DNA from: Bolinopsis microptera
Lineage: Eukaryota > Ctenophora > Tentaculata > Lobata > Bolinopsidae
Length of the DNA stretch: 64,000 nucleotides
Direction of reading: 5' to 3'
NCBI RefSeq assembly: GCF_026151205.1
Contig: NC_087082.1
Span: 20,732,494-20,796,493 of the forward strand
The position numbers and the translations under genes are program-made. Under the pieces are notes generated by a model. That model searched no databases and was not told the DNA's origin. It worked only from the letters and a program-made list of their open reading frames with translations. Positions 1-64,000 of this stretch are shown in pieces. Within the stretch, counting starts at the first letter, position 1. Each line of letters opens with the position of its first letter.

Positions 1-3000
1 TCTTCATTGACAAGAGTTCCGTCTACAGCAAGAGTTGATGTCTGTGTCCCTCCGGAGAAGCTTCCTTGGACAGGGGTGAACTTTTCAGCTGGAACTGGTC
101 CTGTACTAGTCCGCCAAGTTACTGTTGCTGTTTCAATAATTCCGATGATAACACAGGATATTGTTGTTGCAGAGCCTTTCTTTACTTCTTTGTTTACCGA
201 TTCAACGTCTGAAGTAAGTTTTGGTAATGGTACATTTACAAATCGTGCAATTATGGCTATTGTGTGATGATTGTATTTCATCGTGATAATATTGAGTTAA
301 ATTGAAAATTGATTGTAATATATAAAATCGTATAAATACAAAAAAACTACATTGCAAAAGAACTTCAGTTGGAGTTTAAAAAACATACCATAAACGTTCA
401 GATTGACAGTGGTATCCGAGTGGCTGGAATCAGGTAAAGATCCGGAAGTTATTCTGCAAGTGTAGGCAGTATCTTCATTGACAAGAGTTCCGTCTACAGC
501 AAGAGTTGATGTCTGTGTCCCTCCGGAGAAGCTTCCTTGGACAGGGGTGAACTTTTCAGCTGGAACTGGTCCTGTACTAGTCCGCCAAGTTACTGTTGCT
601 GTTTCAATAATTCCGATGATAACACAGGATATTGTTGTTGCAGAGCTTTTCTTTACTTCTTTGTTTACAGATTGAACGTCTGAAGTAAGCTTTGGTAATG
701 GTACATTTACAAATTGTGCAATTTATAACGCTCACTTGATATAAACATGTTGTTGTTCTGATAATGATTTAAATTGAAAGATGATTGCAAGATATAAAAT
801 CGTATAATATCAAAAAACTGCATTGCGAAAATATTTCAGTTGGAGTTTAAAGAACATACCATAAACATTAAGATTGACGGTGGTATCCGAGTGGCTGGAA
901 TCAGGTAAAGATCCGGAAGTTATTCTGCAAGTGTAAGCAGTATCTTCATTGACAAGAGTTCCGTCTACAGCAAGAGTTGATGTCTGTGTCCCTCCGGAGA
1001 AGCTTCCTTGGACAGGGGTGAACTTTTCAGCTGGAACTGGTCCTGTACTAGTCCGCCAAGTTACTGTTGCTGTTTCAATAATTCCGATGATAACACAGGA
1101 TATTGTTGTTGCAGAGCCTTTCTTTACTTCTTTGTTTACCGATTCAACGTCTGAAGTAAGTTTTGGTAATGGTACATTTACAAATCGTGCAATTATGGCT
1201 ATTGTGTGATGATTGTATTTCATCGTGATAATATTGAGTTAAATTGAAAATTGATTGTAATATATAAAATCGTATAAATACAAAAAACCTACATTGCAAA
1301 AGAACTTCAGTTGGAGTTTAAAGAACATACCATAAACGTTCAGATTGACAGTGGTATCCGAGTGGCTGGAATCAGGTAAAGATCCGGAAGTTATTCTGCA
1401 AGTGTAGGCAGTATCTTCATTGACAAGAGTTCCGTCTACAGCAAGAGTTGATGTCTGTGTCCCTCCGGAGAAGCTTCCTTGGACAGGGGTGAACTTTTCA
1501 GCTGGAACTGGTCCTGTACTAGTCCGCCAAGTTACTGTTGCTGTTTCGATAATTCCGATGATAACACAGGATATTGTTGTTGCAGAGCCTTTCTTTACTT
1601 CTTTGTTTACCGATTCAACGTCTGAAGTAAGTTTTGGTAATGGTACATTTACAAATTGTGCAATTTATAACGCTCACTTGATATAAACATGTTGTTGTTC
1701 TGATAATGATTTAAATTGAAAGTTGATTGTAAGATATAAAATCGTATAATATCAAAAAACTGCATTGCGAAAAAATTTCAGTTGGAGTTTAAAGAACATA
1801 CCATAAACGTTAAGATTGACAGTGGTATCCGAGTGGCTGGAATCAGGTAAAGATCCGGAAGTTATTCTGCAAGTGTAGGCAGTATCTTCATTGACAAGAG
1901 TTCCGTCTACAGCAAGAGTTGATGTCTGTGTCCCTCCGGAGAAGCTTCCTTGGACAGGGGTGAACTTTTCAGCTGGAACTGGTCCTGTACTAGTCCGCCA
2001 AGTTACTGTTGCTGTTTCAATAATTCCGATGATAACACAGGATATTGTTGTTGCAGAGCTTTTCTTTACTTCTTTGTTTACAGATTGAACGTCTGAAGTA
2101 AGCTTTGGTAATGGTACATTTACAAATTGTGCAATTTATAACGCTCACTTGATATAAACATGTTGTTGTTCTGATAATGATTTAAATTGAAAGATGATTG
2201 CAAGATATAAAATCGTATAATATCAAAAAACTGCATTGCGAAAATATTTCAGTTGGAGTTTAAAGAACATACCATAAACATTAAGATTGACGGTGGTATC
2301 CGAGTGGCTGGAATCAGGTAAAGATCCGGAAGTTATTCTGCAAGTGTAAGCAGTATCTTCATTGACAAGAGTTCCGTCTACAGCAAGAGTTGATGTCTGT
2401 GTCCCTCCGGAGAAGCTTCCTTGGACAGGGGTGAACTTTTCAGCTGGAACTGGTCCTGTACTAGTCCGCCAAGTTACTGTTGCTGTTTCAATAATTCCGA
2501 TGATAACACAGGATATTGTTGTTGCAGAGCCTTTCTTTACTTCTTTGTTTACCGATTCAACGTCTGAAGTAAGTTTTGGTAATGGTACATTTACAAATCG
2601 TGCAATTATGGCTATTGTGTGATGATTGTATTTCATCGTGATAATATTGAGTTAAATTGAAAATTGATTGTAATATATAAAATCGTATAAATACAAAAAA
2701 ACTACATTGCAAAAGAACTTCAGTTGGAGTTTAAAGAACATACCATAAACGTTCAGATTGACAGTGGCATCCGAGTGGCTGGAATCAGGTAAAGATCCGG
2801 AAGTTATTCTGCAAGTGTAGGCAGTATCTTCATTGACAAGAGTTCCGTCTACAGCAAGAGTTGATGTCTGTGTCCCTCCGGAGAAGTTTCCTTGGACAGG
2901 GGTGAACTTTTCAGCTGGAACTGGTCCTGTACTAGTCCGCCAAGTTACTGTTGCTATTTCAATAATTCCGATGATAACACAGAATATTGTTGTTGCAGAG

Positions 3001-6000
3001 CCTTTCTTTACTTCTTTGTTTACCGATTCAACGTCTGAAGTAAGTTTTGGTAATGGTACATTGACAAATTTTACAATTTATAACACTCGTGTGATAAGTA
3101 TATTTCGTCGTCATGAAAATGATTTAAATTGAAAGTTGATTGTAATATATAAAATTGTATAAAAACAAAAAAACTGCATTGCAAAAGAACTTCAGTTGGA
3201 GTTTAAAGAACATACCATAAACGTTAAGATTGACAGTGGTATCCGAGTGGCTGGAATCAGGTAAAGATCCGGAAGTTATTCTGCAAGTGTAGGCAGTATC
3301 TTCATTGACAAGAGTTCCGTCAACAGCAAGAGTTGATGTCTGTGTCCCTCCGGAGAAGCTTCCTTGGACAGGGGTGAACTTTTCAGCTGGAACTGGTCCT
3401 GTACTAGTCCGCCAAGTTACTGTTGCTGTTTCAATAATTCCGATGATAACACAGGATATTGTTGTTGCAGAGCCTTTCTTTACTTCTTTGTTTACCGATT
3501 CAACGTCTGAAGTAAGTTTTGGTAATGGTACATTGACAAATTTTACAATTTATAACACTCGTGTGATAATTTATTTCGTCGTCATGAAAATGATTTAAAT
3601 TGAAAGTTGATTGTAATATATAAAATCGTATAAAAACAAAAAAACTGCATTGCAAAAGAACTTCAGTTGGAGTTTAAAGAACATACCATAAACGTTAAGA
3701 TTGACAGTGGTATCCGAGTGGCTGGAATCAGGTAAAGATCCGGAAGTTATTCTGCAAGTGTAGGCAGTATCTTCATTGACAAGAGTTCCGTCAACAGCAA
3801 GAGTTGATGTCTGTGTCCCTCCGGAGAAGCTTCCTTGGACAGGGGTGAACTTTTCAGCTGGAACTGGTCCTGTACTAGTCCGCCAAGTTACTGTTGCTGT
3901 TTCAATAATTCCGATGATAACACAGGATATTGTTGTTGCAGAGCCTTTCTTTACTTCTTTGTTTACCGATTCAACGTCTGAAGTAAGTTTTGGTAATGGT
4001 ACATTGACAAATTTTACAATTTATAACACTCGTGTGATAATTATATTTCGTCGTCATGAAAATGATTTAAATTGAAAGTTGATTGTAATATATAAAATCG
4101 TATAAAAACAAAAAAACTGCATTGCAAAAGAACTTCAGTTGGAGTTTAAAGAACATACCATAAACGTTAAGATTGACAGTGGTATCCGAGTGGCTGGAAT
4201 CAGGTAAAGATCCGGAAGTTATTCTGCAAGTGTAGGCAGTATCTTCATTGACAAGAGTTCCGTCAACAGCAAGAGTTGATGTCTGTGTCCCTCCGGAGAA
4301 GCTTCCTTGGACAGGGGTGAACTTTTCAGCTGGAACTGGTCCTGTACTAGTCCGCCAAGTTACTGTTGCTGTTTCAATAATTCCGATGATAACACAGGAT
4401 ATTGTTGTTGCAGAGCCTTTCTTTACTTCTTTGTTTACCGATTCAACGTCTGAAGTAAGTTTTGGTAATGGTACATTGACAAATTTTACAATTTATAACA
4501 CTCGTGTGATAATTATATTTCGTCGTCATGAAAATGATTTAAATTGAAAGTTGATTGTAATATATAAAATCGTATAAAAACAAAAAAACTGCATTGCAAA
4601 AGAACTTCAGTTGGAGTTTAAAGAACATACCATAAACGTTAAGATTGACAGTGGTATCCGAGTGGCTGGAATCAGGTAAAGATCCGGAAGTTATTCTGCA
4701 AGTGTAGGCAGTATCTTCATTGACAAGAGTTCCGTCAACAGCAAGAGTTGATGTCTGTGTCCCTCCGGAGAAGCTTCCTTGGACAGGGGTGAACTTTTCA
4801 GCTGGAACTGGTCCTGTACTAGTCCGCCAAGTTACTGTTGCTGTATCAATAATTCCGATGATAACACAGGATATTGTTGTTGCAGAGCCTTTCTTTACTT
4901 CTTTGTTTACCGATTCAACGTCTGAAGTAAGTTTTGGTAATGGTACATTGACAAATTTTACAATTTATAACACTCGTGTGATAATTATATTTCGTCGTCA
5001 TGAAAATGATTTAAATTGAAAGTTGATTGTAATATATAAAATCGTATAAAAACAAAAAAACTGCATTGCAAAAGAACTTCAGTTGGAGTTTAAAGAACAT
5101 ACCATAAACGTTAAGATTGACAGTGGTATCCGAGTGGCTGGAATCAGGTAAAGATCCGGAAGTTATTCTGCAAGTGTAGGCAGTATCTTCATTGACAAGA
5201 GTTCCGTCAACAGCAAGAGTTGATGTCTGTGTCCCTCCGGAGAAGCTTCCTTGGACAGGGGTGAACTTTTCAGCTGGAACTGGTCCTGTACTAGTCCGCC
5301 AAGTTACTGTTGCTGTTTCAATAATTCCGATGATAACACAGGATATTGTTGTTGCAGAGCCTTTCTTTACTTCTTTGTTTACCGATTCAACGTCTGAAGT
5401 AAGTTTTGGTAATAGTACATTGACAAATTTTACAATTTATAACACTCGTGTGATAATTATATTTCGTCGTCATGAAAATGATTTAAATTGAAAGTTGATT
5501 GTAATATATAAAATCGTATAAAAACAAAAAAACTGCATTGCAAAAGAACTTCAGTTGGAGTTTAAAGAACATACCATAAACGTTAAGATTGACAGTGGTA
5601 TCCGAGTGGCTGGAATCAGGTAAAGATCCGGAAGTTATTCTGCAAGTGTAGGCAGTATCTTCATTGACAAGAGTTCCGTCAACAGCAAGAGTTGATGTCT
5701 GTGTCCCTCCGGAGAAGCTTCCTTGGACAGGGGTGAACTTTTCAGCTGGAACTGGTCCTGTACTAGTCCGCCAAGTTACTGTTGCTGTTTCAATAATTCC
5801 GATGATAACACAGGATATTGTTGTTGCAGAGCCTTTCTTTACTTCTTTGTTTACCGATTCAACGTCTGAAGTAAGTTTTGGTAATAATACATTGACAAAT
5901 TTTACAATTTATAACACTCGTGTGATAATTATATTTCGTCGTCATGAAAATGATTTAAATTGAAAGTTGATTGTAATATATAAAATCGTATAAAAACAAA

Positions 6001-9000
6001 AAAACTGCATTGCAAAAGAACTTCAGTTGGAGTTTAAAGAACATACCATAAACGTTAAGATTGACAGTGGTATCCGAGTGGCTGGAATCAGGTAAAGATC
6101 CGGAAGTTATTCTGCAAGTGTAGGCAGTATCTTCATTGACAAGAGTTCCGTCAACAGCAAGAGTTGATGTCTGTGTCCCTCCGGAGAAGCTTCCTTGGAC
6201 AGGGGTGAACTTTTCAGCTGGAACTGGTCCTGTACTAGTCCGCCAAGTTACTGTTGCTGTTTCAATAATTCCGATGATAACACAGGATATTGTTGTTGCA
6301 GAGCCTTTCTTTACTTCTTTGTTTACCGATTCAACGTCTGAAGTAAGTTTTGGTAATGGTACATTGACAAATTTTACAATTTATAACACTCGTGTGATAA
6401 TTTATTTCGTCGTCATGAAAATGATTTAAATTGAAAGTTGATTGTAATATATAAAATCGTATAAAAACAAAAAAACTGCATTGCAAAAGAACTTCAGTTG
6501 GAGTTTAAAGAACATACCATAAACGTTAAGATTGACAGTGGTATCCGAGTGGCTGGAATCAGGTAAAGATCCGGAAGTTATTCTGCAAGTGTAGGCAGTA
6601 TCTTCATTGACAAGAGTTCCGTCAACAGCAAGAGTTGATGTCTGTGTCCCTCCGGAGAAGCTTCCTTGGACAGGGGTGAACTTTTCAGCTGGAACTGGTC
6701 CCGTACTAGTCCGCCAAGTTACTGTTGCTGTTTCAGTTATTCCGATGATAACACAGGATATTGTTGTTGCAGAGCCTTTCTTTACTTCTTTGTTTACCGA
6801 TTCAACGTCTGAAGTAAGTTTTGGTAATGGTACATTGACAAATTTTACAATTTATAACACTCGTGTGATAATTATATTTCGTCGTCATGAAAATGATTTA
6901 AATTGAAAGTTGATTGTAATATATAAAATCGTATAAAAACAAAAAAACTGCATTGCAAAAGAACTTCAGTTGGAGTTTAAAGAACATACCATAAACGTTA
7001 AGATTGACAGTGGTATCCGAGTGGCTGGAATCAGGTAAAGATCCGGAAGTTATTCTGCAAGTGTAGGCAGTATCTTCATTGACAAGAGTTCCGTCAACAG
7101 CAAGAGTTGATGTCTGTGTCCCTCCGGAGAAGCTTCCTTGGACAGGGATGAACTTTTCAGCTGGAACTGGTCCTGTACTAGTCCGCCAAGTTACTGTTGC
7201 TGTTTCAATAATTCCGATGATAACACAGGATATTGTTGTTGCAGAGCCTTTCTTTACTTCTTTGTTTACCGATTCAACGTCTGAAGTAAGTTTTGGTAAT
7301 GGTACATTGACAAATTTTACAATTTATAACACTCGTGTGATAATTATATTTCGTCGTCATGAAAATGATTTAAATTGAAAGTTGATTGTAATATATAAAA
7401 TCGTATAAAAACAAAAAAACTGCATTGCAAAAGAACTTCAGTTGGAGTTTAAAGAACATACCATAAACGTTAAGATTGACAGTGGTATCCGAGTTGCTGG
7501 AATCAGGTAAAGATCCGGAAGTTATTCTGCAAGTGTAGGCAGTATCTTCATTGACAAGAGTTCCGTCAACAGCAAGAGTTGATGTCTGTGTCCCTCCGGA
7601 GAAGCTTCCTTGGACAGGGGTGAACTTTTCAGCTGGAACTGGTCCTGTACTAGTCCGCCAAGTTACTGTTGCTGTTTCAATAATTCCGATGATAACACAG
7701 GATATTGTTGTTGCAGAGCCTTTCTTTACTTCTTTGTTTACCGATTCAACGTCTGAAGTAAGTTTTGGTAATGGTACATTGACAAATTTTACAATTTATA
7801 ACACTCGTGTGATAATTATATTTCGTTGTCATGAAAATGATTTAAATTGAAAGTTGATTGTAATATATAAAATCGTATAAAAACAAAAAAATTGCATTGC
7901 AAAAGAGCTTCAGTTGGAGTTTAAAGAACATACCATAAACGTTAAGATTGACAGTGGTATCCGAGTGGCTGGAATCAGGTAAAGATCCGGAAGTTATTCT
8001 GCAAGTGTAGGCAGTATCTTCATTGACAAGAGTTCCGTCAACAGCAAGAGTTGATGTCTGTGTCCCTCCGGAGAAGCTTCCTTGGACAGGGGTGAACTTT
8101 TCAGCTGGAACTGGTCCTGTACTAGTCCGCCAAGTTACTGTTGCTGTTTCAATAATTCCGATTATAACACAGGATATTGTTGTTGCAGAGCCTTTCTTTA
8201 CTTCTTTGTTTACCGATTCAACGTCTGAAGTAAGTTTTGGTAATGGTACATTGACAAATTTTATAATTTATAACACTCGTGTGATAATTATATTTCGTCG
8301 CCATGAAAATGATTTAAATTGAAAGTTGATTGTAATATGTAAAATCGTATAAAAACAAAAAAACTGCATTGCAAAAGAACTTCAGTTGGAGTTTAAAGAA
8401 CATACCATAAACGTTAAGATTGACGGTGGTATCCGAGTGGCTGGAATCAGGTAAAGATCCGGAAGTTATTCTGCAAGTGTAGGCAGTATCTTCATTGACA
8501 AGAGTTCTGTCAACAGCAAGAGTTGATGTCTGTGTCCCTCCGGAGAAGCTTCCTTGGACAGGGATGAACTTTTCAGCTGGAACTGGTCCTGTACTAGTCC
8601 GCCAAGTTACTGTTGCTGTTTCAATAATTCCGATTATAACACAGGATATTGTTGTTGCAGAGCCTTTCTTTACTTCTTTGTTTACCGATTCAACGTCTGA
8701 AGTAAGTTTTGGTAATGGTACATTGACAAATTTTATAATTTATAACACTCGTGTGATAATTATATTTCGTCGCCATGAAAATGATTTAAATTGAAAGTTG
8801 ATTGTAATATATAAAATCGTATAAAAACATAAAAACTGCATTGCAAAAGAACTTCAGTTGGAGTATAAGAACATACCATAAACGTTAAGATTGACGGTGG
8901 TATCCGAGTGGCTGGAATCAGGTAAAGATCCGGAAGTTATTCTGCAAGTGTAGGCAGTATCTTTATTGACAAGAGTTCCGTCAACAGCAAGAGTTGATGT

Positions 9001-11640
9001 CTCTGTCCCTCCGGAGAAGCTTCCTTGGACAGGGGTGAACTTTTCAGCTGGAACTGGTCCTGTACTAGTCCGCCAAGTTACTGTTGCTGTTTCAATAATT
9101 CCGATGATAACACAGGATATTGTTGTTGCAGAGCCTTTCTTTACTTCTTTGTTTACCGATTCAACGTCTGAAGTAAGTTTTGGTAATGGTACATTGACAA
9201 ATTTTACAATTTATAACACTCGTGTGATAATTATATTTCGTCGTCATGAAAATGATTTAAATTGAAAGTTGATTGTAATATATAAAATCGTATAAAAACA
9301 TAAAAACTGCATTGCAAAAGAACTTCAGTTGGAGTATAAGAACATACCATAAACGTTAAGATTGACGGTGGTATCCGAGTGGCTGGAATCAGGTAAAGAT
9401 CCGGAAGTTATTCTGCAAGTGTAGGCAGTATCTTTATTGACAAGAGTTCCGTCAACAGCAAGAGTTGATGTCTCTGTCCCTCCGGAGAAGCTTCCTTGGA
9501 CAGGGGTGAACTTTTCAGCTGGAACTGGTCCTGTACTAGTCCGCCAAGTTACTGTTGCTGTTTCAATAATTCCGATGATAACACAGGATATTGTAGTTGC
9601 AGAGCTTTTCTTTACTTCTTTGTTTACAGATTGAACGTCTGAAGTAAGTTTTGGTAATGGTACATTTACAAATTGTGCAATTTATAACGCTCACTTGATA
9701 TAAACATGTTGTTGTTCTGATAATTATTTAAATTGAAAGTTGACTGTAAGATATAAAATCGTATAATATCAAAAAACTGCATTGCGAAAAAATTTTTGTT
9801 GTAGTTTAAAGAACATACCATAAACATTAAGATTGACGGTGGTATCAGAGTGGCTGGAATCAGGTAAAGATCCGGAAGTTATTCGGCAAGTGTAAGCAGT
9901 ATCTTCATTGACAAGAGTTCTGTCAACAGCAAGAGTTGATGTCTGTGTCCCTCCGGAGAAGCTTCCTTGGACAGGGGTGAACTTTTCAGCTGGAACTGGT
10001 CCTGTACTAGTCCGCCAAGTTACTGTTGCTGTTTCAATAATTCCGATGATAACACAGGATATTGTTGTTGCAGAGCCTTTCTTTACTTCTTTGTTTACCG
10101 ATTCAACGTCTGAAGTAAGTTTTGGTAATGGTACATTGACAAATTTTACAATTTATAACACTCGTGTGATAATCGTATTTCGTCGTCATGAAAATAATTT
10201 AAATTGAAAGTTGATTGTAATATATAAAATTGTATAAATACAAAACAACTACATTGCAAAATTGCTTCAGTTGGAGTTTAAAGAACATACCATAAACGTT
10301 TAGATTGACGGTGGTATCCGAGTGGCTGGAATCAGGTAAAGATCCGGAAGTTATTCTGCAAGTGTAGGCAGTATCTTCATTGACAAGAGTTCCGTCTACA
10401 GCAAGAGTTGATGTCTGTGTCCTTCCGGAGAAGCTTCCTTGGACAGGGGTGAACTTTTCAGCTGGAACTGCTCCTGTACTAGTCCGCCAAGTTACTGTTG
10501 CTGTTTCAATAATTCCGATGATAACACAGGATATTGTTGTTGCAGAGCCTTTCTTTACTTCTTTGTTTACCGATTCAACGTCTGAAGTAAGTTTTGGTAA
10601 TGGTACATTTACAAATTGTGCAATTGTGACTATCGTGTGATAATTGTATTTCGTCGTGATGACATTGAGTTAAATTGAAAGTTGATTGTAATATATAAAA
10701 TCGTATAAATACAAAAAAAAACTACATTGCAAAAGAACTTCAGTTGGAGTTTAAAGAACATACCATAAACGTTTAGATTGACAGTGGTATCCGAGTGGCT
10801 GGAATCAGGCAAAGATCCGGAAGTTATTCTGCAAGTGTAGGCAGTATCTTCATTGACAAGAGTTCCGTCTACAGCAAGAGTTGATGTCTGTGTCCCTCCG
10901 GAGACGCTTCCTTGGACAGAGGTAAACTTTTCAGCTGGAACTGGTCCCGTACTAGTCCGCCAAGTTACTGTTGCTGTTTCAGTTATTCCGATGATAACAC
11001 AGGATATTGTTGTTGCAGAGCCTTTCTTTACTTCTTTGTTTACCGATTCAACGTCTGAAGTAAGTTTTGGTAATGGTACATTTACAAATTGTGCAATTAT
11101 GACTATCGTGTGATAATTGTATTTCGTCGTGATGATATTGAGTTAAATTGAAAGTTGATTGTAATATATAAAATCGTATAAATACAAAACAACTACATTG
11201 CAAAAGAACTTCAGTTGGAGTTTAAAGAACATACCATAAACGTTTAAATTGACGGTTGTATCCGAGTGGCTGGAATCAGGTAAAGATCCGGAAGTTATTC
11301 TGCAAGTGTAGGCAGTATCTTCATTGACAAGAGTTCCGTCTACAGCAAGAGTTGATGTCTGTGTCCCTCCGGAGAAGCTTCCTTGGACAAGGGTGAACTT
11401 TTCAGCTGGAACTGGTCCTGTACTAGTCCGCCAAGTTACGGTTGCTGTTTCAATAATTCCGATGATAACACAGGATATTGTTGTTGTGGAGCCTTTCTTT
11501 ACTTCTTTGTTAACTGATTCAACGTCTGAAGTAAGTTTTGGTAATGGTACATTTACAAATTGTGCAATTATTACTATCGTGTGATAATTGTATTTCGTCG
11601 TGATGATATTGAGTTAAATTGAAAGTTGATTGTAATATAT
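1..11640 (-). repeat. Tandem array of ~471-bp Ig exon/intron units (25 copies)
   Basis: Units of 471-473 bp repeat head to tail, each one Ig exon plus an intron of about 180 bp. Exons on the minus strand are: <1-208, 389-679, 860-1150, 1331-1621, 1802-2092, 2273-2563, 2744-3034, 3216-3506, 3687-3977, 4159-4449, 4631-4921, 5103-5393, 5575-5865, 6047-6337, 6518-6808, 6990-7280, 7462-7752, 7934-8224, 8406-8696, 8877-9167, 9348-9638, 9819-10109, 10291-10581, 10764-11054 and 11235-11525. Both exon and intron are nearly identical between neighbours, so the expansion or homogenisation is recent. Plus-strand open frames across the array are antisense shadows of the Ig exons. Confidence 0.95.
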
Positions 11641-13794
11641 TTTAGACGGCCCCAATGTTAATGTGGCTCTTGCTATGTGTTGGTTCAGCCGAATTAATTA
11701 TTATGTAATCAAGTTTATTTTTCTCTTTCAGTTAGTTGTCATCCGGCCAAACATTAAGCAACTTATATTGCAGTTCCATTTATCAATTAGTTTATCAAAA
11801 TATGTCATTGTAATTTTGCATGGCTGAAATGTAACGCTTGATTTATATATAATAATTAATTGAATTTTCAAATTTTAAAAAATTAAAAAAATCGTATAAA
11901 TACAAAAAAACTACATTGCAAAAGAACTTCAGTTGGAGTTTAAAGAACATATTTTTTGTCAAAAATTAATTTTATGAAGGAGTAAGTTGACAAAAGATGC
12001 GCATTCGTAAATTCATTTATTGCATGTTTAATTTGTTTTTTGTGTTTAGTTTACGATTATTTGCATTTGAGATTCTGCGATTAAATTTATTTTGTTGATT
12101 GTAATGTTATGATATTGCATAATTTATTGTAAATGTAATATATGTTTCAGAAAATTATGTAATGTAACGTGATGGAGGTTCTTTAAGCGGGAAATTCCAG
12201 TCCAAACCCTGGAAACATGACATAAAGGATTTGTTTTACTTGTTGCATGAAAAGCACTAATACCATAAACGTTAAGATTGACGGTGGTATCCGAGTGGCT
12301 GGAATCAGGTAAAGAACCGGAAGTGACTCTGCAAGTGTAGGCAGTATCTTTATTGACAAGAGTTCCGTCTACAGCAAGAGTTGATGTCTGTGTCCCTCCG
12401 GAGAAGCTTCCTTGGACAGGGGTGAACTTTTCAGCTGGAACTGGTCCCGTACTAGTCCGCCAAGTTACTGTTGCTGTTTCAATAATTCCGATGATAACAC
12501 AGGATATTGTTGTTGTGGAGCCTTTCTTTACTTCTTTGTTAACTGATTCAACGTCTGAAGTAAGTTTTGGTAATGGTACGTTTACAAATTGTGCAATCTA
12601 TATCGTTCGCATGATTTAAACATTGCATTTATTTATTCACGTACGCGTAAATTGAAATTGCCTTCATTTCAAGTTTGTTTGAAACATTTTTTATCCTTTA
12701 GACGTAGCTACCCACTTAACAAATGTTATAAAAACAACATCTTATTTGAAAAGTTTGTTTTAGAATTGATGCATAGGAGCAACTTAAAATAATAATAATT
12801 GACAGTGTTTTGACGCCATCAACCGAAGGCAAAGTAATCTACACCGCTAAAATCGCCCTTGTAACTTTACCATAAAATGTACATGTTATGAGTATGACGG
12901 GTGTATTTCATGAGAATTTCATATTGGAGAGAGGGTAATAACATTCATTTATGAATTAATTTTGTTCATCAATATCTTATGAACACAATATTTACAAAAT
13001 CTTTTGTGTCATAATGTTTAGAATCGAGGAAAATAATTGATAGAAATTGGTCTATGGTATAAAGTTGTACCTAGACTGATGAGCACTATATCTCTTCCGA
13101 TGATAACTATCTCATATACGTAGACATATCCATAAGAACCCCCTCTAATAACAACTGTGTCTCCAGTCTTACAATCAGAAGGAACGTTGTCAGGTACTGT
13201 TCCATCCTCAGAGTACACTGACACGGGCCACCAAGTGGGATAGTTAGTGCAGTAGTGACCACTTATACAGGTACACACATCTCTCGAGCATATGTGCTTG
13301 TTATACGGGTAAGCGTGTTGATGTGTGGTGTAATGGTGCACTTCCTCTACACAGTAGGTCTTTCCTAGCTTAGCTTTAAACCAGGGGTCAGAGTCATATG
13401 ATGCTGTATGAGCGTTTGTGCCTAAATTCTTGTCTATGCCATTAGTTGCCACATAACTAGAGCTAAGCGTTGATGATAAAGAGACGGATACAGGTGTTAT
13501 CTCGTTATCTACTGCAGGTAAAATGTCACCTGAAATATAACCACGATAAATTATATAATGTTTTAGCACTTAGTAATAGTACTAATAATATTGCAGTATC
13601 TATAATTATAGCTATAATTTATTTGATTGTCACATATAGCCTATTAATTCTGGTCAATATCATATGCATACAGTCAGTAGTAATGACTTTATAGAACAGT
13701 AAATAATGATTCTGTTGTAAGGTGGTGCAATACAACATTTACCTTGAATGGGTAAACACAAAAGAGCCGTTAAGATAATTGTTGTTATCTTCAT
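1..13794 (-). CDS. Secreted/surface protein: signal peptide, fucolectin-like domain, at least 26 tandem Ig domains (3' end off window)
   Basis: Exon 1 (13794-13743) encodes the signal peptide MKITTIILTALLCLPIQG and ends in phase 1. Exon 2 (13529-13071, 459 nt) encodes an F5/8-C or fucolectin (FTP)-like domain: an N-terminal strand, the NGIDKN segment, a DPWFKAKLG motif, Cys pairs, and a closing YEIVIIGRD strand. Then come Ig exons: 12554-12264, followed by 25 more from 11525 to the left edge. Each is 291 nt, or 97 codons, and starts after CTTACTTCAG and ends before GTATGTT. Each Ig unit has the B-strand Cys (TISC), C-strand Trp (VTWRTST) and F-strand EDTAYTC. All internal exons are phase 1-1, so units can be added or skipped without breaking the frame. 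No transmembrane segment or stop is visible because the 3' part is outside. A lectin plus Ig architecture suggests an extracellular recognition or adhesion role; that is inference. It could instead be a structural matrix protein. Confidence 0.85.
11637..12263. other. Intron with inserted sequence between Ig exons
   Basis: The usual intron repeat is interrupted after GTAATATAT by about 250 bp of unrelated sequence. This insert starts near TTTAGACGGCCCC and ends in an A/T-rich tail around 11890. About 50 bp of normal intron repeat then resumes up to 11949, and another unrelated stretch runs to 12260. The A-rich end suggests retrotransposed material, but no clear target duplication is visible. 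Confidence 0.5.
12264..12554 (-). CDS. First Ig exon of the array gene, set apart from the others
   Basis: This is the 5'-most Ig exon in gene order. It is joined in phase 1 to the fucolectin-like exon upstream and to exon 11525-11235 downstream. It is separated from the uniform array by 738 bp rather than about 180 bp. It shares the residue change STTTISC (instead of SATTISC) with the neighbouring copy at 11235-11525, which marks these two as a distinct subgroup. Its donor reads GTATTAG rather than the array's GTATGTT. Confidence 0.8.
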
Positions 13795-16056
13795 GATAGG
13801 CTGGTCGCTACATAAACATTTTTACTGAAATATTCAGATCAGCCAATTGCTTTAAGTTGAACGTTTACACAATTTTTAAGTATCCAACTGAAACGTTACA
13901 AAATGCTATGAATCTTAGATAGATTTATAATTTTTGAGATGGACGAGTATAAATTCCTTTGAGATTCTAAATCAAAATGATGATATCGTATCAAAGTCAG
14001 AAGAATTTGATAAAGCGATGGTTACTCTGCCAGTTCCTGAAATACGTTGCAACTAAAGTAGTTAAAAGACACGATCTACTTCTAGGCGAGACTTTTCTGC
14101 GAAATTCTAAAACAAAGCTTCTTCGTGTATAGTACGACAAAAAAAAGATAATTTCGCATTTCTGAACATGTCATTAGAGAATTAAATCTACGTCACCACC
14201 GTAAAAGTTAAGTTCACTAAAATTCCATGTGAATGAAAATGTTTATCTTATCTTACTGCTCATTGTTTCACGTTGACGGCTTCAACGTAAGTAGTTATTG
14301 TAAGTTATCACCAAGTATCAACGAGGATAGTTTTTAGTTGTGTAATATTCTGAGGAATCGTTTAAGTTTGATGACACGATATATGATTACATAAACTATT
14401 TTGTTTGAAGATGACGTTTAGGCAATTTATAACATGCCTGAGTGTTCATATAAAGATATAACTAGTAAGTAAAATCTACTTAGTACGTCCGGGAGTGGGG
14501 TCTTCATAATTAGGGGGAGGGGGGTCTTCAAATTAGGGGAGGGGGTCTGAAAATCCGTGATATTGGCGGACGTCCTCAGTAGATGTCCTCTAAGTCTAAA
14601 CAGATATGGATTGAACGAATACCCATGTAACTAGACCTCTTCACTGTTTTAATGATATAAATGGCATGAAATAGTATGCAGCACAAACTGCTCCCTGCAT
14701 ACAAATTAAAGCGAGATTTGATTGTATCAGTGCAATAAACCTAAGTTTGATGACACGATATATGTTTACATAAACCATTTTGTTTGAAGATGACGTTTGG
14801 CCAATTTGTAACAAGCCTGAGTGTTCATATAACTAGTAAGTAAAATCTACTTAGGACGTCCGGGAGGGGGGGGGGGGGTCTTCATAATTAGAGGGGAGGG
14901 GAGTCTTCAAAATTAGTGGGGGGGGGGGGGGGGGGGGGGAGAGGGGGGTCTGAAAATCCGAGATATTGGCGGTTAGGTTAGATTGTATCAGTGCAATCAA
15001 CCTCTTTTATCCGAACACAACTCCTCAATCCCCATTCTCAACTGGTAGTGGTATGTACTTTGCCTTTGGAAAATTGAATTTGAAATAGAAACTACTAATT
15101 TTGATGTAGCACTACAAATTATTTGAACTGTTAGTACATAGTTTAAACAGTGGTTAATTATACACTATACAGTGCAGCGGCTGCTTATAGAGAAGAATAT
15201 CGTTACACTGAATGGGTTGCATTAGGCTAGCATCAGGTGAATGCCAAGTAGATTCCAACCCAATACAAACGTACAGGGCAGAGATTACTCATAGATGGGT
15301 GCTTGAGCTACAACACAAAACTTAGGTCGAAAAACTTCTTATTTATTCAATATGTAAGTGTGACATCAAGTGGCTTAAAATTTTGCTGTCTGTTAGAAGT
15401 TGGAACTGACGATAAGGTTTTATTATCGACGAGTTGAACAAAGATTATGAGATCAGCCGAAGATCGACAGTTTTCTTTGTGTTATATATATTAATATAGA
15501 GCATGGGCAATTTTACAGCCAGCGACTTTTTTTTCTGATATTAACTTGATATCTACACGACAAATTAAAACAAGCAATTTGAGAATTCCAAGAGAACTCT
15601 AAGTACAAGAACATGAAATTGATAGGAGAACGGTTAAACATGGATTGAACTCGATGTGAATTATATATTATTATGCAACATGCATTTGGTAAAAATCTAC
15701 TGAACGGATTACAAATGTGATTTTATACTGATCAACTAGGATTGAAAAAATTTAGTTTCTATTCCGTTTTGCAGTGTGTTATCACAGACACAATGTTAAA
15801 ATAACCGAGGATCAAACAAACATTTAGCTTTCCGTACTTATCATCAAAAACAAAATGAGATTGCCATGAAATTAATTGAAATCGAGCAAATGTAATACCA
15901 TTCTTTTAACAACCAAATCTACAAACAAATTAATGGTATAATTTTTCGAATCGCTCAATGGACATAGAATTCAAAACAATTAATACCCAATCTAATCAAT
16001 AATATTAATAACTTAATAATTTAAAACTGGCCAGTGGCGAAATCTATACTATATAA
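13795..16056. repeat. Non-coding stretch with a ~230-bp direct repeat and poly-G tracts
   Basis: Two diverged direct copies of about 230 bp start near 14360 and 14742. They share TTTGATGACACGATATATG, the GTAAGTAAAATCTACTTAG block and a following G-rich part (GGACGTCCGGGAGGGG). The second copy has long G homopolymers at about 14861-14945, potential quadruplex DNA. The rest, to 16050, is AT-rich and I see no supported exon. The 5' flank of the lectin-Ig gene lies at the left end, with no recognisable promoter motif. Confidence 0.6.
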
Positions 16057-16297
16057 TGGTCCTAAATAACACTAATTACTCGGGTACACTTTATCACCAG
16101 TGGGGCATTTCTCGGAATCACGCCCTTTTTGACCGCGCCCATTTCGCGACCCCACCATAGATTATCTCAGCTTCTGATTGAGATACAGACCTTAAACATA
16201 TACCAAAATGTGTCTAAGGTGCATGTTAAGAGACTTAGTTTTTGAGAAATCGCCAAAAGTCCGATTTTACTATATAACAGTCTCACAGTAACAATTA

Positions 16298-16995
16298 TTA
16301 CACTTATTTCAAGATATCTCAGCTTCTGATTGGAGCTAAGCGCTCATCTTGGGCATTAAAATGGTCAAAATCATCATATTGAGTGGGGTAGAGCATGGTT
16401 TTAAATTCTTGAGACTTCAGGTTGTTGAGTTATTAGGTCAGATCCCATTTTTATGCTCTCACGAGTAGCGATTGATGCACTTATTTCAAGATATCTCAGC
16501 TTCTGATTGGAGCTAAGCGTTCATCTTGGGCATTGAAATGGTCAGAATCATCACATTGAGTGGGGTAGAGCATAGTTTTAAAGTCTTTAGACTTCAGGTT
16601 GTTGAGTTATTAGGTCAGATCCCATTTTTACGCTCTCGCGAGTAGCGATTGATGCACTTATTTCAAGATATCTCAGCTTCTGATTGGAGCTAAGCGTTCA
16701 TCTTGGGCATTGGAATGGTCAGAATCATCGCATTGAGTGGGGTAGAGCATAGTTTTAAAGTCTTGAGACTTAAGGTTGTTGAGTTATTAGGTCAGATCCC
16801 ATTTTTACGCTCTCGCGAGTAGCGATTGATGCACTTATTTCAAGATATCTCAGCTTCTGATTGGAGCTAAGCGTTCATCTTGGGCATTGAAATGGTCAGA
16901 ATCATCATATCTTGAAATAAGTGCATCAATCGCTACTGGCGAGAGCATAAAAATGGGATCTGACCTAATAACTCAACAACCTGAAGTCTCAAGAC
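16298..16995. repeat. 177-bp subterminal tandem repeats plus an inverted copy
   Basis: Each unit contains the block TCAAGATATCTCAGCTTCTG, then GGAGCTAAGCG, then GTGGGGTAGAGCA. Three near-identical units follow a more diverged first one, and a partial copy in the opposite orientation begins at about 16905. The same block is the inner end of the right inverted repeat near 18940-19020. Confidence 0.85.
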
Positions 16996-17179
16996 TTTAA
17001 AACCATGCAGCAATAGCAGCAAATCTGGGGAAACTTTGAAATACACCACTTTGAAGCATTTGACCACCCCTTAAAAATCACAAATTATGAATTCTAGTAA
17101 TCTGAATATTTACATAGGTCCAAAAATGTCATAGCTTCATGATAGTGCAACGAAATAAATCCCAGAACATTTTGGTGCT

Positions 17180-18850
17180 GAGTTAGGTGGTTAAGTAGTC
17201 GAAATATGACTGATTTGTTAGTGGACATTTTTTTGTACTTCTAACACTCAAACCCTTACTACACTGAAGATATGAGTGTTACAGTTAAAATTGATGGTCA
17301 TTATTGAACAGAAACGGTTCATTGACACATAGTTGAAGAAAGAAATTAAAAAGGTTAATAAATGTGGTCTGTGGAGTGGTTTATATGTGTTTATGTTACA
17401 GTGTACGCGTGCGCGCGCGCGCATACTTAACCATCTGCAGGCCAACATATTTAGTTTATGCTTAATTTCTTTATATATTATGTCACCACTAGAGTGCCCA
17501 ATACTTTTAGTGAGGGTGTAATGTAAAACGGTTAACCACCAACTGTGGTACATCAAAAAAACCCCAAAAGTGTACGCGTGCGCGCGCGCGCGCGTACTTA
17601 ACCACCTGGAATGGCACAGCATTGAGATATCACCATAATTCCAAAAGCAGAGTACACCATCCAGGTGCCCAAAACTTTTGGCTATGGTCCCAATACCATA
17701 AAACCTTAGATGTGGCCATAATGTGGTTAAAACATGTTGATTTTGGACCTTCGGTCAACAGAAGCCATCACAAATTAACCATTGTTCAGCACAATCTGAC
17801 CTTTTGGTGCCTTATTTTGTTTTGATATTTGATTATGAGAGATAGTTGAAGGAGAATACGTGATTTTAAAGATAATGCAACAAAATGTGTGGCCGTATGG
17901 CGGTTAAAACGACCAAAAACACTGATTTTGGTCAATTTAATACCTTTATTAACCATGATGGACGCAACACAGGACTCAGCAATCTTTCTAGTCATATAAA
18001 TGAGCAGGTAGTTATGTGTATCTAGATAATGTAGCATGGCCAGCTATAGCTTTACAAAGCTAATATGTGCTCTAAAAATGGTTAATTAGTGCAAATATAT
18101 GGTATTTTCGAGACATTTTAACCACCTTAGCTGCACATTGATCGGAATGCATGAACTTGGGGTCAATTATGCATTTGCAAACAAATATACACTCATTTGG
18201 ATAGCAAACCATTATCTGAAGTTCATATTGTGGTTAATTTTCACTTTAATAGATGCCTTGTTCAACAGCCTAGCAAGTAATATAGCCCTTTTAACCACTT
18301 TTATGACAACATTTCTTGATAAGTTTTATCAAGACCCTTCAAATGTCCTTTGTTGACCATAAAATGTTGACTAAAATCATTAATAATGTTTTGATTGGTG
18401 GTTAACAACAAATTTTGACATTTTAACCATCTTTTTAGCACTTTTTACGAATATTAACCACCTCAAATCAACCATACTATTAAATTGCACATTTGTGATA
18501 AAAAATTATCATCCATGCACAAATGAACAACCACCACTATACATCTATAATCAGAGCAATATTTATAGCTCACCGTTCATCTTCAATTTAACCACCATTA
18601 GGACCACAAAATACCCCCATGAGGTTTGAAAACTTTTGTGATAGTTGCACCATGATATGATCTCAATATAATGACTACTCAGTTCATAATATCATATCTC
18701 AAAATGGTGGTTAACCCTAAAACTGGTATTTTAACCACCATAGTGGCCACATAGATGACCCATTAACCACAATTATTCAACATAACCGTACTGTAGTGTT
18801 TTGTGCACCAGAAAAACATCACTCCAACATTGAGATTAACCACAATGAGC
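17180..18850. repeat. Dispersed TTAACCAC motif cluster with two (CG)n-like tracts
   Basis: The 8-mer TTAACCAC/GTGGTTAA, or a one-base variant, occurs about 20 times in both orientations, spaced tens of bases to about 130 bp apart. Examples are near 17188, 17531, 17597, 18117, 18231, 18291, 18399, 18453, 18590, 18708, 18730, 18763 and 18835. Two TGTACGCGTGCGCGCGCGC tracts (about 17400 and 17570) could adopt Z-form. Open frames here are short and AT-rich with no family signature. Confidence 0.7.
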
Positions 18851-19317
18851 TGCAACATAATGTTGAAGTCAACATACTCAAATTGTGTGAAAAAAGTCAA
18901 TGTCCACCAAGTTTCCCCAGATTTGCTGCTATTGCTGCATGCTCTACCCCACTTAATATGATGATTCTGACCATTTTAATGCCCAAGATGAGCGCTTAGC
19001 TCCAATCAGAAGCTATGATATCTTGAAATAAATGTAATAATTGTTACTTGCGAGGCTGTTATATAGTAAAATCGGATTTTTGGCGATTTCTCAAAAAATA
19101 AGTCTCTTAGGCCTTAAGTATCTTCATAGCACTAATATAAACATGCATCCTGGGCACATTTTGGTTCATGCCTGAGGTCTGTATCTCAATCAGAAGCCGA
19201 GATAATTTATAGTGGGGGGTCGCGATATGGGTGCGGTCAAAAAGGGCGTGATTCCGAGAAATGCCCCACTGGTGAAAAAGTGTACCCGATTAATTAGTGT
19301 TATTTAGGACCATATAA

Positions 19318-19990
19318 GTCGGATTACATCGAGAAACCGAGCGGACGTCCCAATGTGAGCAGGACTTTTGCCTGGTCCAGGATTAGATGAAACAGATCCG
19401 TCTTTAACGTTTGAGTCTCTGTGCGCTTTTTGTTTTTTTATTAATCTGAGATAAGAACATACCTTGAAATTTATTTCATTCTTGGTTGAAATGAGACACG
19501 TAATATCAGTTCTCATAAAATACTGAATAAATCGAACAATTTAAATATCAAATACAACACAATATACCTTAAAAATAATAACTCAGGGACGTAAGTAGTA
19601 AAACAAATTAAGCCCTAATACTTTCAAGGCCCTACTAGGACGGACTTTATTGCAAGTAGGAACAGTTATGCACGACTCTATTTGTCAGTACTCTAATAAT
19701 GTCCGTCGACCGTCCATGAAGAACCTCCAAGGTACCATATTTTATGAGCAAAATAAAATCAAAAGTCGATCAATTTTGTATATATCATTTGCAACAAATT
19801 CTGTGAAATCGAAATCAAACAACCAAAAATTCAGAATACTTTGTTAAATCTTATGACGTACTGTCCACAATCCAGGATATACAAAATAATGCTGTGCTCA
19901 GGACCATACTTCAAGTTTAAAGTTCTTTTCTTAGAGTCTATCTTAGTCAGCTGCTGACTGAGTAAGTATCAGATGTGTGGTCCAGGTAAG
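19318..19990. other. No supported gene
   Basis: This is AT-rich sequence between the large TIR element and the G-rich minisatellite. Only short open frames occur and no splice-supported exon could be built. Confidence 0.5.
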
Positions 19991-19995
19991 ACTCT

Positions 19996-20333
19996 GTGGG
20001 GGGGGGGGGGGGGGGGCTCTGTGGGGGAGGGGGGCTCCATGGGGGGGGGGGGGGGGAGCTCTGTGGGGGGGGGGGGGGTGGGCTCTGTGGGGGGGAGCTC
20101 TGTGGGGAGGGGGGGTCTCTGTGGGGGGGGGGGGGGCTCTGTGGGGGGGGGGGGCTCTGTGGGGGGGGGGGGGGCTCTGTGGGGGGAGGGGAGCTCTGTG
20201 GGGGAGGGGAGCTCTGTGTGGGGGGGGGGGCCGGGGGGGGGGGGGCTCTGTGGGGGGAGGGGGGCTCTGTGGGGGGGGGGGAGCTCTGTGGGGGAGGGGG
20301 CTCTGTGGGGGGTGGGGGGGGGGGGGGGCTCTG
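19996..20333. repeat. G-rich minisatellite, (G)n-CTCTGTG units
   Basis: About twenty units of 12-24 bp, each a G-run followed by CTCTGTG or AGCTCTGTG. The plus strand is nearly pure G-runs, so it could form quadruplexes. All three plus frames and one minus frame stay open only because of the low complexity (Gly- or Pro-rich shadows), so they are not annotated as genes. Confidence 0.9.
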
Positions 20334-20352
20334 TGGGCTACTTTTAGCGATG

Positions 20353-22006
20353 TTAGGTGAAAGCTGAAGACTGTCCACTGATGAGAACAGCTACAGCGGC
20401 TATCTCCACCACCAGGGTCATGTGTAGGCCTTTAAACTGAACCATTCTTAGATCTTCTGAAAAAAGTAGTCCTGTTAGAAATGGATTGGTCGGGCAATTC
20501 AATCATTCGATATTATTATATAGGCAATCGTGATAACTGTAATCGTGATAACTGTAATAGCAAAGTAGTATTATTATAAAACAACTTGTGTATTTTGCTG
20601 TTGGTTATGTGCCTTACCCGACAAACTCAGTGGATATTATTATTCCTTGCGACCTTGCTGTGCCTCTAAAATCTACGTGGTTCTTTACGGACCAGCTTAC
20701 AGTTGTTTCACACCTGAAACCCAGATTTAGATTAAACTTGGTCACGTGGTAATTCTAAACCCTGTCACTTTTTAACTTCATTTATTGACATTAAATATTA
20801 TATCTGGCGTTAATATTTTAATATAACTTACCCAGTAATCTAAACAAGAATTGCGCCCGTTGTTTCGTTTTGGCGGACGCTAGATTTCCATTTCACTATA
20901 ACTATTAATATAAGCTCTAATCAGCTCACCTTATAATAATAATATTGAAACATCAGTAGACTACGCGTGCCACATTCAAGTTGGGCTTATTACAAAATAC
21001 TATACATTACTAGTATACATTAAAATACGCTCGTGCCGCGCATTCATTGACCACAGACTAGCTATACACCACATCTCCGCAAGCAATCCCCGTGCGCGTG
21101 CGCGCGGCAAGTTGACATGGTAACGAACGGAAGCAAGCAAGTAAGGAACACGACATATATTTGACCCACCTACCGCTATCTCCAAAATCCACGTTTTTCT
21201 GCAAAAACGTCCATTCGTAACCTTTCACTATTGCCTTTTTTCAAAAGGGTGAAAAGGAAAAAATATTTAATTTTCAGATTATTAATTATTCGTAATAGTA
21301 ATGACTATCATAACATAATGAAGCGGAATATATTACAGCTACTTACTTCTATATTATCGTACTGTGAGAAAGAAGAGATTTCTTTATATCGTGCACAGTT
21401 CGCTGTATTTTACACCTTTTTCAAGTTCATACAGGGGAAATATGTAATATCTAGGTAAGGTAGTAATACAGTAAAAGATTTACCGTACCCTGAGTTACTG
21501 TACTCCAATTTACCGTACCCCAATTTACTGTATCCCAATTTACCGAAAAGCTCCAATTTACCATTCCCCAATTTACCGTACTCCAATTTAACGGACCCCA
21601 ATTTACCGTACTCCAATTTACCGTACCTCTTCCCCCAAAATTGTTTTAAATTGTCCAAACTTTTAGTTTACCGCTTATAAACTAGAATTTCTAGCCGTTT
21701 ACTTGGACAGTTTTCAGTTTGTTGTATTGAGTAGATTTATGATCGAATTGATTGATTGGGGAGTTCCCCAATATTAAACTCAGCACTAACGCCATAAGTT
21801 TGTAAAGTTGTGTTACTTACCTATTGAAGAGCACTGAGGTGGAGGTCCGTTAGTCGGGACTACAGCACCGCTCTGACAAGTTCCCTTGCTGGCACCCTTG
21901 TGGATATGGTCTGCTAGACAAGTGAACTTTATCTCTATATCGAGGTCAACTGGCAGTACTGGCTCAGTCTGAACGTTTCCCCATGTTGAGTCGAGAGTGG
22001 TGCATT
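20353..22006 (-). CDS. Sushi-domain protein, two C-terminal exons (5' exons not found)
   Basis: Exon 22006-21821 (186 nt, phase 1-1) lies between ATTTCAG and GTAAG. It encodes one sushi/CCP module with Cys at the start (ECTTLDSTWG), IKFTCLADH, KGTCQSG and PPQCSSIG, which is the four-Cys CCP pattern. A possible last exon, 20456-20353, follows TTTTTTCAG in the matching phase. It encodes about 33 residues with a hydrophobic run TLVVEIAAVAVLISG before a stop, which may be a membrane anchor. Upstream exons must exist because the sushi exon starts in phase 1, but none is convincing between 22 and 25 kb. The sushi exon is firm; the terminal exon is tentative. Confidence 0.55.
20457..21460. other. 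Intron or intergenic stretch, nothing recognised
   Basis: This is AT-rich sequence with an alternating CG tract near 21095. It would be the intron between the two sushi-gene exons if that model is right. I see no further exon. Confidence 0.4.
21475..21640. repeat. Short tandem repeat, CAATTTACCGTAC-type units
   Basis: About ten imperfect 13-14-bp units of the form CAATTTACCGTACTC/CCC. The minus-strand KLGYGKLEY-type open frame is a translation of this repeat and is not annotated as a gene. Confidence 0.85.
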
Positions 22007-22055
22007 CTGAAATTATGATACATAAATTATCTACATTCTTACATTATAGTTTATA

Positions 22056-22856
22056 CGGTCGCGCTAAATCACTCTACAGTCGATTTTCTTATTTCATCAC
22101 TTTTAGTTTCGCATTGGATAAAGCACATGTTATATCCGCGCGTTACGTGTGATCATATTTAATCCTGATTTCCCAATTACGTTTCTACTACTTGCAGCTT
22201 TATACTTTGAATTTCAAACTTCGAGTTTTCGTCAACAGTCAATAATTATCCATGATTCATCTGCATCAGTGCCACTTGTGTTATACCTTATATGTAGTTA
22301 TGAGTTATAATCCTATAAGTTTAATGAATAGCTGTTAAAAATGTTAATCCTCATTTGCTCGCAGGTGTACTGACATATGCTATAAGTACAAATAGAATTG
22401 TAATCGATCCTAGAAATAGTGCGCAGAGCTGGTTTTGTGGTTAAGTTTTGTAGTTGGAAAGTGTTTTTAATGTAGAGTGGGATCAGCTCTGAGGATTTAT
22501 AATTCGCATCATTTAGTCGTTTCAGAACCTAGAAATAGTGCTCAAAGCTGGTTTTGTGTTTAAGTTTTGAAGTTGGAAAGTGTTTTTAATTTAGAGTGGG
22601 ATCAGCTCTGGGGATTTGTAATTCGCATCATTTAGTCGTTTCAGAACCTAGAAATAGTGCTCAGAGTCGGTTTTGTGGTTAAGTTTTTTAGTTGATTGTA
22701 AACCGAGACGGTGCCCGGGTGGTTCTAATGACCAATTTAAATCTTAACAAATATATTATAAAAATTGTAATAATCCCTCACAAGGGCACTGCACTCTTGA
22801 TAGGAAAATGCCTCACTGTGTAGAACAGTGATTAATTATCATCCCCGGAGAAACGT
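22056..22856 (-). mobile_element. Possible MITE-like element, ends related to two other loci
   Basis: The left end has TAAATCACTCTACAGTCGA (about 22060). The right end, read on the minus strand, has GATGATAATTAATCACTG (about 22855). The same pair of ends occurs in plus orientation at about 45332-45740 and about 58988-59945. Interiors are not obviously related here. A 119-bp tandem repeat lies inside. Confidence 0.4.
22409..22692. repeat. 119-bp tandem repeat, about 2.4 copies
   Basis: Units begin with CCTAGAAATAGTG at 22409, 22528 and 22647 and include TAGAGTGGGATCAGCTCTG. They are non-coding. Confidence 0.9.
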
Positions 22857-24232
22857 CCCCTAAACCTGAACCCCGCTCTGACATTGCTAGATTCGACAAA
22901 TCTGTGCTTCAGGTGAGATATTAGTTACTTAATCTAAGAGTTAATGGTGATTCACGGTGTGATTAATTGATTATGTTAAAATCTGGCTCCTGATACGAAT
23001 TCTTAAATTAATTATTGATAATAATTTTATTTAACGTTCGAAAATAATGAGAGTTGAGTGGTAAGTAAGTGTAGGTTCAAAAAGTATCGAGGACTTTTTA
23101 AACCTTTAATCAAGAGATCACTTTAAAATGAGGTCTCTGTCAGCCTTTCGGGGGAAATTTTCACCTACTTAAAACCAATAACCTGTATAATAGACAAAAA
23201 GGCTTTCAACAGAGAACTCGAGAAATAAACAAATAGTACAGAAAAAATTAGTTTCAAAAATATAAACTGAATGATCACGGTTAGACTTAGCAGCCATCTG
23301 ACAGCTTGTCAAACGTAACAGTTACCTCCTCAACTCCCAGTCTAGGTTCCCCTGTATAACTTGAATAGGAATCCCTACATAACCTGCTCAGTACTTTAAG
23401 TCTCTATTAGTTATTACTGGTTAGTTAGTTATTAGATTTATTGTGTATTATCCTGTTAGGATGGAACAATTAGTGAGTTCTCCACGGCAATGAAAGCCTA
23501 GGTTTCTATCTTATTCTGAAGACAAATTTAAAAGTTTTGAACATTGAGCTATTCTGTAAATCACGTTAATCTGCGCATGAAACTGTTTATGTCTCTTTAT
23601 TGAGAGTTGCATCGAAGTCTGGTATCCATATACAGTATGAACTATAAATACTGAATATTAACTGAATAGAATTGTTCTATATGTTAAAGAAACTCCTGTA
23701 GGTTTTTAAAAACTTTAAACGACTTGTCTTTTCGTGCCATGCCCTAGACATCACATTCGATAAGCGTTCCTTACCTTATGAGACATATTTATGTTCGACT
23801 TAATTCCGGTGACCTAAATGATTTGGGAACGAAAATATGGGAATTTTTACCGAAACATTTCGTACCCCAAATTAAATCATGGTAGTTGGGGATTTTTTTT
23901 CGTCTCCTCAATTTTACAAAAATGAAACCCAATATTTGAGAAATTAAATACAACAATCTTCTCTGATCAGCTGTTCCATCTTGTAAAAAATTTCTCCGGA
24001 GCCTTTGAAAGTTAGCCTCAAAATAACTTATAATCTTCCAGAGGATATAGGAGACCGACAGTGTTATCTTCCACTAATCCCGAAATTTCACCGCCGTGGC
24101 CAATAAAGTAGTGACAGAGCTTGCTTATTTTTAATGGAACGTGTCCAAAATCATTTTTAAAGCAATTCATGATCGAATACTAGTGTTCATTAATTGTTTG
24201 ATGAATCATGTTTAGAACTTACTATATTGATA
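22857..24232. other. No supported gene
   Basis: This is AT-rich non-coding sequence. A short minus-strand frame near 23290-23400 ending in KLSDGC looked exon-like, but it lacks a full domain and a clear acceptor. Confidence 0.4.
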
Positions 24233-24441
24233 TATCCCCCTCCCCCTCCCCCTCCCCCTCCCCCTCCCCCTCCCCCCTCCCCCTCCCCCTCCCCCTCCCC
24301 CCTCCCCCTCCCCCTCCCCCTCCCCCTCCCCCTCCCCCTCCCCCCTCCCCCTCCCCCTCCCCCCTCCCCCTCCCCCTCCCCCTCCCCCTCCCCCTCCCCC
24401 TCCCCCTCCCCCCTCCCCCTCCCCCTCCCCCTCCCCCCCCT
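24233..24441. repeat. (CCCCCT)n microsatellite
   Basis: About 35 near-perfect hexamer units CCCCCT with a few one-base length changes. The G-rich complement could form quadruplexes. The Pro/Ser/Leu-rich open frames over it are artefacts of low complexity. Confidence 0.97.
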
Positions 24442-24997
24442 CCTAAAGACCTGATAAGTCTACTTAAAATACTTGTAGAACTGAAAACTTACTATAAATA
24501 CAAAAAATGGAACTTAAAACTGAACTTATCAAAATCAAAAATTATGCAAAAAATTGAACTTAAAACTGAAATTATCGAACTAATCAAATTTAAAATAAAT
24601 TTCTCCACAATTGGCGGTTCGAGGCTAAATACCTTAAGTCTGTCAAGTCGTCACTATTATTCAAATTAAAAATATCCATGCCATTCCACTGTGGAATTCC
24701 GACAGATTGGAATCCGGAGGGCGAACGGAATTCCGACTCGGGAACTAATTTGAATAATAAATTGGGATATATATTTAAAATTTAATTGGTTTGGTAGATG
24801 AGAACTAAGATATATCTGAAAAAGTATGTTAATGTATAGGTACAAAGAAACAGTTACAATAATTTTAGTAAAAACATAATCGGTTATGTTTGAGTTAGGT
24901 ACTGAATCTGTATGCTAATTTAGTTCAATCTAGAACAAAACAAATATTCAAAATAACACTACAAACATAAATATAGTTTCTAAAACAGTGACTAAGT

Positions 24998-25610
24998 TTA
25001 CCACTTTTTAATATTGTATGTGCAGTCAAGGTAAATATCTAGAGATGAGTCCGAATTGAGATGAGCTTTGACGTAAAGTTTTCTGAGTCTAGGATCCTTA
25101 TGAACACATGACAGTCCTTCTAATAATACCTTGTCATTTATTGCATCGTAGTACCGGTCATGTCCCTTTATGTAGACATGGTAATCTCTTGATTCGTTGT
25201 ACACCCATAAACTCGGCCTGATCGTAAAATCTATGAGGATTGAATTTTTACTATCATGTCCATTTTCGTTGCGACTAAGTTTCCAATACCATTTCCAATA
25301 TCACTGTGCAATGTTTGGTGCTGTGTCACTTTTCCTGTAACATGATCGAAATTTGTTAAAGTCCCATCCGGAGGAACCCCCTCTGGATAAACTTTGACAA
25401 TACGGCAGTATCTTTCACTTGTCCTTCCCCCGTTTCAGGCCCCTTCTGTGCTTCAGTACATAACTTTCTGCAGCACTGTTTGTGGCTCTTCCAGTCCTTC
25501 TTCTGACATTGATTATTACAATACCAAGCTGATTTACAGGCGCTACATTTCAGTAAATCTGGTCCTTTTTTATCACAGGAGCCGCACACTTTACTAACCA
25601 AATCGCTCAT
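24998..25610 (-). pseudogene. MYND zinc-finger gene with two apparent frameshifts
   Basis: The start at 25610 follows a TTTTGCAG acceptor-like sequence. Residues 9-52 form a complete MYND finger: CGSC, CSAC, WYCNNQC and HKQCC, supplying seven Cys and one His ligands. After the finger the frame moves by -1 at a G5 run near 25432, continuing as YCRIVKVYPEGVPPDG. It moves by -1 again near 25293, continuing as WYWKLSRNENGHDSKN to a stop at 24998. About 200 residues result if all three segments belong together. No intron signals explain the shifts, so this is either a decayed gene copy or base errors in the assembly. MYND fingers bind proline-rich partner peptides. The C-terminal part is not recognised. 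Confidence 0.6.
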
Positions 25611-26889
25611 TCTGCAAAATATTTGTAAAACTAAAAAACTAAATTGATATCTAATCTTGTTTACGTTATAAGTGAACAATCCCGAAAACATCTTTCAAAT
25701 TCTATGTAATACTTGATATACTTAAGTCGATCCTGACTAACATTAACCAAGAAAAGAGAACAGAAACAACATAGAACAATTTAGAAAAAGGAGAGTAGCC
25801 ATGTTTGGCTGGCAGAACCAATTGGTTTGGTATATGATACCTAAGATATGTCTGAATGAAGTATGTATACTGAATAAGTCCAATGAAAACAATTGCTGAA
25901 TAAAATACGATGTTAAAGGTTAGAAGAACGTGTAACTAGCCACTATATAACAAATCGTGTCGCAACGTTACTTGGTAACACTTATTGCTGAAAAACAGGT
26001 TATCATCAGGTGACACACAAAGGAGTACGAAGGTATTATCTGTTATAGATATAATAATGCCTGAACAACACTCTACGTTATGAAAAAATTTGGTAATATG
26101 ATGCGCTTAATATCTTAGTTCCCAAAAATTTGTGTGCCAAAACATTTAGGTTAATAATTTTGAGTACCAACAATTTGGGCAAGAAATTCGAACTTTTTTG
26201 GGCGACGAAAAATTTTGGCATTTATTTTTTAGAGACGAGGTAATTTTGCTCTCTTATTAATAATATTTTATCAGTTTTGGAAAATCATAAAATGATCATA
26301 CTGAAAACAAAAAGGCAATAGTAGCTTATTTTATTTAGATTTATTAGTGTCGACGGCAGTTAAGTCAAGCAACTGGCATTGAGGCAGTAGATCAGTAGAT
26401 GGCCAACTTATTGATTTTAGGCATATATGGCATATGCGAATATATTTTACCCGTGCAATTCTCAAGGCATGGGATAACTCGTTGATTCCTTCCATTTTCC
26501 ATATCAAACCACAAACATTGGTCGAATATGCTGACCTGCATACAGTTCTTTGATAAAATCCTTCTTCCCTATATTATTGAGTCTGTTCGATAAACCTGAC
26601 TAGAAAATACTATTTATATGGGATGTATTTCGAGCTCGACAGTCAACATACAGAATTCATAAAAGATGTGATGGTGGCGAACAGAAAGTTCTGGCTAAAA
26701 TGACACTACACTTCCAACCACTCTACGTAACCATTAATGGTATTGCTTCAAATGCGTAGCAAATACGAAAATGTAATTATCCATCTGTTTCAAGAATGAG
26801 TCTCACTCTCTCTATTCACTTCGAGATGGCAGGGCCTACTCTCATGCTGTCTATAGGTGATGATTAATTCTGAAAAACTAGGGACAACT
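25611..26889. other. No supported gene
   Basis: This is AT-rich sequence upstream of the MYND gene, with no exon model or recognisable repeat beyond short homopolymers. Confidence 0.4.
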
Positions 26890-26890
26890 G

Positions 26891-26953
26891 TGTAATGATC
26901 CCAGAACCTCGACATATCGCGTGTGTTGCTCTACCTATTGAGCTGCTGACCCT
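26891..26953 (-). ncRNA. tRNA-derived SINE head (degenerate)
   Basis: Read on the minus strand, a tRNA-like D-arm/A-box CAGCTCAATAGGTAGAGCA is followed about 25 bases later by GAGGTTCTGGGATC, resembling the T-arm/B-box. The B-box departs from the GGTTCGAATCC consensus, and no proper T-stem or acceptor stem closes. A functional tRNA is therefore unlikely; a tRNA-derived SINE remnant fits better. Confidence 0.45.
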
Positions 26954-27284
26954 GATTCTCAGAGCGAAATCACCACTCATATGCAGCACAATTTCATGCT
27001 TTGTGCGGAATATCATTTATCAGTTATTAGAATATATATTCGCATATATCCACACTATATTTACATTACACGTTCAACGTGATATCATTATCAGTGCAGT
27101 GTGTACAACACCAACTACACCGATCAATCTCTATTCACTATCATGTTAATATCCAAGATTTTTTTATTTTATTAGCTTCGTGAATCGTTAGTTTTGAGAT
27201 AAATAATTGGATAGATTTATTAATTTCTATCCGTCTTATTTTATTGTCACACAGATAAAGCACTCTAATTACACAAATAGGAGA

Positions 27285-27645
27285 AGAAGTTACAGACTTC
27301 GACAGAAACATTATATGCCAGCCATTGCGTATTGTAAATTTAAGCTTTCCAATAGAAGTGAAACATTTTTCAAGTAATATTCAGATTTTCATTGTTTCTT
27401 TGAGCTCACTAATTCGTGAGTCATATTCATTGTGAAAATGTTTTCTATCCGAAATTCTCGGTTAGTGTAGCATATTGAAAAATTGAGTGCTCTAAATTTC
27501 TCGATAACAGAAGAAGCTACAGACTTCGACAGAAACATTATGGACCAGCTATATTGCGTATGGTAAATTTGAAATAAAAGTGAAAAGTTTTTGGATTATC
27601 GTAAATAATTTCAGTTTTTCTTTGAACGTCCTAATTCCTGAAATA
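27285..27645. repeat. Diverged direct repeat, ~140 bp, two copies
   Basis: Both copies, starting near 27285 and 27507, contain ACAGACTTCGACAGAAACAT and a following similar stretch ending in a TTTCTTTGA block. They are non-coding. Confidence 0.6.
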
Positions 27646-27788
27646 AACATGGATTGTTAAGATAAATTCTATTAAACTGAGCTACTACTGTATGCTAAAC
27701 ATGGGTAGACTATTGAATGGTCGAGGGTATTATAAATATAAATATAATTATGTTGTGGTTTCCACTAACCAATCAGCTTAATTGGTTA

Positions 27789-27816
27789 GGGTTACGATTA
27801 GGGTTAGGGTTAGGGT
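27789..27816 (+). repeat. Interstitial telomere-like TTAGGG tract
   Basis: Four to five GGTTAG units, one of them imperfect, match the metazoan telomere repeat. It is short and internal, so it is not a chromosome end. Confidence 0.8.
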
Positions 27817-27922
27817 TAGTCTAAATTGTCATATTGGGTTCAGTTGTCCGGTAGCCGGTTGAGTAGATATACAGATCCTCACAGTGAACTGCTATTGTCA
27901 CATTGCTAAACTATGTTTTCAG

Positions 27923-28357
27923 GTACCGGTGTCCCAGCTGAAGAATAACTTCTCGGCAGTTTGTGATCTGGTGTCCGCGATACAGTCCTTCTCCGTCCAC
28001 CACCTTCACTACGCTCCCAACATCGCTGCTAGTGGTAATTTACCATCTCTACCTAGAATAGTCCTTCTTAATGACAGCTTTCTTATTTACAGACATTATT
28101 CGGAATATGTATTATTTGTTTTCCAGTAACACCGACCACAGTTGACTAATAAATTATAGAACTTAACCAATATTTATAAACAGTTGACCAATAATAAGTC
28201 ACACAATTTAACCCCCCTGTCTTCAGACGCATTTTTGTGGCTTGTAGAACCGGGACATGTGAACCACCTCTCTGTCACTGAACGGCACTTTACTGGACTC
28301 CTAGCTGAGATTGAGAGAGCTGTTGAAGCCCTGATGGCCAGAAAGCAGTTTGTGTGA
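27923..28357 (+). CDS. Unrecognised protein, last two exons
   Basis: Exon 27923-28034 follows TATGTTTTCAG and ends AGTG|GTAAT in phase 1. Exon 28227-28357 follows TCTTCAG and ends in TGA. Spliced, they give an 80-residue C-terminus with SVHHLHYAPNIAAS, FLWLVEPGHVNHLSVTE and a predicted helical end LLAEIERAVEALMARKQFV. The phase-consistent junction, codon-like composition and strong splice sites make this a real gene end. I do not recognise the family, and no upstream exon could be fixed in 26-27.9 kb; the gene may start further left or use very small exons. Confidence 0.6.
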
Positions 28358-31300
28358 AGGAACCAACTTGTTCTCTAGTGAAATGAGATTGGGACTTAAT
28401 TCTGTGTCGTTCCTTCCGAGACTGGGTTTGTTATTTCGATACCACCGATTAAAATGTGAATTTTATCTATGTACCGTATTTCGGTAATAATTTGGCTGTT
28501 ATTGGTTTTTCTGAGCCTTTAAAACGGCTTTGTTACAACCGATTACGTCCCTTGGTTATCATCGATTTAATACATGGAAACAAGTTAATAAACCCGTAGA
28601 ACCGTAATCGTATCAGTGGCGTAATTCAAACACCGTTTGTGCTACCCAAGTAACTCAGGAGTTCAAGATTGGAAAACATGCGGGCCCTTAGCCTTAGGAA
28701 ATCGTAGACAAGTAACAAGGAAGCTACGGCATGATTTCTTTTTCGGTGCTGTTTGATTTCAATATTAGCTAATTTTTCTGGACACTCAGCGCATGACTTA
28801 CGCCATTGAATATTACAGCTTATTTCATTTTTAATTAAATTTTGTTAATAGTTATACTTAAATGGTTTTTACAATTTTCTACGGACTGTATGAGACTTTT
28901 TATCGATTTATACTATTGTTGTCCTGATAATTATTACTTCAGTTTCCTTTTTACTTAGCAAAGTGAACTTTTTACGGGGGCCACCAAATTTCAGACATGA
29001 TTGCGACTTTTTCGACATAATGTTAATTTGCTGGCCAGATATTACTATCGAATATAATTTACTAGAAACCCGCTACAGTACTAGTCGAAAGCTTTGTTTA
29101 AAAAAAGTTATGTTTTAATTTCTCTTCATCATCTAGCACTGTTGTACTGTAGAAATTAAGGATTTTATTTGACAATAACGACTATTTTGTAAGTATTTGG
29201 ATTCTCTAAACGACAAGTTTTCAAAATAGCAATCACAATATCAATCACAACCAAAGTTATGAATAATCATAGTATACTTATAGCGTGAGCGTAAATGTTA
29301 GATAGTCATGTAGTTTTGGTAACATTGTAGTGTTTTTATGACTATGTCCCCGCGTTGCCAAGGAGATTTCGTCAAGTTTAAAGTATAATGGCACATGAAT
29401 TGTACTGCCACTGGCGAGGGTATGAATCAACGGAGGGTTACAATGGCCTTCAGACATTTTACCAGGAACATGAAATGCTACGTTCATGTCACTGATGATT
29501 ATAACAGGTTCAGAGAGAGAAATTAAATCTATACAGTGTTCTGCAGTAATTGGATGATTTTAGCTTATAATTAATTACGGTCAAATTAATTAGAGAGTTT
29601 GTTGATTTTGGGTAGGTTAACTTAAACTAGTTAAACACTTACAAGCTTAGGTAATATCTTTCATTAAAACTATTTTAAACAAATGATAATTCTTCAGCAA
29701 TTCTAAGCCGGAAATAATGATGAAATGCTCTGTGACATGTACACGAGAACGAACAAACAACGTAAATATATACGATGGCGAAACTAATCAGCTGTTTGCT
29801 TGTATGAGCGGTAATAAGCACGGCTTGATCCGCCTCTCAATTGAGCCTGACATTGACGTGGCCTTCATTACAGCACTTGCTTTGATGTGGGATGTTGCCC
29901 TTAGGAATTGGGGTTAAACGGACCCTGATCTTCGTCATTAAATAATGGTGATGACTAAAAATACCTCAACGATGTGGAATCGGGGGACTATAAATAATTA
30001 GTACAAAATGGACTTGATCTGATAATGTGATATCTTTACCAAAATATATTGTACTGTACTATGTATTTTGGTAAAAATATCAGTATTAAAATATTAAGTT
30101 TATTTGAGCTTTAATTGTAAGTCGACTTCGCTTGTCGACTTCCCTAGTGCTTACACCATTGTACTTGAACGATAAACAGTTTTTTTTTCAGGTCTGTTCA
30201 TATATAATTATATATTATATATCATGTTACAATTATTTAAATTTAATACAAATAGTCATCTGTGAGTAAAACTAAAAGAATTTTGTTGGATTCAGAGTCA
30301 CAATTTAAGCTTTTCAATGACAAATTAGCTAACACTAGCAGCGTACCCGTCCTCCGGACGACAATAATTCTTTACTTTCACTGACACCACGTTTTCGCTT
30401 TCTAAATTTATTGGGTGACCCAAATGAGTCAAATTTAAAGACAGGATTTTCAAATATTAGAATTAGCATTAGAATCAAATTTACACGGCAATACGATAAA
30501 AATAGTAAATAATTTAAAGATTCTTCGATCTGCTGATTCAGCATCTGCCAGTTCTAAATCGTATTTTTGTTTCGATTGGCCCCCATGTGCAAAAAACAGC
30601 ACACTACTTTGGAGTCGAAACAATATTGTACTGCAGTAAGTGCATAGTTTTACATGCATTGAAAATCTTATCAGCTATGTATAAAAAGATAAAATTCAAT
30701 AATTAGCGACGGCACATTTCCAAGTATAGTAGTATCTGTAGTTTGTAAATAGATATTGGTTTTTATATGTTATACTCATTTGTATCTGCTAATTTAAGAG
30801 TTAGAGAAACTACTGTAAATACTGAAATAATTATTACCTATTTAAATCGCGTTTTTGACACCACTTGGAGATCCAAATTTTGGGCACTAAAATTCTTGTT
30901 CCGTGGCAAATTTTTTATTTTTTCATGCTGATTTGAAAAGCATAAAAGCATTTAACCCGGTCAAAAAAGTTTAAGTTGTATCTCTTTTACGGTTTTTGCG
31001 GAAAGTCGCGTTAAAGTTGATGCCGTGGTGTCAGTAAAATGGCACGGATAAACACATATATATCGTCTCGCTTTATTTATTGTAAGATGAACAAATTAAT
31101 GAAGAAAATCTAAAAATTACGCTACTGATAGTGATACATTATTGGCGAACAATTTTATCGAATGAACGAGAGGTCTCAAAATTTGTTCATGATCAATGAT
31201 CTCCGGAGACCATACCCTACAGCAATTATAAATGATTAATAACGTTCTCAAACCGTTCTTATGTTATCAACAGTGATCACTTGTTCGCCATTTTTGGGAC

Positions 31301-31393
31301 ACCCAGTATCAAATAAAACCAGTCTTTCGTTACACTTACAAAATTCATTCACACAGTCAAATTTCTGCATTATCGTCTGAATTAGCTGGAAAC
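28358..31393. other. Intergenic stretch, little supported
   Basis: This lies between the converging plus-strand gene and the 3' end of the adhesion GPCR. A plus-strand frame ending at 29917 contains LIRLSIEPDIDVAFITALAL, which recalls the last strand and helix of LURP-one/tubby-like or scramblase folds. It has no domain context, so I leave it unassigned. A minus-strand frame at 29278-29487 and two overlapping frames at 30335-30659 have no recognisable family. Confidence 0.4.
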
Positions 31394-34300
31394 TCATTTT
31401 AGCTTACATGTTACACTTTCAGACGTTCGATCATCGTTGGAGGCGGCGGCGTTTTCATAAATGTTGTCAGCTTGGTTTGGGACGGCACTGGCGCTGATCG
31501 TCATTGCCTGAGTTAACGGGGCTACTGATCTACCGGCGGCAGCGGCGGCGAAAGATATTGTAGCGGTCCTCCTCTCCTCTTGGAGCCCAACCTTAACCAG
31601 CCAGTGAGACGTGACCTGGTCGTTGAGCACTATGTAGAACAGGAATACAAATATGCCCTGAAAGTTTACATGGATAATTATCTCCGTTTGTAGTGCAATT
31701 AACCATTTTTCGTCTTTAATTTTCATAATGATGATATACTTGTGTGGTGGGTATCGATATTATCAATTATGATACTTTAAAGATAACATCTAATTCGGAA
31801 GAAGGATAAAGAAGGCTGTAGAAAACACGCGCATACCTGAGAACTATTAAGAAGAATGAACAGATACTGCATCCCCGCTTGGAACTGAGGGGCTGGGAGG
31901 GACATGAATATTCCAAAGAACCAGCCTGTTCCAAGCAAGACCATCACACCGACTGCTGATTTAACCCATATAATACCAACAACTCTAAACGTTCGAATTT
32001 TTTGATGAAATTTTGTTTCCTAAGCACTGAGGTACCAACTCTGACGGTGCAATAATTATTTTGAAAAAATTTATATTTTTTATAGCTTTTTCGACCCGTA
32101 CTTTTAAAAGTTCATTGTTGGAGCTTGCGTTTTTGGAACATTGCATCGTACTTTTAAAAGTACATCATATTTGAATGATGTACTTTTAAAAGCACGGGTT
32201 TAATAAATAATGTACTTTTAAAAGTACGGGTTTAATGAATAGTGTACTTCTGGAGGTATGTTACTTAATTAAACAGAAACTCAGGGTCAGATAATAAAAC
32301 TAAAAGCCCTTGTCAGAATGGCTGAATAAAATTTAAACAATACCATACAAAATTTAAGTGGTACACTAAACAAATCATGATGGTGGGAACAGCTATACTT
32401 ATAAACTACTATCATAATTCCATTTACCAATTTACTAGAATTTTACGAAAATTGTCAGGTTTTGTGCTTTTTACTCTAACTGATGATAAGGCTTAAAACA
32501 AAGCACACAAAGCGCAACGTCACACACTTCGCACTTAGCCAGACGCTTTTCACAACTTAAAGAATACCTAAAATGGTGAGAATGAGAAGAGAGTAGCAGA
32601 AGCTGAGAAAGTTCTAGAGGAACTCAAACAGAAGAGAGTAGCAGAAGCTGAGGGAGTTCTAGAGGAGCAGAAGAGAGTAGCAGAAGCTGAGGGAGTTCTA
32701 GAGGAACAGAAGAGAGTAGCAGAAGCTGAGAGAGTTCTAGAGGAGCAGAAGAGAGTAGCAGAAGCTGAGAGAGTCTAGAGGAACAGAAGAGAGTAGCAGA
32801 AGCTGAGAGAGTTCTAGAGGAACAGAAGAGAGTAGCAGAAGCTGAGAGAGTTCTAGAGGAGCAGAAGAGAGTAGGAGAAGCTGAGAGAGTTCTAGAGGAG
32901 CAGAAGATAGTAGCAGAAGCTGAGAGAATTCTAGAGGAGCAGAAGAAGGTAGCAGAAGCTGAGAGAGTTCTAGAGGAACAGAAGAGAGTAGCAGAAGCTG
33001 AGGGAGTTCTAGAGGAGCAGAAGAGAGTAGCAGAAGCTGAGAGAGTTCTAGAGGAGCAGAAGAAGGTAGCAGAAGCTGAGCGTATTCTAGAGGAACAGAA
33101 GAGAGTAGCAGAAGCTGAGAGAATTCTAGAGGAACAGAAGAGAGTAGCAGAAGCTGAGGGAGTTCTAGAGGAGCAGAAGAGAGTAGCAGAAGCTGAGAGA
33201 GTTCTAGAGGAGCAGAAGAGAGTAGCAGAAGCTGAGAGAGTCTAGAGGAACAGAAGAGAGTAGCAGAAGCTGAGAGAGTTCTAGAGGAGCAGAAGAAGGT
33301 AGCAGAAGCTGAGCGTATTCTAGAGGAACAGAAGAGAGTAGCAGAAGCTGAGAGAGTTCTAGAGGAGCAGAAGAAGGTAGCAGAAGCTGAGCGTATTCTA
33401 GAGGAACAGAAGAGAGTAGCAGAGGTGGAGAGAGTTCTAGAGGAACAAAGAGAGTAGCAGAGGTTGAGAGAGTTCTAGAGGAAAAGAAAATAGTAGCAGA
33501 AACTGAGAGAGTTCTAGAGGAACAGAAGAGAGTAGCAGAAGCTGAGAGAGTTCTAGAGGAACAAAAGAGAGTAGCAGAAGCTGAGAGAATTTAGAGGAAC
33601 AGAAGAGAGTAGCAGAAGCTGAGAGAGTTCTAGAGGAACAGAAGAGAGTAGCAGAAGCTGAGCGTATTCTAGAGGAACAGAAGAGAGTAGCAGAAGCTGA
33701 GAGAGTTCTAGAGGAACAGAAGAGAGTAGCAGAAGCTGAGGGAGTTCTAGAGGAGCAGAAGAGAGTAGCAGAAGCTGAGAGAGTTCTAGAGGAGCAGAAG
33801 AGAGTAGCAGAAGCTGAGAGAGTCTAGAGGAACAGAAGAGAGTAGCAGAAGCTGAGAGAGTTCTAGAGGAGCAGAAGAAGGTAGCAGAAGCTGAGCGTAT
33901 TCTAGAGGAACAGAAGAGAGTAGCAGAAGCTGAGAGAGTTCTAGAGGAGCAGAAGAAGGTAGCAGAAGCTGAGCGTATTCTAGAGGAACAGAAGAGAGTA
34001 GCAGAGGTGGAGAGAGTTCTAGAGGAACAAAGAGAGTAGCAGAGGTTGAGAGAGTTCTAGAGGAAAAGAAAATAGTAGCAGAAACTGAGAGAGTTCTAGA
34101 GGAACAGAAGAGAGTAGCAGAAGCTGAGAGAGTTCTAGAGGAACAAAAGAGAGTAGCAGAAGCTGAGAGAATTTAGAGGAACAGAAGAGAGTAGCAGAAG
34201 CTGAGAGAGTTCTAGAGGAACAGAAGAGAGTAGCAGAAGCTGAGAAAGTTCTAGAGGAGCAGGAGAGAGTAGCAGAAGCTGAGAGAGTCTAGAGGAACAG

Positions 34301-37300
34301 AAGAGAGTAGCAGAAGCTGAGAGAGTTCTAGAGGAACAGAAGAGAGTAGCAGAAGCTGAGAGAGTTCTAGAGGAACAGAAGAGAGAAGCAGAAGCTGAGA
34401 GAGTTCTAGAGGAGCAGAAGAGAGTAGGAGAAGCTGAGAGAGTTCTAGAGGAGCAGAAGATAGTAGCAGAAGCTGAGAGAATTCTAGAGGAGCAGAAGAA
34501 GGTAGCAGAAGCTGAGAGAGTTCTAGAGGAGCAGAAGAGAGTAGCAGAAGCTGAGAGAATTCTAGAGGAGCAGAAGAAGGTAGCAGAAGCTGAGAGAGTT
34601 CTAGAGGAGCAAAAGAGAGTAGCAGAAGCTGAGAGAGTTCTAGAGGAGCAGAAGAAGGTAGCAGAAGCTGAGCGTATTCTAGAGGAACAGAAGAGAGTAG
34701 CAGAGGTGGAGAGAGTTCTAGAGGAGCAGAAGATAGTAGCAGAAACTGAGAGAGTTCTAGAGGAACAGAAGAGAGTAGCAGAAGCTGAGAGAGTTCTAGA
34801 GGAACAAAAGAGAGTAGCAGAAGCTGAGAGAGTTTAGAGGAACAGAAGAGAGTAGCAGAAGCTGAGAGAGTTCTAGAGGAACAGAAGAGAGTAGCAGAAG
34901 CTGAGAAAGTTCTAGAGGAGCAGGAGAGAGTAGCAGAAGCTGAGAGAGTCTAGAGGAACAGAAGAGAGTAGCAGAAGCTGAGAGAGTTCTAGAGGAACAG
35001 AAGAGAGTAGCAGAAGCTAAGAGAGTTCTAGAGGAGCAGAAGAGAGTAGCAGAAGCTGAGAAAGTTCTAGAGGAGCAGAAGAGAGTAGCAGAAGCTGAGC
35101 GTATTCTAGAGGAACAGAAGAGAGTAGCAGAAGCTTTGAGAGTTCTAGAGGAACAGAAGAGAGTAGCAGAAGCTGAGACAATTCTAGAGGAACAGAAGAG
35201 AGTAGCAGAGGCTGAGACAATTCTAGAGGAGCAGAACAACTCAGCTGAGGAAATGCATAGACTACAAGGAAAGGAATCTTATGTTGGACCAGCAGATTGC
35301 TGATGGCACACAATCATGTCAGTATTTGATAGTAATTATACATCGGGATTAGGAAACCAGTTACAAGATCTAGGATTGTAAACATTAAGCGGGGGAGGGG
35401 GGATCAGGTACCAAGTGCCGTACGTGACGTCGACTAAGTGCAACTTTGGAATTTACAAAAAAGACCCACCCACCCCCTTCGCGGTACTAACTGTTTTTTT
35501 TTCGGATAATATTTAGGACACCCACCCCTTTTGCGGTACTAACTGTTGAGAAATCACGGTACTGACTGTGTCTTGGTATATAAAATAAGATACCCACCCA
35601 TAAATTGCTTTAAACAGTTCATTAAACATTGGGAAATGGGCAAATTATACCCACTATTTAGTAGGGGTTTTGTTTTCAATGCAGTCGAATTAAATAAAAA
35701 GTTACAAAAAAAGGAAACAAAATAAAAAAACCCAAAAAAAAGGAAAAAAACCTCAAAACCAAAAACAAACCATTCCCAATATTGAAATTTGAGGTAAAAT
35801 GGATATTTTGGGGTTGGACACCCCCTTAGTACCTTGTACTAACTGATTTTCTGGGAAATGAGCAGCAGACCCACCACTTAGTACAAATGTACTAACTGTG
35901 TTTTGGAAGAAAATATGACCCACCCCCCCCCCCCTAACGTCACGTACGATTCTGACCTTATGTTCCCCCCACCCCCGCATTAACTCATTAAGAAAGAGTA
36001 TATTGAAGGCCGCTCTGGAAGACGTGGAATAACCGAGTGAAAACGTGGATCCTTCAAGATCGACTAAATCCCAGAAGTAACAACAACAAGTTTTTGTTGT
36101 GACTTCCGTTCTGATTCAGAACAATTTACCTACCATTACAGTCTTACCGACATTAATCATACCAGCACACATTGTGTAGTCTATATAAACCTGTACTTTT
36201 AAAAGTACATTTTTCTTGAAACCTGTCCTTTTAAAAGTACATCATTCGAAGATAATGTACTTTTAAAAGTACGTACTTTTGAAAGTACATCATTGTCCAG
36301 AATGATGTACTTTTAAAAGTACACCCAATTTACATCTCAATTAGAGACAATTTATGATTTTTATCTCGCCCCACATTATTGCCTATTTATTGCACAATCG
36401 TTTAGGCAATATTAAAAAACCAAATTTGGGATCCATCAAAGTTGGAGAATTGGCTGGTGGTACCGAGAATTTACCTTTTTTCAAAGTAACATTTTTGACC
36501 ACCTTTGCCAACATCCTATAAATTTCTTGCTTTTTTTAACCATCTGGTCAGGGTGTTAAAATCATCAGCAGACTTTTTCTAACCTAATGCAAAAAACTGT
36601 ATCAAAAAATATTTGTCATGAGACAAGTTAGGTCACTGTTTATGAACCGTACTTTTAAAAGTACCGTGGAAGAATATGGGTTAAGCTGCCGCTGAAGTTA
36701 GTTTAAGAATTTTTGCGATATTAAAATGAAGCATATGAAAAGTAAAACAAACCAGACAACAGGCCAGATGATAAACAATTCTTCGATCATATTGAAAGAC
36801 GCTAAATATTATCAACCTTAGAACTCACTAAAATTTGTCCCCGATCAGAGATGTTGCCGGATGAGTTTGAGTTCTTATTAATCACTTTGGCAACCAGTGC
36901 GAAGAATACAAGGTTCACCAAGATAACCAAGACAATGGGGGCTAGGAAGAGAGTGTAGAAGGATGTACTTTCAGGTCGGATAAAGCACATAGTGTCCGCT
37001 AGGTACCCGTGTTCTGTGAAAGTGAAGCTACCTACGGTGTGCCGCTTCGTGAAGACGAAATATCCGATGAATGGTATCGGTAGAGGGATACCTAGAATAT
37101 GGTCAGGTAATTTGTATGATAAGAGTATATAATTATACTCTTCTTATTTGAAAAACAATCGAATAACCAAGATTATGCAAGTGCTCAGATAGAGAAAATA
37201 TAAGATTGAATAATAATATTATAATAACATACCCCATGCCGCGAGGTTAAACTTCAGCATACACTTTGAGATATGAGATCCGAACACTTGTACGAGAGAA

Positions 37301-40300
37301 AGGTACATAAGGAACCCTTCGACGACCATCCAGGCGAAGACCACAAGCCATAAGTAATGCTGGATCATCGCGTACACGGCACATCCCGTCGACTTCTGAA
37401 ACGGGTGGTGGTTGATGAATCGGGCAGTATTCGAAAAGGTCTGACAACTGGATTAGCAGCTGGACTCCTATAATATTATCTGTCAGCACAACTTATAGTT
37501 ATCATCTAACCTCTAAATATAACTCAAGCTTACCAGTTTTATGACTCCGGTATCATCAGCAGAAATGAAAGCGTCTTGGATGAGGAACATCAATGACGCC
37601 AACAAAAGTGCGGTGGTGAAACAGATGTTGATCTTAGCGGATCGAGTTGATCGAAGAGCTTTAGCAGGAAGTAGGAACACCAGAGTTAAGATGAGACTGA
37701 CGATTGAAATTCCGAGTAGTACATACGTTAAGTAACTCTGTACTTCGGCAAACCCACGATCAATCTCGTAAGCTGACTGAAAACATTTGGTGAAGGAGTG
37801 TTTCAAGCTGGGAGATATTACTATAAGTAAGACGAGTTTGAGGCCAGTATTACATAAAATAAAACGAGTTATGTATCATGATGGTTATAAATTTCCTTCC
37901 ACAGAATCTCACCATAAGGACAGCAAAGCTGGTGTTGTGAGAGCACAAACAGAGCACCCCATCTGATGGCTTGGCAGAGTTGTAGATGGTCTCGCAACCC
38001 TCCTTCCACTTTGCTTTAACAGGGTCGTATTTTGCGCAGATGTACGAAACTTGCATTCTTTTACCGTTAGGTTCCATGGTGAGGCTTGAGCTGGTGTTGC
38101 CCTGAAGGTTGTAGAGGATTAGAAAATATACGTACAAAGGAATTATTTACTGATAGGATGTATACTTATATTTTTTGAGTAAAGAGGTGTTAACTGTAAA
38201 CTGTAAATATCTCTGTTATGCTTGCCAGCACTGTGGTACTAGATGCGCACGCAACATCCGCATAAAGTTTGCACGTGCGAAACGTAAGAAATTGTCTCAT
38301 TCATGATTTCGATTACTTTTTGCTTTCCGACGAAAATTGTCTGATATCGTCCAGAATCTTATTTGCCACAGTGTAAAATTAAAATGTAAGTATAATTATC
38401 GTATTTAAATAACTCACTATATTAATGGTGGGCTTCATGAAGACATTTAGCTTGAAGTCATCAGGTACTGCGTTTTGAACTTTGACCTCAGTGATGAAAG
38501 AGTTAACAAAGCTCTTTTTGGTGTCCTCGCCATCTTTCTTGGTTGCGTCCTCCAAATCATTCTTCAGGTCATCAATGATTTTAGTGACGGCTTCCTTGTC
38601 GTCTTCGTCTTCCTCTTTTGTCACGATTGAAGTCGTCCTGTCGGGCATAAGTGTCGAGTCTGTGATGAGGACCACGGCCATGTCCACATCTACATTCTTT
38701 TCTCCCACCTTTGTCTCAATCTGAATAAATTTCATAGTAACATATTTTAATGATATTAATACGATGTTAAATTCATAACATTTACGCATTGCAATACTAA
38801 TAACTACTGTATGAATTCTATAGGTACTGTTAAGCGAGTACTAATAGAATAAATTCTGACCAATAGAATCGTGTTTTCCTCTTCGTCATCGCCGGATCCA
38901 GAGTCTACTTCGCAACCTTGAAGGTCCTTGCCACCTCGACTTGCCTTAGAAAGGGTGAGGGCGACAACTCCATTACTGCTGGGTTCACCAGCATCTGCAT
39001 CTTTCTTAACATCGATCACGGCTATGCGAGGAGACTTGATAATCTTGTTCTTGACAACAGTTTGCTTAACAACGTTAACAGTCTGAGTCACCAAACTGAT
39101 CGGTTAGATCTATTTATAGGTTATGATTTGTGAGGTGGCTTGTGTCTTTTAATGTACAAATGATGAAATAAATTCCAGAAATGATTTAAGTAATGTATGA
39201 ATGTCGAAAAATTTTGAAGTATGGTACAATTCTCACAAAAACAAATCAAAACAATGTACCCGTCACAGATCTTGCTGACGAACTGGGTTTCAGTGTCGTT
39301 ATCAGCTGTTTTAAAGTCGGACTTCACAAGGTTAGACACGGTGTTTAGGACGCTCTGGGCCACTGCCTCGGAGATTTCCCCGCTTTTGACGATGGATTTT
39401 AGAACATTAGACACCGCCTCTACGTCACCGATACCGTTCATACCCTCATTATTTGTCATCTTCTCCATCTGTGCCGTCTTATCTTCATTCGAGGCAGTCT
39501 GAGGAGAATGTAGTTATATGACCGGCCATCAACATAAACAATTGGAAAATTAACTATGGTTTAAGCTAGTTGTATAAGATACCATATTTAACTTTTTGTT
39601 TACTTTTTTAACTGATATGAGTCATACTAAACCTTATCGTTGGCTAGTTGTTCTATAGCTATCGTATTTTTAGTGTTCTTGCAATAGTAAGTCCCCTCCA
39701 CATATAACTCCTTGTTCCTCTTCATCTTGCAAGTGAAAACCGCCGTGAAGTCATCAAACTGACATTTCTTGTACTGTGAGCTTTTACCGAGCCCCAGCCA
39801 GCCGTGGCTGAATGTTCCGTACTGCGTTCGATAGGTTTCAGAAACACAGCCTTGTCCCAGACCACCTGAAACTTAGATCATTTTTATTTTTAAAATTAAA
39901 AAAAATTCATATTTGCACTCTAAAAGTAGAAGTAAAAAAAGGGGGCATTTGCGATGGTCCCGGGTCCACTCTTGACTCTACCCAATTTTTGGTTTGCTTC
40001 AAAATTCAAAATGTAAAATACGAGTTTAAGTTCTTGCATCGTATTAACCTCAAGCATAGGTATCATACTAAAACTTGTAACCTGGTTTTGGACAACTAAC
40101 CTGGTTTTGGACAACTAACCTGGTTTTGGAAAACTAACCTGGTTTTGGACAACTAGGCTCCGCTAGATAAGTAAAAGCGTCTCCAGACGTGCATGTTACT
40201 TCACTGCTCCCTTTGTTGAGAGCTCCAGAGTACGAGCATCTAACTTCCACTATGGTTCCGGACAGTACTGAGAACTGTCTTGTCGTTTCGATCGTACCCG

Positions 40301-42253
40301 TCCACTCAGCCTTTAGTCCACTGCAACTATCTGCATAGTGATGTAAGGTCAAATGATTTTTTATTCGCATTATTGATGAAACTTATGGATTTACCGTCCA
40401 ACTAAAATTAGGAAATAACAAGGAAACTGCAATTATTAATGGATTGTGATCATAAACCACTTTTAATTAATTAGTAACGATACTTAAAACCAATTGTGAG
40501 CGACATTATTATGCAGCACGATTGAAATGATCAAAAGTAGTTATTTAGACACAGTGTCAGAACTCAGAGGGGAACATACTTTGGTTCTGATTAAATATGA
40601 CACCTAATCTGCCAAACTCACCAAAACGTACCAAAAAACGTACGTAATACTTGAAACCCTCGAAATCCCATTATCAGTGTTCAGTATGCTAGCAATAGTG
40701 AAAATACATATATATACTGATATTGGCCTGGTTAAAAATACAAGCTGTTAATTTACTTGGTCCATAGTAATCTGACGCAGTGTCGGAGGAGAAACTTATT
40801 TTTGTCACATTTTTACCCCAGATGTTTCTCCATCTACGCCAATCACACGTTGTGTCTGAGAGCAGAGTGTTGAGCACCTCCACCTCGTTACAGTGTATCA
40901 CAAGCCTGATATCTGCACTTTTGGTGAGGGTGATACGCCATATCTTGTCTGCATCACTGGGAGGTGTTATGGAGAAGTTAGACCAGGAAGGCTTGCACCA
41001 GTCGAGTTTGTATTTTAGAGTTTCGCCGAAGTTGATCCATACTTTTCCTGCATTGTACTTCCAAGCAGAGTAGAAGGACACTGTCAGGTTATCTAGACTC
41101 TGCAACTCGCTGTTGGTTTTAACTTGTAAAGGTACTGAGGCCAGGTCCCATTCTATGTACGCATCGTCATCAGGTTGCACTGGTAACCAACCTGTGTGGT
41201 ATTAATAAGTGACGTCACGTCTGGTATTAAGTGACGTCACGTCTGGTATTAAGTGACGTCACGTCTGGTATTAAGTGACGTCACGTCTGGTATTAAGTGA
41301 CGTCACGTCTGGTATTAAGTGACGTCACGTCTGGTATTAAGTGACGTCACGTGAACTGAGAGAAATGAATCTCATCAGTGTGAATTTTGTGATAGCACTC
41401 CTCCGTCAATCAATGTAATACAAGGTGGTCCAATATTTTGATTTACGGTATAAAAACACGACAGTGAAGCTGAAGACTCCCTTGACAATAATTCAATTAT
41501 GCCCATTATATTTATACAATCAATTTGTGCTGTTAGAGTCAGTATATAAACTGAGTCTAACAGCATACAAACAGATTAATCAGCTTCAGACTTAAGATTC
41601 GTAATATAAAGATGCTAATAACTGGTTGTTACTTTCACCCAGCTCGGGTTCAGTCTAGTGCATTCTGGTGGAGTGTTATAGCTTAATTCAAACAATCTCA
41701 ATCAGATATCGTTTTATATCAAATTTAACCCAAGCACGTACCAACTCAATAACAGATCAATTTGGGAATCTTACCTTTGGTCCCAAAACATGACTTATAA
41801 GCTGTAAACCAGCCCGACCGGGAACCAATGTCCGTGTACTTTAATCTATAACACAGCCTCCTGGTCCAATGAGCTGGGCTTATAAGTACTGCTAGACAAA
41901 GTTCCTCTTCATTACACCAACTTATACAATCGTCTTTGTTGATCAGGTTTTTCTGTCCAATTCTGTTAGAGTCTCCTAGTCCTATGTTACCGGTGTTATT
42001 ATGCCAGCAACCTGACATTACTAAGGTAAGTAACATTTTTCACAACGATAAACCCCCCTTTTGAGTCTTGGTATTTCGTTAAATTTAATAAGCGACCATC
42101 ATTCATTACGAAAAATTGAAATATGTATTCTTGATTCAAAGTCATTCAATTTCAAAACTAGAAATTAGGGTTAAAAATGAAATGTAAGATCTTACTCATA
42201 CTTTGTGTTGCAGAGTGCAGTAAGTACGCTATGAAAACGATAACAAGCTTCAT
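31394..42253 (-). CDS. Adhesion G protein-coupled receptor, PAN/sushi N-terminus
   Basis: Exons (minus, phases checked): 42253-42196 (signal peptide MKLVIVFIAYLLHSATQ), 42020-41775 (PAN/apple-like, six Cys), 41191-40757 (beta-rich module, 145 aa, unassigned), 40330-40139 (sushi, four Cys), 39865-39633 (Cys-rich), 39498-39260, 39095-38861 and 38720-38418 (GAIN-like), 38101-37913 (GPS: KWKEGCETI, LCLCSHNTSFAVLM), 37776-37534 (TM1-2), 37395-37233 (TM3, HYLWLVVFAWMVVEG), 37091-36829 (TM4-5), 31984-31837 (TM6, GTGWFFGIF), 31657-31394 (TM7, NSSQGIFVFLFYIVLN, then cytoplasmic tail). It totals about 1070 residues. The exon before TM6 must end in phase 2 but the TM5 exon ends in phase 0, so one small exon of the third intracellular loop is missing within 32-36.8 kb. 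Family knowledge: GAIN/GPS autoproteolysis gives a tethered agonist. Here the usual HL(T/S) is HNT, so cleavage is uncertain. The ligand is unknown. Confidence 0.9.
32090..32260. repeat. Cluster of GTACTTTTAAAAGTAC palindromes (left)
   Basis: Five perfect or near-perfect copies of the 16-bp palindrome lie about 30-50 bp apart within the TM5-TM6 intron of the receptor gene. A matching cluster lies on the far side of the coiled-coil array at 36.2 kb. Confidence 0.85.
32586..35302 (+). repeat. 39-bp coiled-coil-coding tandem array, frame broken
   Basis: About 69 units of 39 bp encode, on the plus strand, the 13-residue unit AEAERVLEEQKRV, strongly helical with a hydrophobic V/L/V spacing. The frame breaks where one T is lost in GAGAGAGTCTAGAG (near 32765, 33237, 33826, 34286 and 34947) and at ATTTAGAGG variants. 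A larger duplication of about 589 bp within the array copied these lesions. The last open stretch runs from about 34960 to TGA near 35302, leaving the repeat as NNSAEEMHRLQGKESYVG. This looks like a decayed exon of a coiled-coil protein on the strand opposite the receptor gene, or a pure satellite. Minus-strand Ser/Ala/Leu-rich frames are shadows. Confidence 0.8.
35389..35978. mobile_element. MITE-like element, 590 bp, ~42-bp TIRs, 5-bp TSD
   Basis: The left end GCGGGGGAGGGGGGATCA...CGTACGTGACGT is mirrored at the right end. Both are flanked by ATTAA (35384-35388 and 35979-35983). Inside, the motif GGTACTAACTG, or close variants, occurs about five times beside C-rich CCCACCC blocks. There is no coding capacity. 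It sits in the TM5-TM6 intron, just after the coiled-coil array. Confidence 0.75.
36190..36670. repeat. Cluster of GTACTTTTAAAAGTAC palindromes (right)
   Basis: Five copies, one of them an overlapping pair, lie between 36193 and 36321, with another at about 36649. Several are followed by ATCATT, as in the left cluster. The self-complementary sequence could form small cruciforms or be a protein-binding site. Confidence 0.85.
40081..40150 (-). repeat. Tandemly duplicated 5' splice site (19-bp unit x4)
   Basis: The sushi-exon donor CCAAAACCAG|GTTAGTT is repeated every 19 bp into the intron, giving four donor-like sites. The exon-proximal one keeps the frame to the next exon. Because 19 is not a multiple of three, use of another would shift the frame. 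Confidence 0.8.
41204..41351. promoter_or_regulatory. Seven tandem CRE-like sites (TGACGTCA) in an intron
   Basis: A 22-bp unit, TATTAAGTGACGTCACGTCTGG, recurs seven times, each holding the full palindromic CREB/ATF site TGACGTCA overlapped by CACGT. The last copy makes TGACGTCACGTG. The array lies immediately upstream of the acceptor of the second extracellular-module exon of the receptor. It could be an intronic enhancer, or just a minisatellite whose unit happens to contain the site. Confidence 0.6.
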
Positions 42254-44106
42254 GGTATAACGCTGAACATTTTTACCTGGAAATATGACAAAAACTTTTG
42301 ATTGATGTTTAAAGATCTCAGAGGACTTTGAAGACTTTGAAGACGTTCAACAGAAATTAATAAATTTTGAATCCAGAGCCCAGACACTAGAAATAGAATA
42401 ACGTTTGATCATTTTTCTACAACACCTGTTGAATAAAGTTGTTACTAACCATTAACGCTGTTCAAGATTTGAGAGCGAGAAAAAGAAACTCCGCTGAATA
42501 CTGCACTGATATACGATAAAACTAAAAGGACCGATTTGATCTTTGCGTGTCATTAGCGCCCATCGCCTTGCTCGATCCTGGTAAAGCAGATCACCAATTT
42601 TGAAGCCTGTAGTCTTTTATTCAACCTGAGATGCATAGAAATATCACGGCGCCTTACGAAAATTTCATTGTTCTGAGATAACTAATGCACGATTAGGTTC
42701 GTGTGTGAGAGAATCAGGTCTCGTCTTCTAGTGCTGCAGATTTGAATATTTATCGAGAGAATCGGGTAACGTCTTCTAGTGCTGCAGATTTGAATATTTA
42801 TTGTTACTAGAAAACCGGCCGAGAGCTTTGTAGTACACGGCATGTAATAAAGATGGCAGATCGTGAATGGCAGCTATCTTACTTATAGGCCATTGAAATT
42901 GTATGATATCATGCTCGCAATAAACTTATAAGCATTGCCCAACATACCTAAGAATCTAAGATAAAGAGCTCTGGAGTTATTTCTTACGATGAGACGAAAA
43001 GTTTGGTTTGATTATTACTGATTAAGAAACAATGAAAACTAACTCGTTACTTTATATTTGTGTCCAAAAAAGGTTTATTGACACTCCATAAAGATATAAA
43101 TAAACGGTAACAACTCATATTTATTATCTATCTGTAGAAAACAACATAAAAACCGTTCTTTACAATAATAGACCGTGATCTAATTTAAACTACAGTTACA
43201 GCTCTATCGTAGTATTGTAAAACTTCTATTTTAATTTGGCTCTTTTGGAAAAAATTTGTTTAGTTTTACAACTTACGAATATAATAGACTATAGAAATCT
43301 TATCGGTATCAAATAAATAATTAGACAGACTCAATTAATACATTTCCAGAATGAGGGGAAAATTGAACCGATTTTTAGATCAATAACAACACGATTACCA
43401 ATTAATTACAAAACTACAAATCTATTACATTTATCGAGTATTATCAATTATGTAATGGGATGGAAAATTTTTAACCAGGTGTAGCTAGTCCACAGCCCTA
43501 GCTCTATAATACGAAGAAATTGTTTCAATTCTAGCTGAAAAGCTCTAATATAATAAATCACAATCTATTATAGAAATTAGGAATTCACCGACATGATGAA
43601 GAACCAAGTCTGATGTAGCCCATATCAGATGCCACCACAGGATCGGTTACTATATAAGACTCCAGACAATGTCAAAGCAAATCGGTATCACGGGGTGAGG
43701 TGTTGTTTTCACTAATAACAGTTTTCACTCAGTATCATATTAATATTGTCAAAATTTAACTTATTATAGATTTAATTAAAATTTTATACAAAAAGCTGGT
43801 CTTAGCGCATGCATCTCAGACAGTACTTACTTGATTTAAATTATTTACAGGATAGTCGGCAAATAATTTACCCTTCTGTAAGCAAACCAGAAAGCAGATG
43901 GATCTTCTAAATTTAATTTATATACTGTTCTAATGGATTTCACAACTTTTAATTCTTTAGAAGAAAATTGACATAACCGTGTATTGCGCTGGCAATACCA
44001 ATTAATTACAAGAACACGTTTTTAAGATTGCATGTAACACACTAATAAAGTTAAACCATAGAATTTTAACCATTTAATTTATCAATTAAACGACTACAAA
44101 ACTGTG
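42254..44106. other. Intergenic stretch between the receptor 5' end and the VPS13D-like 3' end
   Basis: Contains an acceptor-like TATTTCCAG at 42280, just before the receptor start codon, suggesting a 5' UTR intron. A direct duplication of about 48 bp (about 42710-42800) contains GTCTTCTAGTGCTGCAGATT. The remainder to 44106 would include the 3' UTR of the VPS13D-like gene. No other gene is seen. Confidence 0.5.
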
Positions 44107-47100
44107 CTATCTTGTGTCCCTTCCACTATTACTGAAAGTTTTACCACCACTAACTAAAAAAGCAGCCTCTCTCTTCAGATCAATAGCATACTGAATGTCC
44201 TGACTGATCTTGAGGCTAGTTTTCTGAGAGTTACAGTTGAGTTTAGGACAAGAGTCAGGAGCCATATTAAAAACACCTGGTGGAGGCAGAGTATCGTAGA
44301 TCTGTATAGCTAGGTTATCTGTAGTTCCGCCGTTATTCCGGGGAGCATACACGCACTGTCCTATCGAGTCTAACATGATCTCCTTCACAACCTTGTTTCC
44401 AGATTCTCTCTCGATAAGTCTGACTCGCTCACTGGACACCAGGATCTTGAGGCAGGTGTTCACCACACACCAGGAAATGAACTGTTCCTCACGTGACTTG
44501 CGGTTCAGTTTCCACAGAGTAGCCATGCCTTGTGCTGTGTCTATGGAGAATGTTGCCAGGATCTCTCCACTGCAACATCGAGGCAGCCGTATTCTTTTTA
44601 TCTCACCTGAGAAGAAGAAGAATATCGGGTTCTTTTGCGATAGTCAAAACGCGACAACTAGCGCTGGATAGCGACAACTAGCGCTATCCAGCGCTAGTTG
44701 TCGCCATCCAGCGCTAGTTGTCGCTATCCAGCGCTGGATAACGCTGGCCAGCGCAAAATATATATGTTCGATAATTGTCGCTATCCAGCGCTAGTTGTCG
44801 CCATCCAGCGCTAGTTGTCGCCATCCAGCGCTAGTTGTCGCTATCCAGCGCTAGTTGTCGCTGGCTATGCGACACTGTCGCACGCGATAGTTTGCGATGG
44901 CCAGCGCAACTGGCCATCGCAGAAAACAGTTCGATAACTAGCGCTGGATGGCGACAACTAGCGCTGGATAGCGACAACTAGCGCTGGCCAGCGCTGGCCA
45001 GCGCTAAGCGATAGCCAGCGCTGGCCAGCGCTGGCCATCGATATCCAGCGCAAAATTTGTGCGCTATTACTCGTCAGCTAGCGCTAACCAGCGCTGGCCA
45101 GCGCTAAACAGCGCTAGCCAGCGCTAACCAGCGCTAGCCAGCGCTAACCAGCGCTAACCAGCGCTAGCCAGCGCTAGTTGTCGCTATCCAGCGCTAGCCA
45201 GCGTTAGCCAGCGCTAGCCAGCGTTAGCCAGCGCTAGCCAGCGTTAGCCAGCGTTAGCCAGCGCTAGCCAGCGGTAACCAGCGCTAGCCAGCGCAATGTA
45301 TCAAAATCATATACTTGCGATATTACTCGGATGATGATTAATCACTTTACACTTGACTGTCACGTGCCTTTTTTAATCCATTCTCTGACTCTAGCTGGTT
45401 CTGAACGACTTTTCGAAACCCCAACCCTCTAAGTCTAATCTGATCCCAACCCTAACCCTAACCCAATCCTTAACAAAAACATATGCTGAAACCCTTACAA
45501 TAACGAGAAATTAGACTAACTTCCTTATACGGTCATATCACGTGATCGATACATGTACAGTTTTTCGCCAATATCTCGTCAGGAGAGCATTTTAACCGTA
45601 TGTCATGGGCCCATGGGGGTTGATTCGGAATTAGCGTCCGAAAATACATCGATTGAAGTTGGACACAACCATCGGGGGCCCTTTTAGAACAATCTCGAAG
45701 ATCGACTGTAGAGTGTCAGTGATTTAGCACGCTCAATATTAGTATTACTCGTCAGCCAGCGCTGGCTAGCGCAATATAGTTGCGATATTACTCGTCAGCT
45801 AGCGCTGGCCAGCGCTGGCTAGCGCTGGTTAGCGCTGGCTAGCGCTGGCTAGCGCTGGTAAGCGCTGGCTAGCGCTGGCTAGCGCTGGTTAGCGCTGGTT
45901 AGCGCTGGCTAGCACTGGTTAGCGCTGGCTAGCGCTGTTTAGCGCTGGCCAGCGCTGGTTAGCGCTAGCTGACGAGTAATAGCGCACAAATTTTGCGCTG
46001 GATATCGATGGCCAGCGCTGGCCAGCGCTGGCTATCGCTTAGCGCTGGCCAGCGCTGGCCAGCGCTAGTTGTCGCTATCCAGCGCTAGTTGTCGCCATCC
46101 AGCGGTAGTTATCGAACTGTTTTCTGCGATGGCCAGTTGCGCTGGCCATCGCAAACTATCGCGTGCGACAGTGTCGCATAGCCAGCGACAACTAGCGCTG
46201 GATAGCGACAACTAGCGCTGGATGGCGACAACTAGCGCTGGATGGCGACAACTAGCGCTGGATAGCGACAATTATCGAACATATATATTTTGCGCTGGCC
46301 AGCGTTATCCAGCGCTGGATAGCGACAACTAGCGCTGGATGGCGACAACTAGCGCTGGATAGCGCTAGTTGTCGCCATCCAGCGCTAGTTGTCGCGTTTT
46401 GACTATCGCAAAAGAACCGAATATCGTTATGTTTCTTCCTGTTTATTGTAATTGTAAAACAAAACGTGTTAACACCAAATTATGGTTATACTGTTTGGTT
46501 GCTGAGTAGAAATAAACTTACCGATACTGTGACTAGATCGAGTACTCTGCGTAATGGCCAGTGTAGTCCCTGAGGCAAAGTCGAGTAAACCAGCAGCTGG
46601 TTTAGCAACAGTTCCAATGAGACCTTTAGCTAGTCCGGTCACTGCCCCCGTCACTCCGTCTTGGTTAATCCCTCTCACTATAGAACTGGGAATGCTGGTA
46701 AGCCCTCCGATAAGTCCACTTCTTAACCCCTGCCATCCTGCTCTCAGACTTGCACTTGAACTCTGGTATCTGTCGGGAACAAGATCTGTTATTTGGTTAA
46801 TTCGGAGAAATGAGAATTTGGTTTGCTTCCACAATCGACTGCATTAATAAAATATAAATATGATACAAAAAGGGAATTGGAAAGAAAAAAAGTAGAGAAA
46901 AGAGATTGCATCAGAATAGGAAAGAGCACACGAGAAGACAAAGAGACGCACAAAAAAACAAAAATAAGAAAACAGTCTCCTACCTGGAAGCTCTAAGTCT
47001 GTCTCTGTCAACTCTGAAAGCATCATCTCCACTAACATACGTTAGGACAGTACTAGCAGTTGAACTGAGTTTACTGGCGGTATCTGACATGCCGTGAGCA

Positions 47101-50100
47101 ACACTCTTAACCATTCCTGACACGTCACCATCCAGCCCCACTGAGAGTCCACTCAGTAGATCGTTAAACAGCCCTCCCATGTTACCTGGTGTGAAGTGAG
47201 GGTGAAAGGTTGTTAAAGTTTACGTTATCATGGTAGTAACTAGTAGAAACAATGAAATTTGAGGTAAAAGTGATGAAATCAAGTAGAAGGTAAAGTGTCA
47301 AACCTGTCATTTCTGAGTTGAGGACTATTTTGAGTTTATGTCCAACTGCGCAGTCCCTGTAGTGTCGTATGATGTTGTCCCTTATAGTACTAGTAGCTGC
47401 TATCACATTACTGGTATGGTACTTGTTCAGCTTAAAAGTAACGTCGGAGAAGTTCAGATAAGATCTCATTCCTAATCTTGTGTGGATGTCCTTGAGGTCG
47501 TCCTCTAGAACTGGAGCCACGATCAGACTGACATTAACCTGGGTCTGGTGAATTAACATACTCTCAACTAACACGGGATTGTACTCCAACTTCCTCGTAC
47601 TCAACTTGTACTCCGCTTCTGGATCGTACTTTGGGTCGTCTTTATTTACATCCCCAGCCATCTCAAAAAACTGTATGAGTTTCAGAAGTAAGACCTCGTC
47701 GAGCTGGGAGCTGAAGTTTGCGAACAGAGCCTGGACCTCAGGGTACACGACTAACCTGCCATCGCTCCTAACCTCCCTGATCATCCTGAAGTGTACTGTA
47801 TGTTCTCCATCCCTCATTACCGGGTAGATAACAACAGGAACCAGTGCCTCCCTACACTGATTATCAGCCTGGAATCCTAGCAGATCAAAAACAACAGTAG
47901 TCTTGTTACCCGCCAGCTCGGCGTCTAAAGACAGCCCAGTCATGCTGAGATACAATATCTCCTCAGGGAGGTGGTTGATAATAGAGAGGCCTACACCTCC
48001 CAGTAACTTTACTTGCAGCTGAAAGGGTTTGGTAACATCCTCCTTTTTAGAGGTGGAGTCCGTGTAGACAGTTTGTTCTCCTGCCACAGCGTCCAGTAGC
48101 TTGATAACCACCGTGGGACCGTCTAGAGAGGTGGTCATCAGCACGGCTCCACAACCTGGTCGGCGCTTGTGGAAGTAGATGTGAGGAGGGTTCTTGCTGA
48201 CCATGTCTAGTACAGCATCAGATCCGTCATGTAGTAGACCGTTGCGAGGTGAAACAGCTAGCCCTGGCAGCTTGCAGGTTAGATAGCCGTTATCCCGGAA
48301 CCTCCAGCCCTGTGTTTGGTGCCTGTTCTCGTCAGGAGGCTTCACGATCAGGCTGGCGTATGTGCCAGGGTTGGGAGCTCTGCCTGGTATGTCCAGGAAT
48401 AACTTGGTCTTGAAGTGCATGAGCTGACCTGACTCCTTAACCTGCCACAGCTGACTAAGTGAGTGCGGGTTGCACTGCTTAACAAGCACCTGAACCCCCT
48501 GTGGAACGTCCAGCACGAGTCTGCTGCTGGAGCTGGCTAGTTTCTCGTCCACCCTGATAGCTCTAAATCCGGAACTGGAGAGCTGGTTGAGGGGGATGTC
48601 CCTCATAGCTGGGGCACCTCCCTTCCAGGTGTCGGAGAGGGTCAGGTAAACTGCGTTCTCGTAGACTAGTGCAGAGAGGTGGGTGTAGGGGGTGGGTGTT
48701 ATCATCACCTTCATAGGCTCACCTCCCGTCACTTTTAGATCTAGTTCGTGGGGTTTCAAGACGGGCTCATCCCAGTGATAAGGGCACCAGCTACCAGGTT
48801 GTAATGTGGACATGTCTGACCGACTCTCTGATTGTCTGTACTCCACGCTTACCAGACTGTGGTTTTCTATTCTGCAAAAGTATTTCCTTGCGTTTGAATT
48901 GAAATAAAGACGATCCTGTGTTTAAAATAACTGGATCTTAACTCTAATGATACGTTCTTATGCAACCGAAGCTTTCGCTTCTTCAAACTATTTCTGATAA
49001 AATCAATTCCTTACCGGTAAGGGGTAGGGAGATCATTGAAGTCGGAGAATACGACATGATAAGAGCTCCGCTGCAACACCACAGTGCACTGGAGGAATAT
49101 CTTCCTCCCTCCGGTCCCTCTCATAGATACAACACTGCTTTGTGGGTTGTTTATACAGAATCCACCCGACCACTCACAGTCTACCACGTCAGGAATACAT
49201 ATTGATAGTAGCTGAGGGGGTGAGTGGTAACTAGTGGTAACTAGTGGTAACTAGTGGTAACTAGTGGTAACTAGTGGTAACTAGTGGTAACTAGTGGTAA
49301 CTAGTGGTAACTAAGATTATACCACAAAACAGGAATAGTTAATTATTTAAAAAAAAAACATTATATCAGAAATTTAAGAAAAAGAAATGTCAATACTTTT
49401 TTTCAGGAAAAGTACATTTTCCTATTGTTCTGGTACTGTTATTGACAACGTAATTACTAATTTGATAATACAATGTAATATTACAATGTCTAGGGCAACG
49501 ATTGCCCATCTTTCGACTTGAGCGAAACGTAGCCTGTGTAGGGTTCTCCATTTTCATTCGGAAACTTTGCCCTGATTTGGCTGACAACACATGCAGGCAA
49601 AATATACCTCACATTCCTATCGAAATCTCGACATGATAGCATATTGATAAAGGTTCTATATGCCATGAAGCGTAGTTCCTTTTGGTTCAACTTCTTCTTG
49701 AGAAACCTATCTCTTTTATCAGGGTCTGTAATGTTCATTGAATACATGTACCTACTGTAAACTAGTCCATCCTCACTGACGACAAGTTCTTTAAACATCC
49801 CAACCTGGCTGATGCACCGATGCTCTCCTCGATGCGCAGTAATGAAATGCGATTCGTTGCAGCAAACGTGCTCCTTCTCTGTGTCCATCAGCTTGCATTC
49901 CCCGCATGAACACCACTCTTCAACGGGACGATGAAGCCTGTCTTGATTTATCTTAGCGTACAGAGAGTTGTCAGACTCGGGTAGCTCCAGGTCCTCGTCA
50001 CTTTCATATGCTGGAGGGTCGACCCATTCGTTATCACTTGGGTGATCTGAACCCGGCTGTAATTCTGGATAAAAATGTCGATAATCCTCTTTTGTGGTCT

Positions 50101-53100
50101 TTTGAAGACGACATCCACGTTCCCTCGTGTACGAGTTTGCCTGAGCATACGTATTTTATCGTCACCGAAAGGCACACGGTATAGCTGTCCAAGACCTTAG
50201 CACTACTCCCACATTCTGGACACCATTTGAACAATTGAAGTAGTTGGTTCACGGAGACGATCGCCCACCAAAAATCAGTTAAGATTTTCCTCTTATCTTT
50301 TTTCTTCCGGGGTCCAGATGGCTTGATTCGTGGACGGTGGGAGGAAGGGGGGCAGTAGTCAGAGTCAGAGTCAGATTCAGAAGTTTCAAAGTCAGAATCG
50401 GAGTCTGATAGTGATGAGCTATTTCCATCATCAGGAAGCCAATGCATATCATCTTCACTATCAATATTATCATGTTCAGTTGGAGCATCGTTCAAATTAG
50501 GATCCTGATCCACCGTGAGGATTTCCGAAGTATCCTGGCTGGGAGCTTCGTTTTCATTTTCCGCAAAATCTTCACTACTGTTTGCCGCAGGCACTGTGTA
50601 GGGATACGCACTGGTGTCTATAGACGATCTAAACTCGTGCATTTCCTTCAGCACCCGCCGATTTATTCGTGCTCTCTTGCTCGGAATATCGTCTTGCTCC
50701 GAAAGGACTGCACCCCCAATGAACAGCTGCAACTCGTCCCTTTCTGGGTGGGTATTGGGAACAGCGTCTTCCCGAAGTCTTAGCTTCATACGTTTTCTGT
50801 AGCCAGTTGTCTTCATGAAGTTAAAATCACCAAAATTATAATCTGAATCACTGAAGTGGTCCGAACACACCTTGTAAGTTTTCATTTTGGTCTTCGAAAC
50901 ATGTTCAGGTTGTCGATTTATCCTCAGGTCCCATCTCTTTCTCATTTTGTCGTCTGTGGGAACGCAGTGAAATATCAAAAACTGTCGTCCAGGCCGCTTA
51001 CTGTTCTGACCACTTCTGTGTGTACAACCCCCTACCACACATGAAGAAGGCATCTTGGAGTCCGGATTCGTGTAGAAGTTATACTTGTAGCTGCTAACAA
51101 CCTTATATTTCCATAGGAACCACTGTACTGCAAGAATATTTTTTGGATGACAGGTTATCGAATAATAATGCGTATTCTGATACGATATTATTTATAGAAG
51201 GTACACCGCGTTCAAAAGACTGTCGATCTCACGAATTTTACCACCCGGTATATTCAAACTTCGATGCTCGGGCATGGCACAGTAGCTCGGTTGAACGATG
51301 GATGTTTTGCCATGCTGTAGGTACTTTTTACACGGTACCACATCAAAAGTACGGTAGATATTGTTAATGTTAACACGGCAAGTTGTATGTACAAAGAAAA
51401 TACGGTAGATACTGTTAACCTTGAAGTTGACCCGATATTACATTGAAAAAGCACGAAAGAAAACAGTCCTGCTGTGAGAAAACTCGTAAACTAATACAGT
51501 AGTCACTACAATTGAAAAGCAAATGCCTAGTTTCTGATTTATCCGCCAAAAAATAGAAAGAAAACATAACGATGGTTTATGCCAATTATTACCGTTTACC
51601 GCTTATTGGTTACTGGAGAAATGAACAGAAAATCGTCTCTACAGTACACTCAGGTCAAAACCCGGAACAAAACAAACAACCACAACTGGAGATATGCGAT
51701 GATTTAGTAATCTGTTTACACTGTTTATACACGTTAAGTGATTGCCCCCGGCCAGACATAACCTCTCCATGCCTCCTCATTGCGTGGCTTTGAAATCGAT
51801 ACGGAGCGCTCTAACTCGGTGTGTGAACTATTTTGGGACCTCTGTGCTGGTGGGAATTGAGAAGCATGTTGTAACAGGGCGTATAAGCGGTCATGAACGT
51901 AAATTAAAATAAATCGATTTTAAATGATGACGATCGCTGGCTATAAGAGGCTTGGTGACTTTTCTACTATTTCGAGGTGTTTGTTCGTGGGAAATGGGAA
52001 TATATTATTAAGATGTGTAACCCCCCCCCGGCCTAATTTAGTATTGATATCATTACTTATAAGGAAAATCATAATAATTTCGATCTAAGTAAACAATTAT
52101 TCAGTAAAGAAGTGAGACCTGAACATTAAAAAGGGGGAATGGGGATTATTTCTTGGGGATTTTAATGAGGAAATTGTATGCAGGGCTAAAAGCGTGGTCA
52201 CACACATTGATGTTATTATCGTTATAGTTTAACGTTGATAGTAGAGGCTGTGTTTCCTGGTGCGCTCACTACTCTTTACACCATCTTGGTCCATAGCTCA
52301 TGTTTAGAAACTTGTGTGAGTATCATTAGGCCTGACATCACAGCTCAACGGTACTCACAGAGGACGCAGTACGGGGTGGTGGTTTTCCGGAGCAATAGCT
52401 CACAGCTCATTGCCGCGATCTGAGAGCCAACCAGATCCTCGTACGAGGTAGGTTACCTAATATGAGGATTCTGGTTGGCTCTCAGATAAAGATAACTCGG
52501 GTAACGATCTGGGAAAGTTCACGATTGGCGGCCACTCTAAACTAATGGTGTGGCAAATGTGGCCCTTATATTATGTACTTGAAGATCTCTGTTGCAACTC
52601 CTTGTGGCCCTGGGCTTAAAGTATTTTAAACCTATCATTGTTATAGATGTGTAACCCCCTAATTTAGTATTGATACCATTACTTATTATAAGAAAAATCA
52701 TAATAATTTCGATCTAAGTAAACAATTATTCAGTAAAGAAGTGAGACCTGAACATTAAAAAGGGGGAATGGGGATTATTTATTGGGGATTTTAATGATGA
52801 AAATTGTATGCAGGGCTAAAAGCGTGGTCACACACATTTATTTTATTATCGTTATAGTTTAAAATTGATAGTACAGGCTGTGTTTCCTGGTGCGCTCACT
52901 ACTCTTTACACCATCTTGGTCCATAGCTCATGTTAAGAAACTTCAGTGAGTATCATTAGGCCTGACATCACAGCTCAACGGTACTCACAGAGGACGCAGT
53001 ACAGGGTGGTGGTTTTCCGGAGCAATAGCTCACAGCTCATTGCCACGATCTGAGAGCCAACCAGATCCTCGTACGAGGTAGGTTACCTAATATGAGGATT

Positions 53101-56100
53101 CTGGTTGGCTCTCAGATAAAGATAACTCGGGTAACGATCTGGGAAAGTTCACGATTGGCGGCCACTCTAAACTAATGGTGTGCCACATGTGGCCCTTATA
53201 TTATGTACTTGAAGATCTCTGTTGCAACTCCTTGTGGCCCTGGGCTTCAAGTATTTTAAACATATCATTGTTGTTGAGAGATGACGTGGTCACTGGTCAT
53301 ATGTAATATGTCATTTGTCACCGGTCATATGATTCACATACTATAGTTCGACACGTACTCTCCTTCGACAACTAAAGTTCGATAGAAATCACCCCTGTCG
53401 AACTAAAGTCCAGGTACCGTACTCTAGTTCGACATAGTCGAAGTTTAGGACTTGTTGAACTATCCGTCTTACCAATCCTTATTCCTTGCTTTTACAGAAC
53501 TATAATCTTAGCCAACGATCTACTGCAAATCTTATGTTTTCTCTCAGTATCTATACCAGCATCCTGTATATTATGTGATTTAGTCCCCCTGTCTTATGCC
53601 AGAGGGAGCTGTAACAATTTAGTTCAGTGTAAGCACGAAACGGCTTTAATGTCTACATAGCTGGTACTTGTTATTCTGACTTGCCATCCATTCTTTGGGA
53701 AAGGTCCGCCCTAATGTCATAGGATGGGTATACGACAGTACGGGGTGGTGTTAAAGGCCAATTCAGCGCAGCTTTCAGCGCAATCACATGACACTCATAT
53801 CACTAGTCATCATTTTACGGGGCCATAGCTCACGATCTGAGAGCCGACCAGGATCTTCATAGACAAGAATCGGGGAAAGCTCACGATTTGCAGCTACTCT
53901 ATGCTACGCTTTCATAGACTTCTCCGCCATCCTAGACCTCTTTTAAACCTATCATTGTTGTTGTCGAAGAGACAGATGGTCATTGGTAATGGCTAATGTC
54001 ACTGGCCTTGTCAGTTGTCACTGGTCACTGGCCAAATAACTCTTTAACGAACAGACTTGACAATAACGCGAAGCAAGTGGTGAGTATCAGCTGCTCTAAG
54101 TTATCTGTCAGTATCCATACCGCGACCGGTATCTTGTTTATCCTGTGACTTATTCCTCCTGTCTGATTCCAGAAGGAGCTGTCTGTAGTTAACCTTAAGG
54201 TAGAACGACCATCTTGCGATCTTTGATTCATAATTGTCGTCGGTCATTTTGGTATTCGTGCCATCTTTCAACTTAACCAATGAAGATATAATTCTCCCCA
54301 TATCGTTTCAATCAATGAAACATTGTTATCATTAAAAAAAGAAGTTTCAAAATTGTTTAATTTAACCGTCTATGGCCATTCATTTCTTAACTTCCTACCC
54401 AGTAAAACCAAACATCACTAATGATATGAAAGGGAGGGGGGCCGGGGGGCGGGGGGGCCAAGGGGAGGGGCCGGGGGACCGCGGGGGGAGGGGTCGAGGG
54501 GCCGATGGGGAGGGGCCGAGGGGGAGGGGGCAAGAACGGAAAAATAAACCCTCCCAAAAGTCAGTACTCACATGAGAGTGTGGTTGTTGACTTGGTACCA
54601 CTGAGCGTAAAGGAGCCGTTGTGAAGAGTGGTTCTCTAGATGGTATCTAGATACTATCCTCACTGTTGTGGTGTTAGAGAACAGACCCGCTCCCACTGAA
54701 CACTCGTAACTTAGGTCGTACACCTGCAGTCATGGTTCTTATCACTTCCGTGTTTGGAAATAAGTATTTACTCAGGAATGTTGGTAGTGCCATTAGGTGT
54801 AACGAAGTAAAGGGGTTATTTTGCAAATTTATACTATCAGGAACAACAGATTTGTTCATTAGATTAAGTTTTAAGGGCTAGCAAAATCGAAGCAGCGAAG
54901 TTAATGGTGCGAAATCTTCAAGACCAAAATGACATGAATATAAGTAGATGACTTACTTTGTCAGGCCGCATTTGCCTCTGGGCACACTTGAGAGAGACCA
55001 GCCCCAGAGGCTTAGCAAGGTCGATACCAGCACTCCAGTGAGGTCTTACCTGGATAGAGTGAGTATTTGAATGATAAAAAACAAAATTAATAGTTAAAAA
55101 ACTAAACTAAAAAAACTAAATTAATAGTTATCACATACAGATTGGTATACAAATTCGGCAATTTAGTCTTCTAATTAGTTCAATACAGGCCAAGGCGAAT
55201 AAATAAAAGATATAGTGATCAAATGAGATATAGACTGAAAAACAGGTCGTGATACCTTGCGATACTGCTTGCCAATGCGTATGCTCAAGCGTTGAGGCTG
55301 TGTCTCATTGCTGTAATCAAACATAAGGGGATGAAGACTTCTCGCAGCCTCGTGAGCTTCATACTGACATGCTGCACCCTCTCCTGAGCTGAGGGAGATT
55401 GGGTTATGGTACCCAATATTATGGTAAAAGAGCATCTTTTATCATCCTTTAAATCACAGTGCTGGCAAGCACGAGCGGTGTCTTTATTGGGGGTATACTA
55501 TGTACCCCCTTTACTATTGTACCCCCTTTACTATTATACCCCATTTACTATTATACCCCCTTTGGTACACGTTACAAGCCTCTTTTGTGCACGCGAAGCG
55601 TGCACTCCGGCCGGAGGCGGCGGCCGAAGGCCGCCGCCTCCGGCAGGAGTTTTCCAGGCATTAAGACTCATCGGAAGTCGTTCAGCAGATTTATTTTTAG
55701 TTCAAAACATTCTAATTTGATGTCAAAGATGACAGGAATAAAAAATAGTTATGTTGAGATTTTTAAGAAATTTGCATAAAATACTCGCCAGCACTGTTAT
55801 ACGAAATTCGGTAAAAAACCCAAAATCGCCATATTCAGGTGCCTTAAAAACCATGTTAAAATTGAGTTAGAGATCTGAAATTTTTCAGGGCGCCTAGACG
55901 TTGACCAAATCGACTGCAAAAAAAGTTTCAGGTTTCAGGAGCATCGGGAAATGGGTTTTCTAGAAGCCCTGTTTTACGATAGATTGTCGTGATATATACA
56001 TACATATTCAGGGATAGACGCTTTGCCAGTCAATTGTAACCTGTATTTAAGTGTCCATAGATTCAAAAGTATAAAAGATACAGCCATTTCCGACCACAGG

Positions 56101-57885
56101 TCTTGCGAATAATTGTTTACACTTTAGTTTACATTGTATAAAAAAATTATTTGACGTCATAAACACCCCTTGATGACGTCATCAAGTTAACCGTTTTTAA
56201 AACTTGATTTTTGACAAAGTAATAACTTTTAAAATTAATTTTACACCATTAAGGAGTAATTTAATTCAAAATCTGAGGAAATTTTCACCTTAGATAATTG
56301 TTCAAGCATTCTGAAAATCTACCGGAAAGTTTTTCTAGCTTGCTCCTTCATAAAGATATTCGTCATTGAAGTTTGTGCTTTTTTGAAGAATTATTTTATA
56401 AAAACGTCAATTTTGCGATTTAGTATTCTCTGGTGTTGGGCCATGCCTTGGGTTGTGGAGCTCAGTTCTGCTTCTTATAGGTATAAATTGTGCATTAGGC
56501 TAGTTTTAAAGTTGAAAATCGAAAAGTTGCACACGTGGGGACACGCCCAAATTGATAGAAAATTGCTAAAATCACTGAAAATTGCTGTTTTCGTCATTTT
56601 CTGTCAACTTTAGAGTGCCGTTGTGATTACAGTTCTTCTTGAAATACTTTGAAACTTTGCATGCTTATCAAACTATATATAAAACAATTACATGCAAAAA
56701 TTTACGGCGATTCAATATTGGATGCGCACGCAAAGTCCGCTCAAAGTTTGCACGTGCGAAAGGTGAGAATTTTGCTCATTCGTGATTTCCAACAAATTCT
56801 GCTTTGCCACGACAGTTTAATGTCATTATATATGAATTTAATGCCAACTTGGATGAGTATTAAGTGGCATATTCAGTCAGTGATCGACCGATATGCTTCC
56901 CTAAACACAAGGAAATGTTTTTAAAGGAAAAATTTCGAAATCGTTGAAACTTCCTCCTTATTAATGAAGATATCAGTTTATATTTCGACTTTATAAAGTA
57001 CCCTGACATTATAATCAAAAAGAGATGATATTTTACCAAAACCCATAATCATGGGTAGAGTGGACCGCTGTCAGTGTCTCTCTTTCCCAAACAAAAGGAA
57101 ATGATATTAATTTGATTGACCGTTCTCAAATGCAAAATGATACCGAGAATGAAATCGGTCGCTCGCTTTTCCCATTCATTTACAATTGTAATAGATTAAG
57201 AAGAACTGCCCAAAGGCAGCTGTACTCGGCAATAAAGATTCAATAAACTTCAGCTTATTCAATAAGTTATAACTACCACCCTTGTCCCTTACCCCAAAAT
57301 ACTAGGTATCGACCCGAACGCAACCCAAAGAGATTTTTACAGCATCTGATTGATGTAATCAATCAAAACTTATTTATACAATTCGTAAGCCGTGAATGAA
57401 TGGGAAAAGCGAGCGACCGATTTCATTCTCGGTATCATTTTGCATTTGAGAACGGTCAATCAAATTAATATCATTTCCTTTTGTTTGGGAAAGAGAGACA
57501 CTGACAGCGGTCCACTCTACCCATGATTATGGGTTTTGGTAAAATGATATAAACCGAATAACCAAAAGGCATGGTAAAACATGAATGGCTTACTTCTGTT
57601 GAGAGAAAACGAGAGGGTAGACAGTAAGGTTGACCACCACAAACTTGACATACAGCACAATCTTCCAGCAGAACTTGCTGACTATCTCACATCTCACGTG
57701 TATGGGCAACTTCCGATCCTTCTCATCGCGTGTCATGAAGGTTTTACGGGAAGTTGAAGTGCCGAGATAGGGGAACTGGAGCTTGTAGAACTGGGGGAAA
57801 CCGTCTAGTTGGAATGCACAGAAGATGTCTGTAGAGGGGTTTATGTCGTAGAGTGAGAGGGATTGGGAGTGCTGGATCACACCAC
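44107..57885 (-). CDS. VPS13D: VPS13D-like bridge-type lipid transfer protein, C-terminal half
   Basis: Exons (minus, phases agree except one gap): 57885-57594, 55387-55255, 55049-54957, 54723-54572, [one missing], 49180-49015, 48871-47304, 47185-46984, 46769-46522, 44606-44107 (stop TAG). About 1120 residues are seen. The first exons carry VPS13 VAB-type repeats (EAHEAARSLHPLMFDY, SRYHLENHS, WSGGF, FSDFNDLPTPYRIENHS). The large exon has PYHWDEP and then a ricin-B-like stretch with SLSQLWQV and QTQGWRF, an insert typical of VPS13D rather than VPS13A/B/C. Then come the amphipathic Gly-rich ATG2_C-like exons (GGLTSIPSSI, GLAKGLIGTVAKP) and a PH-like C-terminus. Exon 54723-54572 ends in phase 2 but the next known exon starts in phase 1, so a short exon is missing. 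Family role: inter-organelle lipid transfer at contact sites. The 5' part lies beyond the mapped exons. Confidence 0.87.
44628..46418. mobile_element. Foldback element: 1.8-kb palindrome, 8-bp TSD
   Basis: The ends are exact inverted copies (GGTTCTTTTGCGATAGTCAA inward) flanked by the direct repeat GAATATCG at 44620-44627 and 46419-46426. Each arm of about 680 bp is built from 10-bp-scale repeats of CCAGCGCTAG / CCAGCGCTGG and GTTGTCGCTATC, mirrored across a spacer at about 45300-45745. There is no coding capacity. An 8-bp duplication is typical of hAT-type insertion, and long repetitive arms are typical of foldback elements. It fills nearly the whole last intron of the VPS13D-like gene. Confidence 0.9.
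45332..45742 (+). mobile_element. MITE-like insert in the foldback spacer
   Basis: Begins GATGATGATTAATCACTTTACAC and ends CTGTAGAGTGTCAGTGATTTAGCAC. About 110 bp at the right end (GCGTCCGAAAATACATCGATT onward) matches the right end of the copy at 58988-59945. It contains a short CCCTAA telomere-like tract near 45450. Confidence 0.5.
49224..49313. repeat. 10-bp tandem repeat GGTAACTAGT x9
   Basis: Nine perfect units, each containing the palindrome ACTAGT, lie about 45 bp upstream of a VPS13D-like exon acceptor. Confidence 0.95.
49490..50103 (-). CDS. P2X7 C-terminal-like zinc/cysteine domain, probably joined to the THAP gene
   Basis: An open frame from about 50103 reads KEDYRHFYPELQPGSD, an acidic linker, then EEWCSCGECKLM, HVCCNE, HRCISQ, LRFMAYRTFINMLS and RNVRYILPACVVSQIRAKFP. 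This order (CxCGxC, CC, the YR...F block and the R..LP.C....IR..FP ending) is the P2X7 cytoplasmic-domain-like module often found fused to other domains in invertebrates. It starts in another frame 50-70 bp before the THAP frame stops, on the same strand and with no intervening gap. The two are therefore likely one gene broken by a frameshift or a short intron. It lies inside a VPS13D-like intron. Confidence 0.65.
50034..51053 (-). CDS. THAP zinc-finger protein, intronless
   Basis: 339 codons from an ATG giving MPSSCVVGGCTHRS. The THAP finger is complete: C5 and C10, a WDLRINR helix region, then KVCSDHFSDSDY (the C..H pair) and the AVP box (EDAVPNTH). A long acidic, Ser/Asp-rich linker follows, then KWCPECGS...CSGKLVHEGTWMSS, a CxxC/Cys pattern seen after THAP domains in transposon-related proteins. 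THAP domains bind DNA and derive from P-element-like transposases. No DDE catalytic core is present here. The frame ends soon after the zinc-binding segment, while the P2X7-like module continues in another frame. It is nested in an intron of the VPS13D-like gene on the same strand. Confidence 0.75.
   Translation of the reverse strand: MPSSCVVGGCTHRSGQNSKRPGRQFLIFHCVPTDDKMRKRWDLRINRQPEHVSKTKMKTYKVCSDHFSDSDYNFGDFNFMKTTGYRKRMKLRLREDAVPNTHPERDELQLFIGGAVLSEQDDIPSKRARINRRVLKEMHEFRSSIDTSAYPYTVPAANSSEDFAENENEAPSQDTSEILTVDQDPNLNDAPTEHDNIDSEDDMHWLPDDGNSSSLSDSDSDFETSESDSDSDYCPPSSHRPRIKPSGPRKKKDKRKILTDFWWAIVSVNQLLQLFKWCPECGSSAKVLDSYTVCLSVTIKYVCSGKLVHEGTWMSSSKDHKRGLSTFLSRITAGFRSPK
51054..52010. other. Intronic sequence upstream of the THAP gene, nothing supported
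   Basis: Short open frames occur on both strands without recognisable domains. The missing VPS13D-like exon was looked for here and not found. Confidence 0.4.
52420..52485. ncRNA. Pre-miRNA-like hairpin, copy A
   Basis: CTGAGAGCCAACCAG-ATCCTC pairs with GAGGATTCTGGTTGGCTCTCAG, a 21-bp stem with one bulged base and a loop of about 22 nt. Size and near-perfect pairing resemble an animal or cnidarian pre-miRNA or a miniature inverted repeat. Expression is unknown. Confidence 0.4.
53050..53115. ncRNA. Pre-miRNA-like hairpin, copy B
   Basis: Identical hairpin in the second copy of the 630-bp duplication. A degraded third 5' arm (CTGAGAGCCGACCAGGATC) lies near 53838 without its partner arm. Confidence 0.4.
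53278..54571. other. Intronic stretch with a diverged duplicate and G-rich tract
   Basis: Sequence near 53560-53650 resembles 54095-54190 (CAGTATC..ATACC and CCTGTCT...GGAGCTGT). A minus-strand frame at 54301-54101 (MGRIISSLVKLKDGTN) and a hydrophobic frame at 54111-54034 vaguely recall an innexin N-terminus, but they do not join in phase. A G-rich tract (GGGG with C/A) occupies 54430-54535. Confidence 0.45.
55494..55568. repeat. TACCCCCTTTACTATTG-type tandem repeat
   Basis: About four 16-18-bp units of ACCCCCTTTACTATT(G/A)T in the intron of the VPS13D-like gene. Confidence 0.85.
55587..55643. repeat. Two GC-rich perfect hairpins with GAA triloops
   Basis: 55587-55605 is an 8-bp stem GTGCACGC / GCGTGCAC around GAA. 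55611-55643 is a 15-bp all-paired stem of CCGGAGGCGGCGGCC and its complement, also around GAA. The GC content contrasts sharply with the AT-rich surroundings. GCGAAGC mini-hairpins are known to be unusually stable. Confidence 0.9.
55644..57025. other. VPS13D-like intron, no further feature
   Basis: AT-rich intron sequence. Short open frames on the plus strand have no recognisable domain or codon bias. Confidence 0.5.
57031..57544. mobile_element. MITE with ~150-bp TIRs, 514 bp, 5-bp TSD
   Basis: The left arm (57031-57181) and right arm (57394-57544) are inverted copies beginning TTTTACCAAAACCCATAATC. TGATA flanks both ends (57026-57030 and 57545-57549). The spacer of about 210 bp is non-coding. 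The insertion lies about 50 bp from a VPS13D-like exon donor (57594). Confidence 0.9.
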
Positions 57886-58109
57886 CTGCAAGGCAGTGTG
57901 TTAAGTTTTTTGGTTTTTGAGGGGGTGCAATGAATTTCAGTTTTAATCTTTCGTTGGAAATATCTAACGGTCTAGATAATCGGCTGGGAAGTAAAATGGC
58001 CAAAAAATATCGAGTTTGGAAAAAGTTTTTGTGTTTTGATCCAATCAGTTGTTTGAATTTCAATTCTTATCTGCTGTAGATAAGCGATGTAAACAAGTTC
58101 GACTATGTG

Positions 58110-58974
58110 ATGTTATCTATACTTCTACTGGTACTGACTCTCTGCTTACTGACTACCAATGCCAATAAAGGTTAGTACCCATTATTATTATAGTTGTTAA
58201 CAGTTCTTACTTTACAATAGTGATATCCAATACAAGGAGGTGTCACAACAAAAACATTTACCCTCAAATTAGCTGCACGTTTAGATTAATTACTTGATTA
58301 CAACTAATATTATTAGTTATTAATTATCATAACACTTAATAGGGAAAGTGACTCTGATAGCTACTTGTGACGATGTCCTGGAAGTGTATCTTGATGGAGT
58401 TCAACATGAAAAACAAGACGGTACCCTTAGAATTTGGTATCGATCGACAGCGTTCCAGACATCAGAAGCATTGAGGGTGATAGCATTGAAAGGTAGTGAC
58501 AAAGGTATTAATTATGGAATATTAGCATCACTACAGAACGAGGAAGGAGAGACAATCTTCGTGACAGACACTAACTGGAAATGCTCATCGGTCGAGGAAG
58601 AAGGATGGGAGCTGCCAGGATTTCAAGATAGTTCAGATAACTGGCAGATTGCTTTTAAGATAGCTGACCACGGTGCCAATCACTTTGGTCAAATAGCTGC
58701 AATATCACGTGATGCAGACTGGATCTGGGCAGTCGGAGGTACAGCAGGTTCCACAGTTTACTGTCGCGGAGTAGTAAGACCAGGTGAGAAAATACATTTT
58801 AGTGGGAGCTGGGATCGTTCTGTTGACTTTTGTTCTGTTGACTGTAGTGAAATTTATCAAGTTGTACACATTGACAATCGGTGCGGTGGGAAATATTGTT
58901 TAAATGTACTTTATTTATTGGCAAAATTCATGAAAAACTTCAGTCTAGTACAGAATTATATTGACATAAACTAG
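58110..58974 (+). CDS. Small secreted galactose-binding-like protein
   Basis: Exon 58110-58170 encodes MLSILLLVLTLCLLTTNANK, a clean signal peptide, and ends in phase 1 at AAAG|GTTAGT. Exon 58343 onward, after TTAATAG, continues in phase: GKVTLIATCDDVLEVYLDG, ALRVIALKG, DTNWKCSSVEEEGWELPGF, NWQIAFKIADHG, DWIWAV and TVYCRGVV. This strand order with W/C pairs recalls a galactose-binding-like beta-sandwich found in invertebrate and oomycete surface proteins. A donor CCAG|GTGAGA at 58783 would splice onward in phase 1. Alternatively the frame reads through to TAG at 58974, adding a Cys-containing tail. No downstream exon was found, so the true 3' end is open. The upstream ATG at 58105 is followed at once by TGA and is not the start. 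Confidence 0.6.
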
Positions 58975-58987
58975 CGTATAAACTAGG

Positions 58988-59945
58988 ATGATAATTAATC
59001 ACTCTACACTCGACTGTCACGTGACGAAAACGCCGTGATTTCATTGGTTAACCTGATAACGCGCCGCAGATCTCTATAAACACAAATTATTCATCGCGCG
59101 TGCAGTAAACTCAAATTAAGTCCTTATTTGTTACCGAAATTCAGACTTTCGACAAAACTGTACCATAATATGGATTGGTCGAAAATCGAGAGTTTTAGTG
59201 AATAACTTATAATATATTTTCAATTTTCTCAAGATCTGACCGATAGATTTTCTTTAAACTTTTGAAATAGTTACATGGTTATATGGCAGATAATGTGTGA
59301 GAGTTTTGGAGAAATTCTATGTGCCAAACTTGAGATATGACTTCAAACACAAGAAAATATCTCCAAATTGGCGGTTTCTAACGGAAATCAGGCATATATT
59401 TCAAGATCTGACTGATAGATTTTCTTTAAACTTTCCAGATAATTACATGGCTATATGACAGATAATGTGTACGAGTTTGGGAGAATTTCTATGTGCCAAA
59501 CTTGAGATATGACTTCAAACACAAGAAAATATCTCCAAATTGGCGGTTTCTAACAGAACACAGGCATATATTTCGAGATCTGATTTTCATTAAACTTTCC
59601 AGATAGTTGGTGAACATGGCCAGTCTCATATCGATAGGGGAGGATGGCGGAGACTTGGAGCCTGTACAGATACTGGTTACTAACTAATAGATTTAATAAT
59701 AATATAGGTTAATTAAAAAGTTAAGTTAGTTAATTTGTTAGTTAAATATAGAAATAAATTTCATTATTTCAATCATCGACAGCTTAATTTGGTTAAAAAT
59801 GTTAACCCAATTAGTAATGGTATTATGTCATGGGGGTGATTTTCGGAATCAGCGTCCGAAAATACATCGATTCAAATAGGTTTCAACTGTCGGGGGCTCT
59901 TTTAGAAAAATCTCGAAGATCGATCAGTGTAGACTGATTTAGCAC
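58988..59945 (+). mobile_element. MITE-like element with imperfect TIRs
   Basis: Begins GATGATAATTAATCACTCTACACT and ends AGTGTAGACTGATTTAGCAC. The last 110 bp or so matches the element in the foldback spacer at 45.7 kb. It holds about 2.3 copies of a 172-bp tandem unit (AAGATCTGAC anchors near 59231, 59403 and 59575). No coding capacity. Confidence 0.5.
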
Positions 59946-60712
59946 AATCAGTTTAATTTATTCAGCAGAGAAATAACAACTTTTTGTTGGAAAAAGTTAT
60001 AATTTTAATCAAATAATACAGTAAAACTTAAAATTGTAATTTACAAAACTTTCAGTTGAACTTGAATTAAATAACTAAACAACTAAACAACGCACAAAAC
60101 AAAAATAAAGCAGAAAACATGGTTCTAGTAGTAGTAGTTTACTTGTTTTACAAAATTGTAGGTTTATAACCAACCATTACCAAGACGCGCGCCGAGTTGG
60201 ACTTGTCGACGGTCTGTGAAAAAATATTCTACGAGTATCACCCGTTAAATAAAAAAGTACAGTTCTGTCTGTTAAACCAATCACAAATATAAAATAATTT
60301 GCCATCATAACACATAGCAGGATTGATTAAGTTTCAAAATATTGTACCAGGGTGTTTGATGTTAGATTGTGGATTGCAATTGTTTTGATTACCTTTACTG
60401 GGCCGCGCTCAGCCTGTCATTCCGCCAAATCTTTATTATAATGTTCATTATGTTAATGAACATAATAGCCTGGGGTCCTCAGGTAATGATTACCTGAGAA
60501 GTGGAAACCTCAGGCTTTTGTGTTCATGAGCACATGAGGACCAATTGAAGATAAGGCTAATGGCAGGCTGGGCGCCGCCCAACATTGTTTTGAGAGTTTT
60601 ATGATAAAAACTACCTCAAGAATAAAATTGGCTCCAACATCAAAACAAGAATAAAAATATGATCTATGATTTGAACCTTTCAATCCCAGTTTATGTTTCA
60701 CAGAGTCAATGC
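59946..60712. other. Non-coding, with short inverted repeats
   Basis: Two small palindromes occur: ATGTTCATTATGTTAATGAACAT (about 60440-60462) and CTCAGGTAATGATTACCTGAG (about 60478-60498). An outer GGTCCTCA...TGAGGACC pair spans about 60473-60541. This may be a miniature hairpin element. No gene seen. Confidence 0.5.
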
Positions 60713-61990
60713 TCAAGGGTAAATTTGTTCAATGACTCTTAGACAAGGACTAAGATCAATCTTAGTGTGATATGAGCCAGTAGATGTGTTGCAGATCACT
60801 TCCTTCGCGTTCTCGTTCATTAAGACAAGGTCTTCGTTGATACACGTGACGACATATTTGTAGTCGTCGGATTCAGCAATTTCAACCTGAAAATGACATC
60901 CTTGACTCACTGAGTGTGGATAGAAAATGGACTAATCAACTCGGGAAGAAGAAAAGATTTATATTCAAGTTTTAAACTGAGCTTTGTACCTAATATTAGT
61001 ATTACATCTGTATAAAACTGACCTTTTTCAAAAGTGTATTCGGAGGCGTACGAGGTGGTTTACAGCGTAGTTTGATCTTTAGGTTCGTCTCGTCAGTACT
61101 GAATTCGAATCCAGTCTCCAACTTGATCCTGATAGTGATATGATGGGTCATTCAATTTGAATACATTTGTAATACTAATTAATGTAGCCACTACTACTAG
61201 CCAACAACAGACGACGTTAATTTGGACCATGCCTGGAACTGGAAGTGGAAGTTGAATAAATTCAGAAAGTTGCTTTACGGCAAAAGAATTCATGATCAAA
61301 TGTATAATCGAGATTTAATGTACAAAACGCCGTTGAATGGATCATTCAAGAAATTTCTAAGCTAGCACAGTTCGAATGACTTAAAACCTGAAACTGTAAT
61401 GACCACCGTCACAAAAGTAAACGTCCTCTAAACGATGTGAGATTGTGTAGGGACCCGATACTGCAGAGAAGTCTGGAAGGGATATTGGAATATCCTTGTT
61501 TCCTTCTGAGAAAGATACTATTATAGTCTAGTTACAAATACAAAACAAACCTAACCTGTATTTTGTTTTTTTAATCTGTACATGAACCGACTGTCTCTAA
61601 ATTTGTTTAATGCATTATTTTACCTGTACTATATTATTATTATCAATTTATTTAGTGTTGCCGCCAGCCGCAGCTATACTATATACTACTAGGCCTTCTG
61701 ACTTCTGTTAATATTTTGGTAGAAGTTCAAACAGTGAACCACACAAATTAAAAAATTTTTAAAAATGTCAATGAAAGTGAATTGTAACTGAAAAAGTACA
61801 ACAAAGTACAAACCTTTATAGTGAAGGAATACACTCAATGGCTTTATGTCTCCAAGGACTGACATTGTAAAGAATGCAGTCGACCTTTCAAAAACGGCCT
61901 TTACTTTTGAAATTGTTGCTTGAGCTGACTTGACGCATATCATGTCACATGTTTGCTGTTGACCCGAAAGGAAAATGACTGCTCTGTAGT
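60713..61990 (-). CDS. Unrecognised protein, last four exons
   Basis: Exons 61990-61814 (phase 1-1, 177 nt), 61505-61388 (118 nt), 61128-61023 (106 nt) and 60886-60713 (174 nt, stop TGA) join with consistent phases through GT-AG introns. The 191-residue C-terminus contains YRAVIFLSGQQQTCDMICV, FERSTAFFTMSV, HRLEDVYFCDGGHYSF, LKIKLRCKPPRTPP and YVVTCINEDLVLM. It is Cys-containing and beta-rich, so probably extracellular. I cannot name the fold. The first exon found begins in phase 1, so at least one exon, probably the signal peptide, lies to the right, beyond or inside the LINE insertion. Confidence 0.65.
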
Positions 61991-62452
61991 CTGAAAAATA
62001 AAATAAAAATTGACAACTTCAGATATAAAAATGCATTTTTTAATTTAATTTTGCATTCTGGGTTAAAACTTTATTAAACACTTGAGCCTTTCTAGCCAGA
62101 TTGATTTCCCTCTGACTTCTATATTAGAGAGTATCAGCTTAGAAGCTTATAGTATTAGGGGGACGCCCCATCACGGGATTTCTAGGACTTGTTTAAGCGT
62201 ATAAAATACATTTACTATATGGGCTATAGCAGCGTTATTTCAGCAATTTCTTGTTTAATGATTCATACATCTACTAGTAATAAGATGTGTGATTGCGTGT
62301 GTTTTTATCATTTTGTTTTTTGTCATTGTACAATAACTACTACGTCATTCTTTGCAATATTGGGAGAAACGGTACTAGACTCAATACTAGCTTTACTCGT
62401 CACGAACTTAGTGAAAATAACTTTAGAGCGGCGGCTAATTTCAGAATTTACA
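61991..62452. other. Sequence between the gene tail and LINE ORF2
   Basis: Probably intron of the minus-strand gene and the 5' part of the LINE. The LINE frame is open upstream to an ATG at about 62284, but similarity to the endonuclease fold starts only after 62480. Confidence 0.4.
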
Positions 62453-64000
62453 ATGTCAGAAAATGACAGTGTAGGAGCCAGTCTTAGGGTAGGTTCTTTC
62501 AATTGCAATGGCCTCGGAAACCCCGAGAAACGTAGATCGGTTCTTGGTTGGCTACTAGCTAAACCAGAAGATATTATTATGGTACAAGAATCTCACTCTG
62601 TAGTTGAAACGGAAGACTTCTGGAGGACAATCTGGGGGGGAGATATTTATTTCAATCATGGTACCTCTAAGTCCACTGGGGTTACATTCCTGGTCAAACC
62701 CAATTCTAATATTAAAATTTGCAGTCACAGGATCATCACACAGGGACGTGTATCACTGTTAGAAATTGAGAAGGATTCCATCAAGTATTGCTTGGTAAAC
62801 GTCTATTGTCCTAATAGCAATGATACTTATGTTGTAGAGAACTTGTTCCTGGAAACTCTAGGACGTACAAGGGATGATTATCGTATCTTGGCTGGGGACT
62901 GGAATACTATCTTAAATAATAATCTTGATAAATATGGTGGTAATAGTTCCCACAGTAATACTAAGCGTCAGCAATATTTGAACCAGGTGACCGCTGATCA
63001 TGGCATCAGTGATATCTTCCGTCTTAGTAGGGGTAATGAGCGTGTTTATACTCACGTAAATAAACAGCACAAAACCCAAACACGCCTAGATTTCTTCCTT
63101 ATAGATGATAGTCTGGTTAATTATCCGGTCTGTAACGCAGATATTAGTCATGGCTTTCGATCTGATCACAGCTACATTTCATTATCTCTACAGGGTTCCC
63201 CCATTAAACGTGGAATAGGATATTGGAAACTTAATAATAGCCATCTAAATAATGAGTCGTTTTTGAGTAATGTACGGGAGATTATCAATGAAACTGCTGA
63301 CAGTAATTTTGATTCGTACTCGGGACTCTGGGACGTGATTAAAATGAAAATTAAAGATTTTGCGATCAGATTCGGAAAAAAAGAAAAGAAAGAAAAAGTT
63401 GCAAAAAAGAAAAAAATATCCTCTGATATTGAAGAGGTTAAAAAGATAACTGATTTTATGCAGAAAGATGATCTGCGCAAAAAATTGTATGACTTGGAAT
63501 CCCAGCTTGATGGTATCATCAAAGCTGAAGTTAACGGGGCCATGACCAGGTCTAGGATTCAGTGGACAGAGGAGGGTGAAAGGTCCACCAAATATTTCTT
63601 CGGGCTGGAGAAAAGTAGAGCTAAAAAAAAGTCTATTACCAAACTTATTAACAGCGATCAGAGTGTACTACGCACACAGCAGGATATTTCTGAGCACGTA
63701 GTTAATTTTTATCACGACATCTTTAGCTCTACGAATCCAAACGAGCATGAAATAACCGATTATATTAATTCCAGTAACCTAGATACTATTGATCAGGAGA
63801 ACGCTGACAGGTTAGATAGGCCAATTTCCCTCCTGGAGATGGATAGTATTATCAGTAAATTTAAGAAAAATAAATCTCCAGGGTGGGACGGCCTCACTGC
63901 TGAATTCTACAAAGTATTCTGGGAGGACATTAAGAATATCCTATTTAACTCCTTTTTAGAGTCGGTTGATAATGGGGTTATGTCACCTTCACAACGTCTA
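62453..64000 (+). CDS. LINE ORF2, endonuclease plus start of reverse transcriptase (L1/Tx1-like), cut by window end
   Basis: 516 codons open to the window edge. APE-type endonuclease motifs in order: SFNCNG (residues 15-20), the catalytic Glu in MVQESH (E46), LVNVYCPN, GDWNT (149-152), RLDFFLIDD and the SDH triad (237-239). A Lys-rich linker follows, then RIQWTEEGERSTKYFFGLEK, a conserved pre-RT block of L1/Tx1 elements. RT domain 1 begins with KSPGWDGLTAEFYKVFW (about 474-490). No stop or frameshift is visible, so the copy may be young. The codons upstream of 62453 are open back to 62284, so the exact start is uncertain. Confidence 0.92.
   Translation, partial: MSENDSVGASLRVGSFNCNGLGNPEKRRSVLGWLLAKPEDIIMVQESHSVVETEDFWRTIWGGDIYFNHGTSKSTGVTFLVKPNSNIKICSHRIITQGRVSLLEIEKDSIKYCLVNVYCPNSNDTYVVENLFLETLGRTRDDYRILAGDWNTILNNNLDKYGGNSSHSNTKRQQYLNQVTADHGISDIFRLSRGNERVYTHVNKQHKTQTRLDFFLIDDSLVNYPVCNADISHGFRSDHSYISLSLQGSPIKRGIGYWKLNNSHLNNESFLSNVREIINETADSNFDSYSGLWDVIKMKIKDFAIRFGKKEKKEKVAKKKKISSDIEEVKKITDFMQKDDLRKKLYDLESQLDGIIKAEVNGAMTRSRIQWTEEGERSTKYFFGLEKSRAKKKSITKLINSDQSVLRTQQDISEHVVNFYHDIFSSTNPNEHEITDYINSSNLDTIDQENADRLDRPISLLEMDSIISKFKKNKSPGWDGLTAEFYKVFWEDIKNILFNSFLESVDNGVMSPSQRL

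Follow-up and report, generated by a model that had tools for sequence, protein, structure and literature searches.

A predicted lectin-like head on a long array of constrained immunoglobulin exons: a probable modular recognition protein family in the ctenophore Bolinopsis microptera

The window analysed here is a stretch of 64,000 nucleotides from Bolinopsis microptera (assembly GCF_026151205.1, contig NC_087082.1, positions 20,732,494 to 20,796,493). Our exon reading of the window finds a minus-strand gene whose ATG lies at position 13794, and which consists of a signal-peptide-like exon, a head exon and then immunoglobulin (Ig) exons up to the window edge. Towards the other end lie probable exons of a paralogue. 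Ig exons 2 to 25 in the following list were placed by the exon scan.

13743..13794, minus strand: exon 1, carrying the ATG and a hydrophobic leader that by eye resembles a signal peptide (52 nt, phase 1 donor)
13071..13529, minus strand: exon 2, head domain, predicted F-type-lectin-like jelly roll (459 nt, phase 1-1)
12264..12554, minus strand: Ig exon 1 (291 nt, phase 1-1)
11235..11525, minus strand: Ig exon 2
10764..11054, minus strand: Ig exon 3
10291..10581, minus strand: Ig exon 4
9819..10109, minus strand: Ig exon 5
9348..9638, minus strand: Ig exon 6
8877..9167, minus strand: Ig exon 7
8406..8696, minus strand: Ig exon 8
7934..8224, minus strand: Ig exon 9
7462..7752, minus strand: Ig exon 10
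6990..7280, minus strand: Ig exon 11
6518..6808, minus strand: Ig exon 12
6047..6337, minus strand: Ig exon 13
5575..5865, minus strand: Ig exon 14
5103..5393, minus strand: Ig exon 15
4631..4921, minus strand: Ig exon 16
4159..4449, minus strand: Ig exon 17
3687..3977, minus strand: Ig exon 18
3216..3506, minus strand: Ig exon 19
2744..3034, minus strand: Ig exon 20
2273..2563, minus strand: Ig exon 21
1802..2092, minus strand: Ig exon 22
1331..1621, minus strand: Ig exon 23
860..1150, minus strand: Ig exon 24
389..679, minus strand: Ig exon 25
1..208, minus strand: Ig exon 26, cut by the window edge (spanned by the genome match C11:20732412-20732699)
60997..62077, minus strand: probable 3' exons of a neighbouring paralogous lectin-headed Ig-array gene (91-96% identity with a third gene of this kind, in its 3' part)

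All 25 complete Ig exons in the window are exactly 291 nt long and of phase 1-1, with an AG acceptor and a GT donor; the donor reads GTATGT in 24 of them and GTATTA in the remaining one. If joined into one mRNA, exon 1, the head exon and the complete window Ig exons would give a spliced frame of 2595 aa with no stop. Beyond the window the array continues with 25 further Ig exons (24 complete and one match cut by the locus edge), which brings the total in the assembly to 51. The 49 Ig exons that can be read whole are all 291 nt long with AG/GT ends. A sequence-only reading of this DNA had described a signal peptide and a fucolectin-like domain at the start of the gene, followed by at least 26 Ig units of phase 1-1 with intact splice sites that run off the window. 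This agrees with the leader recognised by eye, with the predicted fold of the head and with the exon structure found here.

Tandem Repeats Finder reports the array with a period of 472 and 24.7 copies at 96% matches, which excludes chance as its origin. From unit 2 onward the units are spaced 471-473 nt apart, so the series from unit 2 to unit 25 is complete. The figure of 51 is an assembly count whose exactness needs reads, because units 10-19 differ by just 0-6 bases. Outside the window the exons were counted by a scan for stop-free frames, which decayed units there would escape; in the five irregular array gaps of that part we found no exon-like remnant. Two of these five gaps contain repeats which are also present elsewhere in the window. 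Comparison of the units shows short-range amplification blocks within the array. When the units of two arrays lying 3.3 Mb apart are placed on one tree they intermix, and array-private clades are rejected by 15 parsimony switches. Both observations support the suggestion that the array, with its phase 1-1 units, could lengthen or shorten without damage to the frame.

The first Ig unit matches the Pfam C1-set family with 24.1 bits, above the curated cut-off of 21, and both cysteines and the core tryptophan are kept in 49 of 49 Ig exons. The AF2 model of the unit has a seven-strand fold, for which Foldseek returns, among others, myosin-binding-protein C, titin Ig domains, NCAM, MuSK and Dscam, matches that indicate a shared fold only. 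Profile, Cys/Cys/Trp pattern and predicted fold thus all point to membership of the immunoglobulin superfamily. The 49 exons encode 34 distinct proteins, each differing from the most frequent copy at 0-6 of its 97 residues. The homogenisation proposed from the letters alone is supported. Pooled over the units, pN/pS comes to 0.26, and the exons of the array are a quarter as diverse as its introns (0.020 versus 0.083). The Ig copies are constrained and homogenised, and they do not form a repertoire.

The head is weak by sequence, with an E-value of 0.025 against Pfam F5/8C, below the cut-off, and a PDB sequence search returned a single match with an E-value of 6.2. Its predicted fold is an F-type-lectin-like jelly roll. 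Among 25 heads, none carries the fucose-binding motif H-X24..26-RXDX4(R/K), with spacings of 20-32 and of 24-26 tried, and none carries the cation (calcium) motif hhDG(N/D/S). Because these two defining motifs are absent from all 25 heads, we do not class the head with the true F-type lectins despite its predicted fold, and any glycan binding by it is putative. No Pfam match to a fibrinogen domain was found in the head at E<=1. The stretch of chromosome 11 that holds the gene contains no second head match among the 150 of 210 candidates scored, and so no tandem lectin repeats like those of bindin.

Site models for nine chromosome-11 heads detect strong site-specific diversifying selection (2dlnL 113), and in the predicted fold most of the selected sites lie in loops that share one barrel end. 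Nine heads of the type found with CCP exons show the same pattern. Tree-free tests agree in direction with the site models, but they are weaker: pooled over all columns, pN/pS is 1.29 (bootstrap 0.95-1.80) for the chromosome-11 heads and 0.95 (0.70-1.31) for the CCP-type heads, while columns picked in the CCP-type heads and tested in the chromosome-11 heads give 1.55 with an interval that spans no difference. Loop pS is raised too (0.148 versus 0.077). Loop pN exceeds both introns in just 5 of 36 head pairs, a tally that is low because the introns align poorly in many pairs. Recombination among heads, suggested at locus L013, can inflate site-model tests, and the Ig control set gives a weak signal as well (2dlnL 7.8, p 0.02, 1% of sites). 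Recognition variety therefore probably sits in the head and not in the repeats.

The head belongs to a large family, with at least 128 head-like matches genome-wide among the 150 of 210 candidates scored. Head exons are found beside CCP, ZP-N-like and TSP1 exons as well as beside Ig exons. The ZP-N-like exons, recognised by eye, lie downstream of CCP-type heads at loci L023, L024, L027 and L030, and sequence pieced together from L024 and L023 gives a Pfam ZP-N match with an E-value of 1.3e-7; the scanned parts of the Ig-type genes gave no ZP match. An array gene on C4 apparently has a more canonical second lectin exon. The head of the neighbouring paralogue lies outside the window at C11:20816474-20816938, and the only in-frame stop among 150 scored Ig matches lies in this neighbouring gene. 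In its 3' part the gene under study diverges from two paralogues directly after exon E. Four hydrophobic stretches occur on the minus strand of C11:20702001-20714000, none of them convincing as a membrane anchor or part of the exon chain, and those in the 3' regions of the paralogues are equally unconvincing. The divergence and the lack of a convincing anchor in that interval mean that this gene copy could be truncated. Protein-database searches returned no annotated lectin-headed Ig-array protein. The family is not described in the titles and abstract openings of the literature searched, which is a weak test of its absence from print, nor in the accessible part of a paper that counts Ig-domain genes (PMC11797021).

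Taken together, we think it probable that the product of the gene is a giant extracellular protein with a role in recognition, from a modular ctenophore family in which a variable lectin-like head is carried on a homogenised Ig stalk. The protein may be secreted or held at the cell surface. In this model the N-terminal head would be an F-type-lectin-like jelly roll, with the variable loops at one barrel end as the presumed ligand-contact surface under diversifying selection, and the tandem Ig domains would form the constrained stalk. Ig number might change within populations through unequal crossing-over or gene conversion, with phase 1-1 exons permitting gain or loss of copies in frame. Because the head exon is also found on different bodies, namely sushi/CCP (in part together with ZP-N-like exons) and TSP1, the family would diversify by duplication of heads, evolution of their loops and recombination between heads and bodies, rather than by choice of Ig exons. 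Candidate roles for the family are defence, gamete recognition, allorecognition and adhesion. It is possible, if doubtful, that the family is an independently evolved ctenophore system of self/non-self or microbial recognition, with heads on several chromosomes, CDR-like tyrosine-rich selected loops on a lectin-type barrel, recombination between bodies, and Ig or CCP stalks whose length varies between individuals.

The sequence-only reading had likened the gene to recognition loci that diversify by copy number or exon choice. Of that reading, the lectin-type head (as a predicted fold), the symmetric exons and the homogenised copies are supported. Diversification through choice of Ig exons is not supported, with so few residues changed, a pN/pS far below one and the diversification found in the head instead. 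A locus diversifying by choosing or skipping Ig exons, as in Dscam, is accordingly very improbable: the window units are all symmetric and in frame, so that subsets could be spliced, but near-identical and constrained exons are not the diversified alternatives of Dscam, and exon choice would alter length and not specificity. Two long leading introns compared with one array intron also showed no complementarity of the docking/selector kind above shuffles (longest run 9 nt against a shuffle mean of 9.5-9.7). It is quite improbable that the copy number is mis-assembled or the gene non-functional. The closeness of units 10-19, a 3' part unlike that of two paralogues, the repeats shared by two array gaps and the stop-bearing Ig unit of the neighbouring paralogue would fit such an artefact or decay; the 25 open window exons with intact splice sites and regular spacing, the fourfold lower diversity of exons than introns, the 34 distinct unit proteins and the similar arrays in other genes argue against it.

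Could the heads be sperm-egg lectins, with selection driven by sex or species recognition? ZP domains are known in egg coats, and the ZP-N-like exons behind CCP-type heads point in this direction. In oyster bindin, the F-lectin repeats owe their diversity to positive selection on the binding pocket, to recombination and to repeat number, according to the part of PMC5712786 available, and the selection on head loops, strong in site models and weaker in tree-free tests, resembles this. But the head is single and unrepeated in the Ig-array gene, the Ig-type genes lack a ZP match in the parts scanned, and the number of head-like matches seems to us large for gamete proteins, which makes a gamete role somewhat unlikely. 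Another possibility is a lectin-tipped tether, for instance a colloblast or mucus adhesive, in which the Ig array is a mechanical spacer and there is no self/non-self role. The Foldseek matches to myosin-binding-protein C and titin, which share the fold only, are compatible with this, as are the candidate colloblast genes of Mnemiopsis, among which, by the accessible part of PMC6278862, sushi and lectin categories are enriched and the Ig domain PF13927 occurs. Strong selection at one end of the head would be unexpected for a generic adhesive, although prey could drive it, and we consider this role unlikely.

A large family of heads with loop-specific diversifying selection offers specific candidates with which to ask what ctenophores recognise. 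Hypotheses of allorecognition, of gamete choice or of pathogen recognition in these animals become testable through the heads of many individuals. Our results also suggest a clean division of labour between a variable head and a constrained, homogenised stalk.

Among known systems, the F-type lectins (eel and fish fucolectins, oyster sperm bindin) share the predicted jelly roll and the variation in loops at one barrel end. The part of PMC5712786 available associates them with CCP and transmembrane domains. They differ from the ctenophore heads, which lack the fucose and calcium motifs and of which a single one, not a tandem series, caps the long Ig array. A cnidarian Alr-type allorecognition receptor has a membrane anchor, a signalling tail and allelic polymorphism predictive of fusion; for this gene, C11:20702001-20714000 (minus) yields no convincing anchor. 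Dscam likewise carries tandem Ig exons within one gene, but there they are hypervariable, whereas the ctenophore exons are near-identical, constrained and symmetric and show no sign of mutually exclusive splicing signals in our small intron test. Mollusc FREPs are secreted proteins that likewise combine a lectin-like recognition domain with Ig domains; here the head is not fibrinogen, it comes first, and the Ig array is far longer. DMBT1 (SRCR), LPA (kringle IV) and CR1 are arrays of symmetric domains with variable copy number, and they resemble our array in that their in-frame domain exons are homogenised and can be gained or lost through unequal crossing-over. In the ctenophore such copy-number variation is putative, and the Ig array is capped by a lectin-like head under positive selection.

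The gene that begins at position 13794 on the minus strand opens with two exons, which were read from open frames:

start codon at 13794, minus strand: exon 1, a hydrophobic leader, 52 nt
13529-13071, minus strand: exon 2, the head, 459 nt, with a predicted F-type-lectin-like jelly-roll fold

Inside the window these are followed by 25 complete Ig exons, all exactly 291 nt long and all (25/25) with phase 1 at both ends and AG/GT splice ends. The joined frame encodes 2595 residues without a stop, and Ig exon 26 is cut at the window edge. The units are spaced by 1029 nt at the first step and by 471-473 nt thereafter. The window corresponds to 20732494-20796493 of C11 in the 264.65 Mb assembly and has a GC content of 38.8%. 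Beyond its start the array reaches C11:20713889. The sequence-only reading had noted an array of at least 26 phase 1-1 Ig exons with intact splice sites; the array is real and larger, with 51 exons in the assembly (25 in the window, the truncated one, one search match and 24 complete in the fetched DNA).

The same reading saw in these repeats a possible recognition repertoire, which is not borne out: pooled pN/pS among 49 fetched units is 0.26, and the units encode 34 distinct proteins, each 0-6 residues from the commonest. Distinct unit variants comprise 48 synonymous (73 sites) versus 52 non-synonymous (215 sites) changes, and exon diversity is 0.020, compared with 0.083 in the introns that separate 23 window units. 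A second array, 3.3 Mb away, has a pN/pS of 0.49 over 24 units. Units of the two arrays are intermixed, with 15 switches among 73 units and mean distances of 0.085 and 0.054 within arrays and 0.072 between them. Units 10-19 are near-identical as a block; in units 20-24 similarity recurs every three units, with 6 differing bases between 20 and 23 and none between 21 and 24. Recurrent unequal exchange together with purifying selection would give this pattern; the array is under constraint and would act as a stalk.

The spacing of the array is interrupted by five gaps, all in the part outside the window and none (0 of 5) with exon-like remnants. Two of them contain sequence that is found again inside the window (44.6-46.4 kb and 55.7-57.2 kb) and therefore look like mobile insertions; no match of this kind exists for the remaining three. 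The recurring elements are:

44634-46412: large element whose inverted arms consist of short AGCGCTGG-type repeats; related copy in the gap at C11:20721500-20722850
55651-57193: dispersed repeat that shares 85-86% identity with sequence from the gap at C11:20727704-20729900

Downstream of the last Ig unit lie exons A-E, which are intron-split Ig halves. Exons A, B and E are 94-98% identical in two other genes, where C and D are also present. Those two genes are 96% identical to each other over 2.87 kb starting just before exon E, and the window gene's match to them breaks off no more than a few bases from where exon E ends. At the right end of the window, 60997-62077 (minus strand) holds the probable 3' exons of a neighbouring paralogous Ig-array gene, which has its head at C11:20816474-20816938 and one Ig match with a stop; these exons follow an insertion relative to a relative at C11:17.4 Mb. 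The window also contains:

25356-25694, minus strand: MYND-zinc-finger-like open frame (by eye)
32585-35236: probable coiled-coil minisatellite with about 68 repeats of 39 bp, each encoding a charged, EEQKRVAEAERVL-like stretch of 13 residues
36802-37875, minus strand: a pair of open frames with a match to a secretin-type (7tm_2) receptor
44107-48921, minus strand: probable fragments of a VPS13-like gene, with a VPS13_C match at 44107-44643 and, in a 579-aa frame at 47182-48921, a ricin-B-type match below cut-off
49490-51191, minus strand: P2RX7_C match (E 7e-18), adjoining an open frame resembling a THAP zinc finger (by eye)

The head exon has at least 128 genome matches at E<=0.001, with the best 150 of 210 candidates scored. 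Among the matches listed, C11 holds all eight of the nearest full-length relatives, at 73-84% identity. We fetched 30 loci (L009-L038) around the best matches and compared L010-L038 with sequences of Ig, CCP (sushi), P0003 and the C-terminal part of P0004; open frames were read for nine of these loci. Downstream bodies at the 22 best loci (L009-L030) are Ig in six, CCP in nine and TSP1 in one, and six show nothing recognisable in the 1.5 kb flank; the comparison gave no match for L031-L038. Two of the nine CCP loci, L025 and L028, are probably one gene on C13, that of the annotated relative P0004, and the best CCP match of L028 lies upstream of the head. P0004 carries two heads and ten sushi matches in one protein, with a transmembrane segment and short tail judged by eye; its sequence suggests CCP modules with array behaviour similar to that of the Ig array. 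ZP-N-like exons were judged by eye in four CCP loci, and the Pfam ZP-N match is to one piece joined from two of them.

Further Ig arrays of this type occur on C2 and C4, with one scored match each on C7 and C13. Upstream of the C4 array lie a divergent head and an F5/8-type lectin exon that is more canonical and carries an AVDGN motif (L047, C4:4868801-4874800). Other Igs precede the C2 array, with a CUB exon at a greater distance upstream. Because heads adjoin varied bodies and arrays have varied upstream exons, the two behave as separate modules. The TSP1 locus, L013, has a 5' intron 99% like that of the window gene and a 3' intron 7-8% from those of two other head loci (L016 and L017), which suggests a product of recombination.

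Selection on the head was assessed with a custom codon site model in nine C11 heads and nine CCP-type heads. In the C11 set overall omega is 1.59 and a selected class adds 56.5 lnL (2dlnL 113), with 29% of sites at omega 6.9 and 48% near zero. The CCP-type set gives 2dlnL 132.5, and 10 of its 14 selected columns are also among the 34 selected in C11. When all codons up to two columns from a gap are left out, 2dlnL is 95.7 (C11) and 97.6 (CCP), and the maximum over 15 selection-free simulated data sets is 3.3. The control, a set of 20 Ig exons taken from six genes, has omega 0.34 and shows a weak signal (2dlnL 7.8, p 0.02). Tree-free checks point in the same direction as the site models but are weaker: pN/pS over all head columns is 1.29 (0.95-1.80) in C11 and 0.95 (0.70-1.31) in CCP, and columns picked in CCP and tested in C11 give 1.55 (interval spanning no difference), those picked in C11 and tested in CCP 1.74 (interval excluding it). 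Loop pN exceeds 5' intron divergence in 21/21 pairs of L009-L015 and 3' intron divergence in all seven pairs with 3' introns less than 0.2 diverged; over all pairs it lies above both introns in 5 of 36, a tally that is low because many introns align poorly. Synonymous change in the loops is also elevated, perhaps through multiple hits, gene conversion or old alleles.

In the AlphaFold2 model of the head (pLDDT 85), loops 18-48, 67-75, 90-101 and 129-138 hold 28 selected residues among 61, compared with 1/24 in the alternate loops and 2/66 elsewhere, with loop limits set by the model strands and the pattern framed after the selected sites were seen. Going by strand order, the selected loops would lie at one shared end of the barrel. 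These loops differ in length (8-18 residues for the first) and are rich in Tyr (16%, compared with 3.8% elsewhere). It is the lectin-type heads, which may serve in adhesion, defence, fertilisation or self-recognition, that probably form the repertoire.
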